Assembly: GCA_964019135.1 (NCBI GenBank)
Contig: OZ025260.1
Span: forward strand, 27,832,254 to 27,896,253
From: Arenicola marina
Lineage: Eukaryota; Annelida; Polychaeta; Arenicolidae
Direction: 5' to 3'
Length of the DNA: 64,000 nt
The translations under genes were made by a program, and so were the position numbers. Positions 1 through 64,000 of this stretch are shown here, piece after piece (within the stretch, counting starts at the first letter, position 1; each line of letters starts with the position of its first letter). The notes beneath the pieces were generated by a model. It searched no databases and was not told the origin of the DNA. It saw nothing but the letters and a program-made list of their open reading frames with translations.

Positions 1-996
1 ACTTACTCAAATCCTTCGTTTCTAAGTATAGTGCATAGTTTTTTGTAACATGACGCGAAATGTTGCCTTGCTATAGTAAGGATTCCGCTGGGCGTGTCTG
101 GGTACTACACATGAATACTGCACCTTTTGTTCTGGGGTCGCTTTTCGTAGCTTGATTTTCCCTATGTTGCCTATCTGGGAATTTCTGGGAATTTTGTTCC
201 ACAACATTTGATAAGGTAACCCGTTCCCATGGTTCTTTCCGTAATGTTTAATCCTTTTGTCCAGGTCTTGGTTTAATTGATCTTCCTCTAGCTGCTCATC
301 CGCATTTTAGTAACTTGTGTTAATTAAGCCCGATAACTATATTAATAATCTTTTCTGTTGTACATTAGTGCTTTGACGTGATGTATTTGGACTTCGGCGC
401 ATGGTTTCATTACTGTCTTTCCAAAATATTTTCGTTTGGCAGATGCAAGTGATGTTTATATTACGGTTACGGCACTCGTCTTCTTCTATATTCTGCTCTT
501 GTTTCATGCACCAGTGTAAGAATGAGATGTTAGGCCGAGATAGTGATGACGCCTACGCAGGGTCCTGTCTGTTTGATGTGTATTCCATACGGGACGTAGT
601 TTGGATTATATATTATTTATTTTAATTACGCAGTGCATCATGGTTGCTGATTAAATAAATGTATATGCTACAGGCTTAATTAAAGTTCGTGTTTCGCTGG
701 GTTGAGCTTGCCTGTACATAAGTCCTTTCCTGGCCTCCTGATGTCATTTCGCCAGGTTGTTATATAGCCTCTCCATATATATAATGACCCATAGTGTGTG
801 TAGGGTTAATACATATCTTCTGTTATTGTAGCTCAGCCATTCGTGAATAACTCTCCATTACACTGCAGCCGCTTTTTTGGGGGGAGGGGGGGTGGGGATT
901 TTCTTTTGCTCCTTCTCTGCGTTGTTTCCTCCTTTGACGCCTTCCCCAGATCACTATGCTTACCACGTGCTTGCCACGTGCTTTTTGTGTCCTTAG
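1..996. other. No gene recognised; AT-rich flank
   Basis: Both strands contain only short frames of non-coding composition. A pyrimidine-rich stretch before position 996 serves as the likely splice acceptor of the next exon. This stretch is probably intron of the plus-strand gene that ends at 1,223 or 2,801. Confidence 0.4.
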
Positions 997-1223
997 TGAC
1001 GCCGGCTGATCACGTGACGGCGGCCGCCGCCTTTGAGGGGGGTCCCGTCGTAACGCCACGCCGCCACGACCTGGAGGGTCTGGAGTACGACTACAACGGG
1101 ATCCCGCTTAACGGTGCCAAGGAGAACACTGATCCCAACCCCGTTATGGAGGCCATGGCCCTGGAGTGCGAGGCCAGCCACCCGCCCGTCAAGTGTGTCG
1201 GGCTGGCCGGCCACTATATATGA
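997..1223 (+). CDS. Probable terminal exon of a plus-strand gene entering from the left
   Basis: I do not recognise the protein. A pyrimidine-rich tract ending TTAG at 993-996 is a plausible splice acceptor, and the exon then reads in phase 1 for about 75 residues to TGA at 1,221-1,223. The stretch is GC-rich with coding-like codon use, in contrast to its AT-rich surroundings. It includes EGGPVVTPRRHDLEGLEYD and, further on, KENTDPNPVMEAMALEC. It looks like a soluble cytoplasmic tail with no membrane segment. The same frame stays coding-like past the TGA, with acidic Ser-rich segments, to TAG at 1,377-1,379, broken by TGA codons inside TA-rich tracts. It could be a last exon, a decayed one, or one of two alternative last exons together with 2,491-2,801. 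The start of the gene is outside the window. Confidence 0.5.
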
Positions 1224-2490
1224 TACTATAGTGACAGCGACACGCGCTGCGGCGGTCAGGAAAGCGCCGTGCTGTATATATATATATGAAGATACACCCT
1301 TACGTATAGTGTCGCCCAAAGCAGCGAGTTCTCCAGCGGCGAGGATGACGAACACATCGACATGTTTTATACGCTGTAGCCATTATTATAATGTGATATA
1401 TTTATTACTTACCCCAGTGAATGGACGTGTTAAGGTCTTGGTGTTATTCCTCGTCTTTGCCGTCTCTGTACATGCCCAAGTCATGTCTATTTAAGCAACG
1501 TTGAAATCCAAGACACATTGTTGCCATGGTACTCGAATATGAAGTCGGAACAAAATGGAGGTTATGTTTGTGCTTTGTCTATGGTGCTCGCTTTGTCCTT
1601 ACAACGCGGCTTCTCGCCTTTGCCCAGCTGCTCCGATGAATGCCTCTTCACTGTCATTTTTCATTGTATTGGTTTATTTTATCGTTTACAAAAGTCTACA
1701 TTAATTTTTAAGAAAGGCACAAAGATCTGTCGATTGGGTGTACGTTGTGAGAACTAGTCACATCTAAATGTAGATCATATGACAAGGAAGCTAAAGTTAG
1801 ATTTCAACAGAAGGTAATCGTTAAAGATGTAAGCTGCTATCTCTGTACACCAAGAAACAGAAACAGTGTACGACGCGACAGCTCTCCTGTACTTGATAGG
1901 AACATGTTTATGCTATGATCACGCAGCAGAAGCAAAATTTAGACCGATTCGCGGATTGTTGTATAGTATATTTTAAAGTAATTAATTTATAGCTTTGTAT
2001 GGTCACACATGTCAAAATAGCTTTTGTTCAACGGTGCTGTTAAAGTTGTCAAAGGTATATTACTGACTAATATTTAAAGATAGGCAGTTAGTTACCCAAA
2101 TATATCCCTAGAGATACATCGTTGATAGGACCACAGCATCATTGCTTCTGTAATTATGTGATCAGGTTGGTTTTGACTCAAACTTCTAAATGGTCCCACC
2201 AAGGAATCAATCTCTCTCACAGGAAGGAGACAGGGTGTCGGCTGCCAGTCTTGGTTGTGTGATACCTTGTACCATGTATCCTGGTTTTTTCCGTGATGTG
2301 CGAGACTATGTGCATACGGAGCGTCCTTGTCCCGAGGTAGTCTCGCACTATTTACAGGAACTCTCGCTTGTCCCCTGGCGCCCCATCATCAGCTGTTTAT
2401 GGACCACACCACACATCTAAGCATGAAATCTCCCATGGTACTTTTTTTTTTTTGCCAACCTGGTCTTTCGTTTCTGTTTTCTCCGTATAG
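1224..2490. other. Tail of open frame, then no gene recognised
   Basis: Positions 1,224-1,379 continue the frame of the preceding exon and contain SDSDTRCGGQESAVL and SSGEDDEHIDMFYTL, after which TAG closes it. From 1,380 to 2,490 the sequence is AT-rich and I see nothing that supports a gene. It would be 3' UTR or intron, depending on which terminal exon is used. Confidence 0.4.
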
Positions 2491-2801
2491 AACTCATACA
2501 CAACGGGCTGACCTGCGCCCCGAATAGTGGCGACGGCTTCCTAGGCAACGGTTACCATGGTCACGCGGCCCACTTCCGCCTTCCGTGTCGGCGAAGTGCC
2601 ATCGGCGAAGAGGCGCCGCTCACCAACGGGTGGACAAACGGGGGGCACCCGCCGAGCGGGGCCGACCCAGGAGGTAACGTGGCCAACGGGGGCGATGGCA
2701 TGGTGACCGTGAGTGCTTTGGAGCATGAGACCACCGTGGTGGCCGAGCAGGGATACGACAGCATGTGCGTCGAAGCCATGTCCCTCTTCCATGGGTTGTG
2801 A
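2491..2801 (+). CDS. Probable second terminal exon, same phase as 997-1,223
   Basis: I do not recognise the protein. A pyrimidine-rich tract ending CCGTATAG at 2,483-2,490 is a good acceptor. The exon reads in phase 1 (two bases complete the previous codon) for 102 codons to TGA at 2,799-2,801. It is GC-rich, has no internal stop and is coding-like, with a Gly/Asn-rich segment (LTNGWTNGGHPPSGADPGG) and the end GYDSMCVEAMSLFHGL. Its start phase equals that of the exon at 997, so the two could be alternative last exons of one transcript. The final EAMSLF resembles EAMALE in the first exon, which may hint at exon duplication, though the rest does not align. No membrane segment or signal is visible. 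Confidence 0.5.
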
Positions 2802-4857
2802 CATACCTAGTGGGCCAATGCGCCGACGTACGTCTCCCAACGACACCGGTTGATGATCCGAGAGATCGAACGTCGCCAATGAGGAGGTTGCTCTCTATAC
2901 AGCATCGGCTGTGACGGGGCAGCCCATCATTTGTTGGGGAGAATTAGGGGATTCCACTCTACCCGTGCGGTGGAAAGTTTCCCTGGAGCTATGTCAAACG
3001 CCCTAATGCGAAAGTACGAAACATCAGGATGACAGTTAATGTGCAGCTAATTGAATACAGCGCAGGGTAATTTAATTTTAGGTATAAATATCAGATCTGA
3101 TCATTGTATAATCAGCAAATGGTGACATCATACCGAGTGTTGTTAGTCTCTTCTGGACCGGATCTCTTCCATATTTAGCTGCCTGCAGCATGTATCTCGC
3201 TCCGCTTCCTCCCCCAGTCTGTAACCATTTTTAACTGGGCCATTATCGACAGGGTTGTACTTTTCCATGTATAAATGAATTGTTCGTTACACGGCGTTGT
3301 ATGCAAGCTCGCTGGGGTGTTGTTAATGATAATGTTTTGTATGGAAACCCACGCACCGACCCATTCACGGTGTGTGATGCCCGTGAAGCGTGACGGGCCT
3401 CTATTTTATACTTTTGGTACACACCCTGTGCAAGGCACGAGAATGTATATTAGTCCTGTGTTGGGAAGTTCACACCTATAATTAAAACAATAATATAAAC
3501 ACCGATTTCGCGATTTGAGTTTTGATAACAGATATCGCAATACATTGATATAGGTATATAGATATACTAGGGCATTCTTGTTGTAGCTATTCTAAATTTA
3601 GCCATGTTATCGGTAAATGTAAACCGTTGGCAATATTGTGCTCAATATTACTACAGCACGGCATTGTAACTGGAGACGTATTATGCGGTTCTCCTCTCGA
3701 AGTGACAACGCTCCGGTGGCAGCTTGGTCAAGTTTGGCCCTTATCCCAGCCTTCGCTTCCTGTAGTTTTGTACATATACGGATTGAAGGTGCACACCTTG
3801 CCATTAGCTCTCCTGCTATGAATAAACCCCGTATAACCACCATTATTATAAGGACTTTTGTGTTTTGCACGATTGTGCAAGTCTCCTATAATGATAGACG
3901 AGAGTACGCGGTGCGCCCCGCCCCTTCCTTCTGGAGCTGTTCGGTAACAGACGCTACACCTTGTGTTATTGAGTACCCATGCGATGGTAGGTGGTCCGCT
4001 GTTCAATCGGTTCAGTGGTGTTGTACAGTTACGTTACATATTCCTGTTTTTGTGCTTCTGAAATCGGAAACAGGAGTGCTACATCATTCTATTCAAGCAC
4101 TAAATTTATTACATGTAAACATCGTCTATCCAAGGTTTGTACGCCTGCTGAAAGGCCGCTTGTTAACCAATTGTTGCGTTTATACATTTTATATCTGCTG
4201 TTCCATATTCCTGTTCCGGTGAATCTCCCATGTTCTTAAACGAATACTTTTCTATACTTAAACATTTGCGTATCTGTTTACGGTATGGGATGAGAGAGCT
4301 GCTGTAAAAGGAATGGCCGGAGGGACTTTCAAATAAGTTCTCTGACATGTACGAAAGCGCCCCGGTTCTTTGTTGTCGTTGTTAAACATTAGTGCTTCTT
4401 TGTACATGTATACTGCAGCGTAGGTTGTTTACAGTACTGATGGTGGTTAAAACATAGGTCATGGTTCGGTTTGACCACATTGTTGAAGGTTGACTTCATT
4501 GTTGTACAAATTTATATAGAGATATATATATCTGCTAACCGTACCGGCAGCGCGGAAATACAATACCCAGAGATGTCTTGTGAATCATTTAAATTATCAA
4601 AGTGACCTGAACTAACAGCTTAACCTCTTGGTGGTCTACGGGTCGGAATCCTTTGGAGTGGCTTACAAAGCCGGTCTGCTTGCTGGATCTACTAACTCCT
4701 CTTGGCACCTGGTAAAAACGCACACTTGTCACATATGAAGTAACGGTACATGAAATGTACACCAGAAGATTGCTTTCGTGTAATTTTCTCACCAAACATC
4801 GGATCTCATTTGTTTTCTGGAAAAGTGCGATTTCCTCATCTGCTGAAATTCTGTTGA
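2802..4857. other. No gene recognised; likely 3' UTR and intergenic
   Basis: The composition is AT-rich and the frames are short or low in coding character. The longest frame (3,638-4,222, +) is rich in Cys, Ile and Leu without any domain signal, and I treat it as chance. Confidence 0.4.
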
Positions 4858-6302
4858 CTATGTTTTAATGGTTGTTTCAGTGTAACAGTGTTTTAGTTGT
4901 CTCTATGTATAATCTTATGCAATTCTTATGTGTGCTTTTTATTGTTTTACGTGTGACGCAGCACTTAAGTTCTGCAGCAAAAGATGGGCTCGGCCTGCCA
5001 CCAGAAGTAACACTCGTGAATTAGTGTTAAGTCATTATTACATAGTTCTTTACATGGTATAAGGTAGGTGTTTAACAAGAACGATACCGCCACAAGGACT
5101 CTAAAAGTCATTCCTTTACAACCTAAAGGTCCAGATCCATTTGTTGGCTTGCCAGATTTTCACGCACTTTATATATTGTATCAACAGGATTTTTCACCAA
5201 TTGTCTGAGTTAACTACTATTAGTAGTTGACTCAGTATAGTATGACGCGTGTTTTTACAATTGCTACATATTTTAGATAGGTAAGCACGACACACATGTC
5301 AACTGAGTGTTTACTCAGGTGAAAGGTCTTACGTGGCCCAACTTGAACACCCCGCCGCCCGCTCCTGTCCACTCTCGCCTCTTACTGCCCTGGCAGTGTG
5401 ACTACCGTACCATCTTACTTGTGTCGCAGAGTGGTTGTGTTTGTACAATAAAGTACTTTTTATACCAATTGCCAAAACGTGTGTTTCTGTTCTCTGTTTA
5501 CCATGTCGTCAACTTTACATCTTGACAAATAGTCTCCTTATTATCTTTGCGCATTTATTGCGGACGCGATTGCTAGCAAACATCAGTCCACTCATGAAGC
5601 ACTGATGTATTTGTATATATATGGACAATCGCTGACCAGGGAGTGACGCTATTAATGCTGGAGAGTGGCAGACAAACTGGCAATCTGGGGTAACGTCGAC
5701 CCGTCAAGTTATTATGTGGGGGTTTAAGCTACAGCAAAATACATGTATATAAAAGGCTCCAGACAATGAGGAAGCTTAGTAAATTGGACCATATTATAAC
5801 TGGCGAGGATATCAACGGGCGAAGGAACCGCGGTCAAATCAAAGTTGACAAAATCTGCTTTGTGGACAAACACTCAGACGTGCTCCTTCGTACATTTCTT
5901 TTGTTTAATTCGATGTCCTGCAACGTAGAAAACATCCATTGGACGAGCAGAGCCACCCAAATTGGCGGGAAACGTCAGAGGAGTTCAGAATCGCGTGCAT
6001 TAATACAGCGGCGCATCCCCACGTGGTAGCGCTAAGCAATCTCCGCTTTTACCGCTGCTTTTGGCCGGGGGCAAATTTCAAGAATCTTAGAAAAACGGTC
6101 AAATCAGCTGTAATTTCTTGCAACATTATAATTTTCAAGAATAAAACATAAAAATAACGAGCTCTGTGTATCTAATACAGCAAAAAACGCCTTGTAACCT
6201 TTCCACAAAGTTATACTTGTGACTGAACTTTTTTTCTGATACTGAGAAACTGAGGCAACAACAGAGAAATAACGGAGTCCAAGGCAGTGGCGCGCCGTAT
6301 GA

Positions 6303-6562
6303 TTGGTTTGTTGGTTATTTAGGACGCTTTAACCACTTTTGGTCATATCGCGTCAATGGAAGAAGGAAGGGAGAGTGGAGCCATGTCCCCGGGGGTAACC
6401 CCCTACTCTTTACCAAGAAAGACATGAGATCTTTATCCTGCGGCCACACAGACATGGCCACAGCGGGGCGTGAACCACTGACCCACGTGCCGTTAGGCTC
6501 TCAGGAGGTCGCAGAGCACTCAATACGAGCCCTCTAGCCCACTGAGCTATCGCGCCGGCTCA
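6303..6562 (-). mobile_element. tRNA-derived SINE, tandem copy 1
   Basis: Read on the minus strand it begins with a tRNA-like head. The A box TAGCTCAGTGG is at its 5' end and a degenerate B box follows about 60 bp on. The body ends in an (AACC)n-like tail. CCGTATGA flanks it on both sides (6,295-6,302 and 6,563-6,570), a probable 8-bp target duplication. The family is full length at about 256-260 bp. Confidence 0.8.
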
Positions 6563-7342
6563 CCGTATGAAGCGTACATGGTGCACTGGTAAAGCCACAA
6601 GTTTGTGATCCTTCGGTCATCAGGTCATGCGTTTAAATCTCGATGGGAACAAGTTTGTTTTCTATTTAGTGATGGCCGCAACCTTTATTTAAGTTCAAAG
6701 GTGTGGTCTTTCCCTTGTGAAATAAAAATCATCGACCCTAATTAGTTATTCTAAGATTAATCGGACTATTAACTTTAGGTGGTCTGGCCGCTTCGCTTGT
6801 TTTTAGAAATAGCGTCTTTAAGCGCGGCTGTTGTCGATGTCAGTCATGCGGCTTACCCCAACTGCCCACGGCACGTACGTACTGACCAAGAAACACCCGA
6901 TGCTTGTGTGCTGCTTGTATGCTGCTTCTCAATCGGTCGAGGCATTATACAGCCAAAATCCGCTCGGTCGGGGTTTTACAGCCATTTTCAGAGCTTATGT
7001 TTTAATGGTTGTTTCAGTGTAACAGTGTTTTAGTTGTCTCTATGTATAATCTTATGCAATTCTTATGTGTGCTTTTTATTGTTTTACGTGTGACGCAGCA
7101 CTTAAGTTCTGCAGCAAAAGATGGGCTCGGCCTGCCACCAGAAGTAACACTCGTGAATTAGTGTTAAGTCATTATTACATAGTTCTTTACATGGTATAAG
7201 GTAGGTGTTTAACAAGAACGATACCGCCACAAGGACTCTAAAAGTCATTCCTTTACAACCTAAAGGTCCAGATCCATTTGTTGGCTTGCCAGATTTTCAC
7301 GCACTTTATATATTGTATCAACAGGATTTTTCACCAATTGTC

Positions 7343-7371
7343 TGAGTCAACTACTATTAGTAGTTGACTCA
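7343..7371. repeat. 29-bp palindrome with two AP-1-like sites
   Basis: TGAGTCAACTACTA is followed by one base and its reverse complement. The outer 7 bp of each arm is TGAGTCA, an AP-1 consensus site. The same palindrome occurs at 9,480-9,508 and 11,248-11,276, and with one mismatch at about 5,206-5,234. Confidence 0.85.
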
Positions 7372-8439
7372 GTATAGTATGACGCGTGTTTTTACAATTG
7401 CTACATATTTTAGATAGGTAAGCACAACACACATGTCAACTGAGTGTTTACTCAGGTGAAAGGTCTTACGTGGCCCAACTTGAACACCCCGCCGCCCGCT
7501 CCTGTCCACTCTCGCCTCTTACTGCCCTGGCAGTGTGACTACCGTACCATCTTACTTGTGTCGCAGAGTGGTTGTGTTTGTACAATAAAGTACTTTTTAT
7601 ACCAATTGCCAAAACGTGTGTTTCTGTTCTCTGTTTACCATGTCGTCAACTTTACATCTTGACAAATAGTCTCCTTATTATCTTTGCGCATTTATTGCGG
7701 ACGCGATTGCTAGCAAACATCAGTCCACTCAAGAAGCACTGATGTATTTGTATATATATGGACAATCGCTGACCAGGGAGTGACGCTATTAATGCTGGAG
7801 AGTGGCAGACAAACTGGCAATCTGGGGTAACGTCGACCCGTCAAGTTATTATGTGGGGGTTTAAGCTACAGCAAAATACATGTATATAAAAGGCTCCAGA
7901 CAATGAGGAAGCTTAGTAAATTGGACCATATTATAACTGGCGAGGATATCAACGGGCGAAGGAACCGCGGTCAAATCAAAGTTGACAAAATCTGCTTTGT
8001 GGACAAACACTCAGACATGCTCCTTCGTACATTTCTTTTGTTTAATTCGATGTCCTGCAACGTAGAAAACATCCATTGGACGAGCAGAGCCACCCAAATT
8101 GGCGGGAAACGTCAGAGGAGTTCAGAATCGCGTGCATTAATACAGCGGCGCATCCCCACGTGGTAGCGCTAAGCAATCTCCGCTTTTACCGCTGCTTTTG
8201 GCCGGGGGCAAATTTCAAGAATCTTAGAAAAACGGTCAAATCAGCTGTAATTTCTTGCAACATTATAATTTTCAAGAATAAAACATAAAAATAACGAGCT
8301 CTGTGTATCTAATACAGCAAAAAACGCCTTGTAACCTTTCCACAAAGTTATACTTGTGACTGAACTTTTTTTCTGATACTGAGAAACTGAGGCAACAACA
8401 GAGAAATAACGGAGTCCAAGGCAGTGGCGCGCCGTATGA

Positions 8440-8699
8440 TTGGTTTGTTGGTTATTTAGGACGCTTTAACCACTTTTGGTCATATCGCGTCAATGGAAGA
8501 AGGAAGGGAGAGTGGAGCCATGTCCCCGGGGGTAACCCCCTACTCTTTACCAAGAAAGACATGAGATCTTTATCCTGCGGCCACACAGACATGGCCACAG
8601 CGGGGCGTGAACCACTGACCCACGTGCCGTTAGGCTCTCAGGAGGTCGCAGAGCACTCAATACGAGCCCTCTAGCCCACTGAGCTATCGCGCCGGCTCA
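8440..8699 (-). mobile_element. tRNA-derived SINE, tandem copy 2
   Basis: This is the same insertion as at 6,303, carried along by duplication of the 2.14-kb unit. It is flanked by CCGTATGA at 8,432-8,439. Confidence 0.8.
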
Positions 8700-10207
8700 C
8701 CGTATGAAGCGTACATGGTGCACTGGTAAAGCCACAAGTTTGTGATCCTTCGGTCATCAGGTCATGCGTTTAAATCTCGATGGGAACAAGTTTGTTTTCT
8801 ATTTAGTGATGGCCGCAACCTTTATTTAAGTTCAAAGGTGTGGTCTTTCCCTTGTGAAATAAAAATCATCGACCCTAATTAGTTATTCTAAGATTAATCG
8901 GACTATTAACTTTAGGTGGTCTGGCCGCTTCGCTTGTTTTTAGAAATAGCGTCTTTAAGCGCGGCTGTTGTCGATGTCAGTCATGCGGCTTACCCCAACT
9001 GCCCACGGCACGTACGTACTGACCAAGAAACACCCGATGCTTGTGTGCTGCTTGTATGCTGCTTCTCAATCGGTCGAGGCATTATACAGCCAAAATCCGC
9101 TCGGTCGGGGTTTTACAGCCATTTTCAGAGCTTATGTTTTAATGGTTGTTTCAGTGTAACAGTGTTTTAGTTGTCTCTATGTATAATCTTATGCAATTCT
9201 TATGTGTGCTTTTTATTGTTTTACGTGTGACGCAGCACTTAAGTTCTGCAGCAAAAGATGGGCTCGGCCTGCCACCAGAAGTAACACTCGTGAATTAGTG
9301 TTAAGTCATTATTACATAGTTCTTTACATGGTATAAGGTAGGTGTTTAACAAGAACGATACCGCCACAAGGACTCTAAAAGTCATTCCTTTACAACCTAA
9401 AGGTCCAGATCCATTTGTTGGCTTGCCAGATTTTCACGCACTTTATATATTGTATCAACAGGATTTTTCACCAATTGTCTGAGTCAACTACTATTAGTAG
9501 TTGACTCAGTATAGTATGACGCGTGTTTTTACAATTGCTACATATTTTAGATAGGTAAGCACGACACACATGTCAACTGAGTGTTTACTCAGGTGAAAGG
9601 TCTTACGTGGCCCAACTTGAACACCCCGCCGCCCGCTCCTGTCCACTCTCGCCTCTTACTGCCCTGGCAGTGGGACTACCGTACCATCTTACTTGTGTCG
9701 CAGTGGTTGTGTTTGTACAATAAAGTACTTTTTATACCAATTGCCAAAACGTGTGTTTCTGTTCTCTGACACAAACACTCAGACGTGCTCCTTCGTACAT
9801 TTCTTTTGTTTAATTCGATGTCCTGCAACGTAGAAAACATCCATTGGACGAGCAGAGCCACCCAAATTGGCGGGAAACGTCAGAGGAGTTCAGAATCGCG
9901 TGCATTAATACAGCGGCGCATCCCCACGTGGTAGCGCTAAGCAATCTCCGCTTTTACCGCTGCTTTTGGCCGGGGGCAAATTTCAAGAATCTTAGAAAAA
10001 CGGTCAAATCAGCTGTAATTTCTTGCAACATTATAATTTTCAAGAATAAAACATAAAAATAACGAGCTCTGTGTATCTAATACAGCAAACAACGCCTTGT
10101 AACCTTTCCACAAAGTTATACTTGTGACTGAACTTTTTTTCTGATACTGAGAAACTGAGGCAACAACAGAGAAATAACGGAGTCCAAGGCAGTGGCGCGC
10201 CGTATGA

Positions 10208-10467
10208 TTGGTTTGTTGGTTATTTAGGACGCTTTAACCACTTTTGGTCATATCGCGTCAATGGAAGAAGGAAGGGAGAGTGGAGCCATGTCCCCGGGGG
10301 TAACCCCCTACTCTTTACCAAGAAAGACATGAGATCTTTATCCTGCGGCCACACAGACATGGCCACAGCGGGGCGTGAACCACTGACCCACGTGCCGTTA
10401 GGCTCTCAGGAGGTCGCAGAGCACTCAATACGAGCCCTCTAGCCCACTGAGCTATCGCGCCGGCTCA
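10208..10467 (-). mobile_element. tRNA-derived SINE, tandem copy 3
   Basis: The same insertion as in copies 1 and 2, with identical flanking CCGTATGA. It was copied with the unit and not inserted independently. Confidence 0.8.
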
Positions 10468-12342
10468 CCGTATGAAGCGTACATGGTGCACTGGTAAAGC
10501 CACAAGTTTGTGATCCTTCGGTCATCAGGTCATGCGTTTAAATCTCGATGGGAACAAGTTTGTTTTCTATTTAGTGATGGCCGCAACCTTTATTTAAGTT
10601 CAAAGGTGTGGTCTTTCCCTTGTGAAATAAAAATCATCGACCCTAATTAGTTATTCTAAGATTAATCGGACTATTAACTTTAGGTGGTCTGGCCGCTTCG
10701 CTTGTTTTTAGAAATAGCGTCTTTAAGCGCGGCTGTTGTCGATGTCAGTCATGCGGCTTACCCCAACTGCCCACGGCACGTACGTACTGACCAAGAAACA
10801 CCCGATGCTTGTGTGCTGCTTGTATGCTGCTTCTCAATCGGTCGAGGCATTATACAGCCAAAATCCGCTCGGTCGGGGTTTTACAGCCATTTTCAGAGCT
10901 TATGTTTTAATGGTTGTTTCAGTGTAACAGTGTTTTAGTTGTCTCTATGTATAATCTTATGCAATTCTTATGTGTGCTTTTTATTGTTTTACGTGTGACG
11001 CAGCACTTAAGTTCTGCAGCAAAAGATGGGCTCGGCCTGCCACCAGAAGTAACACTCGTGAATTAGTGTTAAGTCATTATTACATAGTTCTTTACATGGT
11101 ATAAGGTAGGTGTTTAACAAGAACGATACCGCCACAAGGACTCTAAAAGTCATTCCTTTACAACCTAAAGGTCCAGACCCATTTGTTGGCTTGCCAGATT
11201 TTCACGCACTTTATATATTGTATCAACAGGATTTTTCACCAATTGTCTGAGTCAACTACTATTAGTAGTTGACTCAGTATAGTATGACGCGTGTTTTTAC
11301 AATTGCTACATATTTTAGATAGGTAAGCACGACACACATGTCAACTGAGTGTTTACTCAGGTGAAAGGTCTTACGTGGCCCAACTTGAACACCCCGCCGC
11401 CCGCTCCTGTCCACTCTCGCCTCTTACTGCCCTGGCAGTGGGACTACCGTACCATCTTACTTGTGTCGCAGTGGTTGTGTTTGTACAATAAAGTACTTTT
11501 CATACCAATTGCCAAAACGTGTGTTTCTGTTCTCTGTTTACCATGTCGTCAACTTTACATCTTGACAAATAGTCTCCTTATTATCTTTGCGCATTTATTG
11601 CGGACGCGATTGCTAGCAAACATCAGTCCACTCATGAAGCACTGATGTATTTGTATATATATGGACAATCGCTGACCAGGGAGTGACGCTATTAATGCTG
11701 GAGAGTGGCAGCCAAACTGGCAATCTGGGGTAACGTCGACCCGTCAAGTTATTATGTGGGGGTTTAAGCTACAGCAAAATACATGTATATAAAAGGCTCC
11801 AGACAATGAGGAAGCTTAGTAAATTGGACCATATTATAACTGGCGAGGATATCAACGGGCGAAGGAACCGCGGTCAAATCAAAGTTGACAAAATCTGCTT
11901 TGTGGACAAACACTCAGACGTGCTCCTTCGTACATTTCTTTTGTTTAATTCGATGTCCTGCAACGTAGAAAACATCCATTGGACGAGCAGAGCCACCCAA
12001 ATTGGCGGGAAACGTCAGAGGAGTTCAGAATCGCGTGCATTAATACAGCGGCGCATCCCCACGTGGTAGCGCTAAGCAATCTCCGCCTTTACCGCTGCTT
12101 TTGGCCGGGGGCAAATTTCAAGAATCTTAGAAAAACGGTCAAATCAGCTGTAATTTCTTGCAACATTATAATTTTCAAGAATAAAACATAAAAATAACGA
12201 GCTCTGTGTATCTAATACAGCAAAAAACGCCTTGTAACCTTTCCACAAAGTTATACTTGTGACTGAACTTTTTTTCTGATACTGAGGAACTGAGGCAACA
12301 ACAGAGAAATAACGGAGTCCAAGGCAGTGGCGCGCCGTATGA

Positions 12343-12602
12343 TTGGTTTGTTGGTTATTTAGGACGCTTTAACCACTTTTGGTCATATCGCGTCAATGGA
12401 AGAAGGAAGGGAGAGTGGAGCCATGTCCCCGGGGGTAACCCCCTACTCTTTACCAAGAAAGACATGAGATCTTTATCCTGCGGCCACACAGACATGGCCA
12501 CAGCGGGGCGTGAACCACTGACCCACGTGCCGTTAGGCTCTCAGGAGGTTGCAGAGCACTCAATACGAGCGCTCTAGCCCACTGAGCTATCGCGCCGGCT
12601 CG
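12343..12602 (-). mobile_element. tRNA-derived SINE, tandem copy 4
   Basis: The same insertion in the fourth unit. It differs by a few substitutions, including one that restores the A-box-side stem (GAGCGCTC). Confidence 0.8.
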
Positions 12603-13035
12603 CCGTATGAAGCGTACATGGTGCACTGGTAAAGCCACAAGTTTGTGATCCTTTGGTCATCAGGTCATGCGTTTAAATCTCGATGGGAACAAGTTTGTTT
12701 TCTATTTAGTGATGGCCGCAACCTTTATTTAAGTTCAAAGGTGTGGTCTTTCCCTTGTGAAATAAAAATCATCGACCCTAATTAGTTATTCTAAGATTAA
12801 TCGGACTATTAACTTTAGGTGGTCTGGCCGCTTCGCTTGTTTTTAGAAATAGCGTCTTTAAGCGCGGCTGTTGTCGATGTCAGTCATGCGGCTTACCCCA
12901 ACTGCCCACGGCACGTACGTACTGACCAAGAAACACCCGATGCTTGTGCTGCTTGTATGCTGCTTCTCAATCGGTCGAGGCATTATAAAGCCAAAATCCG
13001 CTCGGTCGGGGTTTTACAGCCATTTTCAGAGCTTC

Positions 13036-13245
13036 CTCCCCCCCCCCCCCCCCCCCCCGACCAGTCGCAAGTTTTAAAATATTCGCTCTATAGGGGTATC
13101 TTTTTCATCACAAATGATCCGCTCTCTCAGGCATCCAGGCACCCGCGGACCCCCCCCCCCCCCACCCCACACACACACCGGATTTGTATAATATATAGTG
13201 CCCCACCCCCGCACCTCCCCGGGGAATCGATCCGTCGTATTCTGG
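13036..13245. repeat. Interspersed repeat with C-tracts, second copy at 50,150-50,350
   Basis: Long C homopolymers flank a block that is similar to 50,155-50,350: a segment containing GGGGTATCTTTTTCATCA, then CACCCGCGG before another C-tract, then TGCCCC repeats. Two copies in the same orientation imply a dispersed element of unknown class. Confidence 0.6.
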
Positions 13246-13479
13246 ATTATTCCTACCGAGGAACTAGCAGCGCCATCTCGGGTATGAAAATGAGACTATG
13301 ATGAGGCAATAACTCCAATGTTCTTTATCCTTTATTGCTCATAACATTTCATACTTTTTATTATTCCTTGCAAATTTTTGGCTTGGAAAAATCCTTTGCA
13401 AGAAATCAAGCAAATAGTTAGGCCCGGCCACACACAAACAAAAGAGAACAAGTAATAAACATGAATATAGAGTTATTTA

Positions 13480-13725
13480 CATGCTGCCAGGTAAGGGGAA
13501 AGGGGTGGGGGGGGGGGGGGCAAGGGGTATTTCGGTTTCTCGGGAATAGGCTTTTCAATTCACCGTGAACTGGAAATGAGGAAAATAATTCTTCGTCAAC
13601 TGGGAATGGGGTATTTCCTTCCATTGTATGCGGGGAGTTATTCTTTTAATTCATCGTGATCTGGGAATACAGAAATTTATTCTGACTTCGTGATCTGGGA
13701 AATACATTGTATATTACGGTTCAAG
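13480..13725 (+). repeat. Interspersed repeat with G-tract, second copy at 37,505-37,740
   Basis: A G-tract is followed by several variants of CGTGAACTGGGAAT and TGATCTGGGAA spaced irregularly. The same order of blocks is found at 37,505-37,740, where it interrupts a minisatellite, so this family is mobile or was recently copied. Confidence 0.6.
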
Positions 13726-14892
13726 TATAGGTCTACGTTTCCGTTCGAGGTTTTTGTAGGTATACACGATAGCCAGCCCCGGCAAGCCAATGGACTGAGC
13801 GTCCTAGGGTTAAGTCTTGCTCACATAAAAATCAATCATAACGCAACGAAGCCATGCAGTCTCCTCGATATATACATGTATTGCGAATTATTACAACGCA
13901 GTTCCTTGGCAATGGTTTCCAAACGCTGGACGAATTTATTCGACGTAGAAGCGTTCTTGATCACGTGACTACGGTCTGAGTCCCGAAGAACACCTTCCCT
14001 TTGTATCCAGATGCAAGGGCATCCAGATGCGCCAAGAGCATAACGGCCTACAAATAGGAAAGGAACAGCGCAGCTGGGAACTACATAAAATGCGGTGGCG
14101 GCGGGAAACGGGTCAATACTGCGAAAAAATGCGGAACGAGTAAACTGCTGCGATTGTGTTGGCATGCATATATAAACACATAGAATTGATATTGTCTGAA
14201 AGAGATCCAGATTCAGAAAACCCAGCAAATTTAGTGTCCATTTGGTGTGAATAACATTTCTTAATTGTTTTCTAGACAGCAAATTAACGTGTCGCAAATT
14301 CCGGGAAACAGTTATCAGAAGAGAATCAAAGTAGATGAGGCTCCTCAGGCCGGAGTTCAAGTCACGAGCCAAGCGATTAACACGCTCACTGAGAAAGTAG
14401 GGGGGGGGGGGGGGTAACGCACCGGAAAAGTGGTTCAACCACGGGATAATCCCGTTGGCGCAAGAAGGTTTTGGTCTTAGTATGTCGCACCGGATCAGTA
14501 CCGAGATACTACAATTTCAGAAAGAGGGATGACATATCTGAACAGAACTTCGTCAAATGGATACCTATAATGTGCTAAATGTTCGCTTGCGGATAGCAAT
14601 TGGGTGTGGCTTTCGGATAATATCTATTGTATGTGTGTACATGCCATCAGAATCGTGCAGTTTACTCTATCCGCCATCTTTCGCAGTATTGCCCCGTTTT
14701 CCGCCGTATTCCGCGTAATATCTAGTGCGGAGAACCAGCCAGAAGTGACGTCACATTCAATTCCCGGATGTTAACGTCATAGCACAACAAAGTTCTGCAC
14801 ACATACAGCGCAACTTTTGTTCTAAATCTGCTGTTTTTGTTGGTTACTGAGAACAAACTGCTTCTGAGACGATATATTTTAGTTTAAGAAAC
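13726..14892. promoter_or_regulatory. Upstream region and probable promoter of the E2 gene
   Basis: No coding exon is recognised here. A perfect CRE/ATF site, TGACGTCA, lies at 14,746-14,753, about 140 bp before the start codon, and no TATA box stands out. A G-tract lies at about 14,400. The promoter role is inferred from position and the CRE only. Confidence 0.4.
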
Positions 14893-14936
14893 ATGTCTAC
14901 ACCCGCTAGAAGACGACTTATGAGAGATTTTAAAAG
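14893..14936 (+). CDS. UBE2B: E2 exon 1 (start codon)
   Basis: ATG at 14,893 opens [14 protein letters not shown], and AG begins the Arg codon that exon 2 completes. The donor is AG|GTAATG. The N-terminus is the family's RAD18-contacting helix 1. Confidence 0.95.
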
Positions 14937-17900
14937 GTAATGTTGATAAAGGATATTTTGTTCCCCGTATTCGTCAGTTGGCTTGTCCCGAAATGAATTG
15001 TCATTGTCAAATTTGGATTGCCGTTTGGATATGGGTTCTATTCGCATTTTTTTTCAATATAACCATGTGTGGTCGCTAATTGTCATATTTGGCCATAAAT
15101 GTCCTTTCTTTCGTTTTGAGTTCATTGATTGGATTCACTTCCACTCCATTCATTACTTATAGGAATTTTGACAAATTGTTATATTTTTGCAATATAATTT
15201 ATAAGCCCTTTATAAGCTGTGCCAGTGAAAGCCAAAGATCTACTTTCTGCATATTCATTATTCTTAGCTGTAAAGTCGAGTTCAGTGATGTTGTTCGCAG
15301 CAATTTTGGCTAATTTCTCTGTTAACACTGGAGCAATCACCTATAAATGTATATATTGGCTACACAACAACTAAAAATTAGCAATGTCGCCATGTAGAAG
15401 ATTCCAGTAGCATTGCCTGGCATCCAGACTTATAACTATACTACACTAGCCTAGAAACATTTGAAGTGGCAGAAGCCGTTAAAGTTGCATATCCAGCTCT
15501 TTCCGAGCCAAAATTAAACAGGTTAGAATAAAAATAAAAATCAATCCTTAAATCAGTTAAGATTTCTTTTATCTATACTCCACCCATGCTAAGTTGTCAA
15601 AAATGCCAAAAGAGTCTCTTAGCCTTACCCGTGATATCACTTTACCATAAGTTTTCAATTTAGTGATAAACGTTATCAGTTTATAGGCTTCGCAATGCTT
15701 TGGTAGTACCGTAAACTGCCTATTTGAAGCTGCATACATATTAAGAGCTACACCCCAACTTTGGCCTCAAAACCGTGTTGGCAGGCACCCAGAACCATTT
15801 CCGGAAAACTACATATTATAAGCCGTACCCAGAATTTGGCCTCTCGACCCCACCCTGGCAATGATAAACAAATATGGCGGTTAGCTCATGTGCGAATGTA
15901 CTTGAAGTGGCGCCATCTGGTGGTGAATGTTAGTGGTATATTATGCATACACGCCTCGGTGCTCATTCCTTTCTTATGTTGTGAAGCAATCAGTATTTTT
16001 GGTGTTATTTTCAAGCGTGTTTATGTCTGCTCACCATGCGGTATCGAATGAGCATTCAAAGGGAATGAGCACCAAGGCGCATATGCGCTATATATGGCGC
16101 TAACATTCTCTGCCAGATGGCGCCACTTCAAGTACTTTCGCACATGAGCTAACCGCCATATTTGTTTATCATTGCGCACAGCGTGAAAGTTGAAGCAGCG
16201 GACTAAATCGCTTCGGATACCTTTATAATATGAGTAAAGACGTCAACTAAAAGGTTAAGTAATAGATTAAGTTGCATAGAATAAGGAAATATTAAGATAT
16301 ATGCATGATACTCCCAGATATTAATTTCACTTTATTTATTTTTAATAATCTGTTTGATTTTGGCTGCAGCGTCAATGCTGGACTCGCGGTAGCATTCGCC
16401 AATAGCCATTTGGCGAGAAAATTCGGGATTTGGCGATAAGAACTTCCTGGACACTCGCCAAAATGGCGAATATAAAATTTCAACTAGAAACACATTTTTA
16501 TTTATGTTTTTTTCAACAAATGGAACCAGAAAATCCTCGAACAAGTATTTGGCTAATTTTGGCTAATGTTTTTCCACGTAATTAGCCAAATTGGCTAATG
16601 AAAAAAATATCCTAGCGCGAGCCCAGCAATGGGCTGCTTCGGGACCCTAGGGAGGAGCCTGTGACTCCTGGGTGCCTCGGGGCTATCCTGGCCCCTACCA
16701 AGCCAATTAATTGTTTATACAAGCAGTTGCGACTACTAACAATATTTACCTCTCCCTTTCCGATCGCAGCTCTTATCAAGTGTCACACCAGTGGCTGGCT
16801 CTCCTGGTTCTTACTGCATGTTTATGAATCACTGTCATACCTACACGGTATCAAGTTTCTGTCTCGCAGAATACAATTATCGCATGTGGTGCGAGGCCGG
16901 CGGCAGCCGTATCAATTGACACCACCTGAAACCTGGCCTCTGATCATTGGTCTACAATAGGTAATAAATAACACCACTATAAGTAGCTCGTTGTCAGTCT
17001 TGATTGCCATGGTAACACAATGCCGGGGAAAAGAACATCTTACAAGGCAGCTTTCAAGTTGAATTATCTCACGACTTGTTGACTTGTATGACGTTATGAT
17101 GCAATACATTATTTTGGCAACACCGGTAATTTTCGTATTACCCCCACCCCCCACGGCTTGTCTCGCCACGCTCACTTTAAATCAGCAAAAGGCCCTATTT
17201 AAAGCCGTACCCTGACTTGCGACTCAAACCCGGAAAGTGGAACCTCCAACTTTTTAATATAAGCCACGGCTTCAAATAGGCAGTTTACGCTATAAGCAAT
17301 GCCGAGATAGAGTTTTGTAATGTCCTGGGATATATAAGTTTGCCACATCACAGCTGAAACTGGCATGTTTATTAGGTTTCTAAATATCCAAAATGAAACA
17401 ATGAAGTTATCTATAAATTTTTATATAAATTTTGCCCAGGGTTAATATGGTGGAAATGAGCTTTATATGCAACTTTAAATGACGATGAAAATATCATTAT
17501 TACATGCAAGAAATAAAGAGCACAATTTATAATGAATGCACCCTCTGTGGTCCAATTAATGTCTAAATAAGAGAGTCAAGGGGATTTGGAGAGTAACAAT
17601 AGGTTTGTCATCATAATTGTTCATTGAAGTTAGATGAATGATGCAATACTACATTTTTGACTGTATATATTGCTTGACCCTTCTGCCTATCAGCTTGTCA
17701 GAAGGGTCAGGTTTACTGGGTAGGAAAACATTGATTTAGTCTTACTTTCTTTTCTACTACTACCGTAAACTGCCTATTTGAAGCCGCAGCTTATATTAGG
17801 AAGTTGGAGGTTCTACTTTCCGGGTTTGGGTCGTAAGTCAGGCTGCAGCTTTAAATAGGACCTTATGTCGATTTCAAGTAAGCGTGGCGAGACAAGTGGG

Positions 17901-20900
17901 GGAGGTGAAGGGGGGGGGGGGGGGGGTAATATGAAATTACTTGTTGCCAAAATAATTTTTTGCATTATGACGTCATACAAGTCAACAAGTCAGGAAATAA
18001 TCCATTTCGAATGTCAATAGTCCAAAGTTGATACGGCTGCCACCGGCCTCGCACCAAATGCAAAAAGTTAATTGTGCCAGACAGAAACTTGATACTGGGT
18101 AGGTACGACAGTCATGTATAAACATGCAGTAAGAGCCAGGAGAGCCAGCCACTGGTGTGACACTTGATGAGAGCTGCGATCGGTGAGGGACAGGTGAATG
18201 TTGTTAGTAGTCGCGACTGCTTGTATGAACAATTAATTGGCGTGGTTGGCCGGATGGGATTCAGCAGGGGATACAGCGGGGGGGGGAGGTCGAAAAGGCT
18301 AAAGTCTGGGTCTGGCTTATAATATGTAGTTTTCCAGAAATGGTTCTGCGTGTCTGCCAACCCAGTTTTGAGGCCGAAGTTGGAGTGCGGCTTCTAATAT
18401 GTTTGCAGCCTCAAATAGGCAGTTTACGGTACATCACATTTTAGGTTTCCTATGAATCTGTCACTACATGACAAAAATAGTAGCTAATGCCAGTGCTGAA
18501 AGAAATGCTCCATGTGTCAAAATTGGTTTTGCTGAGTAACCTTGCATACAAACTTTGGAGTCTCGTCTCTCCAAGCTTATAATATGATTGAAGAAGGCAA
18601 AATATCCATTTTGGGCCTTTGTCAAGTGAGTGATTTAGTTAAAGTAGTCAAATAGGTTTTGTGAACAGTCTGTGGTTTCAGATGTTAATGTTGTTTGGGT
18701 TTATTGGTTGGGACTCCTGTAGCCTCCCTGTTAAATTTATGAGTGCTGAATTTGACTTTAGTGATGTATCCGAAACGTTTGTTAGATAATAATCTGTGAT
18801 AATATTGCATATGCTCAGATTGTTTAATGTAACTATTGCCTGCTACAAACACTTAGATCTATTGCTAACTTTGGCCACCAGGCAGCAAGGTTTACAAGCC
18901 AGATCCAAACAAGCTATCATTCCTATGCCACATATAGAGATTATAATAATATGCCATAATAATATACTATAATTTCCAGGGTATAATTGTGACTTATATA
19001 TGAACCAAAACCGTGCTTATTTCTCAGGACCTCCAACCCCCCTTCTTACCTTGCAGCGCCTCCCACCTATCATAATCCTAGCCAGCGATAATGAAGCCAA
19101 TTATTACAGCTCCAATTGTAGAACCACTGACCTAGCTGTCACGCCCACCAAGTTCCTAGTTTTTGTCTAGCCTACTTAGTCGAAGACAGCAGCTGTATCA
19201 AGTTACACCATCAGCTGCCGCTTCCAGAACCTTTATTATTTTTGTGGCTCCCAAAACATGTCTGGCCAATCATGAGTCACTCGACCCCTCCTTACAAATG
19301 CAATGTGGCTTCACTGACCATGCAACACATCAACCAGTAGCTTCCTTGGAAGTTAGCCAAGTGGGAAGGGTATGGGCAAGATGCTTGTTAACATCTACCT
19401 TAACCACCGCCAGATGTATATTTACCTCTGAACAACGACAAACCGCTGCCCGGCAGTATATTTACCCCGAACAATTGCCTTAAATCCCCAATTAAAAAAG
19501 CTTATAATCAACAATGCTTAAACAAGAAAAATAATGCAAGTGGCTGCCAAATCCCCATCCCCCTCCACTTCCTGTGTCCCGGAATACTTCCAGTTGGACG
19601 ACTTCCACTTGGACGACACCCCATTTTGGTACTTCCAGTTGGACGACTTCCAGTTAGACGACATTATATATAAATACGTTAGGTATCGTGAAATAAGCAA
19701 TTCATATCGATGCATCATGGTTAGTATGACTATTTGAGGGGTTTGCAGATAAAATTGGGACAGTTTGAAGAATAGTACAAACATTTTTTCGGCGTGTCGT
19801 CTACGATTTAGCTTCACTGTGTTGTGGCCGACCGCCATTGCGTTGGCGTCGTGTTATTCTTAGAAAGAGGTGTGAACGACACCTGCTCCTTTGATGTTCA
19901 AGATGGAATATTGGCGGCCTTTCCGCTTTCACACCTCTTGAATTACACACTTGAGACCTCCAGCTTGTAAGTTAATAATGTTAATTAACATACACGGAAT
20001 ACAATTGAGTTCTTATTGCACTTTTTATTGGACAAATCCCCAACTGATAAACATATATTTCAATTGTGAAAACGTATGTGGCACAAACAAATCTACCTAA
20101 TTCACACCTCCAGCTTTGAAGTGTATTTTCCCAATTGCACTCAACATCAACATCATTTGCGTATGTCGATGTCATCGCTTTATTGAGCTCTGTGATTGCA
20201 ATTGTCAACAGTTGACCTGGCTTGTGATATGCCTGTGCGGATCGATGCATCTTACTGAATACATAATCTTGAGCACATCATCTTGAGCACATCGTCATCC
20301 TAAAAGAGTATATTAGGGGTTGTTTATCAGATGGACATCATTCTGTCGCCATATGTTCACTATGTGCAAAAAAGTGCAATAAGAACTCAATTGTATTTCG
20401 TTATGTTAATCCCAAGCCACATCAAACATTATTAACTTACAAGCTGGAGGTATCAACGGTTTAATTCAAGAGGTGTGAAAGCGGGACGGCCGCCAATATT
20501 CCATCTTGAACATCAAAGGGTGCAGGTGTCGTTCACACCTCTTTGTAAGCATAACACGACGCCAACGCAATGGCGGTCTGCAACAACAGAGTGACGCCAA
20601 ATCGTAGACGACACGCCGAAAAAATGGTTTTACTATTCTTCAAACTGTCCCAATTTTATCTGCAAACCTCTCAAATAGTCATACTAACCATGATGCATCG
20701 ATATGAATTGCTTATTTCACGATACCTAACGTATTTATATATAATGTCGTCTAACTGGAAGTCGTCCAACTGGAAGTACCAAAATGGGGTGTCGTCCAAG
20801 TGGAAGTCGTCCAACTGGAAGCACACCTGTGTCCCCCCCACACTAACTCCCCCATACAGTGGGGTTTTGCGGTTCTGTACTTTAGCTTATAGTCCATCGC

Positions 20901-23900
20901 ATAAAAGATAAGGAGGGGATTAATAGGTAGCATATTAGCACTTCTCACTCAATTTGTTATGTTTGGTAATGTCGTAAACTGCGGGAGATAAAGTATACTA
21001 TACACAGTATGATGGATCAATCGACGTGATACCTTTTTGAAACTATTGCTTGCAGATTACAGAGATAACAATTAAGCTTTAGTGCTTTAACTAGAGGTAA
21101 AAGAGTTGTAGCAATATTCTGCTATTTTACTGGTTGCACACCAATCATGTAAGCGCCAATCCAACGAGGTTAGAATGAGAAGGTCCTTTAACAACTGAAG
21201 GTCCTTTTGCTTCAATGGGGAGGATATCCACCTAGATCAATACAGCTTGTATACCTTGTGTTAGTGACACCTTGGGTTGTATTTTGCAGACTACAGGAGG
21301 ACCCTCCTGCTGGCGTGAGCGGTGCTCCAACTGACAACAACATTATGCTCTGGAATGCTGTGATATTTGGGTCAGTAAACACTGTTTGGGCTAGCATTAT
21401 TTCGGTCATATTGACATACCGGGGCGTACCTCCCTGAGTCATTATAAAGATGTTTCATGGTCTGTATATTTAGTTTCTAATGGGTTAAGTTACCTGCCAG
21501 AGTATTTATCACATGTCAGTGGAAAGAATAGAGGGGTCAATAATACAGTAGCTATTGAACCAGAAGCATGTTCACCTATGTTCTGTGTCAGTTCGTTTCA
21601 ACACTCCTCTATTTATGTTGCAGTCCACACGATACTCCATTTGAAGATGGCACATTCAAATTGACAATTGAGTTCACAGAAGAATACCCAAACAAACCAC
21701 CCACAGTCAGATTCGTTTCAAAAATGTTTCATCCAAATGGTGAGTATCAATTGTCACTTTTGGAAAAATGGGTAAGGTACTGGTATACAAATATCATGGG
21801 TAGAGTAAACCTGCTACATTTGGCAACTTGGTCGTTCAAACACATACATGTAATACAATTTTTCCGGAAACCCTGCAAACATTGAAAGTGTGCGAAGACA
21901 TACGCACAGTGATCACAGCTACTAGAGAATCGCTAACATTTCCCAAAGCAAGAAACCAGTGAGATGTTTTCTATTTCCTTTTTTGAAGAAGCTAAAGGAT
22001 ACTTTTTGACGAAGGCCTTTGCAAAGATAATTATGTCACTTAGTGAGTTGCTTATATGTACAATTGAAAATATGGACTGTAATTATGTCACAATATTTTT
22101 AAATTAAGGGAATATTATTGCAAATTGTTGTGATGTCTTTGATTGGGGATGTTTTTATGCTTAGATATTAATAAATATGTTTTTGCTTTTCAGTGTACGC
22201 AGACGGAAGCATATGTTTAGATATTTTACAAAATAGGTGGAGCCCTACATATGACGTCTCAGCGATATTAACATCAATTCAGGTAAGCGTCGGGCCTATT
22301 TAAACGTAAAATATATGACTCACATATAATAATAAGTTATTATGATGACCTTTGAGCATTGTTTTATATGGTTGCACATTTGTTAAACTACATCTTAGAG
22401 AGTTGCGACCACTAATCGATGAGAATTTACTTTATCATACATTAATCGAACCTAAAACCTGTAGAAAAAGTAAGTTTTTGTTTGTATCTTTATATTAACT
22501 CAAAAGGTTTAAGTATAGATATCATGTTACATATAAGATTAGCTCTTAGATTAACAAATCCCTCTCGTCTTTTTCTTAAAATTACTAAAATGAAACATTT
22601 GTCCTTTATGGTGATCAGTCTGAGTATTGAAAGAAACAAACAGGAGAATCTTTCCGAACTGTGCAATAAATCGTAATTTCATAAAAATTCTCGTAAATTC
22701 TGGTCTTCCCCTTTTCGATTGTATGTCCGATTTAGACCAATGCAATTAGGTGCCGGCTTAATATCACAGGCAAAAAACGTGGTTGTCGGGTTCAAAAGGT
22801 CTGATTTGTTCAGGCAAAGTAGTTAGTTATCAGTCCCAGGAGGTATGAAACCAACACAGATATATCAATATGTATATGGACACTAAGGACGTGTTTCTGC
22901 TGTTGTTTGCAGTCTTTGCTGCACGACCCCAATCCAAATAGTCCGGCCAATAACGAAGCAGCCCAGTTGTATCGCGAGAATAGGCGAGAGTACGAGAAAA
23001 AAGTGGCCGCGGTGGTGCAAGCCAGCTGGCAAGATGAGGAGGATGAGGACCTGGAAGAAACCGAGGGCAAAGCGCAACCTCAATAGCAGTGACCCAAATC
23101 CACTTCTCTCTCTCTTCTAGCATTCAAACATCATTTCATATAGGAATTCTGTACAAAACTACATGCTCACCCGTTCCCTGAGGCACCCATGGGCGTGCTC
23201 CGCATTGCCATCGCTGGCTTGCTCTCACGTTGCTGGTGTAGCCAGCAAGGATGGTGTTATGGAGGGAGAGCGTACTGAGCCAGAGTGACAGAGGACCTGG
23301 TGTCACAATAATCTACACCGCCTGAAGCCCGTATGAAGCTTTCGGTTATCGGTAGCCGAACGCTAAGATATGGGGCGCGGAACCATGGCTAATATTGCTA
23401 ATATTGGAGGAACCCGCAATGCGGAAGCTCTCTTTAGTTTCGTTCTTTTGTTGTCATGCAGAATAGTTGAAAGCGTTGAAGGACAGTTGCTCCCTCTTTG
23501 AATTTCTATGCTTTCTGAAGTGGCTGCGATTTTGGCCACATGATCAAGAGTAAAGTCTAAGCGTGCCATTATAATTATAATCTTATTGATTAATCGGTAA
23601 ATAATTTGATTTAACCGGTTGTATTTATCATTATTGACGCCTCTTGATTAGATTTTTGAGCAACCCGTACATTTAAAATCTACAGCGCCGAAGATTTTGT
23701 TTTCGATATCAAATTGTCAAGCAATGAACATGTCGCCAAGCTGGTTCGGCAGGATCTAATCAATTAAAACCACGAGTAAGTCATATGCTGTATGCTGGAC
23801 ATTTGTAAAATCAGTGTTAATTATCAATGAGAAGAATTTGGTTACTTGCGGTAACCTTAATGCCTGATCTGCATGTGTTTCCATCTCTGATATTAAAGCA

Positions 23901-25001
23901 CAGAGACCTGTGATGTAACATTTGGTGGTTGAAGCTTGCACTGGGATCTCCTCTAACCCATGCAGAAACTGGTCTACATTAGATTTTCACTTGGTTTCGT
24001 TTGGACCCCGATGTGTAAAGTAAGATTCCCTGCTTGGCGGTCAATATTTAGGACATACACCAGAAAGTTTTATATAAGCAGATCGCTGTAGTTTAGTTTG
24101 GGTTACCATCGTTGCAAATATATATTCAAGTGTGGATTCACGTGCTATTTATTTCTGCTTTTCCTACGACACATTCAACAAGAAAGATGGTTAAGTTGAA
24201 GGGTCGCTGCGCTAAGTAGTCTGACTGAGTGATTGACGTTAGCTACAGAGTGGTCCCGACTGATTCGAAGGCCTCCTGGGACAGTTAGTAAGATACGTAT
24301 GCCCTAGATGTGGTGCGCCTAGCTGGTTTTGTTTATTACTCGTTTTGTTTGTTATTAGATAAGAACTCATCAAGGGAGAAATTAATTTTTAATCGAATGA
24401 TTTTCTTTAAAGAAAACCCAAACCCAAATCGCCAGCGTTGAGTGGTGTTGATATAGATCTATTCCTGTTAAGCTCTCGTTACTTTGTCGGGTCGACGTAA
24501 ACGAAGCAAGTTCATGTTGTCTGTCAATAACACAGATGCAGGGAAAGCTAGACGTTCAAGTGACTCACTGAACATTGGTCCCAACCTCTTCGGTAGAACT
24601 GAGCTTGTCGTCTTGCCTGTTCCCCCGGGCCTTGCCAGCCCATATGTCCAGCGATCATATTTGTGCGGTTCAATGCTCATATGAAATCGTGTGGTTAAAA
24701 TGCAATTCCCCCCTTCAATCTAACCTGGTGGTGTTCTCACGGATATAGCATCGCTGCCACTTCCACCTGTCCTCTCTCTGCATGACCTAGCCCTTAATTT
24801 TTTGCCTGGTATGCTTAGCGACAGATCACTGACGGGCGGCCTCTTGCCTCTTTGTTTTGCCTTTCGTTGCAGTCTTTATTAGACGAGCCAAACCCTAACA
24901 GTCCGGCTAACAATATGGCAGCGCAGCTTTACCAAGAGAACCGTCGCGAATACGAAAAGAAAGTCCGGGTTATAGTGGAGGAGAGCTGGATGAACCTTTG
25001 A
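14893..25001 (+). CDS. UBE2B: RAD6-type ubiquitin-conjugating enzyme E2 (UBE2A/UBE2B family), two alternative last exons
   Basis: This E2 carries ubiquitin as a thioester on its active-site Cys. With a RAD18- or BRE1/RNF20-type E3 it ubiquitinates PCNA or histone H2B, functions known for the family. Exons are 14,893-14,936, 21,290-21,370, 21,624-21,739, 22,194-22,282, then either 22,913-23,086 or 24,873-25,001. All junctions are GT-AG and phases agree. Visible landmarks are the N-terminal [15 protein letters not shown], the HPN motif in MFHPN at the end of exon 3, and the catalytic Cys in [12 protein letters not shown] of exon 4 (residue 88). The distal exon gives 152 residues, equal to human UBE2A/B, ending ESWMNL. 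The proximal exon gives 167 residues, with an acidic tail after QASW. UBE2A and UBE2B cannot be told apart here. The identification is very secure; use of both last exons is inferred. Confidence 0.96.
15859..16175. mobile_element. Hairpin MITE nested in copy L
   Basis: The two ends are inverted copies over about 120 bp per arm: CAATGATAAACAAATATGGC at the left and its complement at the right end. A loop of about 70 bp lies near 16,000. There is no coding capacity. A clear target duplication was not found. Confidence 0.7.
16390..16626 (-). mobile_element. MITE with TTGGCGA/TTAGCCAA motifs, second copy at 61,345-61,612
   Basis: One half is rich in TGGCGAAT/CTCGCCAAA and the other in TTAGCCAATTTGGCTAAT. 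The same arrangement in reverse orientation lies at 61,345-61,612. The ends are imperfect inverted repeats (GCTAGGATAT side versus GCTAACGCGAG side). Confidence 0.65.
17763..18432 (+). mobile_element. Non-autonomous TIR element, copy R (670 bp)
   Basis: This is an intact copy of the family at 15,707-17,290 in the opposite orientation. Both termini are TACCGTAAACTGCCTATTTG or its complement, and the TIRs extend about 100 bp at roughly 85 percent identity. An internal G-tract lies at about 17,908. There is no transposase frame. Confidence 0.75.
18433..19583. other. E2 intron 1, no other feature recognised
   Basis: AT-rich intron sequence. Short open frames, for example 19,163-19,483, show no domain signal or splice context. 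Confidence 0.4.
19584..20822. mobile_element. Foldback element with ~440-bp arms (E2 intron 1)
   Basis: The left arm (about 19,584-20,020) and right arm (about 20,375-20,822) are inverted copies. Each outer end carries several copies of TTCCAGTTGGACGAC or its complement. Within each arm AGAGGTGTGAA...TTCACACCTCT forms a smaller hairpin. The central 350 bp is unique and no transposase frame is seen. It resembles foldback-type DNA elements; the family is unknown. Confidence 0.75.
21290..21370 (+). CDS. UBE2B: E2 exon 2
   Basis: It encodes [20 protein letters not shown] and on to WNAVIFG. The acceptor is ATTTTGCAG, and the donor GTCAGT splits the Gly codon after GG. The segment forms the first strands of the UBC fold. 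Confidence 0.95.
21624..21739 (+). CDS. UBE2B: E2 exon 3
   Basis: It encodes [17 protein letters not shown] and on to SKMFHPN, ending with the conserved HPN motif that stabilises the E2 active site. Acceptor TTGCAG, donor GTGAGT, and the Val codon is split after G. Confidence 0.96.
22194..22282 (+). CDS. UBE2B: E2 exon 4 with catalytic Cys
   Basis: It encodes [20 protein letters not shown] and on to ILTSIQ. The Cys of SICLD is the thioester site. Acceptor TTTTCAG and donor GTAAGC in phase 0, so either last exon can follow in frame. Confidence 0.97.
22913..23086 (+). CDS. UBE2B: E2 last exon 5a, acidic-tail isoform
   Basis: Acceptor GTTTGCAG. It encodes [20 protein letters not shown] and on to VVQASW, aligning with the family's final helices. 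It then adds [18 protein letters not shown] before TAG at 23,084-23,086. The extra 15 residues over the usual length are strongly acidic, as in yeast Rad6. No AATAAA was recognised just downstream. Confidence 0.9.
24873..25001 (+). CDS. UBE2B: E2 last exon 5b, canonical C-terminus
   Basis: Acceptor CGTTGCAG. It encodes [20 protein letters not shown] and on to VEESWMNL before TGA at 24,999-25,001. The length and end match animal UBE2A/B. Exons 5a and 5b share about three quarters of their residues up to the conserved Trp, which indicates an exon duplication. Confidence 0.93.
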
Positions 25002-26005
25002 TGGCTGCCCTCTGTGCCCTTCCCCCGTGTGCCGTGTCCAGTAAGATGTGGTCCCCGTGCCGGTCATCGTGTGAACCCCGCGTGTCTTCTCTTTGCTATA
25101 TCTGTTTGTCGGGAGGAGGCGCCTTAATTGGCGTGTCCTCTCGGTCCACTCTGGCCAGTTGGTATGGCTACGGCCTTTGCACGTGGTCGTGTACTCAGTC
25201 CTTATAAAACTGTATTTGTTTTTCTCTTGTCGCGATTTAGGTTGCCAAGAACCACATTTCTCCTTATTAGACTTGTATGGAACGAGGAATCACGAAGCAC
25301 TTGATTTTAAGCTTGTGGCGCGTGGAGTGGCGTGTGCGTTGTCATTGCCGGGGCAATGTGTTGAGTTAGTTGAGCAAGGTCGCGGTATTTGCAAGCATCA
25401 GTATCATCATGATAACGTGATATAGGTACTCCTTGTAGTGGGAAGATGTAAAGGTCTGAAGGGGCTTTCCCATGTAAAGGTCTGAAGGGGGTTTCCCATG
25501 TAAAGGTCTGAAGGGGGTTTCCCGTGTAAAGGTCTAAAGGGGGGTTCCCTTGTAAAGCCCGTGATGTTATTGTGTAGATGGTGTCTAGCCCATTGCGGCC
25601 CGGACTATTCAGGTGGTCCCCTGGCGGTGGAGAGTGTGTCGTAGGTGTGTATGTCAACAAGTGTTGGGAGGGCTTAAAAGTTCCGACGCGGCGCGTGGCA
25701 GGAAAGTCGCCCGAACTGTCGACCACAGACACATTATGGTGTCACAATATGGTGACACAATGCGGCTCACAGACTGAAACATGTCTGTGCCGTTTTCTTC
25801 GTCGATTAAGTTTCATATTTATTTTACTCTAGTGAGCTCTGCGTTCTCGATGGTAGTCACAAGTGACAATTGTTTGTTTTGCTTTTCTTTCTAATGAGCG
25901 TCAGAATCACTGGAAAAGATAATGTGTGATGAATAGTGAAAAGTTTGTTCAGCACCATGTTAGGAGCCGCGGGTCACATACCCTTGTGTTTATGGACCAT
26001 TGACT
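25002..26005. other. 3' flank of the E2 gene; short tandem repeat at about 25,445-25,556
   Basis: No gene is recognised. Four imperfect copies of a ~27-bp unit containing TGTAAAGGTCTGAAGGGG lie at 25,445-25,556. Part of this stretch is probably 3' UTR of the 5b isoform; I found no convincing AATAAA. Confidence 0.45.
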
Positions 26006-26620
26006 AGGTCTGGACTTTCTTTGTGTACCATGGAGTAGGTCATTACGTTGTGAACCATGGAGTAGGTCATGACTTTGTGTACCATGGAGTAGGTCATAAC
26101 CGTGTGTACCATGGAGTAGGTCATTACTTTATTTACCACGGAGTAGGTCATGACCTTATGTACCATGGAGTAGATCATTACTTTGTGTTTCATGGAGTAG
26201 ATCATTACTTTATGTACCACTGAGTAGTTCATGACCTTTTGTACCATGGAATAGGTCATGACCTTCTAAACCATGGATTGAACTTTCTTTGTGTACCATG
26301 GAGTAGGTCATTCCGTTGTGTACTACGAAGGTCATTCCTGGGTGTACCCTGAAGTAGGTCATGACCGTCTGAACCATAGATCGGGTTAAATTCTCTTTGT
26401 ACCATGGAGTAGGTCATGACTTCGTTGGTGGACCATGGAGTAGGTCATGACTTTGTTGGTGGACCATGGAGTAGGTCATTACTTCGTTGGTGGACCATGG
26501 AATAGGTCATGACTTCGTTGGTGGACCATGGAGTAGGTCATGACTTCGTTGGTGGACCATGGAGTAGGTCATGACTTCGTTGGTGGACCATGGAGTATGT
26601 CATTACTTCGTTGGGTCAAT
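26006..26620. repeat. Minisatellite, 27-bp then 31-bp units
   Basis: Units contain ACCATGGAGTAGGTCATGAC. The first part has a period of about 27 bp (linker TTTGTGT) and the second about 31 bp (linker TTCGTTGGTGG). The 27-bp part is open on both strands simply because its period is a multiple of three. It is not coding. Confidence 0.9.
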
Positions 26621-28608
26621 GATCAACCATTGGCCCTTGATCATCATGGACCAGCACTTGGGCCATGGAACGAAGTTTATCGGCCAGCTTTGCATAATGT
26701 TATAATGGTGGACTCGAGACTTGGTCCGGTACCCATGGGTTGGGGTACCCATGGGTTGGGTTGTACTTGTGGTCACTCGCGTGCTGACGGCGCTTGGATG
26801 TCCCGAGGATGTCCTTGGATGTGGTATGACCTCTATTAGATAGAACGCAACTCAATCAAATCGCCCCATGATGTGTTTCGTAACCACGTGACGTCACGTG
26901 ATTTGTATATTCACTGAACACGTGGTCTTTCTTCCTTTGAACTAGAGATCGACATACAGCACTGGTTGTTATTGTATACCGATTGTACAAACGTGTATGT
27001 AATAAAAGCGAACTTACTTGATATGATAGCGGTGTTACGTATTTCTTTGTTAATGCCAAACGGGTTCCCCGACTGGTCTGCCGGTACGCATGCGGCGTTC
27101 GGCTGTGTGGAGTGACTGGCTATGGGGGATATGACTATGCTATGTATCGCAGTTCAGTCCTTAGTTCTGTACGGAATAAAGAGGTATTGCTATTCTAGAA
27201 TAAAGTGATACCATGCTCGTTGTAACAACAACCAAGGAACCCCCGCGACTTTCCATACTACCTGCATGGGCATGGGAAGTGAAACTGGGTCTGGAAGGTG
27301 GGATCTAGTGTCCAGTGTCGATTTTTTTCAAAATTCTCAGTTCCCAGTGTCGGATTTTTCACGACGTTCCGTGTCCCTATTTGACTTTCGGTGTCGTTTT
27401 TTTTTCTCAAATGGATCTGTGTCTGTTGCTTTATCAGATCCTCTAGCTAGTGTATATTAGTGTGCCTGTTCCCACACTCCCTATCGTTACACGGGTTTAA
27501 ACAGGTACTGGAGACCTTCAGACTGCCAAAGTCGCTAGCTTCTGGATCCCGTAATAGCTCAAAACCACCTTCGTTTCAATCGTCATAATATTCTCCTAAT
27601 TATCAAGTTGCGGATCGCAAGTAAACCGTGTGGGCCAATTTTGCGTAAGAGATAGAAGAGAATGTTATGGACATTGTGTGAGAGCAGATACTTTCCTGTG
27701 GTTGATAAAATGCTGTAAATTAAAACCCCATACAGTGTAAAAACATCAGTTTATTGATTTTGCCAGACATATCAATGTTAGAATATGGAAGACATCACAG
27801 CTGCTTTAAAGTCAATCTCATCTTACGGATTTGTACAGTCGTACAAGCGTACACAGTATCAGTCGGGTTCCTAGCTATCAGGTTTCTTCTTCACACGTAC
27901 AACCACCATGTGACTATAACTATAACCACTCTGTCAACAGGTCACACATTACCTACGCGCAACGTTAACAAGTATGGAGACACCAACACGTTCTCCATCT
28001 CTCATGTGAGGTTCCAGCTAAAGATAAAAATAAATGCCAGGATTGCGTAATACGTTCACTATATAGAAGGAACGACCCCAAAGTCTGCATGTATAAAAGG
28101 GTACCGGAAGTGACCCCGTAAATCTAGGGCGGTCATTATGAGGCCACTTCAGGTCTTTGTCGATTGCATTCCGGGTAACTTACTCCGGGCCATTGCGTTG
28201 CTTCAACTTCCACATGTGTTAATGTTTATGCAGGATAAAAGATCCCACGCTTTTCTTTTAAAAAAAGTAGGGATAAACCCCTGCATCAATGGTTTCTTCC
28301 TTAATTGTCCTGTCCGTACATTATCACATTGATATATGTGATAGCGTCACACATGAACCAGCCTACAGTCCTCCCAACCGTCGCTCGACCTCTTGGCTAG
28401 AGCCGAAGTCAGCAGGCGCCACTGCGTTGGACATCTACCATCGTGCGCACGGCTGGGGGACCGTGATGACGTGGGACGCCCATACGTGCATCCTGTGGGC
28501 ATATACACACACTTAATTATTTCTGCAGATTTGAGACATAACGATCCTGAGGTTACGGTCCCCACCTGTCCATCTCTTCGCCTAGAATCTAGGAAATATT
28601 TCAGACGC
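26621..28608. other. Intergenic between convergent genes; no gene recognised
   Basis: It separates the 3' ends of the plus-strand E2 gene and the minus-strand ERBB-like gene. It holds a TGTCG-rich repeat (27,290-27,440, also at 46,080-46,270) and the palindrome at 26,885. No exon with coding character and splice sites was found. Confidence 0.45.
26885..26900. promoter_or_regulatory. Palindromic E-box/CRE/E-box site
   Basis: CACGTGACGTCACGTG is a perfect 16-bp palindrome in which TGACGTCA overlaps a CACGTG box on each side. bHLH-ZIP and ATF/CREB factors bind these motifs. No promoter is evident nearby, so a function is only possible. Confidence 0.45.
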
Positions 28609-28614
28609 TTTATT
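28609..28614 (-). terminator. Candidate poly(A) signal of the ERBB-like gene
   Basis: AATAAA on the minus strand lies 44 bp after the stop codon at 28,658-28,660. It would give a very short 3' UTR. Confidence 0.5.
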
Positions 28615-28657
28615 TCCTGATCACCAGCTTCCGCCATCAGAAACGCCTCAGCCAAGT

Positions 28658-28852
28658 TCACATTCCGACCGTGAGATTCCACGAGTCGGCGCGATAGACG
28701 CCGGAGAACGACGTCATAAAACCAAACGTCGCTTCCACATTCACTTGTAACCTGGAATCTTTGCCGTAACCATAGTACCCACGTTGCTTGGAGACAGTTG
28801 GAAGGGGACCGCCCTCAACAGACACGGTACTGTACAGATGATAGTACGACAT
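28658..28852 (-). CDS. ERBB-like gene exon 18 (last)
   Basis: Acceptor ATTTTCAG. It encodes 64 residues, beginning MSYYHLYSTVSVEGGPLP and ending SWNLTVGM, then TGA. It is part of the unnamed C-terminal module. Confidence 0.8.
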   Translation of the reverse strand: MSYYHLYSTVSVEGGPLPTVSKQRGYYGYGKDSRLQVNVEATFGFMTSFSGVYRADSWNLTVGM

Positions 28853-31800
28853 CTGAAAATAAAATAAAATAATTGTTCAGAATAAACAATACAAAACCCT
28901 CCGCTGTGCAAGGACACCTTGCATTAATAATGCATACTTTCCCTTATTAATAAATCCTTTCTAATTAACTACAAAGAACACATTTTAAAATTTAAACTCA
29001 ATGCACGAAACTCCTGCCAAACCCTCTCGCGGCCATGACAAACCAAGCATTCACACCGTCTACCAAACCCTCTTGGGGTAATACTCACAATTTTCACGTC
29101 GGTCACGTTGACATTCCCGCGAGGTTTGAGCACCCAATGAGCGGCTTCGTATGAGGACAGGGCTAACTTCACGGGACGATAAGTTAAACCTGCTTCTTGT
29201 TCTATGTTGACCTGAAACACAACGAGCAACTATTGGCGAAAATAATAGCAACAGGACATATAAAAGGAAGGCATTTAAAAAATTTCTACTTTATGAACAT
29301 AACATTTGTTCATACAACACATTTTCTCCACAGAAAACGTAGGTTGTGACTAAAACAAGGACGTGTTATTGCATGTATTTTGGCCTGCATGGGCATGTCT
29401 TTACAAGAAAGAGTGGCGTTTTATGTGTGTTCACGATCACCACAATCGATAGCGGGTTTTCAACTTAAAAGGCTAACATGCGATAAATAACAGATTATCA
29501 CGATGACCAAGACGATTTTCATCACGTCAGTATCTTGAAAATAATTCGAAAGTCATTACCTAGGAAGAAAAGTATTGTAACAGCAGCTGTCAAGTTACCG
29601 ACACTGGAGATTTGCTCCTCATAGACATTCTTAATTTTTGGGAAACGATGTATATTTGTGTCATTGTGGCAAAGATATAAAGTTGTACGAAAGAGATTCG
29701 TGTGTACTACATCACCAAATGTCTGACATTGCCTGTTTTCTCGTTCTCGCGAATATAGCTACGACATAGCTTCAAATTCTCAAAGAACACTAAGATGATC
29801 AGACACTATATTCAGCAAGTGTCCAAACATATCTTGGCTTAAACATATTTTTATCTTGCATTTGGAAGTCAGGCAAGACCTATATAAGATTCGTCTTGCT
29901 AAGCTGTATCTTAAAAATTAATATATAGTCACGGAGGAAAAGTACTGAACAAGCAGCTTTAAGCCAAACAATAGTTAAGCGAATTTTTTTTTCCTCAGAA
30001 AATGACCGTTTAGTTTTCAGAAAAAGATGGATGTCGGTTTGCCGCTTATACCACCTCTGAATACCACCTGTGATATGCATCACAAACAGCTAATACTCAG
30101 TAGTAACCGCTGTTGATGGAAGTATGGTTTCTCACCTGGATGGAGCCCACAACGACAGGGCTTTGCCGGAATGGCCTGTAGCCGCCCACCGGCTCATACA
30201 CGGCCAGAACGTGCACCTCGTGGGTGCCCACCCGACTGCTGTCGCACCGGTAGGTGGACGGGGGCGGGGGGTGAGCCACCGCGCGCCGCGGGAACCCCTT
30301 CGCTATCACACAGTCAGCTGTTGGCACGTGTAAATAAATTAGTTGAGTGAAACATTGTAGACCGCATTACATATGTATGCTTGACAATCGCAAGAATTTA
30401 TTTTTTTGCCGTTCCCGAACATCGCTAGTGTCTGCTATCCTGTAATACATTGTTAGGCCACTTAACCACGCCCCCCCCCCTCCCCCGCCACACTCCTTGC
30501 ATTATCTGGCCCGGCAATGCCAACACGTGAATTTAAACTAAACTAAATACCCTAATGCCTGTAACTTTCGCTTTATTGTAAATATAAAACTGAGAAATGA
30601 AGATATTAACGCTGAAAACTGATTTTCAGGATATCATTCATTTTAATTTTCTACTCTGAATTACTTATTTTCCTATGCTAAGTATACATTATTATTCCAT
30701 CCGGTCACATGACTGGGTTATGGTAACCACAGTAACCACGCGAGGATGCCATACTTACGAGGTGGGGCGGGTCTCATTGTGGTTGTCGCCATGGGAGACG
30801 GCAGTGACGTCACACGTAACCGGCCCGGGATACTGACTCCGCTGCAGGAGAGCCACGACCCGAAGTACCTCCCCGAAAACCATGAGCCTGCGCCGATCTG
30901 ACCAAACTTGAAAGCTTCGCCTCTGTTAGATCGGTAATATCCTGAACAGAATAAAACATCGTATTATTTAATTAACAAGGACATATATATGGCAGTTTAT
31001 CACGCTCACAAGCAAAACGACAAACTTAAATACCCCATCGTACGCCTTAGAACTATCAATGATAAGCAATATCGTCTGATTAAATAACTAGAAGTTTCAA
31101 TTAAATGTTGATGCACAATAGGAGACAGAATAAGGGTCCGAGCCGAGAGAGCCCAATGGCCATACAGACTGCACCGAGCCGAGAGAGCCCAATGGCCATA
31201 CAGACGGCACCGAACCGAGAGAGCCCAATGGCCATACAGACCGCACCGAGCCGAGAGAGCCCCATGGCCATAGAGACAGCACCGAGCCGAGAGAGCCCAA
31301 TGGCCATACAGACTGCACCGAGCCGAGAGAGCCCAATGGCCATACAGACGGCACCGAGCCGAGAGAGCCCAATGGCCATACAGACGGCACCGAGCCGAGA
31401 GAGCCCAATGGCCATACAGACGGCACCGAGCCGAGAGAGCCCAATGGCCATACAGACGGCACCGAGCTGAGAGAGCCCAATGGCCATACAGACGGCACCG
31501 AGCCGAGAGAGCCCAATGGCCATACAGACGGCACCGCACCGAGAGAGCCCCATGGCCATAGAGACTGCACCGAGCCGAGAGAGCCCAATGGCCATACAGA
31601 CGGCACCGAGCCGAGAGAGCCCAATGGCCATACAGACCGCACCGAGCCGAGAGAGCCCAATAGCCATACAGGCGGCATCGAGCCGAGAGCCCAATGGCCA
31701 TACAGACTGCACCGAGCCGAGAGAGCCCAATGGCCATACAGACGGCACCGAGCCGAGAGAGCCCAATGGCCATACAGACGGCACCGAGCCGAGAGAGCCC

Positions 31801-34800
31801 AAAGGCCATACAGACCGCACCGAGCCGAGAGAGCCCAATGGCCATACAGACGGCACCGCGCCGAGAGAGCCCAATGGCCATACAGACGGCACCGAGCCGA
31901 GAGAGCCCAATGGCCATACAGACGGCACCGAGCCGAGAGAGCCCAATGGCCATACAGACCGCACCGAGCCGAGAGAGCCCAATGGCCAAACAGACGGCAC
32001 CGAGCCGAGAGAGCCCAATGGCCATACAGACGGCACCGAGCCGAGAGAGCCCAATGGCCATACAGACGGCACCGAGCCGAGAGAGCCCAATGGCCATACA
32101 GACGGCACTGAGCCGAGAGAGCCCAATGGCCATACAGACGGCACCGAGCCGAGAGAGCCCAATGGCCATACAGACCGCACCGAGCCGAGAGAGCCCAAAG
32201 GCCATACAGACGGCACCGAGCCGAGGGAGCCCAATGGCCATACAGACGGCACAGAGCCGAGAGAGCCCAATGGCCATACAGACCGCACCGAGCCGAGAGA
32301 GCCCAATGGCCATACAGACCGCACCGAGCCGAGAGAGCCCAATAGCCATACAGACGGCACCGAGCCGAGAGAGCCCAATGGCCATACAGACGGCACCGCG
32401 CCGAGAGAGCCCAATGGACATAGAGACAGCACCGAGCCGAGAGAGCCCCATGGCCATACAGACTGCACCGAGCCGAGAGCCCAATGGCCATAGAGACAGC
32501 ACCGAGCCGAGAGAGCCCAATGGCCATACAGACGGCACCGCGCCGAGAGAGCCCAATGGCCATACAGGCGGCATCGAGCCGAGAGAACCCAATGGCCATA
32601 CAGACGGCACAGAGCCGAGAGAGCCCAATGGCCATACAGACAGCACCGAGCCGAGAGAGCCCAATGGCCATACAGACGGCATCGAGCCGAGAGAGCCCAA
32701 TGGCCATACAGACGGCACCGAACCGAGAGAGCCCAATGGCCATACAGACGGCATCGAGCCGAGAGAGCCCAATGGCCATACAGGCGGCACCGAGCCGGGA
32801 GAGCCCAATGGCCATACAGACGGCACAGAGCCGAGAGAGTCCAATGGCCATACAGACGGCACCGAGCCGAGAGAGCCCAATGGCCATACAGACGGCACCG
32901 AGCCGAGAGAGCCCAATGGCCATACAGACGGCACCGCGCCGAGAGAGCCCAAAGGCCATACAGACGGCACCGAGCCGAGAGAGCCCAATGGCCATACAGA
33001 CGGCACAGAGCCGAGAGAGCCCAATGGCCATACAGACGGCACCGAGCCGAGAGAGCCCAATGGCCATACAGACGGCACCGAGCCGAGAGAGCCCAATGGC
33101 CATACAGACGGCACCGAGCCGAGAGAGCCCAATGGCCATACAGACCGCACCGAGCCGAGAGAGCCCAATGGCCATACAGACGGCATCGAGTCGAGAGAGC
33201 CCAATGGCCATACAGACGGCATCGAGCCGAGAGAGCCCAATGGCCATACAGACGGCATCGAGCCGAGAGAGTCCAATGGCCATACAGACGGCACCGAGCC
33301 GAGAGAGCCCAATGGCCATACAGACGGCACCGAGCCGAGAGAGCCCAATGGCCATACAGACGGCACCGAGCCGAGAGAGCCCAATGGCCATACAGACGGC
33401 ACCGCGCCGAGAGATCCCAATGGCCATACAGACGGCACCGAGCCGAGAGAGCCCAATGGCCATACAGACGGCACCGAGCCGAGAGAGCCCAATGGCCATA
33501 CAGACGGCACCGAGCCGAGAGAGCCCAATGGCCATACAGACGGCATCGAGCCGAGAGAGCCCCATGGCCATACAGACCGCACCGAGCCGAGAGAGCCCAA
33601 TGGCCATACAGACGGCACCGAACCGAGAGAGCCCAATGGCCATACAGACGGCACCGAGCCGAGAGAGCCCAATGGCCATACAGACGGCACCGAGCCGAGA
33701 GAGCCCAATGGCCATACAGACCGCACCGAGCCGAGAGAGCCCAATGGCCATACAGGCGGCACCGAGCCGAGAGAGACCAATGGCCATACAGACGGCACCG
33801 AGCCGAGAGAGTCCAATGGCCATAGAGACGGCACCGCGCCGAGAGAGCCCAAAGGCCATACAGACGGCACCGAGCCGAGAGAGCCCAATGGCCATACAGA
33901 CGGCACCGAGCCGAGAGAGCCCAATGGCCATACAGACGGCACCGAGCCGAGAGAGCCCAATGGCCATACAGACGGCACCGAGCCGAGAGAGCCCAATGGC
34001 CATACAGACGGCACCGAGCCGAGAGCCCAATGGCCATACAGACGGCACCGAGCCGAGAGAGCCCAAAGGCCATACAGACGGCACCGAACCGAGAGAGCCC
34101 AATGGCCATACAGACGGCACCGAGCCGAGAGAGCCCAATGGCCATACAGACGGCACCGAGCCGAGAGAGCCCAAAGGCCATACAGACGGCACCGAACCGA
34201 GAGAGCCCAATGGCCATACAGACGGCACCGAGCCGAGAGAGCCCAATGGCCATACAGACGGCACCGAGCCGAGAGAGCCCAATGGCCATACAGACGGCAC
34301 CGAACCGAGAGAGCCCAATGGCCATACAGACGGCACCGAGCCGAGAGAGCCCAATGGCCATACAGACGGCACCGAGCCGAGAGAGCCCAATGGCCATACA
34401 GACCGCACCGAGCCGAGAGAGCCCAATGGCCATACAGGCGGCACCGAACCGAGAGAGCCCAATGGCCATACAGACGGCATCGAGCCGAGAGCCCAATGGC
34501 CATACAGACGGCACCGAGCCGAGAGAGCCCAATGGCCATACAGACCGCACCGAGCCGAGAGAGCCCAATGGCCATACAGACGGCACCGAGCCGAGAGAGC
34601 CCAATGGCCATACAGACGGCACCGAGCCGAGAGAGCCCAATGGCCATACAGACCGCACCGAGCCGAGAGAGCCCAATGGCCATACAGGCGGCATCGAGCC
34701 GAGAGAGCCCAATGGCCATAGAGACAGCACCGAGCCGAGAGAGCCAAATGGCCATACAGACGGCACAGAGCCGAGAGAGTCCAATGGCCATACAGACGGC

Positions 34801-37800
34801 ACCGAGCCGAGAGAGCCCAATGGCCATACAGACGGCACCGAGCCGAGAGAGCCCAATGGCCATACAGACAGCACCGAGCCGAGAGAGCCCAATGGCCATA
34901 GAGACAGCACCGAGCCGAGAGAGCCCAATGGCCATACAGACCGCACCGAGCCGAGAGAGCCCAATGGCCATAGAGACAGCACCGAGCCGAGAGAGCCCAA
35001 TGGCCATACAGACGGCACCGAGCCGAGAGAGCCCAATAGCCATACAGGCGGCATCGAGCCGAGAGCCCAATGGCCATACAGACTGCACCGAGCCGAGAGA
35101 GCCCAATGGCCATACAGACGGCACCGAACCGAGAGAGCCCAATGGCCATACAGACGGCACCGAGCCGAGAGAGCCCAATGGCCATACAGACGGCACCGAG
35201 CCGAGAGAGCCCAATGGCCATACAGACGGCACCGAGCCGAGAGAGCCCAAAGGCCATACAGACCGCACCGAGCCGAGAGAGCCCAATGGCCATACAGACG
35301 GCACAGAGCCGAGAGAGTCCAATGGCCATACAGACGGCACCGAGCCGAGAGAGCCCAATGGCCATACAGACGGCACCGAGCCGAGAGAGCCCAATGGCCA
35401 TACAGACGGCACCGCGCCGAGAGAGCCCAAAGGCCATACAGACGGCACCGAGCCGAGAGAGCCCAATGGCCATACAGACGGCACAGAGCCGAGAGAGTCC
35501 AATGGCCATACAGACGGCACCGAGCCGAGAGAGCCCAATGGCCATACAGACGGCACCGAGCCGAGAGAGCCCAATGGCCATACAGACGGCACCGAGCCGA
35601 GAGAGCCCAATGGCCATACAGACCGCACCGAGCCGAGAGATCCCAATGGCCATACAGACGGCATCGAGTCGAGAGAGCCCAATGGCCATACAGACGTGCA
35701 TACAGACAGTGTAATAACCGTGCCACAACCTTGGGTAGTGGGACTGCTCCAGAAGTCGGAGGCCACTGTGCCGTTGAGGCCGCCCATCAGTTCACAGTGG
35801 TCCTCGCCCGCCCCGGACGTGTCAGCTATGTTCCTGAAGGTCCCGTCCATGAGAGGTGACAGGAACAGGTGGTACCTGAAAAGGCAGGATGCATTCATGT
35901 GAAGATATACGAGGGCAAATATCCACCAAGGATAAGAGGGGCTGGCGCGACAGCTCAGTGGGCTAGAGCGCTCGCTGCATTGAGGGCTCTGGTCACCTGA
36001 GAGCCTAACGGCACGTGGGTCGGTGGATCGAGCCCTGCTGTGGCCAAGTCTGTGTGGTCGCAGGATAAAAATCCCATGTCTTTCTTGGTAAAGAGTAGGG
36101 GGTTACCACCGAGGACATGGCTCCACTCTCCCGTCCATCTCCCATTGACGCGATATGACCAAAAGTGGTTAAAGCGTTCTGAATAACCAACCAACCACCA
36201 AGGGTAAGAGCCGAGGAATGATTTGATTCCATTGGGGCTTATAGACGGCACTTGCCGGGGAATGACACGTACGCGCTAAGGAATTAATCCACATTGGAAC
36301 GCCCGAAATGATACGTACTATAATAATTTAATCCACATGGAAACGACGATATAAACTGGTGGTGACCACGTGAGCAAGATGACATGAAATGGTGGTAGCA
36401 ATGAGGGCAAAATGACAGCAAATAATATGTGAACAAGTGGATATAAAAGTACCAGCTTCCTTCTTGTAAATCATACATGCGCCATTCTTACTTGTGTGCG
36501 TCACACACTGTGATTCCAAGAAACATCTTGTGGTTGTTGAGCCACGTGACGTATCGCTGGCCGTCTTTACAGACGTTGAAGGCGTCGTCGGAATTGAAGG
36601 AGTACTGCAGCAGGCAGTCGTCCAGGGCAAGACAAGTGAAGGCCGCCGCTGAAAGACGGAGGTGAAAGGAATACTGCAGCAGTCAGTCGTTCGGATGAGT
36701 CGATTACACTACAACAAAAGGACAAAGAACCAAACCGGCGGACCGTCTGAACTAATATTCCGATAAGTCTTAGGTTAGAATAACTTATTACGACTGATGA
36801 TTTTTCCTCAAAAAGTGACATGGTGTGTGGGTGTGGGGGACGATTGCGTCAAGGAGGGGTGACAATTCAAGATATAAAAAATGTTGCATGATTTAAAATC
36901 TTACATTAATGGGCCCGCGCCTGCAATGGGTAACAGTCTGGTCTTTCCTTTCCTTTACAAGTTAAAAAACTCGAAATAAGAACACGCCATGGAACATGCG
37001 CGTCACCACATTCAAATGAGAAATAAAAAATGAATTTATGTCACTATTTTTATTTGTGTTTTGCAATGGAAAATCACCACGTGATGTGGCTAGATGTACC
37101 AATGGCATTGGTAACTATGCGCGCGGAAAGCACCAGGGGCCGTATTCATAACCCACACGTAGCTCATATAAGCACGAAAACCAAAATTCAGAAAATGATT
37201 TTTTATTCTGACAAATTAGGCGACTACTTATGTATTATGAACCAGATAATCACTCGACAAATCTTACACTTAGCGCTAAGTCTATTGGCGTAGTCTAAGT
37301 GGCGATTATAAATGACGGCCCCAGGTCCTTACGATGTACTTACGATGTGAACAGATGTACATTCCAGCCGGGCACTTGACGCACAATCCTCCCGCATACA
37401 TCATGTCGGCGCCACAATCCACTGTACATGTGCCATCCTTGTCAATCATACCACCTGCAATGGACCATTGGCGAGCTCTGTCAATCATACCTCCTACAAT
37501 GGGGCGGCCGGGGTGGGGGGGGGGGGGGCAAGGTGTATTTGCGTTCCTCGTTAACTGGGAATGAGTAAAATAATTCTTCGTGAACTGGGAATTTCAATAT
37601 TAAATAACCGTGAATCGGAAAATCGTTAATTTAGTATGCTGTATCCGCCCTTCCATTGCATGCGGAGTGTTCTGCTTTTAATTCCTCGTGACCTGGGAAT
37701 TAAGAAATTTATTCTTCCTGATCTGGGAACACGACCCCCCTTGCCTATTGGACTATTGGCCATTCCTGTCAAACATTCCGCCTACAATGTACCATTGGCC

Positions 37801-40800
37801 ATCCCTGTCAATCACACCGCCTACAATGGATCACTGGCCATTTCTGTCAATCATACCGCCTACAATGTACCACTGGTCAACCCTGTCAAACATACTGCCT
37901 ACAATGTACCACTGGCCAACCCTGTCAAACATTCCGCCTAAAATGTACCATTGGCCAGCCCTGTGAAACATTCCGCCTACAATGTACCATTGGCCAGCCC
38001 TGTGAAACATACCGCCTACAATGTACCACTGGCCATCCCTGTCAAACATACCGCCTACAATGTACCATTGGCCAACCCTGTCAAACATACCGCCTACAAT
38101 GTACCACTGGCCAGCCCTGTCAAAGACACCGCCTACAATGTACCATTGGCCAGCCCTGTGAAACATACCGCCTACAATGTACCACTGGCCCTCCCCGTCA
38201 AACATACCACCTACACTGTACCACTGGCCATCCCTGTCAAACATACCGCCTACAATGTACCACTGGCCCTCCCTGTCAAACATACCACCTACACTGTACC
38301 ACTGGCCCTCCCTGTCCAACATACCGCCTACAATGGACCACTGACTATCCCTCTCAAACATACCGCCTACAATGTACCATTGGCCCTCCCTGTCAAACAT
38401 ACCACCTACACTGTACCACTGGCCCTCCCTGTCAAACATACCACCTACACTGTACCACTGGCCCTCCCTCTCAAACATACCGCCTACAATGTACCATTGG
38501 CCCTCCCTGTCAAACATACCGCCTACAATGGACCATTGGCCATCCCTGTCAAACATACCGCCTACAATGTACCACTGGCCCTCCCTGTCAAACATACCAC
38601 CTACACTGTACCACTGGCCCTCCCTGTCCAACATACCGCCTACAATGGACCACTGACTATCCCTCTCAAACATACCGCCTACAATGTACCATTGGCCCTC
38701 CTTGTCAATCATATCGCCTGCAATGTACCACTGGCCATCCCAGTTAAACATACCGCCTACAATGGACCACTGGCTATCCCTGTCAAACATACCGCCTACA
38801 ATGGACCACTGGCCATCCCTGTCAAACATACCGCCTACAAGGGACCACTGGCCATCCCTGTCAAACATACCGCCTACAATGGACCACTGGCCATCCCTGT
38901 CAAACATACCGCCTACAAGGGACCACTGGCCATCCCTGTCAAACATACCGCCTACAATGGACCACTGGCTATCCCTCTCAAACACCCAAGTGGAACTTTA
39001 CATTTTCGTTAATCATTATTCAATCATCTTGGGGATTACTTTTCGTCCCTGTATTGCCATCTACGTATCATGTCGCCAATACATTAAATCTACTATTCTC
39101 TGTCCTCAACCTGCAGACACCCCTTTTCGGAGTTCCGGACCAATTATTAGTCCATCGTATCGCCTCCGTTTATGACAAATCATTCCCCTAACATATAACA
39201 CCGGAACCAATGTGCGTTTCTAAAAATGACCATTCCACTGACCCGGACAGCTCTCGAGACAGACATGGCTGAACGCATATGTAGACGTTATTCCCGGTGT
39301 CTGGGGGTTGTAAGTACTGTGTGGACATCTTTCTACACAAGAGTTGTCATGGATGAGATTACGGCAGGCCTGCAAGTAAAGGTATTGCATTTAAAATTTG
39401 AAAACGATCGAAATACAAACCACATAAAGGAGTAAGAGGATAAAAGAGGGCTTTACGAGTAAATATTATCCAACACTCCAAAAGTATCAAAATATACAAT
39501 TGGTTCCTCTAACGGGATTAAAATATCAAACTGGTTTCTCTAACAGGATTAAAATATCCAATTGGTTCCCGCGTAACAGGATTAAACATCTAACAATTAT
39601 TTCTCCGCCCAGCGTGATGGGTTCAATAGCTATAGTCCACAGTGTAGACCCCACACGTGATTAAGATTCATGTCTAGTTTAGTTGATACATCACAAGCGC
39701 AAATCGTGTGGTTACCCTCCAATTTGCTTTATTTCCACATTGATTAAGACTTGACGTACCCAACACTGGTTCGCAATCGGTCCGTCACATCCAACGAGAC
39801 ACTCAGGGTGGCAACATTCCTCAGCGCCGCTACCATAGCAACCAGATGAACAGTTGCTGCTACAATTCCAACTACTCACTGAAATATATCGCATTCATTG
39901 CATGTAACGTGAGCCGCCAGCGCAACACTGTAAACCCTCTGATTCAGATTCAGACCATTTATTTCCACTTGATGCAGATTAAATTCATTTTACATTTTTT
40001 TGTCCCTCTGTTCTCTCTTGATATCCTGTTTAGTGGTAACAGATAAAGTACCAAGGCCCTTATGTAACATCATGGAGAAACCATTTATTTTTAGCACCTT
40101 AATTCTATATTATATATGCTATATACTTAACATAACAGACTGCTTATTAACAGAAGCAATAAGGATAACAATTCTGAGCAAATTATCACTGCATCTTTTT
40201 AAGCTTCATTTAACTTCTACGCAATGTGTCAAGATGGCGCAGGCAGGTACCTCGCTGGCACATGGTCGAGCCGTCCCCCCAGCAGTATGCCCGGCCGTCG
40301 CCCGCCGTTACACAGTCCTCATGGCAACTCGCACCTAAAGGTATATGACACACCAAACAAAACATCAGGCTAAATCCATGCACCCCGTTAGACGGTCATG
40401 GAGTTAGCATCAAGCTCATCTGCGTCCCAGGCATTCAAAGATAGTCAAATTTTAAATATATATGTTTTACATTATTGCGAGAACCGACTTTGATACCTCA
40501 TTGCTTTCTGGTGATTGGTGAATGTGCTAGTAAAACGACCCTGTGCGTTTACATATATTCCTAAGAATACATACAATACAATTAGCAAAATAACCAGACA
40601 CTTTATTTAGAAACGCCCACTTGCAATGACGGCTGATACATTCTCTTAAGCTGGGCCAACCTGCTATTCGCTAATGTTTGTATATCTTATATATATATGT
40701 TGGCATGTCACTACAATAACCAATATTTGAACTTGAATTTCAACATGTCCAAAAGAAATTTCTTACATTGACGACGTCCTGACTCGCTTGGAAGTATCTC

Positions 40801-43800
40801 CAGAACTGCTCCCAAGTTATTTTTCAGCAGTTGATCCCAATTGATGTCTTCATCGTGACACAGTTGGGTATTATTATCGAAGCGAACGCTTCCTCTCTCA
40901 ATGGCTGATTCGGAAATAGAAATACATTGCAATTACGTAACGATCAACAACAATATGTTATTGCAATAGGATACATTAATGTTATCCGTATTAGCATATA
41001 TCATAGGGACCGTTTGAGTATGCGACATCAATGTTCTTCGTTGAGTGTAGTATCATTGTGCATTTAATCTGGTTCGTATTACTTGCCGACTGAGGGCCGC
41101 CCCTATAGTTCATTGGGTTAGAGCGCTCGCATTAATTGAGCGCTCTGGCCACCTGAGAGCCTAACGGCACGTGGGTCGGTGGTTCGAGTCCCGCTGTGGC
41201 CATGTCTGTGTGGTTTCAAGATAAACATCTCTTTCATCGCAAAGAGTACGGGATGACCCCGGGGACATGGCTCCGCTCTTCCCATCCTTCTCCCATACAT
41301 TGACGCGATATGCCCAAAATCGGTTAAAGCGTCCTGAATATACAACAACTCACCTACTAAAGACTGGAGGTCCAACTGGCGAAGACCCTGTGTTGAGTTG
41401 GCCAAGTAGTTGTTGGCCACGATGAGCGAGTACGACTTATTCTGATAGCCTATCACGTCGTGCCCGCGTATAACCTGGAGATTGCTCAACGGAATACGTG
41501 ATGACGTCACACCGTAGATCAGCACGCCCTTCCAAACTTCCCGGATTCCGCTGAGGAAGCTCAAATCAAAGTCTTCGCCGCTATCCAAATACATCAGGAC
41601 GAGGATATTTGTGACATACTTGCAGTTGGTATACATGTCCTTGTACATGGCGTAGTGTTCTCTCGCCGTCAGATTGCCACGTGCAGGGATACTGGTCGAT
41701 CCTTCGCATATACCTAGAACACACATACCAAAACTTAATATTGCTATCAGAACATAAATTTTAACAAGGTCCAATCCATGTCTTAGCATAACATTTTGCC
41801 ACCGTGTTTAACATGTAAATAGGACTGTATCAGGCATATATTTTACACAGGAGGAGGCATGTGGTTCACCACTCATACAAAAATAGGGATACAGTAAGGC
41901 TACTTGTGCCAGAAAGGTAAGAGAAAACATAGGAAAAAGTAGGGACCCATGCATTCTGATGAAAGTGACCTACGGACTCTCTGCATATATACTTACCGAA
42001 ATGACTTTTATCCTCACCACAGTATGATTCATTTATCACATTGAGTCAAGATAACATGCATTCTAGTACCCAGGGTCACAGGTCATCAAGGATCAATCAG
42101 ACACTTGTGACCTGATGTACCCGATTTCCTTCAAACAATGGGTGCCTTTCATGTCAGCTGGACAACTCTTACACACTTCAAAAAGTATTGGACAAATAGA
42201 AAAGTAGGTAGAATATCAAAAAAAGTAGTAATAGTAGGATCAATCGCAGGCCTGCCAGAGTTAACTAAGCATATATATGTGGACAACAGCTGGGTGAGCA
42301 GCTTAATGAATTAGAGTCCATATGTACTGACAGCGCCGTACCTGGCGGCAGTTCGATGGTGGGCTGGGTGGGTGCGGGGGTGGTCGTGGGGGGTGGTGAC
42401 GTTGACGGCTCAGGCCGGACCGTCCGTGTCGTGATTACTGCAAATTTACATAAATCCATTGAACCATACTCTCAAAACTCTAATCTCAAATGAATTAACT
42501 TCAATTAAATTCAAATGAATATTCAACTTGGCATCACAACGAGAGATATCGTTAGATGGACAATGTAGCACGGTGTCTCGTGGCACCAGGGTGTCTCGTG
42601 GAACCACGGTGTCCCGTGGCACCACGGTGTCTCGTGGCACCACGGTGTCTCGTGGCACCACGATGTCCCGTGGCACCACGATGTCTCGTGGCACCACGGT
42701 GTCTCGTGGCACCACGGTCTCTCGTGGCACCACGGTGTCTCGTGGCACCACGGTGTCTCGTGGCACCACGGTGTCTCGTGGCACCAGGGTGTCTCGTGGC
42801 ACCACGGTGTCTCGTGGCACCACGGTGTCTCGTTGCACCACGGTGTCTCGTGGCACCACGATGTCTCATTGCACCACGGTGTCTCGTGGCACCACGGTGT
42901 CTCGTGGCACCACGGTGTCTCATTGCACCACGGTGTCCCGTGGCACCAGGGTGTCTCGTGGCACCAGGGTGTCTCGTGGCACCAGGGTGTCTCGTGGCAC
43001 CAGGGTGTCTCGTGGCACCAGGGTGTCTCGTGGCACCACGGTGTCTCATGGCACCACGGTGTCTCGTAGCACCAGGGTGTCTCGTGGCACCACGATGTCT
43101 CGTGGCACCACGATGTCTCGTGGCACCACGGTGTGTCGTGGCACCACGGTGTCTCGTGGCACCTCGATGCCACATAGTAACTGAAATAATTCCCAAGACA
43201 TACTAACCTACACGGTGTAAGGTTGTAAACGCGGCCCATGACAATGTAACGCTTACCTTCACTACCTATGCTGACGACGTGCCTAGATCCCGGGATGTCG
43301 ACACCGCACCGATACCAGTCGACGTGCGGTCTCCTGGGCGACACCTCTCCCAACAGGCCGTACGACAAAGTCTCCCCCCAATCACTCCTGTAGTAACCTA
43401 CACCAACCAGAAAACCAACGCCAAACAATGAACCGTCATTCAGCGAAAATCTTGCTTAAACCCCACTTACACATTATTCAATGCTGGCGTGATTCATTAC
43501 ACGGTTTAGACCTCACGTAATACTCACGCCAAGCAAATAACGCGATAAAAGGCGTTCATGCAGCGGATAGGTGGTGGGAGGTTAGCCATAGTTTTACTAA
43601 GATGTAAGTAGGAAGTACAAAAATATGTTACCAAGCTACTTATACAGATATTTCCTGCCAATTAAAATGTGTTTATACATGTTGCAATGCTTCACATTTA
43701 ACATTCACTGTTAATTCATTTTCTTTTATTCGCAGATTGCATTTCCCCTGTTTATTACACACTTTAAGGGATGTTGAGAAGGCTCCAGGCAATGAATTTT

Positions 43801-46741
43801 AGAAGACATAACTCTAAGTAAATAATCAGGTCAAAAGTCGGTAAATCGTAGACTACGACATGATTTTGAAGAACAAAAAACTGTTACATTTAAGTAATAT
43901 TAAGAACTTTCTTATGCTTCAGTTTCATGTTTTTCAATGAGGTAGAATAATCGCGCATGGTACAGGCAGTGACATACAGAGAGTGGCACCAGTCATTAAG
44001 GCACAGCGTTACCTCACAGAACGAAGTGACAGGAAGTGACAGGAAGTCAAGGGAACATCCGGTGAATACAGTTGGTGCAGTAGCTCCATTAAATTTACAC
44101 TTTGACGAAGGGTATAAACGGGTCGCCACTTGAAAATGATGTTATTATAAAAGCAGAATATATAAAAGAAATGAAAAGGTTTGAAACTTGATATATAGTA
44201 TATATAAGTATATATAGTTTGACTGGCTGTGTATTTTTCCTGCATCCCTGTCATCTCTCGGAATGTTTATCTGTTTCCAATATACACTAGAGGCATTAAC
44301 ATAGTATTATGTAATGTTTGCCAATAGTCAATAAATATTGTTTACACAAAACAGTTGTTTTCCTTACCGGACACGACGGGATTGTGCCAGTCGTCTTGGG
44401 GCGTGACAAAAAGGCCACCTGCCGGGGCGCCCACGAATTCACAGTGGTCCTCACACATGCCTCTGCGATCGCCAATGATTAAGAACTCACCAGTGATGCT
44501 ATCGGACAACAGGATTTTGTATCTGCAAACAGTGTAATAATCTATAGTTAACGGCATTGTAACTAAAAAAATAAGATGACGGCATGTTTCTTTTTTATCA
44601 CCTGCCCGATCTTATGTTATGGTTTTACCGATATCTGCTTGCTGCTTTACTATTTTTGCAATTGTTTTATCTAGACGCTAGCATGTTTATATACTTTCAG
44701 GGTTTCAAGGACGACCAGTCACACAGGTCCGTCTCACTGACGACCGGTCACAAAGGTCAATCTCGAGGACGTATACGACCGGTCACACAGGTCAGTATCA
44801 ATAACGACCTGTCACAAAGGTCAGTCTCAAGGACGTCTCAAGGACGACCGGTCGCACAGGTCAGTCTCAAGGACGACCAGTCACACAGGTCCGTCTCACT
44901 GACGACCGGTCACAAAGGTCAGTCTCGAGGACGTATACGACCGGTCACACAGGTCAGTATCAATAACGACCTGTCACAAAGGTCAGTCTCAAGGACGTCT
45001 CAAGGACGACCGGTCGCACAGGTCAGTCTCAAGGACGACCAGTCACACAGGTCTGTCTCACTGACGACCGGCCACAAAGGTCAGTCTCAAGGACGTATAC
45101 GACAGGCCACACAGAACAGTCCCAAGACGACTAGTAACACAGGTCATGCAGTCTCGCGAACGACCGGTGACACAGGTCAGTCTCAAGGACGACCGGTGAC
45201 ACAAGAGATGTCACATGAATCTGTCTCAGATATAACTATTTGCCAATAATTGAACAGAAGTTTATCGTTGTAAAAACCACCCTATTGTGACCACGGTGCC
45301 TTCCCCTCGCACGACGAGCTGCCCCAGTCAGGTGTGGTATACTTGCCTCGAGGCCGAGCACAGGATGACGCCGACAAACTTGCCGTAATCTTGCAGCCAG
45401 TGGACGTACTGGTCTCCGCGACAGGCCATCGGCGAGTCAGTCACGCTGAACCGGAAGTTGTACCGCAGCCAACAGACAGGGGACATGAGGCAGTCTCGAG
45501 CGGCGGCCGAGGCGACTGTCAGATCAAACACACAGGCGCGTCAACAAGCGAACAGGGACCGTATTTATAATCCACATGTAGCATGATTGGTTGGTTGTAT
45601 ATTCAGGACGCGAACCACCGATCCACGTGCCGTTAGGCTCTCAGGTGGCCACATGTAGCACGAAAAGTGCATTATAGTCTTAGCCTCACCAGCTCATGAT
45701 AAAAAGATTCTCTTCGATATAATGTTAGCACTTTCTTAATCTAGACGACCCACCTCTTGGGTGACTACTTATGTATTTTGAACCCGATAATCGCAAGACA
45801 AATGCTTCAGGTCGGATTTCCTAGTGTATATAGCAGTATACATAGTGGTATAGGATTTACTTACAACCGTCATCGAATCCCGGCGGTGTAGCAGGAAACG
45901 CTGCAAGTAAACAACACGTACCAGGGTAACCGGTGTGCGCAAGGCTTACTTAGTCCATAACATTTAGTAAATTTATCGGTCAACCAACCTTTCTAATTTA
46001 TGCTTACGTTACTGGAATATATGTTATACAACATGTAGCTACAACTTTCAGTGATCAATCAATTTACAAAGGATCTGGAAGGGGTAATCCAGTGTCTAGT
46101 GTCGAATGTTGATTTTTTACGACCCATGTTCCATGTCGTTTTTTGGCTAAATTTCAGTGTCGTTTTTTATTAAAAAAATCTGTGTCGATGTCGCTTTTTC
46201 ACATCCTCAGTGTCGGAATTTAGGAGTCAATGAATGTCGAATGTCGATTTTTCAAATATGCTTGTGTCGCGTGTCGCCATTTACCGCTTCCACACCCATA
46301 CCTAAGTTCGTGTGGATAGTTTTAGTCTTATCGTTACGTACCTGGTTTTGGCGTACTGTAAAGTTGTTCATTGTCGGACGGGGATGAGTGTGTTGCCAGT
46401 GTGCTCACTAATATTGCCACGATGACCGCAACCACCAGCACCAGCGTCACTGACACGGCGATACAAATCACACGCTTTCTTCTTTTACGTCTCGGCGCTC
46501 TGCCTTCCCGGCCGGGACCAGAAGACGACACTATTGGCGTGGAGGCAGGCAGCGGGGCGTGACTTGGGCGAGCGGAAGGCGGAGCGGAAGGCGGAGCGGA
46601 AGGCGAGATATAATACCTATATCCGGTAGCATCCCCGACAAGTGGGGCTGAGGGTTCCCTGACTTCCGGTCCGACGACAGCCTCGTAAGAAGGCGGGTTG
46701 CCGATGTCGGAGTATTTGGGCGGTGGTTCGCCGTTCTCCAT
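28658..46741 (-). CDS. Type II membrane protein with ERBB-like L and furin-like domains, 18 exons, 973 residues
   Basis: Eighteen exons join in consistent phases to 2,922 nt without a stop. Approximate residues: cytoplasmic tail 1-83 with PPKY and PPSY, basic 84-90, membrane segment 91-115, module X1 145-300, Thr/Pro linker 301-332, ERBB-type receptor L domain 333-498, furin-like Cys-rich region 499-645, module X2 646-790, Pro-rich linker, C-terminal module to 973. The L and Cys-rich parts resemble domains I and II of EGFR/ERBB (DLSFLSGIREV, IPLSNLQVIRG, CCHPECLVGCDGP). There is no second L domain and no kinase. No signal peptide precedes the segment, and the basic cluster on its N-side predicts an extracellular C-terminus. 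A role in binding or modulating ERBB ligands or receptors is inference. All junctions are GT-AG except one GC-AG; the exon 14 donor is weak. The intron repeats are not coding. Confidence 0.85.
29089..29211 (-). CDS. ERBB-like gene exon 17
   Basis: Phase 0 to 0, acceptor TTTCAG and donor GTGAGT. It encodes a segment with VKLALSSYEAAHWVLKPRG, a motif pattern (LxLSSYExxxWxL) that I believe occurs in other secreted invertebrate proteins but cannot name. Confidence 0.8.
29212..30135 (-). other. Intron 16, nothing else recognised
   Basis: AT-rich intron with no repeat or second gene visible. Confidence 0.5.
30136..30317 (-). CDS. ERBB-like gene exon 16
   Basis: Acceptor CCAACAG and donor GTGAGA. 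It encodes DCVIAKGFPRRAVAHPPPP and on to VVVGSIQ, a Pro-rich hinge followed by the start of the C-terminal module. Confidence 0.8.
30759..30941 (-). CDS. ERBB-like gene exon 15 (module X2, third part)
   Basis: Phase 1 to 1, acceptor CTGTTCAG and donor GTAAGT. It opens GYYRSNRGEAFKFG, parallel to GYYRSDWGETLSYG of exon 5, and includes SCSGVSIPG, parallel to RCGVDIPG. It ends in a Pro/Thr/Met hinge. Confidence 0.85.
31136..35699. repeat. Minisatellite of ~126 units of 36 bp (intron 14)
   Basis: The plus-strand unit is CATACAGACGGCACCGAGCC followed by GAGAGAGCCCAATGGC. At least five units (about 31,683, 32,473, 34,020, 34,489 and 35,063) have lost 2 bp and change the frame. Because 36 is a multiple of three and most frames of the unit lack stops, giant open frames of up to about 1,630 codons appear on both strands. 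The array starts about 30 bp after the donor of exon 14. Confidence 0.97.
35730..35875 (-). CDS. ERBB-like gene exon 14 (module X2, second part)
   Basis: Phase 2 to 1, acceptor CTTTTTCAG. It encodes YHLFLSPLMDGTFRNIAD and then GEDHCELMGG, parallel to exon 4 (YKILLSDSITGEF, CEDHCEFVG). The donor GTTGTG is weak, so the exact end is the least certain junction of the model. Confidence 0.78.
35939..36194 (+). mobile_element. Full-length tRNA-derived SINE (256 bp) with 16-bp TSD
   Basis: CCACCAAGGATAAGAG at 35,923-35,938 and CCACCAAGGGTAAGAG at 36,195-36,210 flank it with one mismatch. The A box is CAGCTCAGTGGGC. The B box, degenerate here (GGATCGAGCCC), is about 60 bp on. The 3' end is an AACCAACCAA tail. 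It lies in intron 13. Confidence 0.9.
36492..36648 (-). CDS. ERBB-like gene exon 13 (module X2, first part)
   Basis: Phase 1 to 2, acceptor GTCTTTCAG and donor GTAAGA. It encodes TCLALDDCLLQYSF, then YVTWLNNHKMFLGITVCDA, parallel to exon 3 (DCLMSPVCWLRYNF, YVHWLQDYGKFVGVILCSA). The four Cys positions match. Confidence 0.87.
36649..37343 (-). other. Intron 12 with an interspersed repeat at about 37,130-37,320
   Basis: No exon is recognised. The block from about 37,140 resembles 45,560-45,810 (shared GACTACTTATGTATT and CCGTATT-ATAA edges), indicating a dispersed repeat. Confidence 0.45.
37344..37454 (-). CDS. ERBB-like gene exon 12 (furin-like region)
   Basis: Phase 1 to 1, acceptor CCATTGCAG and donor GTAAGT. 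It encodes GMIDKDGTCTVDCGADMMY and then CVKCPAGMYICSH, matching the end of ERBB Cys-rich domain II. A second acceptor 39 bp upstream (exon start 37,493) would add 13 residues in frame. Confidence 0.85.
37505..37740 (+). repeat. Interspersed repeat inserted in the 39-bp minisatellite
   Basis: It has the same block order as 13,480-13,725, beginning with a G-tract. It separates one 39-bp unit next to exon 12 from the rest of the array and introduces stops into the otherwise open frame. Confidence 0.65.
37755..38990. repeat. Minisatellite of ~32 units of 39 bp seeded by the exon 12 acceptor
   Basis: On the minus strand each unit contains CATTGTAGGCGGTATGTTTG followed by ACAGGGATG. It matches the 39 bp spanning the intron/exon 12 boundary (CATTGCAG|GTGGTATGAT...) at 33 of 39 positions. 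The repeat frame (GGMFDRDGQWYIV) equals the exon frame. It lies in intron 11. Confidence 0.92.
39243..39369 (-). CDS. ERBB-like gene exon 11 (furin-like region)
   Basis: Phase 0 to 1, acceptor ACTTGCAG and donor GTCAGT. It encodes ACRNLIHDNSCVERCP, then TYNPQTPGITSTYAFSHVCL and ESCP, with the Cys spacing and YNP...Y.F..C pattern of ERBB domain II. Confidence 0.88.
39760..39878 (-). CDS. ERBB-like gene exon 10 (furin-like region)
   Basis: Phase 1 to 0, acceptor TATTTCAG and donor GTACGT. It encodes NCSSNCSSGCYGSGAEECC and then HPECLVGCDGPIANQCW, the CC..C..GC.GP signature of ERBB domain II. Confidence 0.9.
40251..40334 (-). CDS. ERBB-like gene exon 9 (furin-like region)
   Basis: Phase 1 to 1. 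It encodes ASCHEDCVTAGDGRAYCWGD and then GSTMCQR, like the C..SC....CWG.G...CQ segment that opens ERBB domain II. Confidence 0.87.
40767..40904 (-). CDS. ERBB-like gene exon 8 (end of L domain)
   Basis: Phase 1 to 1, donor GTAAGA. It encodes AIERGSVRFDNNTQLCHDED and on to RRQ, like the ERBB segment with VRF.NN..LC....I.W at the end of L domain I. Confidence 0.9.
41095..41347 (+). mobile_element. tRNA-derived SINE abutting the exon 7 donor
   Basis: Same family as 35,939, with a perfect B box GGTTCGAGTCC. Its 3' tail ends directly beside the GTGAGT donor (41,348-41,353) of exon 7, so on the minus strand the SINE begins right after the splice site. Confidence 0.85.
41354..41713 (-). CDS. ERBB-like gene exon 7 (receptor L domain)
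   Basis: Phase 1 to 1, 360 nt. It opens ICEGSTSIPARGNLTAREHY and includes DFDLSFLSGIREVWKGVLIY, IPLSNLQVIRG and YSLIVANNYLANSTQGLRQL. The order and spacing match EGFR/ERBB L domain I, with predicted N-glycosylation sites at NLT, NKS and NST. This exon is the clearest homology in the gene. Confidence 0.94.
41714..42341 (-). other. Intron 6, nothing else recognised
   Basis: AT-rich intron sequence with no repeat identified. Confidence 0.45.
42342..42437 (-). CDS. ERBB-like gene exon 6 (Thr/Pro linker)
   Basis: Phase 1 to 1, acceptor TTTGCAG and donor GTACGG. It encodes a mucin-like hinge (VRPEPSTSPPPTTTPAPTQP) between X1 and the L domain, likely O-glycosylated. Confidence 0.83.
42570..43170. 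repeat. Minisatellite of ~33 units of 18 bp (intron 5)
   Basis: The unit is CGGTGTCTCGTGGCACCA with variants (GGGTGTCT, CGATGTCT, CTCATTGCA). It is open in several frames on both strands because 18 is a multiple of three. It lies between exons 5 and 6. Confidence 0.96.
43257..43397 (-). CDS. ERBB-like gene exon 5 (module X1, third part)
   Basis: Phase 1 to 1, acceptor GGTGTAG and donor GTAAGC. It encodes GYYRSDWGETLSYGLLGEV and then WYRCGVDIPGSRHVVSIG. Confidence 0.86.
43398..44367 (-). other. Intron 4, nothing else recognised
   Basis: AT-rich intron with no repeat or other gene visible. Confidence 0.45.
44368..44522 (-). CDS. ERBB-like gene exon 4 (module X1, second part)
   Basis: Phase 2 to 1, acceptor GTTTGCAG and donor GTAAGG. 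It encodes YKILLSDSITGEFLIIGD, then CEDHCEFVGAPAGG. Confidence 0.88.
44700..45215. repeat. Minisatellite of ~29-bp units with higher-order ~184-bp repeat (intron 3)
   Basis: Units contain GACGACCGGTCACACAGGTC and GTCTCAAGGAC. Blocks such as GAGGACGTATACGACCGGTC recur in the same order, indicating a higher-order repeat present about twice, with a degenerate end after 45,100. A 221-codon plus-strand frame runs through it and is not a gene. Confidence 0.88.
45347..45515 (-). CDS. ERBB-like gene exon 3 (module X1, first part), GC donor
   Basis: Phase 1 to 2, acceptor TGACAG. It encodes ASAAARDCLMSPVCWLRYNF and then YVHWLQDYGKFVGVILCSAS. The donor is AG|GCAAGT, a GC-AG intron. The phase requires this cut, since AG plus A from exon 4 makes Arg. 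Confidence 0.85.
45584..45648 (-). mobile_element. Truncated SINE with 12-bp TSD
   Basis: A 65-bp fragment joins the SINE 3' end to part of its tRNA-like region. CCACATGTAGCA flanks it at 45,572-45,583 and 45,649-45,660. It is inserted in another interspersed repeat (45,560-45,810). Confidence 0.75.
45865..45900 (-). CDS. ERBB-like gene exon 2 (36-nt microexon)
   Basis: Phase 1 to 1, acceptor TTACTTGCAG and donor GTAAGT. It encodes AFPATPPGFDDG, a juxtamembrane linker. Both splice sites are strong and keep the frame. Confidence 0.75.
46080..46275. repeat. TGTCG-rich interspersed repeat, second copy at 27,290-27,440
   Basis: Both copies consist of irregular GTGTCGTTTTTT-like and CCAGTGTC blocks ending in a T-rich segment. 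It lies in intron 1. Confidence 0.55.
46342..46741 (-). CDS. ERBB-like gene exon 1: cytoplasmic tail and membrane segment
   Basis: The chosen ATG at 46,739-46,741 has the strong context ACCGCCATGG; an in-frame ATG at 46,804 is possible but weaker. The tail has PPPKYSD (7-13) and PPSYEAV (16-22), two PPxY motifs for WW-domain proteins such as NEDD4-type ligases, and a Pro/Ser/Ala-rich stretch. RRKRRKR at 84-90 precedes the hydrophobic segment VICIAVSVTLVLVVAVIVAI and LVSTL (91-115). The donor is GTACGT. Confidence 0.87.
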
Positions 46742-47092
46742 GGCGGTGCTGGAGACAGGCCGACACAGATACATTACATTGTGAAAGAGCGGATGATAAA
46801 GCAAGTCATGATCATCTCTAGATCTATTTTGTGCTAAAACAGACCCGCAGCAGGCGGCGGTATAGGTCTAGACCACATTCAATTATATATTCTGTTGTTC
46901 CGTCACACTTGTCCAACGTAACGAATAAATATACCTTATATATGTAATCAGATGTTGGCAAATTTTGGGGATCGTTATCCTACAATAGGTCAGTTCAACA
47001 TTCAACAGTCTGAATTGCTCGATATTTGCGATATCACCTTTTTTTTCGCGCCCGGTCTTGATCAGTCCTCATCTTGGAGATTCGATATTGTT
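46742..47092. promoter_or_regulatory. Upstream flank of the ERBB-like gene
   Basis: This is 5' UTR and promoter by position only. It is AT-rich, and no confident core motif is seen. Confidence 0.3.
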
Positions 47093-47192
47093 ATTGACAG
47101 TTCACCTGACAAGGGGGGGGGGTGCACCCTCAAAATTTCGCGATTTAGAGGGTGCACCCCCCCCCCCCCCCCTTGTCAGGTGAACTGTCAAT
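47093..47192. mobile_element. 100-bp hairpin MITE
   Basis: ATTGACAGTTCACCTGACAA followed by a G-tract and GTGCACCCTC is repeated as its complement after a ~16-bp AT-rich loop. The arms differ mainly in G/C-tract length. Confidence 0.8.
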
Positions 47193-47750
47193 TTGCGGTA
47201 AAACCATGAGAAATAGGAAATAGGATGAGGAACGGAATGAGGAACGGAAATACCGTCCCCCCCCCCCCCCCCCGGAGTTACGGTCAACCCCTAATTTCAT
47301 TTACGGGCAACATCATCGATTTTTACATGACGTTACTACGATGTTACTAGAGCAATGGTTATCTTGCTTGTTTTAACCATGGCAGCCTCATAACTTTGTT
47401 GCATTTAACGTTATGATCCGATCAGTGAGATCCTATGAAATGTTATTCTTTTGTCCATGCGTCCCCCCACATCAATGCACCTAGCTTGATTGACATCGTG
47501 GTCGAGCACCGACCTACCATGTTTCCTAATTACCCTCACCGGGCACCTCGTCAGACACCAAGACCCGATAAAGTTATAAGGAGGACGGAAAGCAGAGAGT
47601 TTTAATTACTAAAATAAGCAAAAAGTAAAGTACATGACTAAAATTAGCCTATAACAAATCTGTAATCTACCATGCGATGCGCCCACAATTAAAACGCTAC
47701 CGTTCCAGACTGAAAGTATGGGCTTACCTAGCCCTGACACATGGATATCA
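47193..47750. other. No feature recognised apart from a C-tract at about 47,260
   Basis: No frame with coding character or splice context is visible. Confidence 0.4.
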
Positions 47751-48267
47751 TACGCGCTGGTACCTGACGCGCGAGAGAGCCATAGGTACAACGATTGCGC
47801 TGAGGGTATTTCTCCCATTCGCGCGGAGAAACGGCTCCGCGGGGGTCATTTCTCCGCTCAGCGCAGTATTTTTCTCCGCTCCGCGAGGTCCATTTTTCTA
47901 GTCCGCACAGTGGATTTTTCCGCGGAGAAATCGACTGCGCGGAGCGAAGAAAGGTACCGCACGGAGCGGAGAAATGTACCGCACGGAGCGGAGAAATGTA
48001 CCGCACGGAGCGGAGAAATGTACCGCACGGAACGGAGAAAGGTACCGCACGGAGCGGAGAAATGTACCGCGCGGAGCGGAGAAATGTACCGCGCGGAGCG
48101 GAGAAATGTACCGCACGTAGCGGAGAAATGTACCGCGCGGAGCGGAGAAATGTACCGCACGGAGCGGAGAAAGGTACCGCACGGAGCGGAGAAATGTACC
48201 GCGCGAAACGGAGAAATACCCTCAGCGCAACCGTTGTACCTATGCGTGCGTCAGGTACCAGCGCGTA
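47751..48267. mobile_element. TIR element containing a 22-bp minisatellite
   Basis: The termini are TACGCGCTGGTACCTGACGC and its complement. The TIRs continue imperfectly for about 60 bp (through GTACAACG and GCTGAGGGTATTTCTCC). About 12 units of GGAGCGGAGAAATGTACCGC plus 2 bp fill 47,936-48,212. A TA flanks the ends. Confidence 0.8.
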
Positions 48268-50150
48268 TTACAGCGCGCAGAGAAATGCTCTCAATGCCGT
48301 CAATGCAACCGTTGTACCTATAGGCCACATTAATAAGGCTTACCCAAATCAAATGCTGGGTGACGCAGTTGACTGTTGGAGCCACATGTCAGTTGCCGAG
48401 GTGTCTATCCTGTGTGTATACAATGGTGCGATCTATTTTTGCCTCGCTGCAAACTATAGGCCTGTGGTAGTATTTATGAATCGATGTTGTCGAATCATTT
48501 GACCTCTTCAACACAACAGCCAGACTTTGCGCTGACACACATCACACTGATGCCAAAACGTCACTCGAGACAGCTAGGCTAGCTAAGCCTTAGCTTGAGG
48601 TTTTCCGCGAATTGTCCTGTGTTATTCCGTGTACATATGTATCCGGGTACACTAACCAGCCTGGACTGTCCGCATCGCGTTCTGCATCATCGCTCCGTAC
48701 CGTCATATTTTCCACACACAGCACACACTTGACCTAGTTCTCTGCAGCCATGGGAGCGGGGGGGGGGGGGGAGGCTGTAACTACGGTAGCTCAGCAGGGA
48801 CGCAGCTATGGCCATAGGCCCAGTCCGGATATTACCAGTTTTGTTTGGGGTGGGGGGGGGTTGGAAGTTAGGGGCGCGCATTATGTTTATGGGTATATGT
48901 TAAAAAATCGGGATGTATGGCCACGCCGTCTGCCGGATGTCACCTGCGGAGATGCCCCCCTTAAATAAAATACATGCTTTGTAGACCCTATCCATGTGTA
49001 CGGTGCCATTATGGTTGATACAAAGGGGGCATTTCCGCATGGGACCACGATGCGGATTGGGTAGAACAATCCAAGCCATAACCGCAAAGCTGCAAGTCTA
49101 CCGTCTTCGCAGACGGACGGATGCCAACCATTTCGATGGGACCCTCCCCCCTTCCTCTATATGGATCGTCCTCGCACCAAGCCCCCCCACCCCTTTTTTT
49201 GCTCCTTTTTTGTCCTTTTTTCGGGGAGCTCTTACCACCCCCTTTTCAAATTTCAGAGCGATCTTGCCCGGGAAATCGACAAACACGACAAAGCCATGCA
49301 CTCAAAGTCAAAGTTAATTCAAAGACGTTTAGTTCTGTCTAAATGTCTTTTGTGGTTGATACAGAAACAAGGTCTGAACACGTGTTACGCTGTTTTTATA
49401 CGTTGTAACGTTAGTTTAGATTCATAGCGTTTCTCATATAGTCCGTCGGTCGGCAAAATAAATCACCAAAAGTTGTATCCAGCAGTGGCGGATCCAGCGG
49501 GGGGGCTACTGCGGATATAGCCCCCCCCCCCCTCCACACACACACACCCTGGTCAAGCCGCAGAAGCCCCCCCCCCCACCGATAGGTTTAGTCCCCAAGA
49601 AAAAAGAAGCCTATCCCTGTCCAGGAGCAGCAACCTGATGCTGAAGAAAGGGCCAGTGCCGCCCCCCACCCCCCGGCTTCCGCCGCTTATGCACTCTAAT
49701 CGCGAAATTCATACCCCACCCCCTGAAGTATGGATCCGCCCCTCTAAGGCAAAACATGAAAGTAGGTCCCAAGGATGTCCCGACTGAAGGCTGCGAACAC
49801 GCGACCCCGTGTTGAAAATCAATATATTTCTGCCACATAACCACAGTGTGACACAAAATTTAATCCCCAGTCGTGTACTTATAACTTGGCTGCGGCCCAT
49901 CGTGACTAAGGTCCGGGATAAACCCATCACGCACTCTGCGACTGAGCATTTCCGAGAAAAAAAAATTGTCGACCACTCCCCAGGGTGACATTGTTACTAA
50001 GATTTAGGCGAGAAAATGCATCTGACATGGCTTCTCGTACGATATGGTTGCTGTCATAAGCCCCTCTCCCCGGGGGGGGGGGGGGGGGGGTACCTAATGC
50101 ACAGCTGTGGGTGTGGGGGGGGGGGGGTCGCGGTAAAGCCTACGAAGGTA
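48268..50150. other. Repeat mosaic, no gene recognised
   Basis: It contains a block at 48,940-49,040 similar in reverse to 61,060-61,145 (CATGTG.A.GGTGCCATTATG, GGGGGCAT.TCC), a probable GGCGGATCC-ended element at 49,483-49,746, and several G/C homopolymers. No coding exon was found. Confidence 0.4.
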
Positions 50151-50154
50151 CATT

Positions 50155-50350
50155 TTCAGGAGCCCACCCCCCTCGGTCGCAAGTTTTCAAATATCCTTTC
50201 TACAGGGGTATCTTTTTCATCATAACTGTCCGCTCTATAGAGGTAACTTTTTCACCACAAATGTCCGCTCCCTCAGGCATCAAGGGGCACCCGCGGAGAC
50301 CCCCCCCCCCCCCGCCAGATTCGTATAACAGTGCCCCCCCCGCCCCCCCT
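50155..50350. repeat. Interspersed repeat with C-tracts, second copy of 13,036-13,245
   Basis: It shares GGTCGCAAGTTTT, GGGGTATCTTTTTCATCA, a CCGCTC-CTCAGGCATC block and CACCCGCGG, with long C-tracts. The orientation is the same as the first copy. Confidence 0.6.
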
Positions 50351-50887
50351 CCACCCGGGCCCATCTCGTACTCGAACCAAAGCCATATGTATATCTCATT
50401 TGTTCCGCCAGCTGATTTCTTTCGCAATATCGGAAGCTGTATGATATTTAGAGCCTTAGCCGGACTGTTCTGTCACTGGCGATCATACGGATATGGCGAG
50501 TCGTTTATGCAATAACGCCGACTGAATCCCCAGTTCACCAAATAAGTGATAAACCGGATTTAAAACTACGTTTTTCATTGTAAACCTGCGACGAATAGGC
50601 TTTCGACGAATATTGCGCAGGTACCAGTGATTGCGCAGGTACCAGTGATTGCGCACAGTCAGAATGTGATTTATTCATTTGTAGGAATTTGTATCCAAAC
50701 TTTTACGAGACAGATGTCTTCATGTGTGAAAGCTACGTTGACATCTGTTTTGTAAGATTCCAAATGATCTACATATCAGTTTTACCACCTTTCGCTTGGT
50801 GCTCAATTATTGGTAACTGGTCCAATTACTATAGGCCTAACACTTGCGTAACTTACGCCATGTCTATGAATACCGGCCCGAGTTGTT

Positions 50888-51143
50888 GGTTGGTTGGTCA
50901 TGCAGGACGCTTAAGCCACTTTTGGTCATATCGCGTCAATGGGAGAAGGAGGGGAGAGTGGAGCCATGTCCCCGGGGGTAAGCCCCTAATCTTTACGAAG
51001 AAAGACATAGGATCTTTATCCTGCGACCACACAGCCATGGCCACAGCAGGACTCGAACCACCGACCCACGTGCCGTTAGGCTCTCAGGTGACCAGAGCAC
51101 TCAATGCGAGCGCTCTAGCCCACTGAGCTGTCGCGCCGGCCCC
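50888..51143 (-). mobile_element. Full-length tRNA-derived SINE (256 bp) with 15-bp TSD
   Basis: CCGGCCCGAGTTGTT at 50,873-50,887 and CCGGCCCGGGTTGTT at 51,144-51,158 flank it. Read on the minus strand it has a CAGCTCAGTGGGC A box and a GGTTCGAGTCC B box. Confidence 0.92.
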
Positions 51144-51158
51144 CCGGCCCGGGTTGTT

Positions 51159-52745
51159 AAAACGTAAAAACGTAGCAGCAAAGCCTGTATTTGTAATTAC
51201 CTGAGTTAATGAAGAGGTATCCTTCGTGGCGAACCGTGCTTCTATGCCGAATTACAAATTGTAAATGGTTGAATTAATGCCGGCTGTCCGCGTCACGTTG
51301 CATGATACGCCCGGGGTACTCCCATATAGTACATACAACAGTGAGTAACTGTGTACGCTCGGCCCGCTGGGCTTGTGGGTGAACTCATCCGTGGCCTCCG
51401 GCCTTCAGTCGATGATTGTCAACATGGCGACCCGCCGCCCCCAATGTCACGCACTGAGCATAGTGACCGCCTCCCCCCGCATCCCTTCTCCTCACGTGTC
51501 CGCCCGCACTCGTCACGCCGTGCCTCACCCTCCACACGTGACGTCACGGTCAATAGGGCTATAAAGTCTCGTTCGATTAGAATTCCGGTTTACTCATTTT
51601 GGGGACAAACAAACGAAGCACGTGTTCGGAACGAGTTCAGAATCTCTACGCACACTGGTATCCTGGCTATCTGTGACGTAGGGGTGACGTGCATGTTATG
51701 CAAAAAGAGAGACTGGGAACCAGACTACCTGCGCAAAAGCCAGGCGCCGAGGGGTGGGTCCATTGCGGAAGGCCTAGCGCTATGATTAAGAATATTTAAG
51801 AAATATAGCTTCACAAAACGGATAGATGACATATTTTTTATTCGTGTGCGCCATCACAATGACGAATATTTGTTACGACGGTTTTTTTGGCATTTCCTAC
51901 GAAAACGAGGCATTATGACGTCACACGGATTCTCCCCGGTGACAACGTTGGCGCAACGCTTCAAACAGAAAACTTACAAAAATGAAGAAACTGAACAAAA
52001 GTGATACGAAAACATCCAACTGGTCTTATTTTATCTTTACCATGTGGTTTAATGACGCACCCGTGTATTGTTACTCCATGCACTGCACATTTTGACAGCG
52101 GAATGGTTAAGTCGATCACTTGCTCTCGCCATTTTTGTTACCGCGGAGGCACGCGAAACTCTGTGACGTCACTCTCTGCTTGGTGAACTTGCGAAAGCCC
52201 GTGTGCAGGGCTAAATTTAGCACGTTATTTTTAGCTTTCGAGTGTTTTGAAGACGGATTTTTCCTTGTATATTCCAAAAGTTCTGCGCTTCATCGCCTCC
52301 AAATATTTTAACGTATATCTCCCATAGCCATGTTTAGTAAAATGGTACTCATAATCTTTAGAATAAACCTGGAAATAAATTGACTTATAGCTGCCTATAC
52401 TTCAACATGGAGCACGTGTGTTTGTTTGTCTCCAAAACTGAAGTCTCGCGGCCCGATCGCGAGAACTGTATAGCCCTATACCAAATGTTTGCCAGACTGC
52501 GCGCCTGACAATATCGTGCGGCATCTGACGTCACATTGACAAGAAGACCTGTCCTCATCGCATAAAAAATTGAATATAAACAGAACAGGGCATCAGAAAT
52601 ATGAGCCTGGCCAAAACCAGAGATGTATTCGGCACAAGACTACTGTGAGGCATTTCACCCCAAGACTAAGATGTAGGCCTAATATCAATAGCTGCAAGAA
52701 TATCATAAATTTCAAAGAAAGCTACATATTCCATGTGTGGGAGAC
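51159..52745. other. No gene recognised; GC-rich patch at 51,290-51,560
   Basis: The patch holds CACGTGACGTCACGG at about 51,535 and CTATAAAG at about 51,560, which could be promoter-like, but no exon is recognised next to it. A 144-codon plus-strand frame (51,351-51,785) has no domain signal. Confidence 0.35.
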
Positions 52746-52913
52746 CAGGGGCGGATCTAGGAATTTGCCAAGGGGGGATTGCTCTCTGGCTAAAACTTGC
52801 GATGGGGGGGGGGGGGGGTGCTGCTCGGAGAAGCTGACTTTAACAGTGTATGTTCAGGTTCCCAATGGGGGGTTGCAACCCCCCTAACCCCGCCCCCCCT
52901 GGATCCGCCACTG
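52746..52913. mobile_element. Short element with CAG-GGGCGGATC / GGATCCGCCACTG ends
   Basis: The ends are imperfect inverted repeats of GGCGGATC(C/T)AG type and a G-tract lies inside. A related pair of ends bounds 49,483-49,746. CAG...CTG termini are typical of hAT MITEs, but no target duplication was confirmed. Confidence 0.45.
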
Positions 52914-53580
52914 CAGACTTACTATTTTAACTAAATGACATTAAATTTTGTCCTATCAATTACCAATATGTACCGAAATATCATAAAAACATTTCTTATG
53001 ACGTCTTATTATTTTCCAACTCCTTGTCGCAGGAAATTGGCTGAACAGTACAAATTAGAAAATTTCCAACATTGATTGCTGATCGTGCTGTAGACCTATT
53101 GACTCTGGTGATGCTGTCACCTGTTTAATTAACCTTAACTAAAGCTGCTCCTGAGCATTTTCCTATAATAAACTTTCAAATCTGTCAAAAACAAAGTGAA
53201 AAATCATTTATTTGAGTCCTCATTACATACAAACAATGCTATTGCACAAACTAAAAAGGTGATACTTTTTATCTGCATTTTCTGCCAGATAGGCACAAAC
53301 AAGTGCATGACAAAGTGGTGTTCTTGTGTACAATGTCATCACGCTGTGGGCAATTGTTCACCCTCTTTTGTCACCACTAAAACTCAAGTTTATATGATAA
53401 TGTATGCAATTTTTGAAGAGTTTACATTAAAACACATGCCTCAAGCTCATTTCTAGGAAACCATTTGAAATTCATTATTATGTTTTTTATATTAAAAGAG
53501 AAAGTTGCTGTACAGTGTGGGATCTCTGCTTTCCTGGTGGGTGGGAAATGTATGTGAAGCCTTAGCTTCAGGGGTGGGAG
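52914..53580. other. AT-rich, nothing recognised
   Basis: No gene, repeat or TIR was identified before the Mutator-type TIR at 53,581. Confidence 0.4.
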
Positions 53581-53968
53581 TTGGCGCAAGTGCCCCCAGG
53601 CAAGCCCGCTTCTCCAGGGGCACAACGGTAACAATGTTAAAATCCTTCGACGTTAGTAGGGAATCGACTGTAGCTTTTATTATAATGTGTGCTCGAACAA
53701 TCATAGTGTTTACGTATTCTATTTACCTTGTTCTATCATCTGACATCAATAAAGTGTGTCAACACTAGGTTGTTTCGGTTATATATTCGTGAAGAAATGT
53801 TGGAGCACACAACTGTTCCCGACCAGCTATCTGCCATATTTGTTTTTGGCGGATGCCGGTACCTGCGAATGCGACTTGGTGCCTCCTCTCCGTTAGCATA
53901 TGACTCTCCGCTAGAGGGCCTTGTCAGTCGCTCACTTCGCTCACTAGCGCAGTTCCGCTCTCTGCCTT
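53581..53968 (+). mobile_element. Solo Mutator-type TIR (truncated element)
   Basis: It begins TTGGCGCAAGTGCCCCCAGG and continues for over 150 bp as the inverted copy of the terminus ending at 59,421. Its left flank (GGGTGGGAG) does not match the flank of any right end here, so its partner is lost or rearranged. Confidence 0.7.
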
Positions 53969-54849
53969 AGGGTGATTCCGCTGGGGGCTGTCTTGGCGCA
54001 AGTGCCCCCAGCAAGCCCGCTTCTCTAGGGGCACAAAGTCTGTGAGAGTCCAAAATGTCTGACTGCCCAAAACGGGACAGGAGCAGGATTTTGAAACCTA
54101 CAACATAATGCACAGTTAGCTACAACTCGAGCATCCACGAATTAATATATCACAAGAACCATGACCAGAGTTTGTCCATATCCTTAAGGTGGTCCCGACC
54201 TCGCATAATTATTGATTTAATTGATAGATCTACGGCCGGAGGGTGTGACAAGTTCAAAATAGGGCAAAGAGGCCAATTAAGGCTGTAAAATACTGCTAAC
54301 GCTTATTTTTTCCGTGCCTTGTTATGCACCGTCCCACACTTAAACTCCCCACCCCTACCACCCCCCACCCCTTCGAGATTCTCCTCGAATGTTATTCGTA
54401 CATTGCTATCTAAGAGATACAAAACGAGTGTATCACGGTTTCATATCGCCAGATTGTGAATGACTGAAACGTCAAACGTAACTGTTCGTTGGTTCTTAGC
54501 TATGTAGGACGTTTTGGGTAGGCCTAGTCGGACGTTTTGGGCTCTCACAAACGTCAACGGTGCAGAACGGTGTCAATGTTAAATCCTTAGTAGGGAATCG
54601 ACTAATTCAATTATGTGTGCTCAAACAATCATAGCGTTTACGTAATAATAGAAATAGTGCTTACGTATTCTACATACCTTGTTCTATCATCTGACATTAA
54701 GAAAGTGTGTCGACACTAGGTTGTTTCGGTTATATTTCTGCGAAGAAATGTTGGACCACACAGCTTCCCGACCAGCCGTCCGCCATATTTGTTTTGGGCG
54801 GATGCTGGTACCACTCTCTGCCTTCGATTCACTCTGCTAGGGCCGGTAC

Positions 54850-55075
54850 ATAAAAACACCGAAACGCACCGAAACGCACCGAAACGGAGCAGTGACGACC
54901 GAAACGGAGTGCCTGAAACACGAAACGGAGCACAAACGGAGCGAAACGGAGTGCCTGAAGCACGAAACGGAGCAAAAACGGACCGAAACGGAGCAGTGTC
55001 GGCCGAAAAGGAGCAGTGACGACCGAAACGGGGCATAAACTGAGCACAAACGCACCGAAACGGAGCATAAGAAGC
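54850..55075 (+). repeat. Subterminal CCGAAACGGAGC-type array
   Basis: About a dozen irregularly spaced copies of CGAAACG follow GGTACATAAAAACACCG. The inverse arrangement, with a 10-bp period, lies at 58,862-58,945. Such subterminal arrays often bind transposase; that role is inference. Confidence 0.75.
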
Positions 55076-55201
55076 AAATGAAATATAGTAGATATTTGTC
55101 ACGAAGTAGATTTATTTATAAATTTCAAACTCACATATATACATAATAATCTTATCATAAAACAATGATTACTGTTACGGCGTTGACTATCTATACTCTA
55201 G

Positions 55202-58200
55202 CTACTTCTTCTTGCTCAGTGTTGTAGTTCTTGTCGCCTGTCTTCTCTTGCGCTGGTTAAGTTTCTTTCCTGCAGATGGTGTAGTCGGAACGACCAGCTT
55301 CCCGTCCGTTGAAGTCACGACATTTCCGCCGAGAGCACCATCACTCTTGAAGAATGTCGCTCTGATCTTCTTCCGCTGCTCCGCCATTTTTGTAGCATAT
55401 ACATTAGGTTTCATGTAGAATGCTTGATACTGTGGCGCAAGCTCGAATTCCCCACGTCCAATCATTGCCTTTTCGACGTCGACGTATTGGGCCGATATCT
55501 GTTTACACAAGATGTCGACGAGGGTATGGAGCGGTTGCTGCTTCCAATTCACCAGTTGTTTGAGCACATGGTTCATACTCTCCGTGTTGTTGTTGGTCCA
55601 CATTGGGGTGATGAGACCGGCGATGACAGGTTCGACCACTCTCTGTTTTATTTGGGGAACTATCCTATTGTTGAAGTACTTGAGAAAAGGTGGTGCTTTC
55701 TCCGTTATTACCCCAGCAAGGGAACGCACGCGCTCTTCGAAGACAATAATGGTGTCAGCGTTGGCAAGTCCGTTGGGTCCGAATATCTCCGAGATGATAT
55801 GTTGTCGTTCCGTTCTTTTCACACACTTTTTGCTTTCGCAGATAATCCTCTATGTTGTCGCGCAGATGCTTTGTACACAGCACATTCGTCGATTGCGGGA
55901 AGAAGAACTTGATGGCATTGCGCATCGCGGTTTCGTCATCGCTGCCAATGGCAAGTCTTGCCGCTTCTGTGTCGCGCAGTGCAGCAGCTAGCGTTGAGAA
56001 GAAGGGGCTGTATGATTCAAACGTTGACCGCCCATGAAGGAACACGGGTCCCATCATTATTGGATGGGTCGATGCAGCAGACCGGGTGACACATAGCTGC
56101 ATATAGCTGGTGAGAGTGACGAAGATTTCGCCAAGATTAAAAGTCTTGTCCACCCCTAGCGGGGTTTTCCCGGAGCAGCAGAACCGTTTGACATCACTGA
56201 TTTGCTCGTCTGAATATACAACGATGCCCATGTCCTTGTTCACACTGGAGATGAGACGGATCATCGGATTTGTCCGTGACATGTTGAGAACCTGCTGCAT
56301 TTGATCCGCCAGGTTTCGCGTGCTGCCTACTGTTTCGTCGTCCTTCCTCTTGTCGTTGTATTTCTTGCTGCGTAATTGCTGGGTGTCTTTTGGCCCATCA
56401 AGTAAACCAAATTCATGGATGAGATCGTTGTATGCCGCCTTTGGTTTCTTTTCCTTAACCGCTTCTGATATCCGTTCCATGGTTGTTCCTGGTGTCCTGA
56501 TATACTGGTTCTTTCTCCCTTTTGCGTTCCCGTGAAGACTGAGTCCCGGAAATTTCCCGGTGTACTCGACGAGGGCGTGATGATCCGTATGCGTCAGGAA
56601 ACCAGTGGGGGCGAAGTTGACCCACGTCACTCGTTTCTTGTAGTTTGCATCGGCTTTTAGTCCTGTGTAATACCTCTGGATTTCCAGTAAATTTGATGAA
56701 TCCGGCTGAGGATTAAGCGGTATATATTGCCGCTTTTTGTTCACCATTTTTTCATGGCAATAGTGACCATCTTTGTAGAACAGTTTCTTCAGAGTTTTAT
56801 CTGGATAGACAAAGTATGCCGTCTTGGGGGAAGCACCAGAAGCATTCGAAGCACCGCAATCGTCGCTGAAGTCACTCTTCATCCCGTTGTTGCGTCGTTG
56901 CATGTTGCGTTGATTTTTCACCAAGAAGACGTTCTCTTTAACCCCAAGTGGTACCGCCTCGTGCGTTTCACTTGGTTTCTGTAGCATTTGCATCACCTCT
57001 TTCATTGCAAGTGGCTTACGATTCGGAAGAGGGTGACCAACTGCTTGTGGATTGTCTTCTGGGTCACAGACGTCCGCCATCTCCGTTACATGCGGGGGAA
57101 CATACAGAATCGAATCATCATCTGCCGTGCATGATTCCCGCCCAAAGAAACTATTGAAATTGACTTTCTTTAGTCTCTTAGCACAGGGAACATCACTAAA
57201 GTCTATTGTTCGTTTTGACTTTGGAGAAGCGAGCGGAATTCCCTTTAAAGAATCGTTTCCCATAGTGGAAGTGGACGACTCGGCTGCGTTTGAAGACTTA
57301 GGAGTTGAGGCAAGTTGTGGGCTTGCCAGAGAGCTGCTGCCAGACAACTCAACTTGTATTGGAGTGACATCGCAAGATGGCTTATCGACGGTAATGTGGT
57401 CGTCAGAATCTGCAACACATATCTCCGGTTCTTCAACATCACCGATGCCCATGAGAGGAACGAAATGATCTGGTATCCACGTCTGGCGCGTTGCAGTATT
57501 CGTCGAGGTCCACATGATATACACTGGATCCTTTTCCAGTCTCATCATCGAGAAAGTCGTGTTCAGAATGTTTAACGTCTTATCTAAGAGTCCGTTCATC
57601 GCTGGATATATAGACACAATGTCTCTGCCTATGACACTGGCAGCGGCTTGCATGTGCCAAGCTGATGCATATGCGCCATTTGTCACAGCATCTCGGCAGG
57701 ATGACATAAAGGTTGGGCTGACAAGGTTCAAGCCCCCTCTTATGTGCTCTCCCTTATAATGTTCCTCGTTGGTTATCAGTTCTATAGCGCATAGGACGCG
57801 CAAGCAAGCTGCGTACGTGGCGTTACCCGCAAGTGCCACGGAGACGAATGAAAAGAAGCAGTTTCCATCGGCAGGAACCCTCACTGGCACTCTGTCGCCA
57901 GCGCCTCCAACCTTCTCTAGGATTTGAAGAGTCGCTTGGTCCGGTTCGAAATTAATGAACGACCCAGTAATAGCCGATAAAGCAGGCACATGGCGAAGCA
58001 ATATCGCCTCTCTCTGCAGCAGCCTGCAGAGATTTCTGGCTTCTCGAGGCTGATTTCAGGCGCCTCATGGCTGCTTGGAAATCGAAATTTCCAGTGGAAT
58101 CTTTGCAGCAGATAGAGCAGTAGTAGTCACTTGAGCTGTTTTGCAGAACATCCATCTGGATGGATATTATTCAGCTCTTCACAGTCTGCATGGAGCCAAA

Positions 58201-58345
58201 CTTCACATTTGTCAGAGAAAATACACTTATTGGTACATTCAAGTTGGCATTTACCGCATGGCCAATTCATTTTGGCATCACGGCGCTTTCGTGAGATCGG
58301 CATGGTCAGTGGTAATACGAGCCTTATCTCAATGGTTTCATTCAA
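55202..58345 (-). pseudogene. Decayed Mutator-like transposase with PHD finger and OTU domain
   Basis: It reads from 58,345 to 55,202 in four segments. The first has a PHD-type zinc finger (CGKCQLECTNKC, CEVWLHADC; then CSICC in the next segment). The main open segment (58,001-55,755) starts with an OTU cysteine-protease domain, with DGNCFF (Cys at 57,858-57,860) and DHF (His at 57,465-57,467). It continues into a MULE transposase core: first Asp in GVDKTF near 56,153, second Asp in GSDDETAM near 55,935 and the C-H motif LCTKH. The last segment holds the catalytic Glu in NNNTESMNH near 55,580. Frames shift at a GATGGATG duplication (58,149-58,156), near 58,010, and at an A5 run (55,826-55,830), so it cannot be translated as one protein. 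The catalytic residues remain, suggesting recent decay. Confidence 0.85.
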
Positions 58346-58424
58346 GGCATCTGGTCATATGAGGCAAATGCAGGCCTTATATAATGCTTATAATGCTCAA
58401 CACCAATTAACTTGACACCTCCAG

Positions 58425-58625
58425 AGTTGTGAATACTCAACACCATCCAGGGTGTGAATGCTCAACACCAATTAACTTGACACCTCCAGAGTTGTGAATA
58501 TTCAACACCATCCAGGGTGTGAATGCTCAACACCAATTAACTTGACACCTCCAGAGTTGTGAATACTCAACACCACCCGGGGTGTAAATGCCCAATACCA
58601 ATAAACTTGACACCTCCAGGGTTGT
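58425..58625. repeat. 65-bp tandem repeat, three units
   Basis: The phrase GTTGTGAATACTCAACACCA recurs at 58,426, 58,491 and 58,556 and partly at 58,621. Each unit contains CTCAACACC in two contexts and AACTTGACACCTCCAG. It lies inside the Mutator-like element, upstream of its gene. Confidence 0.9.
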
Positions 58626-58861
58626 GAAAACACCTCCCATGATGTGAAATAAATTCGTTTCATGACTTAATACGTTGGGATTAATATATTGAAAGTCAGT
58701 GACACACCTTTGGCCCTTGGTGATGGACTTGTTGTTGTTGTGCTTCTTTTTGATCGGATTCCGACACATTAATGCCATGAAATGGCTTATAAACTCTGTA
58801 TAAACAGATAATAAGTAAAGTACATGCATAGAAACATTTAAAAATACATATCCAAATGCTT

Positions 58862-58945
58862 CAGACACTCCGTTTCGGTGCGTTTCGGTCCGTTTCGGTG
58901 CGTTTCGGTCCGTTTCGGTCCGTTTCGGTCCGTTTCGGTGTTTTT
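58862..58945 (-). repeat. Subterminal CGTTTCGGTC array, 10-bp period
   Basis: About eight units of CGTTTCGGT(G/C) end at TGTTTTTATGTACCC, the inverted counterpart of the left array at 54,850. Confidence 0.85.
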
Positions 58946-59755
58946 ATGTACCCGGTAAAAGCTAGCTTCCGTAGCGCTACCGTGCGGGGAGCTTGTGCTG
59001 GTACCTGTGAATGCGACTTGGTTCCTCCTCTCCGTTAGAATATGACTCTCCGCCAGAGGGCCTTGTCAGTCGCTCACTTTGAACTTAAGGATAATAGCAG
59101 CGCCCTCTTTCACAGGTAATTAACTGTTACAAAGTTTGGGATCTAGGCTACAAACAGCTATTGTAGCGAGACTCGCCAGGTGGCGCTGCATACGCATGGC
59201 GGTTGGTCGGGAAAAGTCGCATGCTCCAACATTTGTTCGCGAAAATCACCTTCTTGATGTCAGAAGATAGAACAAGGTATATAGAATGCGTAAGCACTAT
59301 TACTGTACGCGCCCACATTATAAAAAAGCTACAGTCGATTCCCTACTAACGTCGAAGGATTTTAACATTGTTACCGTTGTGCCCCTAGAGAAGCGGGCTT
59401 GCCTGGGGGCACTTGCGCCAACACTTCAAGGTGTTTCTTGAAGGTAACAATTTCACACTGTTTACCGGTCATCAACCTCTGAAATGGATCCCGAGTCAAA
59501 AAGCCATCTTCCCGGCTTGCTCGTAGGTAACACACGTCAAATAATGTTGTGCCCGACGCTGTCTCTCGCAAAACCTGGCCTGTCTCTTAAGGTCACACAC
59601 AGGGTCTAACGGCACACATGAGTTATTAGAGGCAGGCCTGGTGATCTCTCGCATAGGATACCCGTTCACCCGAAAACCAGTTGATGAGGACACATAAACC
59701 TTTGACACCGTTGTGCCCCTAGAGAAGCGGGCTTGCCAGGGGGCACTTGCGCCAA

Positions 59756-60148
59756 GGGGCTGCCGTGCATCTGGCGTCTAAAAGTGAGCGGGGATTGCAG
59801 AGCGCCATCGTGCGGTGAGCTTGAGTATGTTTCAAGTCAAGCTCCCCGCACGGTGGCGCTACGCAAGCTTTTATAATGGAGCCCTAGCGGAGTGAGTCGA
59901 AGGGCAGAGAGTGGTTTCAAGTCTCGCTGGGAACCAGCAGGTGGTGTAAAAATAAGCACAAGGCAGGGAACAGCTTACAAGTTTGACAGCACGACAACAG
60001 CCGAAAAGTGTCGACTTCACCCAATGACAGTGTTAACACGATAACAATCATAATGTGAGTTGTGCTTCTGTGTCATCAACCAACACAATCGTTCTTATAT
60101 TAGCCCTAATGCTAGAAATTAGAGACTGACAAGTGGTGGAAAGGTAGC
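59756..60148. other. Flank of the Mutator-like element with a hairpin at 59,797-59,868
   Basis: AGCGCCATCGTGCGG and CCGCACGGTGGCGCT pair around a short loop. A similar GTGCGGGGAGCTTG block lies at 58,983. No gene is recognised. Confidence 0.45.
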
Positions 60149-60155
60149 CCTGATG

Positions 60156-60478
60156 CACAGGTACCTCAATCGTGGGTCGGGAGGGGGGGGGGTGGGGGCG
60201 GCCGGCTTCACACATATGTCATATAAAGAGAGAAGGTAGGCAAGCCATTTTGCAGCCAGAAAACTCAGCCCGAACAACATCGGTCGATTTCGTCAACAAA
60301 ATGTCCCGACTGCACGGTTTCCTCGCTTCACTCAATGCCTCAACACTTTACTCACGAAAATATCACGTAATCCCATTCAAACACACCTTCAAATCGATGC
60401 ATCAAGACATTTTTCCGCCAACTTTCCGCCCCCCCCCCCCCCCCCCCACCCTACCGACCCACGATTGAGGCACCTGTG
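60156..60478. mobile_element. MITE with CACAGGTACCTC / GAGGCACCTGTG ends and 7-bp direct repeats
   Basis: The terminal inverted repeats include CTCAATCGTGGGTCGG and its complement, each followed by a G or C tract. CCTGATG flanks both sides (60,149-60,155 and 60,479-60,485). The interior has no gene. Confidence 0.8.
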
Positions 60479-60688
60479 CCTGATGCATAGCCCTAACGAC
60501 CTGAACCCTAACGGGCCCTAACTTACTGCCTAACAGAGGGTGTATGCTTGATCTGCATTGATCTGACCGGCAAGAGAGTTAAATGCCGCATAATCTCCAC
60601 CAGGGGCTGATGATGATGCCGACCGTTAGGTGGCGCTGTGATCACCAAGCGATGTGTCCATGGCTCGGCGTCCATGCCCACACCCCAT

Positions 60689-61018
60689 GGTTATGCAGAA
60701 ATCCCCCCCATGGCCATGCAGAAATCCCCCCCATGGCCATGCAGAAATCCCCCCCATGGCCATGCAGAAATCCCCCCCATGGGCATGCAGAAATCCCCCC
60801 CATGGCCATGCAGAAATCCCCCCCATGGCCATGCAGAAATCCCCCCCATGGCCATGCAGAAATCCCCCCCATGGCCATGCAGAAATCCCCCCCATGGCTA
60901 TGCAGAAATCCCCCCCATGGCCATGCAGAAATCCCCTTCATGGCTATGCAGAAATCCCCCCCATGGCCATGCAGAAATCCCCCCCATGGCCACGCAGAAA
61001 TCCCCCCCATGGCCATGG
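60689..61018. repeat. Minisatellite of ~14 units of 23 bp
   Basis: The unit is CATGCAGAAATCCCCCCCAT plus GGC. Because 23 is not a multiple of three, every frame reads through all three phases and stays open. It is not coding. Confidence 0.95.
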
Positions 61019-61344
61019 GGAGATGCCTCCCCTGTGATCACTATCACTGTATCAGTGTATGTATCATAATGGCACCTTACACATGGAGTGGAGAGGGTCT
61101 CAATATCATGTATTTTATAAAAGGGGGGCATCTCCACATATCTGAATGTGACACCTGATATACTGGGTGCATTTCTTTGGTGGCTCAGTATATCATTGCA
61201 ATAACCGGAATATGAATATTACGCATCAGTACACTGCCTTACACTTCTTTCTCCCGGGTATGGGTGCATCCACATCCATTCGGTATGGCGATATACCTTG
61301 TTCAAAACAGTACGGGACATAATTGCATTTCATTGCCCCCTACT

Positions 61345-61612
61345 GGGCTCGTGCTAGGATATTTTTTTCATTAGCCAATTTGGCTAATTCCGTGGAAAAA
61401 CATTAGCCAAAATTAGCCAAATATATTTATAAATCTCATAATTGGAGATGAATGTAGTAGATCTACCATGTAATGCGAACATGAATAAAAATGTGTTTGT
61501 AGTTGAAATTTTAGATTCGCCATTTTGGCGAGTGTCCAGGAAGTTCTTATCGCCAAATCTCAAATTTTCTCGCCAAATGGCTATTGGCGAATGCTAACGC
61601 GAGCCGAGCCCT
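61345..61612 (+). mobile_element. MITE, inverted copy of the family at 16,390-16,626
   Basis: It has the TTAGCCAATTTGGCTAAT half and the TCGCCAAATGGCTATTGGCG half in the same order as the first copy read on the opposite strand. Imperfect inverted ends carry GCTCG and CGAGC. Confidence 0.65.
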
Positions 61613-61659
61613 ATGAGGAGAGTCAGCTCCTAAGGGGGACCTATGCTGTAAACTTTGTA

Positions 61660-61865
61660 TCTGGCCCCCTGAGAGGCGAATGGCACATTAATCAGTGGTT
61701 CGAGCCCTACTGTAGTCTGTGTGATTCCAGCATAACGATCCCATGTCCTTCTTCGCAAAGAGTAGGGAGTTACCCCAGGGATATGGCTCCATGTACTCTT
61801 CCCTTCTGTCTCCCTTTGACGCAATATGACAACAAGTGGTTAAAGCATCCTGAATATACCACAAA
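61660..61865 (+). mobile_element. 5'-truncated tRNA-derived SINE
   Basis: It starts in the tRNA-like region (B box GGTTCGAGCCC) and continues through GGATATGGCTCCA to TGACGCAATATGAC and TTAAAGCATCCTGAATATAC. It has diverged more than the copies at 35,939 and 50,888. Confidence 0.75.
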
Positions 61866-61873
61866 CTGTACAC

Positions 61874-62058
61874 AGGCACAGTAAATCAGTGGAGGGGAGA
61901 TGGGGTAAGGGCTCCACAGTGTATACAAAACATTGTACTCTGTGGGGCTCCCTACCCCTCCACTGATTTACTTTGGCGCAAGTGCCCCCAGGCAAGCCAG
62001 CTTCTCTAGGGAAGCTGGCTTGCCTGGGGGCACTTGCGCCAATGATTTACTGTGCCTT
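61874..62058. mobile_element. Hairpin MITE interrupted by a Mutator palindrome
   Basis: The left arm (AGGCACAGTAAATCAGTGGA...) pairs with a right arm that is restored when the 70-bp insertion and one copy of TGATTTACT are removed. The loop is near 61,925. Confidence 0.88.
61973..62042. mobile_element. 70-bp Mutator TIR-TIR palindrome with perfect 9-bp TSD
   Basis: Two 32-bp arms (TTGGCGCAAGTGCCCCCAGG...) face each other across a TCTAGG spacer. TGATTTACT flanks it at 61,964-61,972 and 62,043-62,051. The arms are TIRs of the Mutator-like family at 53,581-59,755 and nothing else is left inside. Confidence 0.93.
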
Positions 62059-64000
62059 TGCAACCATAACCTCCTGAGTGGATCACCCAGGAGTGAGGGG
62101 TAAGACTGTATCAGTGTATGTGGGCGGAGACACAGATATAGCCTAGTCACATAGGGTTATAATTTTCACCTATTGCTGTGGGAAAAGCTATATAGGAGAA
62201 GCAAACCTTAATCCTTTTTCTAATAACTTTTTTCTTGTCATTTTCAACCATATATAGCCATGGTATGCATTCATGGCTAGTGTGCTGTAATTGTAAATGT
62301 AAGCCAATTAGGACTGTCATTTATGAATTTGAGGCTAAGTGCCTGGCTCAGCGTTAGCATGGCAAAGTAATACAGCTACTGCTGTAGCAAAAGTTATGCG
62401 CTTCATTTGCATGAAAGTACTGGTAATTATTAAGATAATTCAGTGAATTATCTTCACAGTATGAATGTGAGTAAGCAAAAGTCTTTTCAGTTCTGGCAAT
62501 GACATATTTCTTTTAAAATTGGAAAACAAGCCTGCAAATATTTTCCATGCTGAATGTACCTCAATTACTCTACAAAATGTGGAAAGTTAAAGCTATATGA
62601 TTTGATTATTTTTATTGTAAAATTCATATATTCCAAGATTAAATACTTTAACTATATAGCAATACATAGCTATAATCATTAGATATTCAAACCATAAACC
62701 AAACAACCATAAACTCTTTATTTAATTATGAAATAAACTATTATGCACAATATTTTTTCATTTCTTAATGATAAGTAAGAGCTTATTTGAAACAACATTG
62801 TAGTTTACTACAAAACAGTGATAGCTTTTATTATTTTGTGCTAAAATATGTGACTAGATCAGATTCAGTCTGATATTCCCACCATATGTATAGTAATGTA
62901 CCCAGGGATTGGAAAGATGCTATATATATTGTTTGCATGCTGAGCAAACTGATATAATAAAAATAATATGTGGATTGCCTATAAATAATGAAGGTAGCTG
63001 TCACGCATCAATCAAGACATATCCCCGGTCACAGTTTGGACCCAAACTCATATGAATAAGATAACGAAAGTGCATTTCTATAAGTGTAAGTGATACCTTT
63101 TCACCTCCTATAGTGGTGTCGGGGAGATGGCTCATGGATGGAAGTGCCGGAGGCAGTGCGCGTATATGCTATATATAGCAAGCGGGTGAACACGACTGCT
63201 ATCCCATGAACCGAGTGCCCGTGTCCACAGCGACATGTATCCCATGATGTATGGTATCTGTTAGAGTAAGTCCGCGTTAAGTGTGCATCGTCCCGCTCCT
63301 TGAATAAATGTCCTCACTGCAGCATGTACCCTGAAGTCATTCTGCACCGTGCAGTCATTATGCACCCATCTATACTTGTAGGGTAATACCAGCAATCTCA
63401 TGATCTTCTATCAGGTAAAACTTCCTGTTTATGTCGTATGCTAAGATTTATGAAATAAACCACTGGAACAAACAAAAAAAGTATTATCATTGTATAAACG
63501 AACCAGATACAAAAACCATTGCACTCGTCATCATCTCATCAACGGTGCGGGGTAGACCCAATGTGATATCCCTCCCTTATATCGCCCCCACCCCCCATCA
63601 CCACTGAGTATTCTCTTTCTTATAGAAACGCTCATAGTATAGAAGCAGGCATGGCATTTGCATTGCCAGCGGCCAATCCTGGTTCGCTATGGTGCTGACA
63701 TGTACAACAATGATATCATTATGTGCTAGTTAAAGAACGGACTGGAGTGCATTTGCTAAATTAAGGCACGAAATGCGACCTCTTGGTTTATTTTAGCGAA
63801 TTATATTTTTTCGTTCTTTCACCAGTACATAACGTCTTGAAATATATTATGTTTACGAAAAAAAACCAGTATAAGAGTAGAATATTGCATGGCATATAAT
63901 TCAAATTTTTTACCTAAAACAACTCGTATAAAGATATTATCTTGCACTAGGACAGACCGCCCGTCAGCGGTTCAAGTCACGTGAAAAGTCATCAGCGCAG
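62059..64000. other. AT-rich, no gene or repeat recognised
   Basis: No exon, SINE or TIR was identified. A slightly GC-richer patch near 63,110-63,300 has no open frame of note. Confidence 0.4.

Follow-up and report, generated by a model that had tools for sequence, protein, structure and literature searches.

The minus strand of the window (the whole stretch of 64,000 nucleotides analysed here) carries, from position 46741 to 28658, a gene that probably encodes a type II TARSH_C protein which gained a run of ErbB exons via phase-1 introns; from the comparison of sequences and intron phases we place the probability of this reading at roughly 70%. The anatomy and the origin as proposed are in themselves highly probable. 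The record of exon shuffling is unusually clean, since one can read from it the EGFR-type introns of the donor, the host architecture in two paralogs without the insert, and the boundaries in phase 1.

Gene model and host modules

The 18 exons join in phase to 2922 nt, that is 974 codons with a single terminal stop, and the assembled reading frame thereby bears out the initial annotation, which had counted the same exons and codons in consistent phases. There are no ambiguous bases in the window sequence. Sixteen of the 17 introns are of the GT-AG type and one is GC-AG (intron 3, donor GAG/gcaagt), with donors across the model matching 5 to 8 of 9 consensus positions. Both paralogs on contig C11 (see below) have a junction equivalent to that of exon 3, where their donor is GT instead of GC, and also one at the place of the weak exon 14 donor (AAG/gttgtg, 5 of 9 positions). 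A poly(A) signal AATAAA is found 44 nt 3' of the stop (28609..28614, minus strand, as are all features of the gene).

Exon 1 (46342..46741) encodes a cytosolic tail with two PPxY motifs (PPKY at aa 7-10 and PPSY at aa 16-19), the basic cluster RRKRRKR and, directly after this cluster, a predicted membrane segment (46403..46471, aa about 91-113). The segment was placed at the Kyte-Doolittle maximum of 3.28; the next best region of the protein reaches 1.15, which leaves it the sole strong hydrophobic segment. By the positive-inside rule, this order suggests a type II orientation. An inverted-topology surface protein with an ErbB half and no kinase had been proposed beforehand, and the domain matches and the basic cluster before the membrane segment agree with it; its type II part is a positive-inside reading. 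In a search of the same assembly for relatives of exon 1, nine sequences matched with E of 1 or less; apart from exon 1 itself none was strong, and the next best had E=0.04.

A short Pro-rich linker of phase 1-1 follows in exon 2 (45865..45900), for which the C11 gene models show no equivalent. Exons 3 (45347..45515, with the GC donor), 4 (44368..44522) and 5 (43257..43397) encode the three parts of a first TARSH_C copy (X1), and exon 6 (42342..42437) is a Thr/Pro linker, again of phase 1-1. After the ErbB-like exons 7-12, the second TARSH_C copy (X2) is encoded by exons 13 (36492..36648), 14 (35730..35875, with the weak donor) and 15 (30759..30941, which also holds a Pro/Thr linker). The C-terminal module is divided among exons 16 (30136..30317), 17 (29089..29211) and 18 (28658..28852, with the stop codon). 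Several introns contain minisatellites. The one in intron 14 (31138-35696) has a 36 bp unit in about 127 copies and is open in all three minus frames, and others were seen at 37757-38984 (39 bp), 42569-43163 (18 bp) and 44705-45203. A SINE-like copy at 35941-36200, used as query, has nine matches in the window including itself.

X1 and X2, which the initial annotation had left unnamed, are both identified by Pfam as TARSH_C (PF21731), the full-length protein reaching E=7.8e-68 over two stretches, with bit scores of 123.4 (X1) and 113.1 (X2) against a cut-off of 27. They are 38% identical to each other and have identical exon phases (1-2, 2-1, 1-1). The window protein thus has its TARSH_C domain in common with the TARSH_C (Target of Nesh-SH3) proteins, among which we count ABI3BP and FNDC1. 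In vertebrates these are proteins of the matrix that contain fn3, whereas fn3 is absent from the Pfam matches to the window protein at E up to 10. Three designed-protein chains in the PDB matched the second copy, with no stretch passing alone, and were taken as chance. The C-terminal module (the last 166 residues) has no match in Pfam, NCBIfam or PDB sequences, and its sequence is found again in the two C11 genes. The idea of bacterial relatives for this module gained no support: 39 pattern matches were obtained in a search of genome contigs for prokaryotic or plasmid relatives, none was upheld by tblastn, a single match to a plasmid had E=3, and NCBIfam gave no match to the module.

Correspondence of the block to ErbB domains I and II

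The ERBB-type L domain and furin-like region of the initial annotation are recovered by HMM search as Recep_L_domain (E=3.8e-16, aa 362-478) and Furin-like (E=4.6e-15, aa 498-637). GF_recep_IV is reached at E=0.0024 with 18.1 of 29.5 bits, which is below the cut-off, and overlaps the Furin-like stretch. Pfam finds one Recep_L and one Furin-like stretch in the 973 aa, with no second L domain or second Cys-rich domain, and there is no kinase family among its matches to them. In a PDB sequence search, the best 60 of 117 matches are all EGFR or ErbB2-4 and are strongest over domains I-II. The top match among those listed is 3ltf (E=5.8e-61), which we take to be Drosophila EGFR, with 173 bits for its first L/Cys-rich half and 42 bits for its second. 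Against the EGFR chain 5wb7, presumably human, 107 of 290 aligned positions are identical (37%), and in this alignment all 25 EGFR cysteines between residues 7 and 305 are kept in the block.

The exons of the block can be assigned to those of EGFR in order. Exon 7 (41354..41713) corresponds to EGFR exons 2 and 3 and encodes domain I (the L domain) up to a remainder in exon 8 (40767..40904; EGFR exon 4). Domain II begins in exon 9 (40251..40334; EGFR exon 5) and continues in exon 10 (39760..39878; EGFR exon 6), which at 119 nt has the length that we assume for EGFR exon 6, and in exon 11 (39243..39369; EGFR exon 7), where the dimerisation arm is shortened. It ends in exon 12 (37344..37454). This exon, whose 3' junction is beyond the alignment, was matched to EGFR exon 8 on the basis of order and phase. 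Junctions 7/8, 8/9, 9/10, 10/11 and 11/12 coincide in codon and phase with EGFR introns 3, 4, 5, 6 and 7, five of five. Junction 6/7 is one codon before the position of EGFR intron 1, in the same phase and one residue outside the alignment; junction 12/13, past the alignment end, has the phase of EGFR intron 8; and EGFR intron 2 has no counterpart in the block. Judged by alignment and intron positions, the block corresponds to EGFR exons 2-8, i.e. ErbB domains I and II, with the limits of these domains placed on the EGFR exons as we understand them. The capture of exons at phase 1-1 boundaries, as originally envisaged, is in keeping with the phase-1 boundaries and the EGFR-type junctions; its extent has to be corrected from exons 7-9 to exons 7-12. 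The alignment of a SINE-like repeat copy (41107-41354) extends to the final base of exon 7, at 41354, so that the GTGAGT donor of intron 7 sits in the end of this repeat; the repeat looks tRNA-like by eye, and ARAGORN found no tRNA.

The junction comparison uses assumed EGFR exon lengths, which are backed in part by a published deletion and by exon-labelled probes. By these lengths, EGFR exons 2-7 would sum to 801 nt. This total equals the published vIII deletion and thereby supports these lengths. The vIII deletion removes residues 6-273 with a new glycine, which backs introns 1 and 7, and the exon-labelled EGFR probes, in our reading, are consistent with introns 1 and 5-8 and flank intron 3 on both sides, with introns 2 and 4 outside their coverage.

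The window protein therefore has the L domain with the furin-like region, the 25 cysteines and the intron positions in common with the ErbB/EGF receptors. It differs from them in having no match to a second L domain or kinase, in the opposite topology of the full model and in being flanked by TARSH_C modules. ErbB receptors are type I with a cleaved signal peptide; the full model looks type II, but a signal-peptide-like start is present before exon 7.

Paralogs without the block and the origin of the gene

Genome searches covered the same assembly (867 Mb, 762 contigs), in which the window is on contig C13. TARSH_C gave ten matches (three in the window, six on C11 and one on C17) and the C-terminal module gave nine (three in the window and six on C11). 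The C11 matches define two tandem genes that are 90% identical to each other, A (C11:25555975-25569724) and B (C11:25576372-25587895), modelled without transcripts as 10 exons each, with lengths of 630 and 628 aa. In one reading frame, both have a tail with YDNEGVYLEI, a membrane segment, two TARSH_C modules and the C-terminal module, which is the type II layout of the window gene, and the phases of nine of nine junctions are those after window exons 1, 3, 4, 5, 13, 14, 15, 16 and 17. The window gene follows the phase pattern of the family, in which the membrane exon ends in phase 1, TARSH_C is 1-2/2-1/1-1 and the C-terminal module is 1-0/0-0/0-stop. Identity between the window gene and the C11 genes is 38% for X1, 44% for X2 and 52% for the C-terminal module.

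Nothing in the C11 genes corresponds to exons 2, 6 and 7-12, that is to the two linkers and the ErbB block, and their cytosolic tail is unrelated to that of the window gene and has no PPxY. A tblastn search of the whole window protein against 40 kb of C11 gave no match to the L/Cys-rich block at E up to 1, and the C11 tail with its membrane segment has no significant similarity to window exon 1 (E=5.8). As far as these alignments go, the layout of the membrane exon is common to the window gene and the C11 genes, and the exon sequence itself is not. In a tree of seven TARSH_C copies, the four C11 copies are together (95), window X2 is next (68) and window X1 is on a long branch. Since the C11 copies group together and X2 is about equally near to C11 X1 (43%) and C11 X2 (44%), we do not claim two ancestral TARSH_C modules, and the two modules may not be ancestral.

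The earlier statement that no family with such an arrangement is known has to be revised in that the gene is a variant within a local TARSH_C family with relatives on C11; for the architecture of the window gene itself, no description was found in the open PubMed Central library with the terms used. The host would have been a single-pass type II surface protein of this family, with membrane exon, TARSH_C modules and C-terminal module, into which the equivalent of EGFR exons 2-8 would have been inserted between two TARSH_C modules through phase-1 introns. Because both C11 paralogs are without the block, its gain via phase-1 introns is the simplest history, the alternative being loss on C11.

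The model could also join two neighbouring genes, one with the membrane segment, TARSH_C and the linker, and the other with a signal peptide, the ErbB half, TARSH_C and the C-terminal module. Errors of this type are documented in lancelet gene sets, where Banyai and Patthy raise the concern of two-gene fusion against Huang et al., which would count here if the gene were from a lancelet; and a signal-peptide-like start does exist upstream of exon 7. However, both C11 models, transcript-free as they are, unite the membrane exon, two TARSH_C modules and the C-terminal module in one frame and agree in their phases with the window gene, so that a fusion artefact is very unlikely, and intron 6 (628 nt) has neither AATAAA or ATTAAA nor a match to the C-terminal module. 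In a lancelet, the gene would bear on the dispute whether novel lancelet domain architectures are real or annotation errors, since here paralogous models back the architecture of the host. Less probable still is that the L/Cys-rich exons are those of a true ErbB gene with its kinase, put in the wrong place during assembly. The interval C20:19927542-19931091 does contain a gap of 200 N and, 0.4 kb after it, exons of an ErbB-like kinase C-lobe, in pieces 57-75% identical to human EGFR, and their ectodomain was not found. Against misplacement, the window has no ambiguous base, TARSH_C exons 5 and 13 are at distances of 1.5 kb and 0.7 kb from the block, and the phases fit at both of its ends, so that the assembly would have to contain two misjoins, both at phases that fit.

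A secreted form is possible, alone or beside the full-length type II protein, and we regard it as doubtful while giving it a better chance than either artefact. It would start from a promoter in intron 6 and would consist of a signal peptide, ErbB domains I-II, TARSH_C and the C-terminal module, which would make it a soluble binding protein or decoy. The frame of exon 7 continues without a stop 5' of the acceptor, where an in-frame ATG at 41789, which the initial annotation does not mention, begins the stretch MLRHGLDLVKIYVLIAILSFGMCVLG, a signal-peptide-like candidate for an alternative first exon (41712..41789). A simple signal-peptide test was passed by the acceptor of exon 7 only, one of 17, and, among 1590 acceptor-like site-frame combinations across the window, by 7; these were a control set that required at least 7 of 10 pyrimidines and thus excluded the exon 7 acceptor itself (6 of 10). 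However, the test was devised post hoc, at the control rate about 7% of genes with 17 acceptors would have one such match, and pyrimidine-rich acceptor tracts translate to hydrophobic residues. Moreover, the acceptor is one codon from the position of EGFR intron 1 in equal phase, as a real splice site should be. In a published lancelet error, a gene that has a signal peptide of its own was joined to the gene upstream of it, which would agree with a secreted product. A precedent is Drosophila Sdr, a secreted decoy of InR that has no transmembrane and kinase domains. Sdr is a receptor relative without a kinase, as is the window protein; it is InR-derived and secreted, whereas the window protein is ErbB-derived, has half an ectodomain and is membrane-anchored in the full model.

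The searches for a canonical ErbB gene bear on misplacement as well. The 5' part of the C20 gene, its ectodomain and N-lobe, was not found in the assembly searches, most simply because of the C20 gap. The block had eight matches in the assembly (its six window exons and two on C8), none of them a canonical ErbB ectodomain; human domains III-IV had one match, also on C8; and the human N-lobe had 46 matches (29-44% identity), which we did not consider ErbB-like. The C8 sequence suggests an insulin-receptor-like gene. These absences carry little weight, since the PF01030 search of the assembly listed C8 only and missed the window's own exon 7. The one PF14843 match, on the short contig C490 and below the cut-off (26.4 of 29.5 bits), was not judged ErbB, and an E. 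coli control also matched. Five other short contigs (C330, C443, C465, C497 and C504) hold eight kinase matches, of which seven are interrupted by TAA or TAG, not TGA, and one is uninterrupted; these contigs are perhaps a contaminant that reads TAA/TAG as amino acids.

Proposed function and surrounding sequence

In the preferred reading of a type II TARSH_C protein with an acquired ErbB half, the protein would function in recognition or adhesion on the outside of the cell; the initial annotation had suggested that it may be a ligand or receptor modulator. Its ErbB half would bind a partner, which may be a receptor of the ErbB type or some other protein of the cell surface, or with low affinity a ligand of ErbB; the TARSH_C modules would serve as a stalk or as matrix contacts; and the PPxY motifs would recruit a Nedd4-type WW-domain ubiquitin ligase for turnover. 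A role that touches ErbB signalling is tentative, at somewhat less than an even chance. If it exists, half a receptor would be reusable with reversed membrane polarity. The window protein has no kinase, and, going by the roles of the domains in EGFR, its lack of domain III makes tight trapping of a growth factor improbable.

The residues of the block bear on this role in both directions. The loop of the dimerisation arm, cysteines included, has 23 residues compared to 28 in EGFR, thus five fewer, with YNP kept and without equivalents of Tyr251 and Arg285, and three of ten ligand-contact positions of domain I are unchanged; the roles of these EGFR residues are those we assume for them. This partial retention of arm and ligand-contact residues weakens a direct ErbB role and, together with the single L domain found by Pfam, favours the alternative that the ErbB half is purely an adhesive or immune-recognition module that never meets ErbB receptors or ligands. 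We consider this a substantial minority possibility, against which stands the retention of those structural cysteines that were mapped and of YNP in the arm.

Kinase-independent contact through an ErbB L-domain region has a parallel in ErbB4-Slitrk3 adhesion, where the L-domain region of ErbB4 reportedly acts in trans; the difference is that ErbB4 is there a complete receptor. A more speculative proposal, with the odds well against it, is that the inverted topology turns the ErbB module for cis-dimerisation into a docking module in trans, from cell to cell. With the N-terminus near its own membrane, domains I-II would lie parallel to domains I-II of an ErbB receptor on the opposite cell and could pair with or block that receptor via the domain II arm, and the PPxY tail would control removal from the surface.

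Some further features were observed in the window outside the gene. A tandem array with a unit of about 2.14 kb, whose copies are at least 99% identical, occupies 4859-13034. On the plus strand at 21628, a stretch HDTPFEDG... resembles an exon of a ubiquitin-conjugating enzyme of the RAD6/UBE2 type, to which family we presume it belongs. At about 47096-47190, inspection by eye shows a large inverted repeat in which runs of G and C surround GGGTGCACCCT, and an ORF at 55806-56360 on the minus strand matches the MULE transposase family PF10551 (E=9.8e-07).
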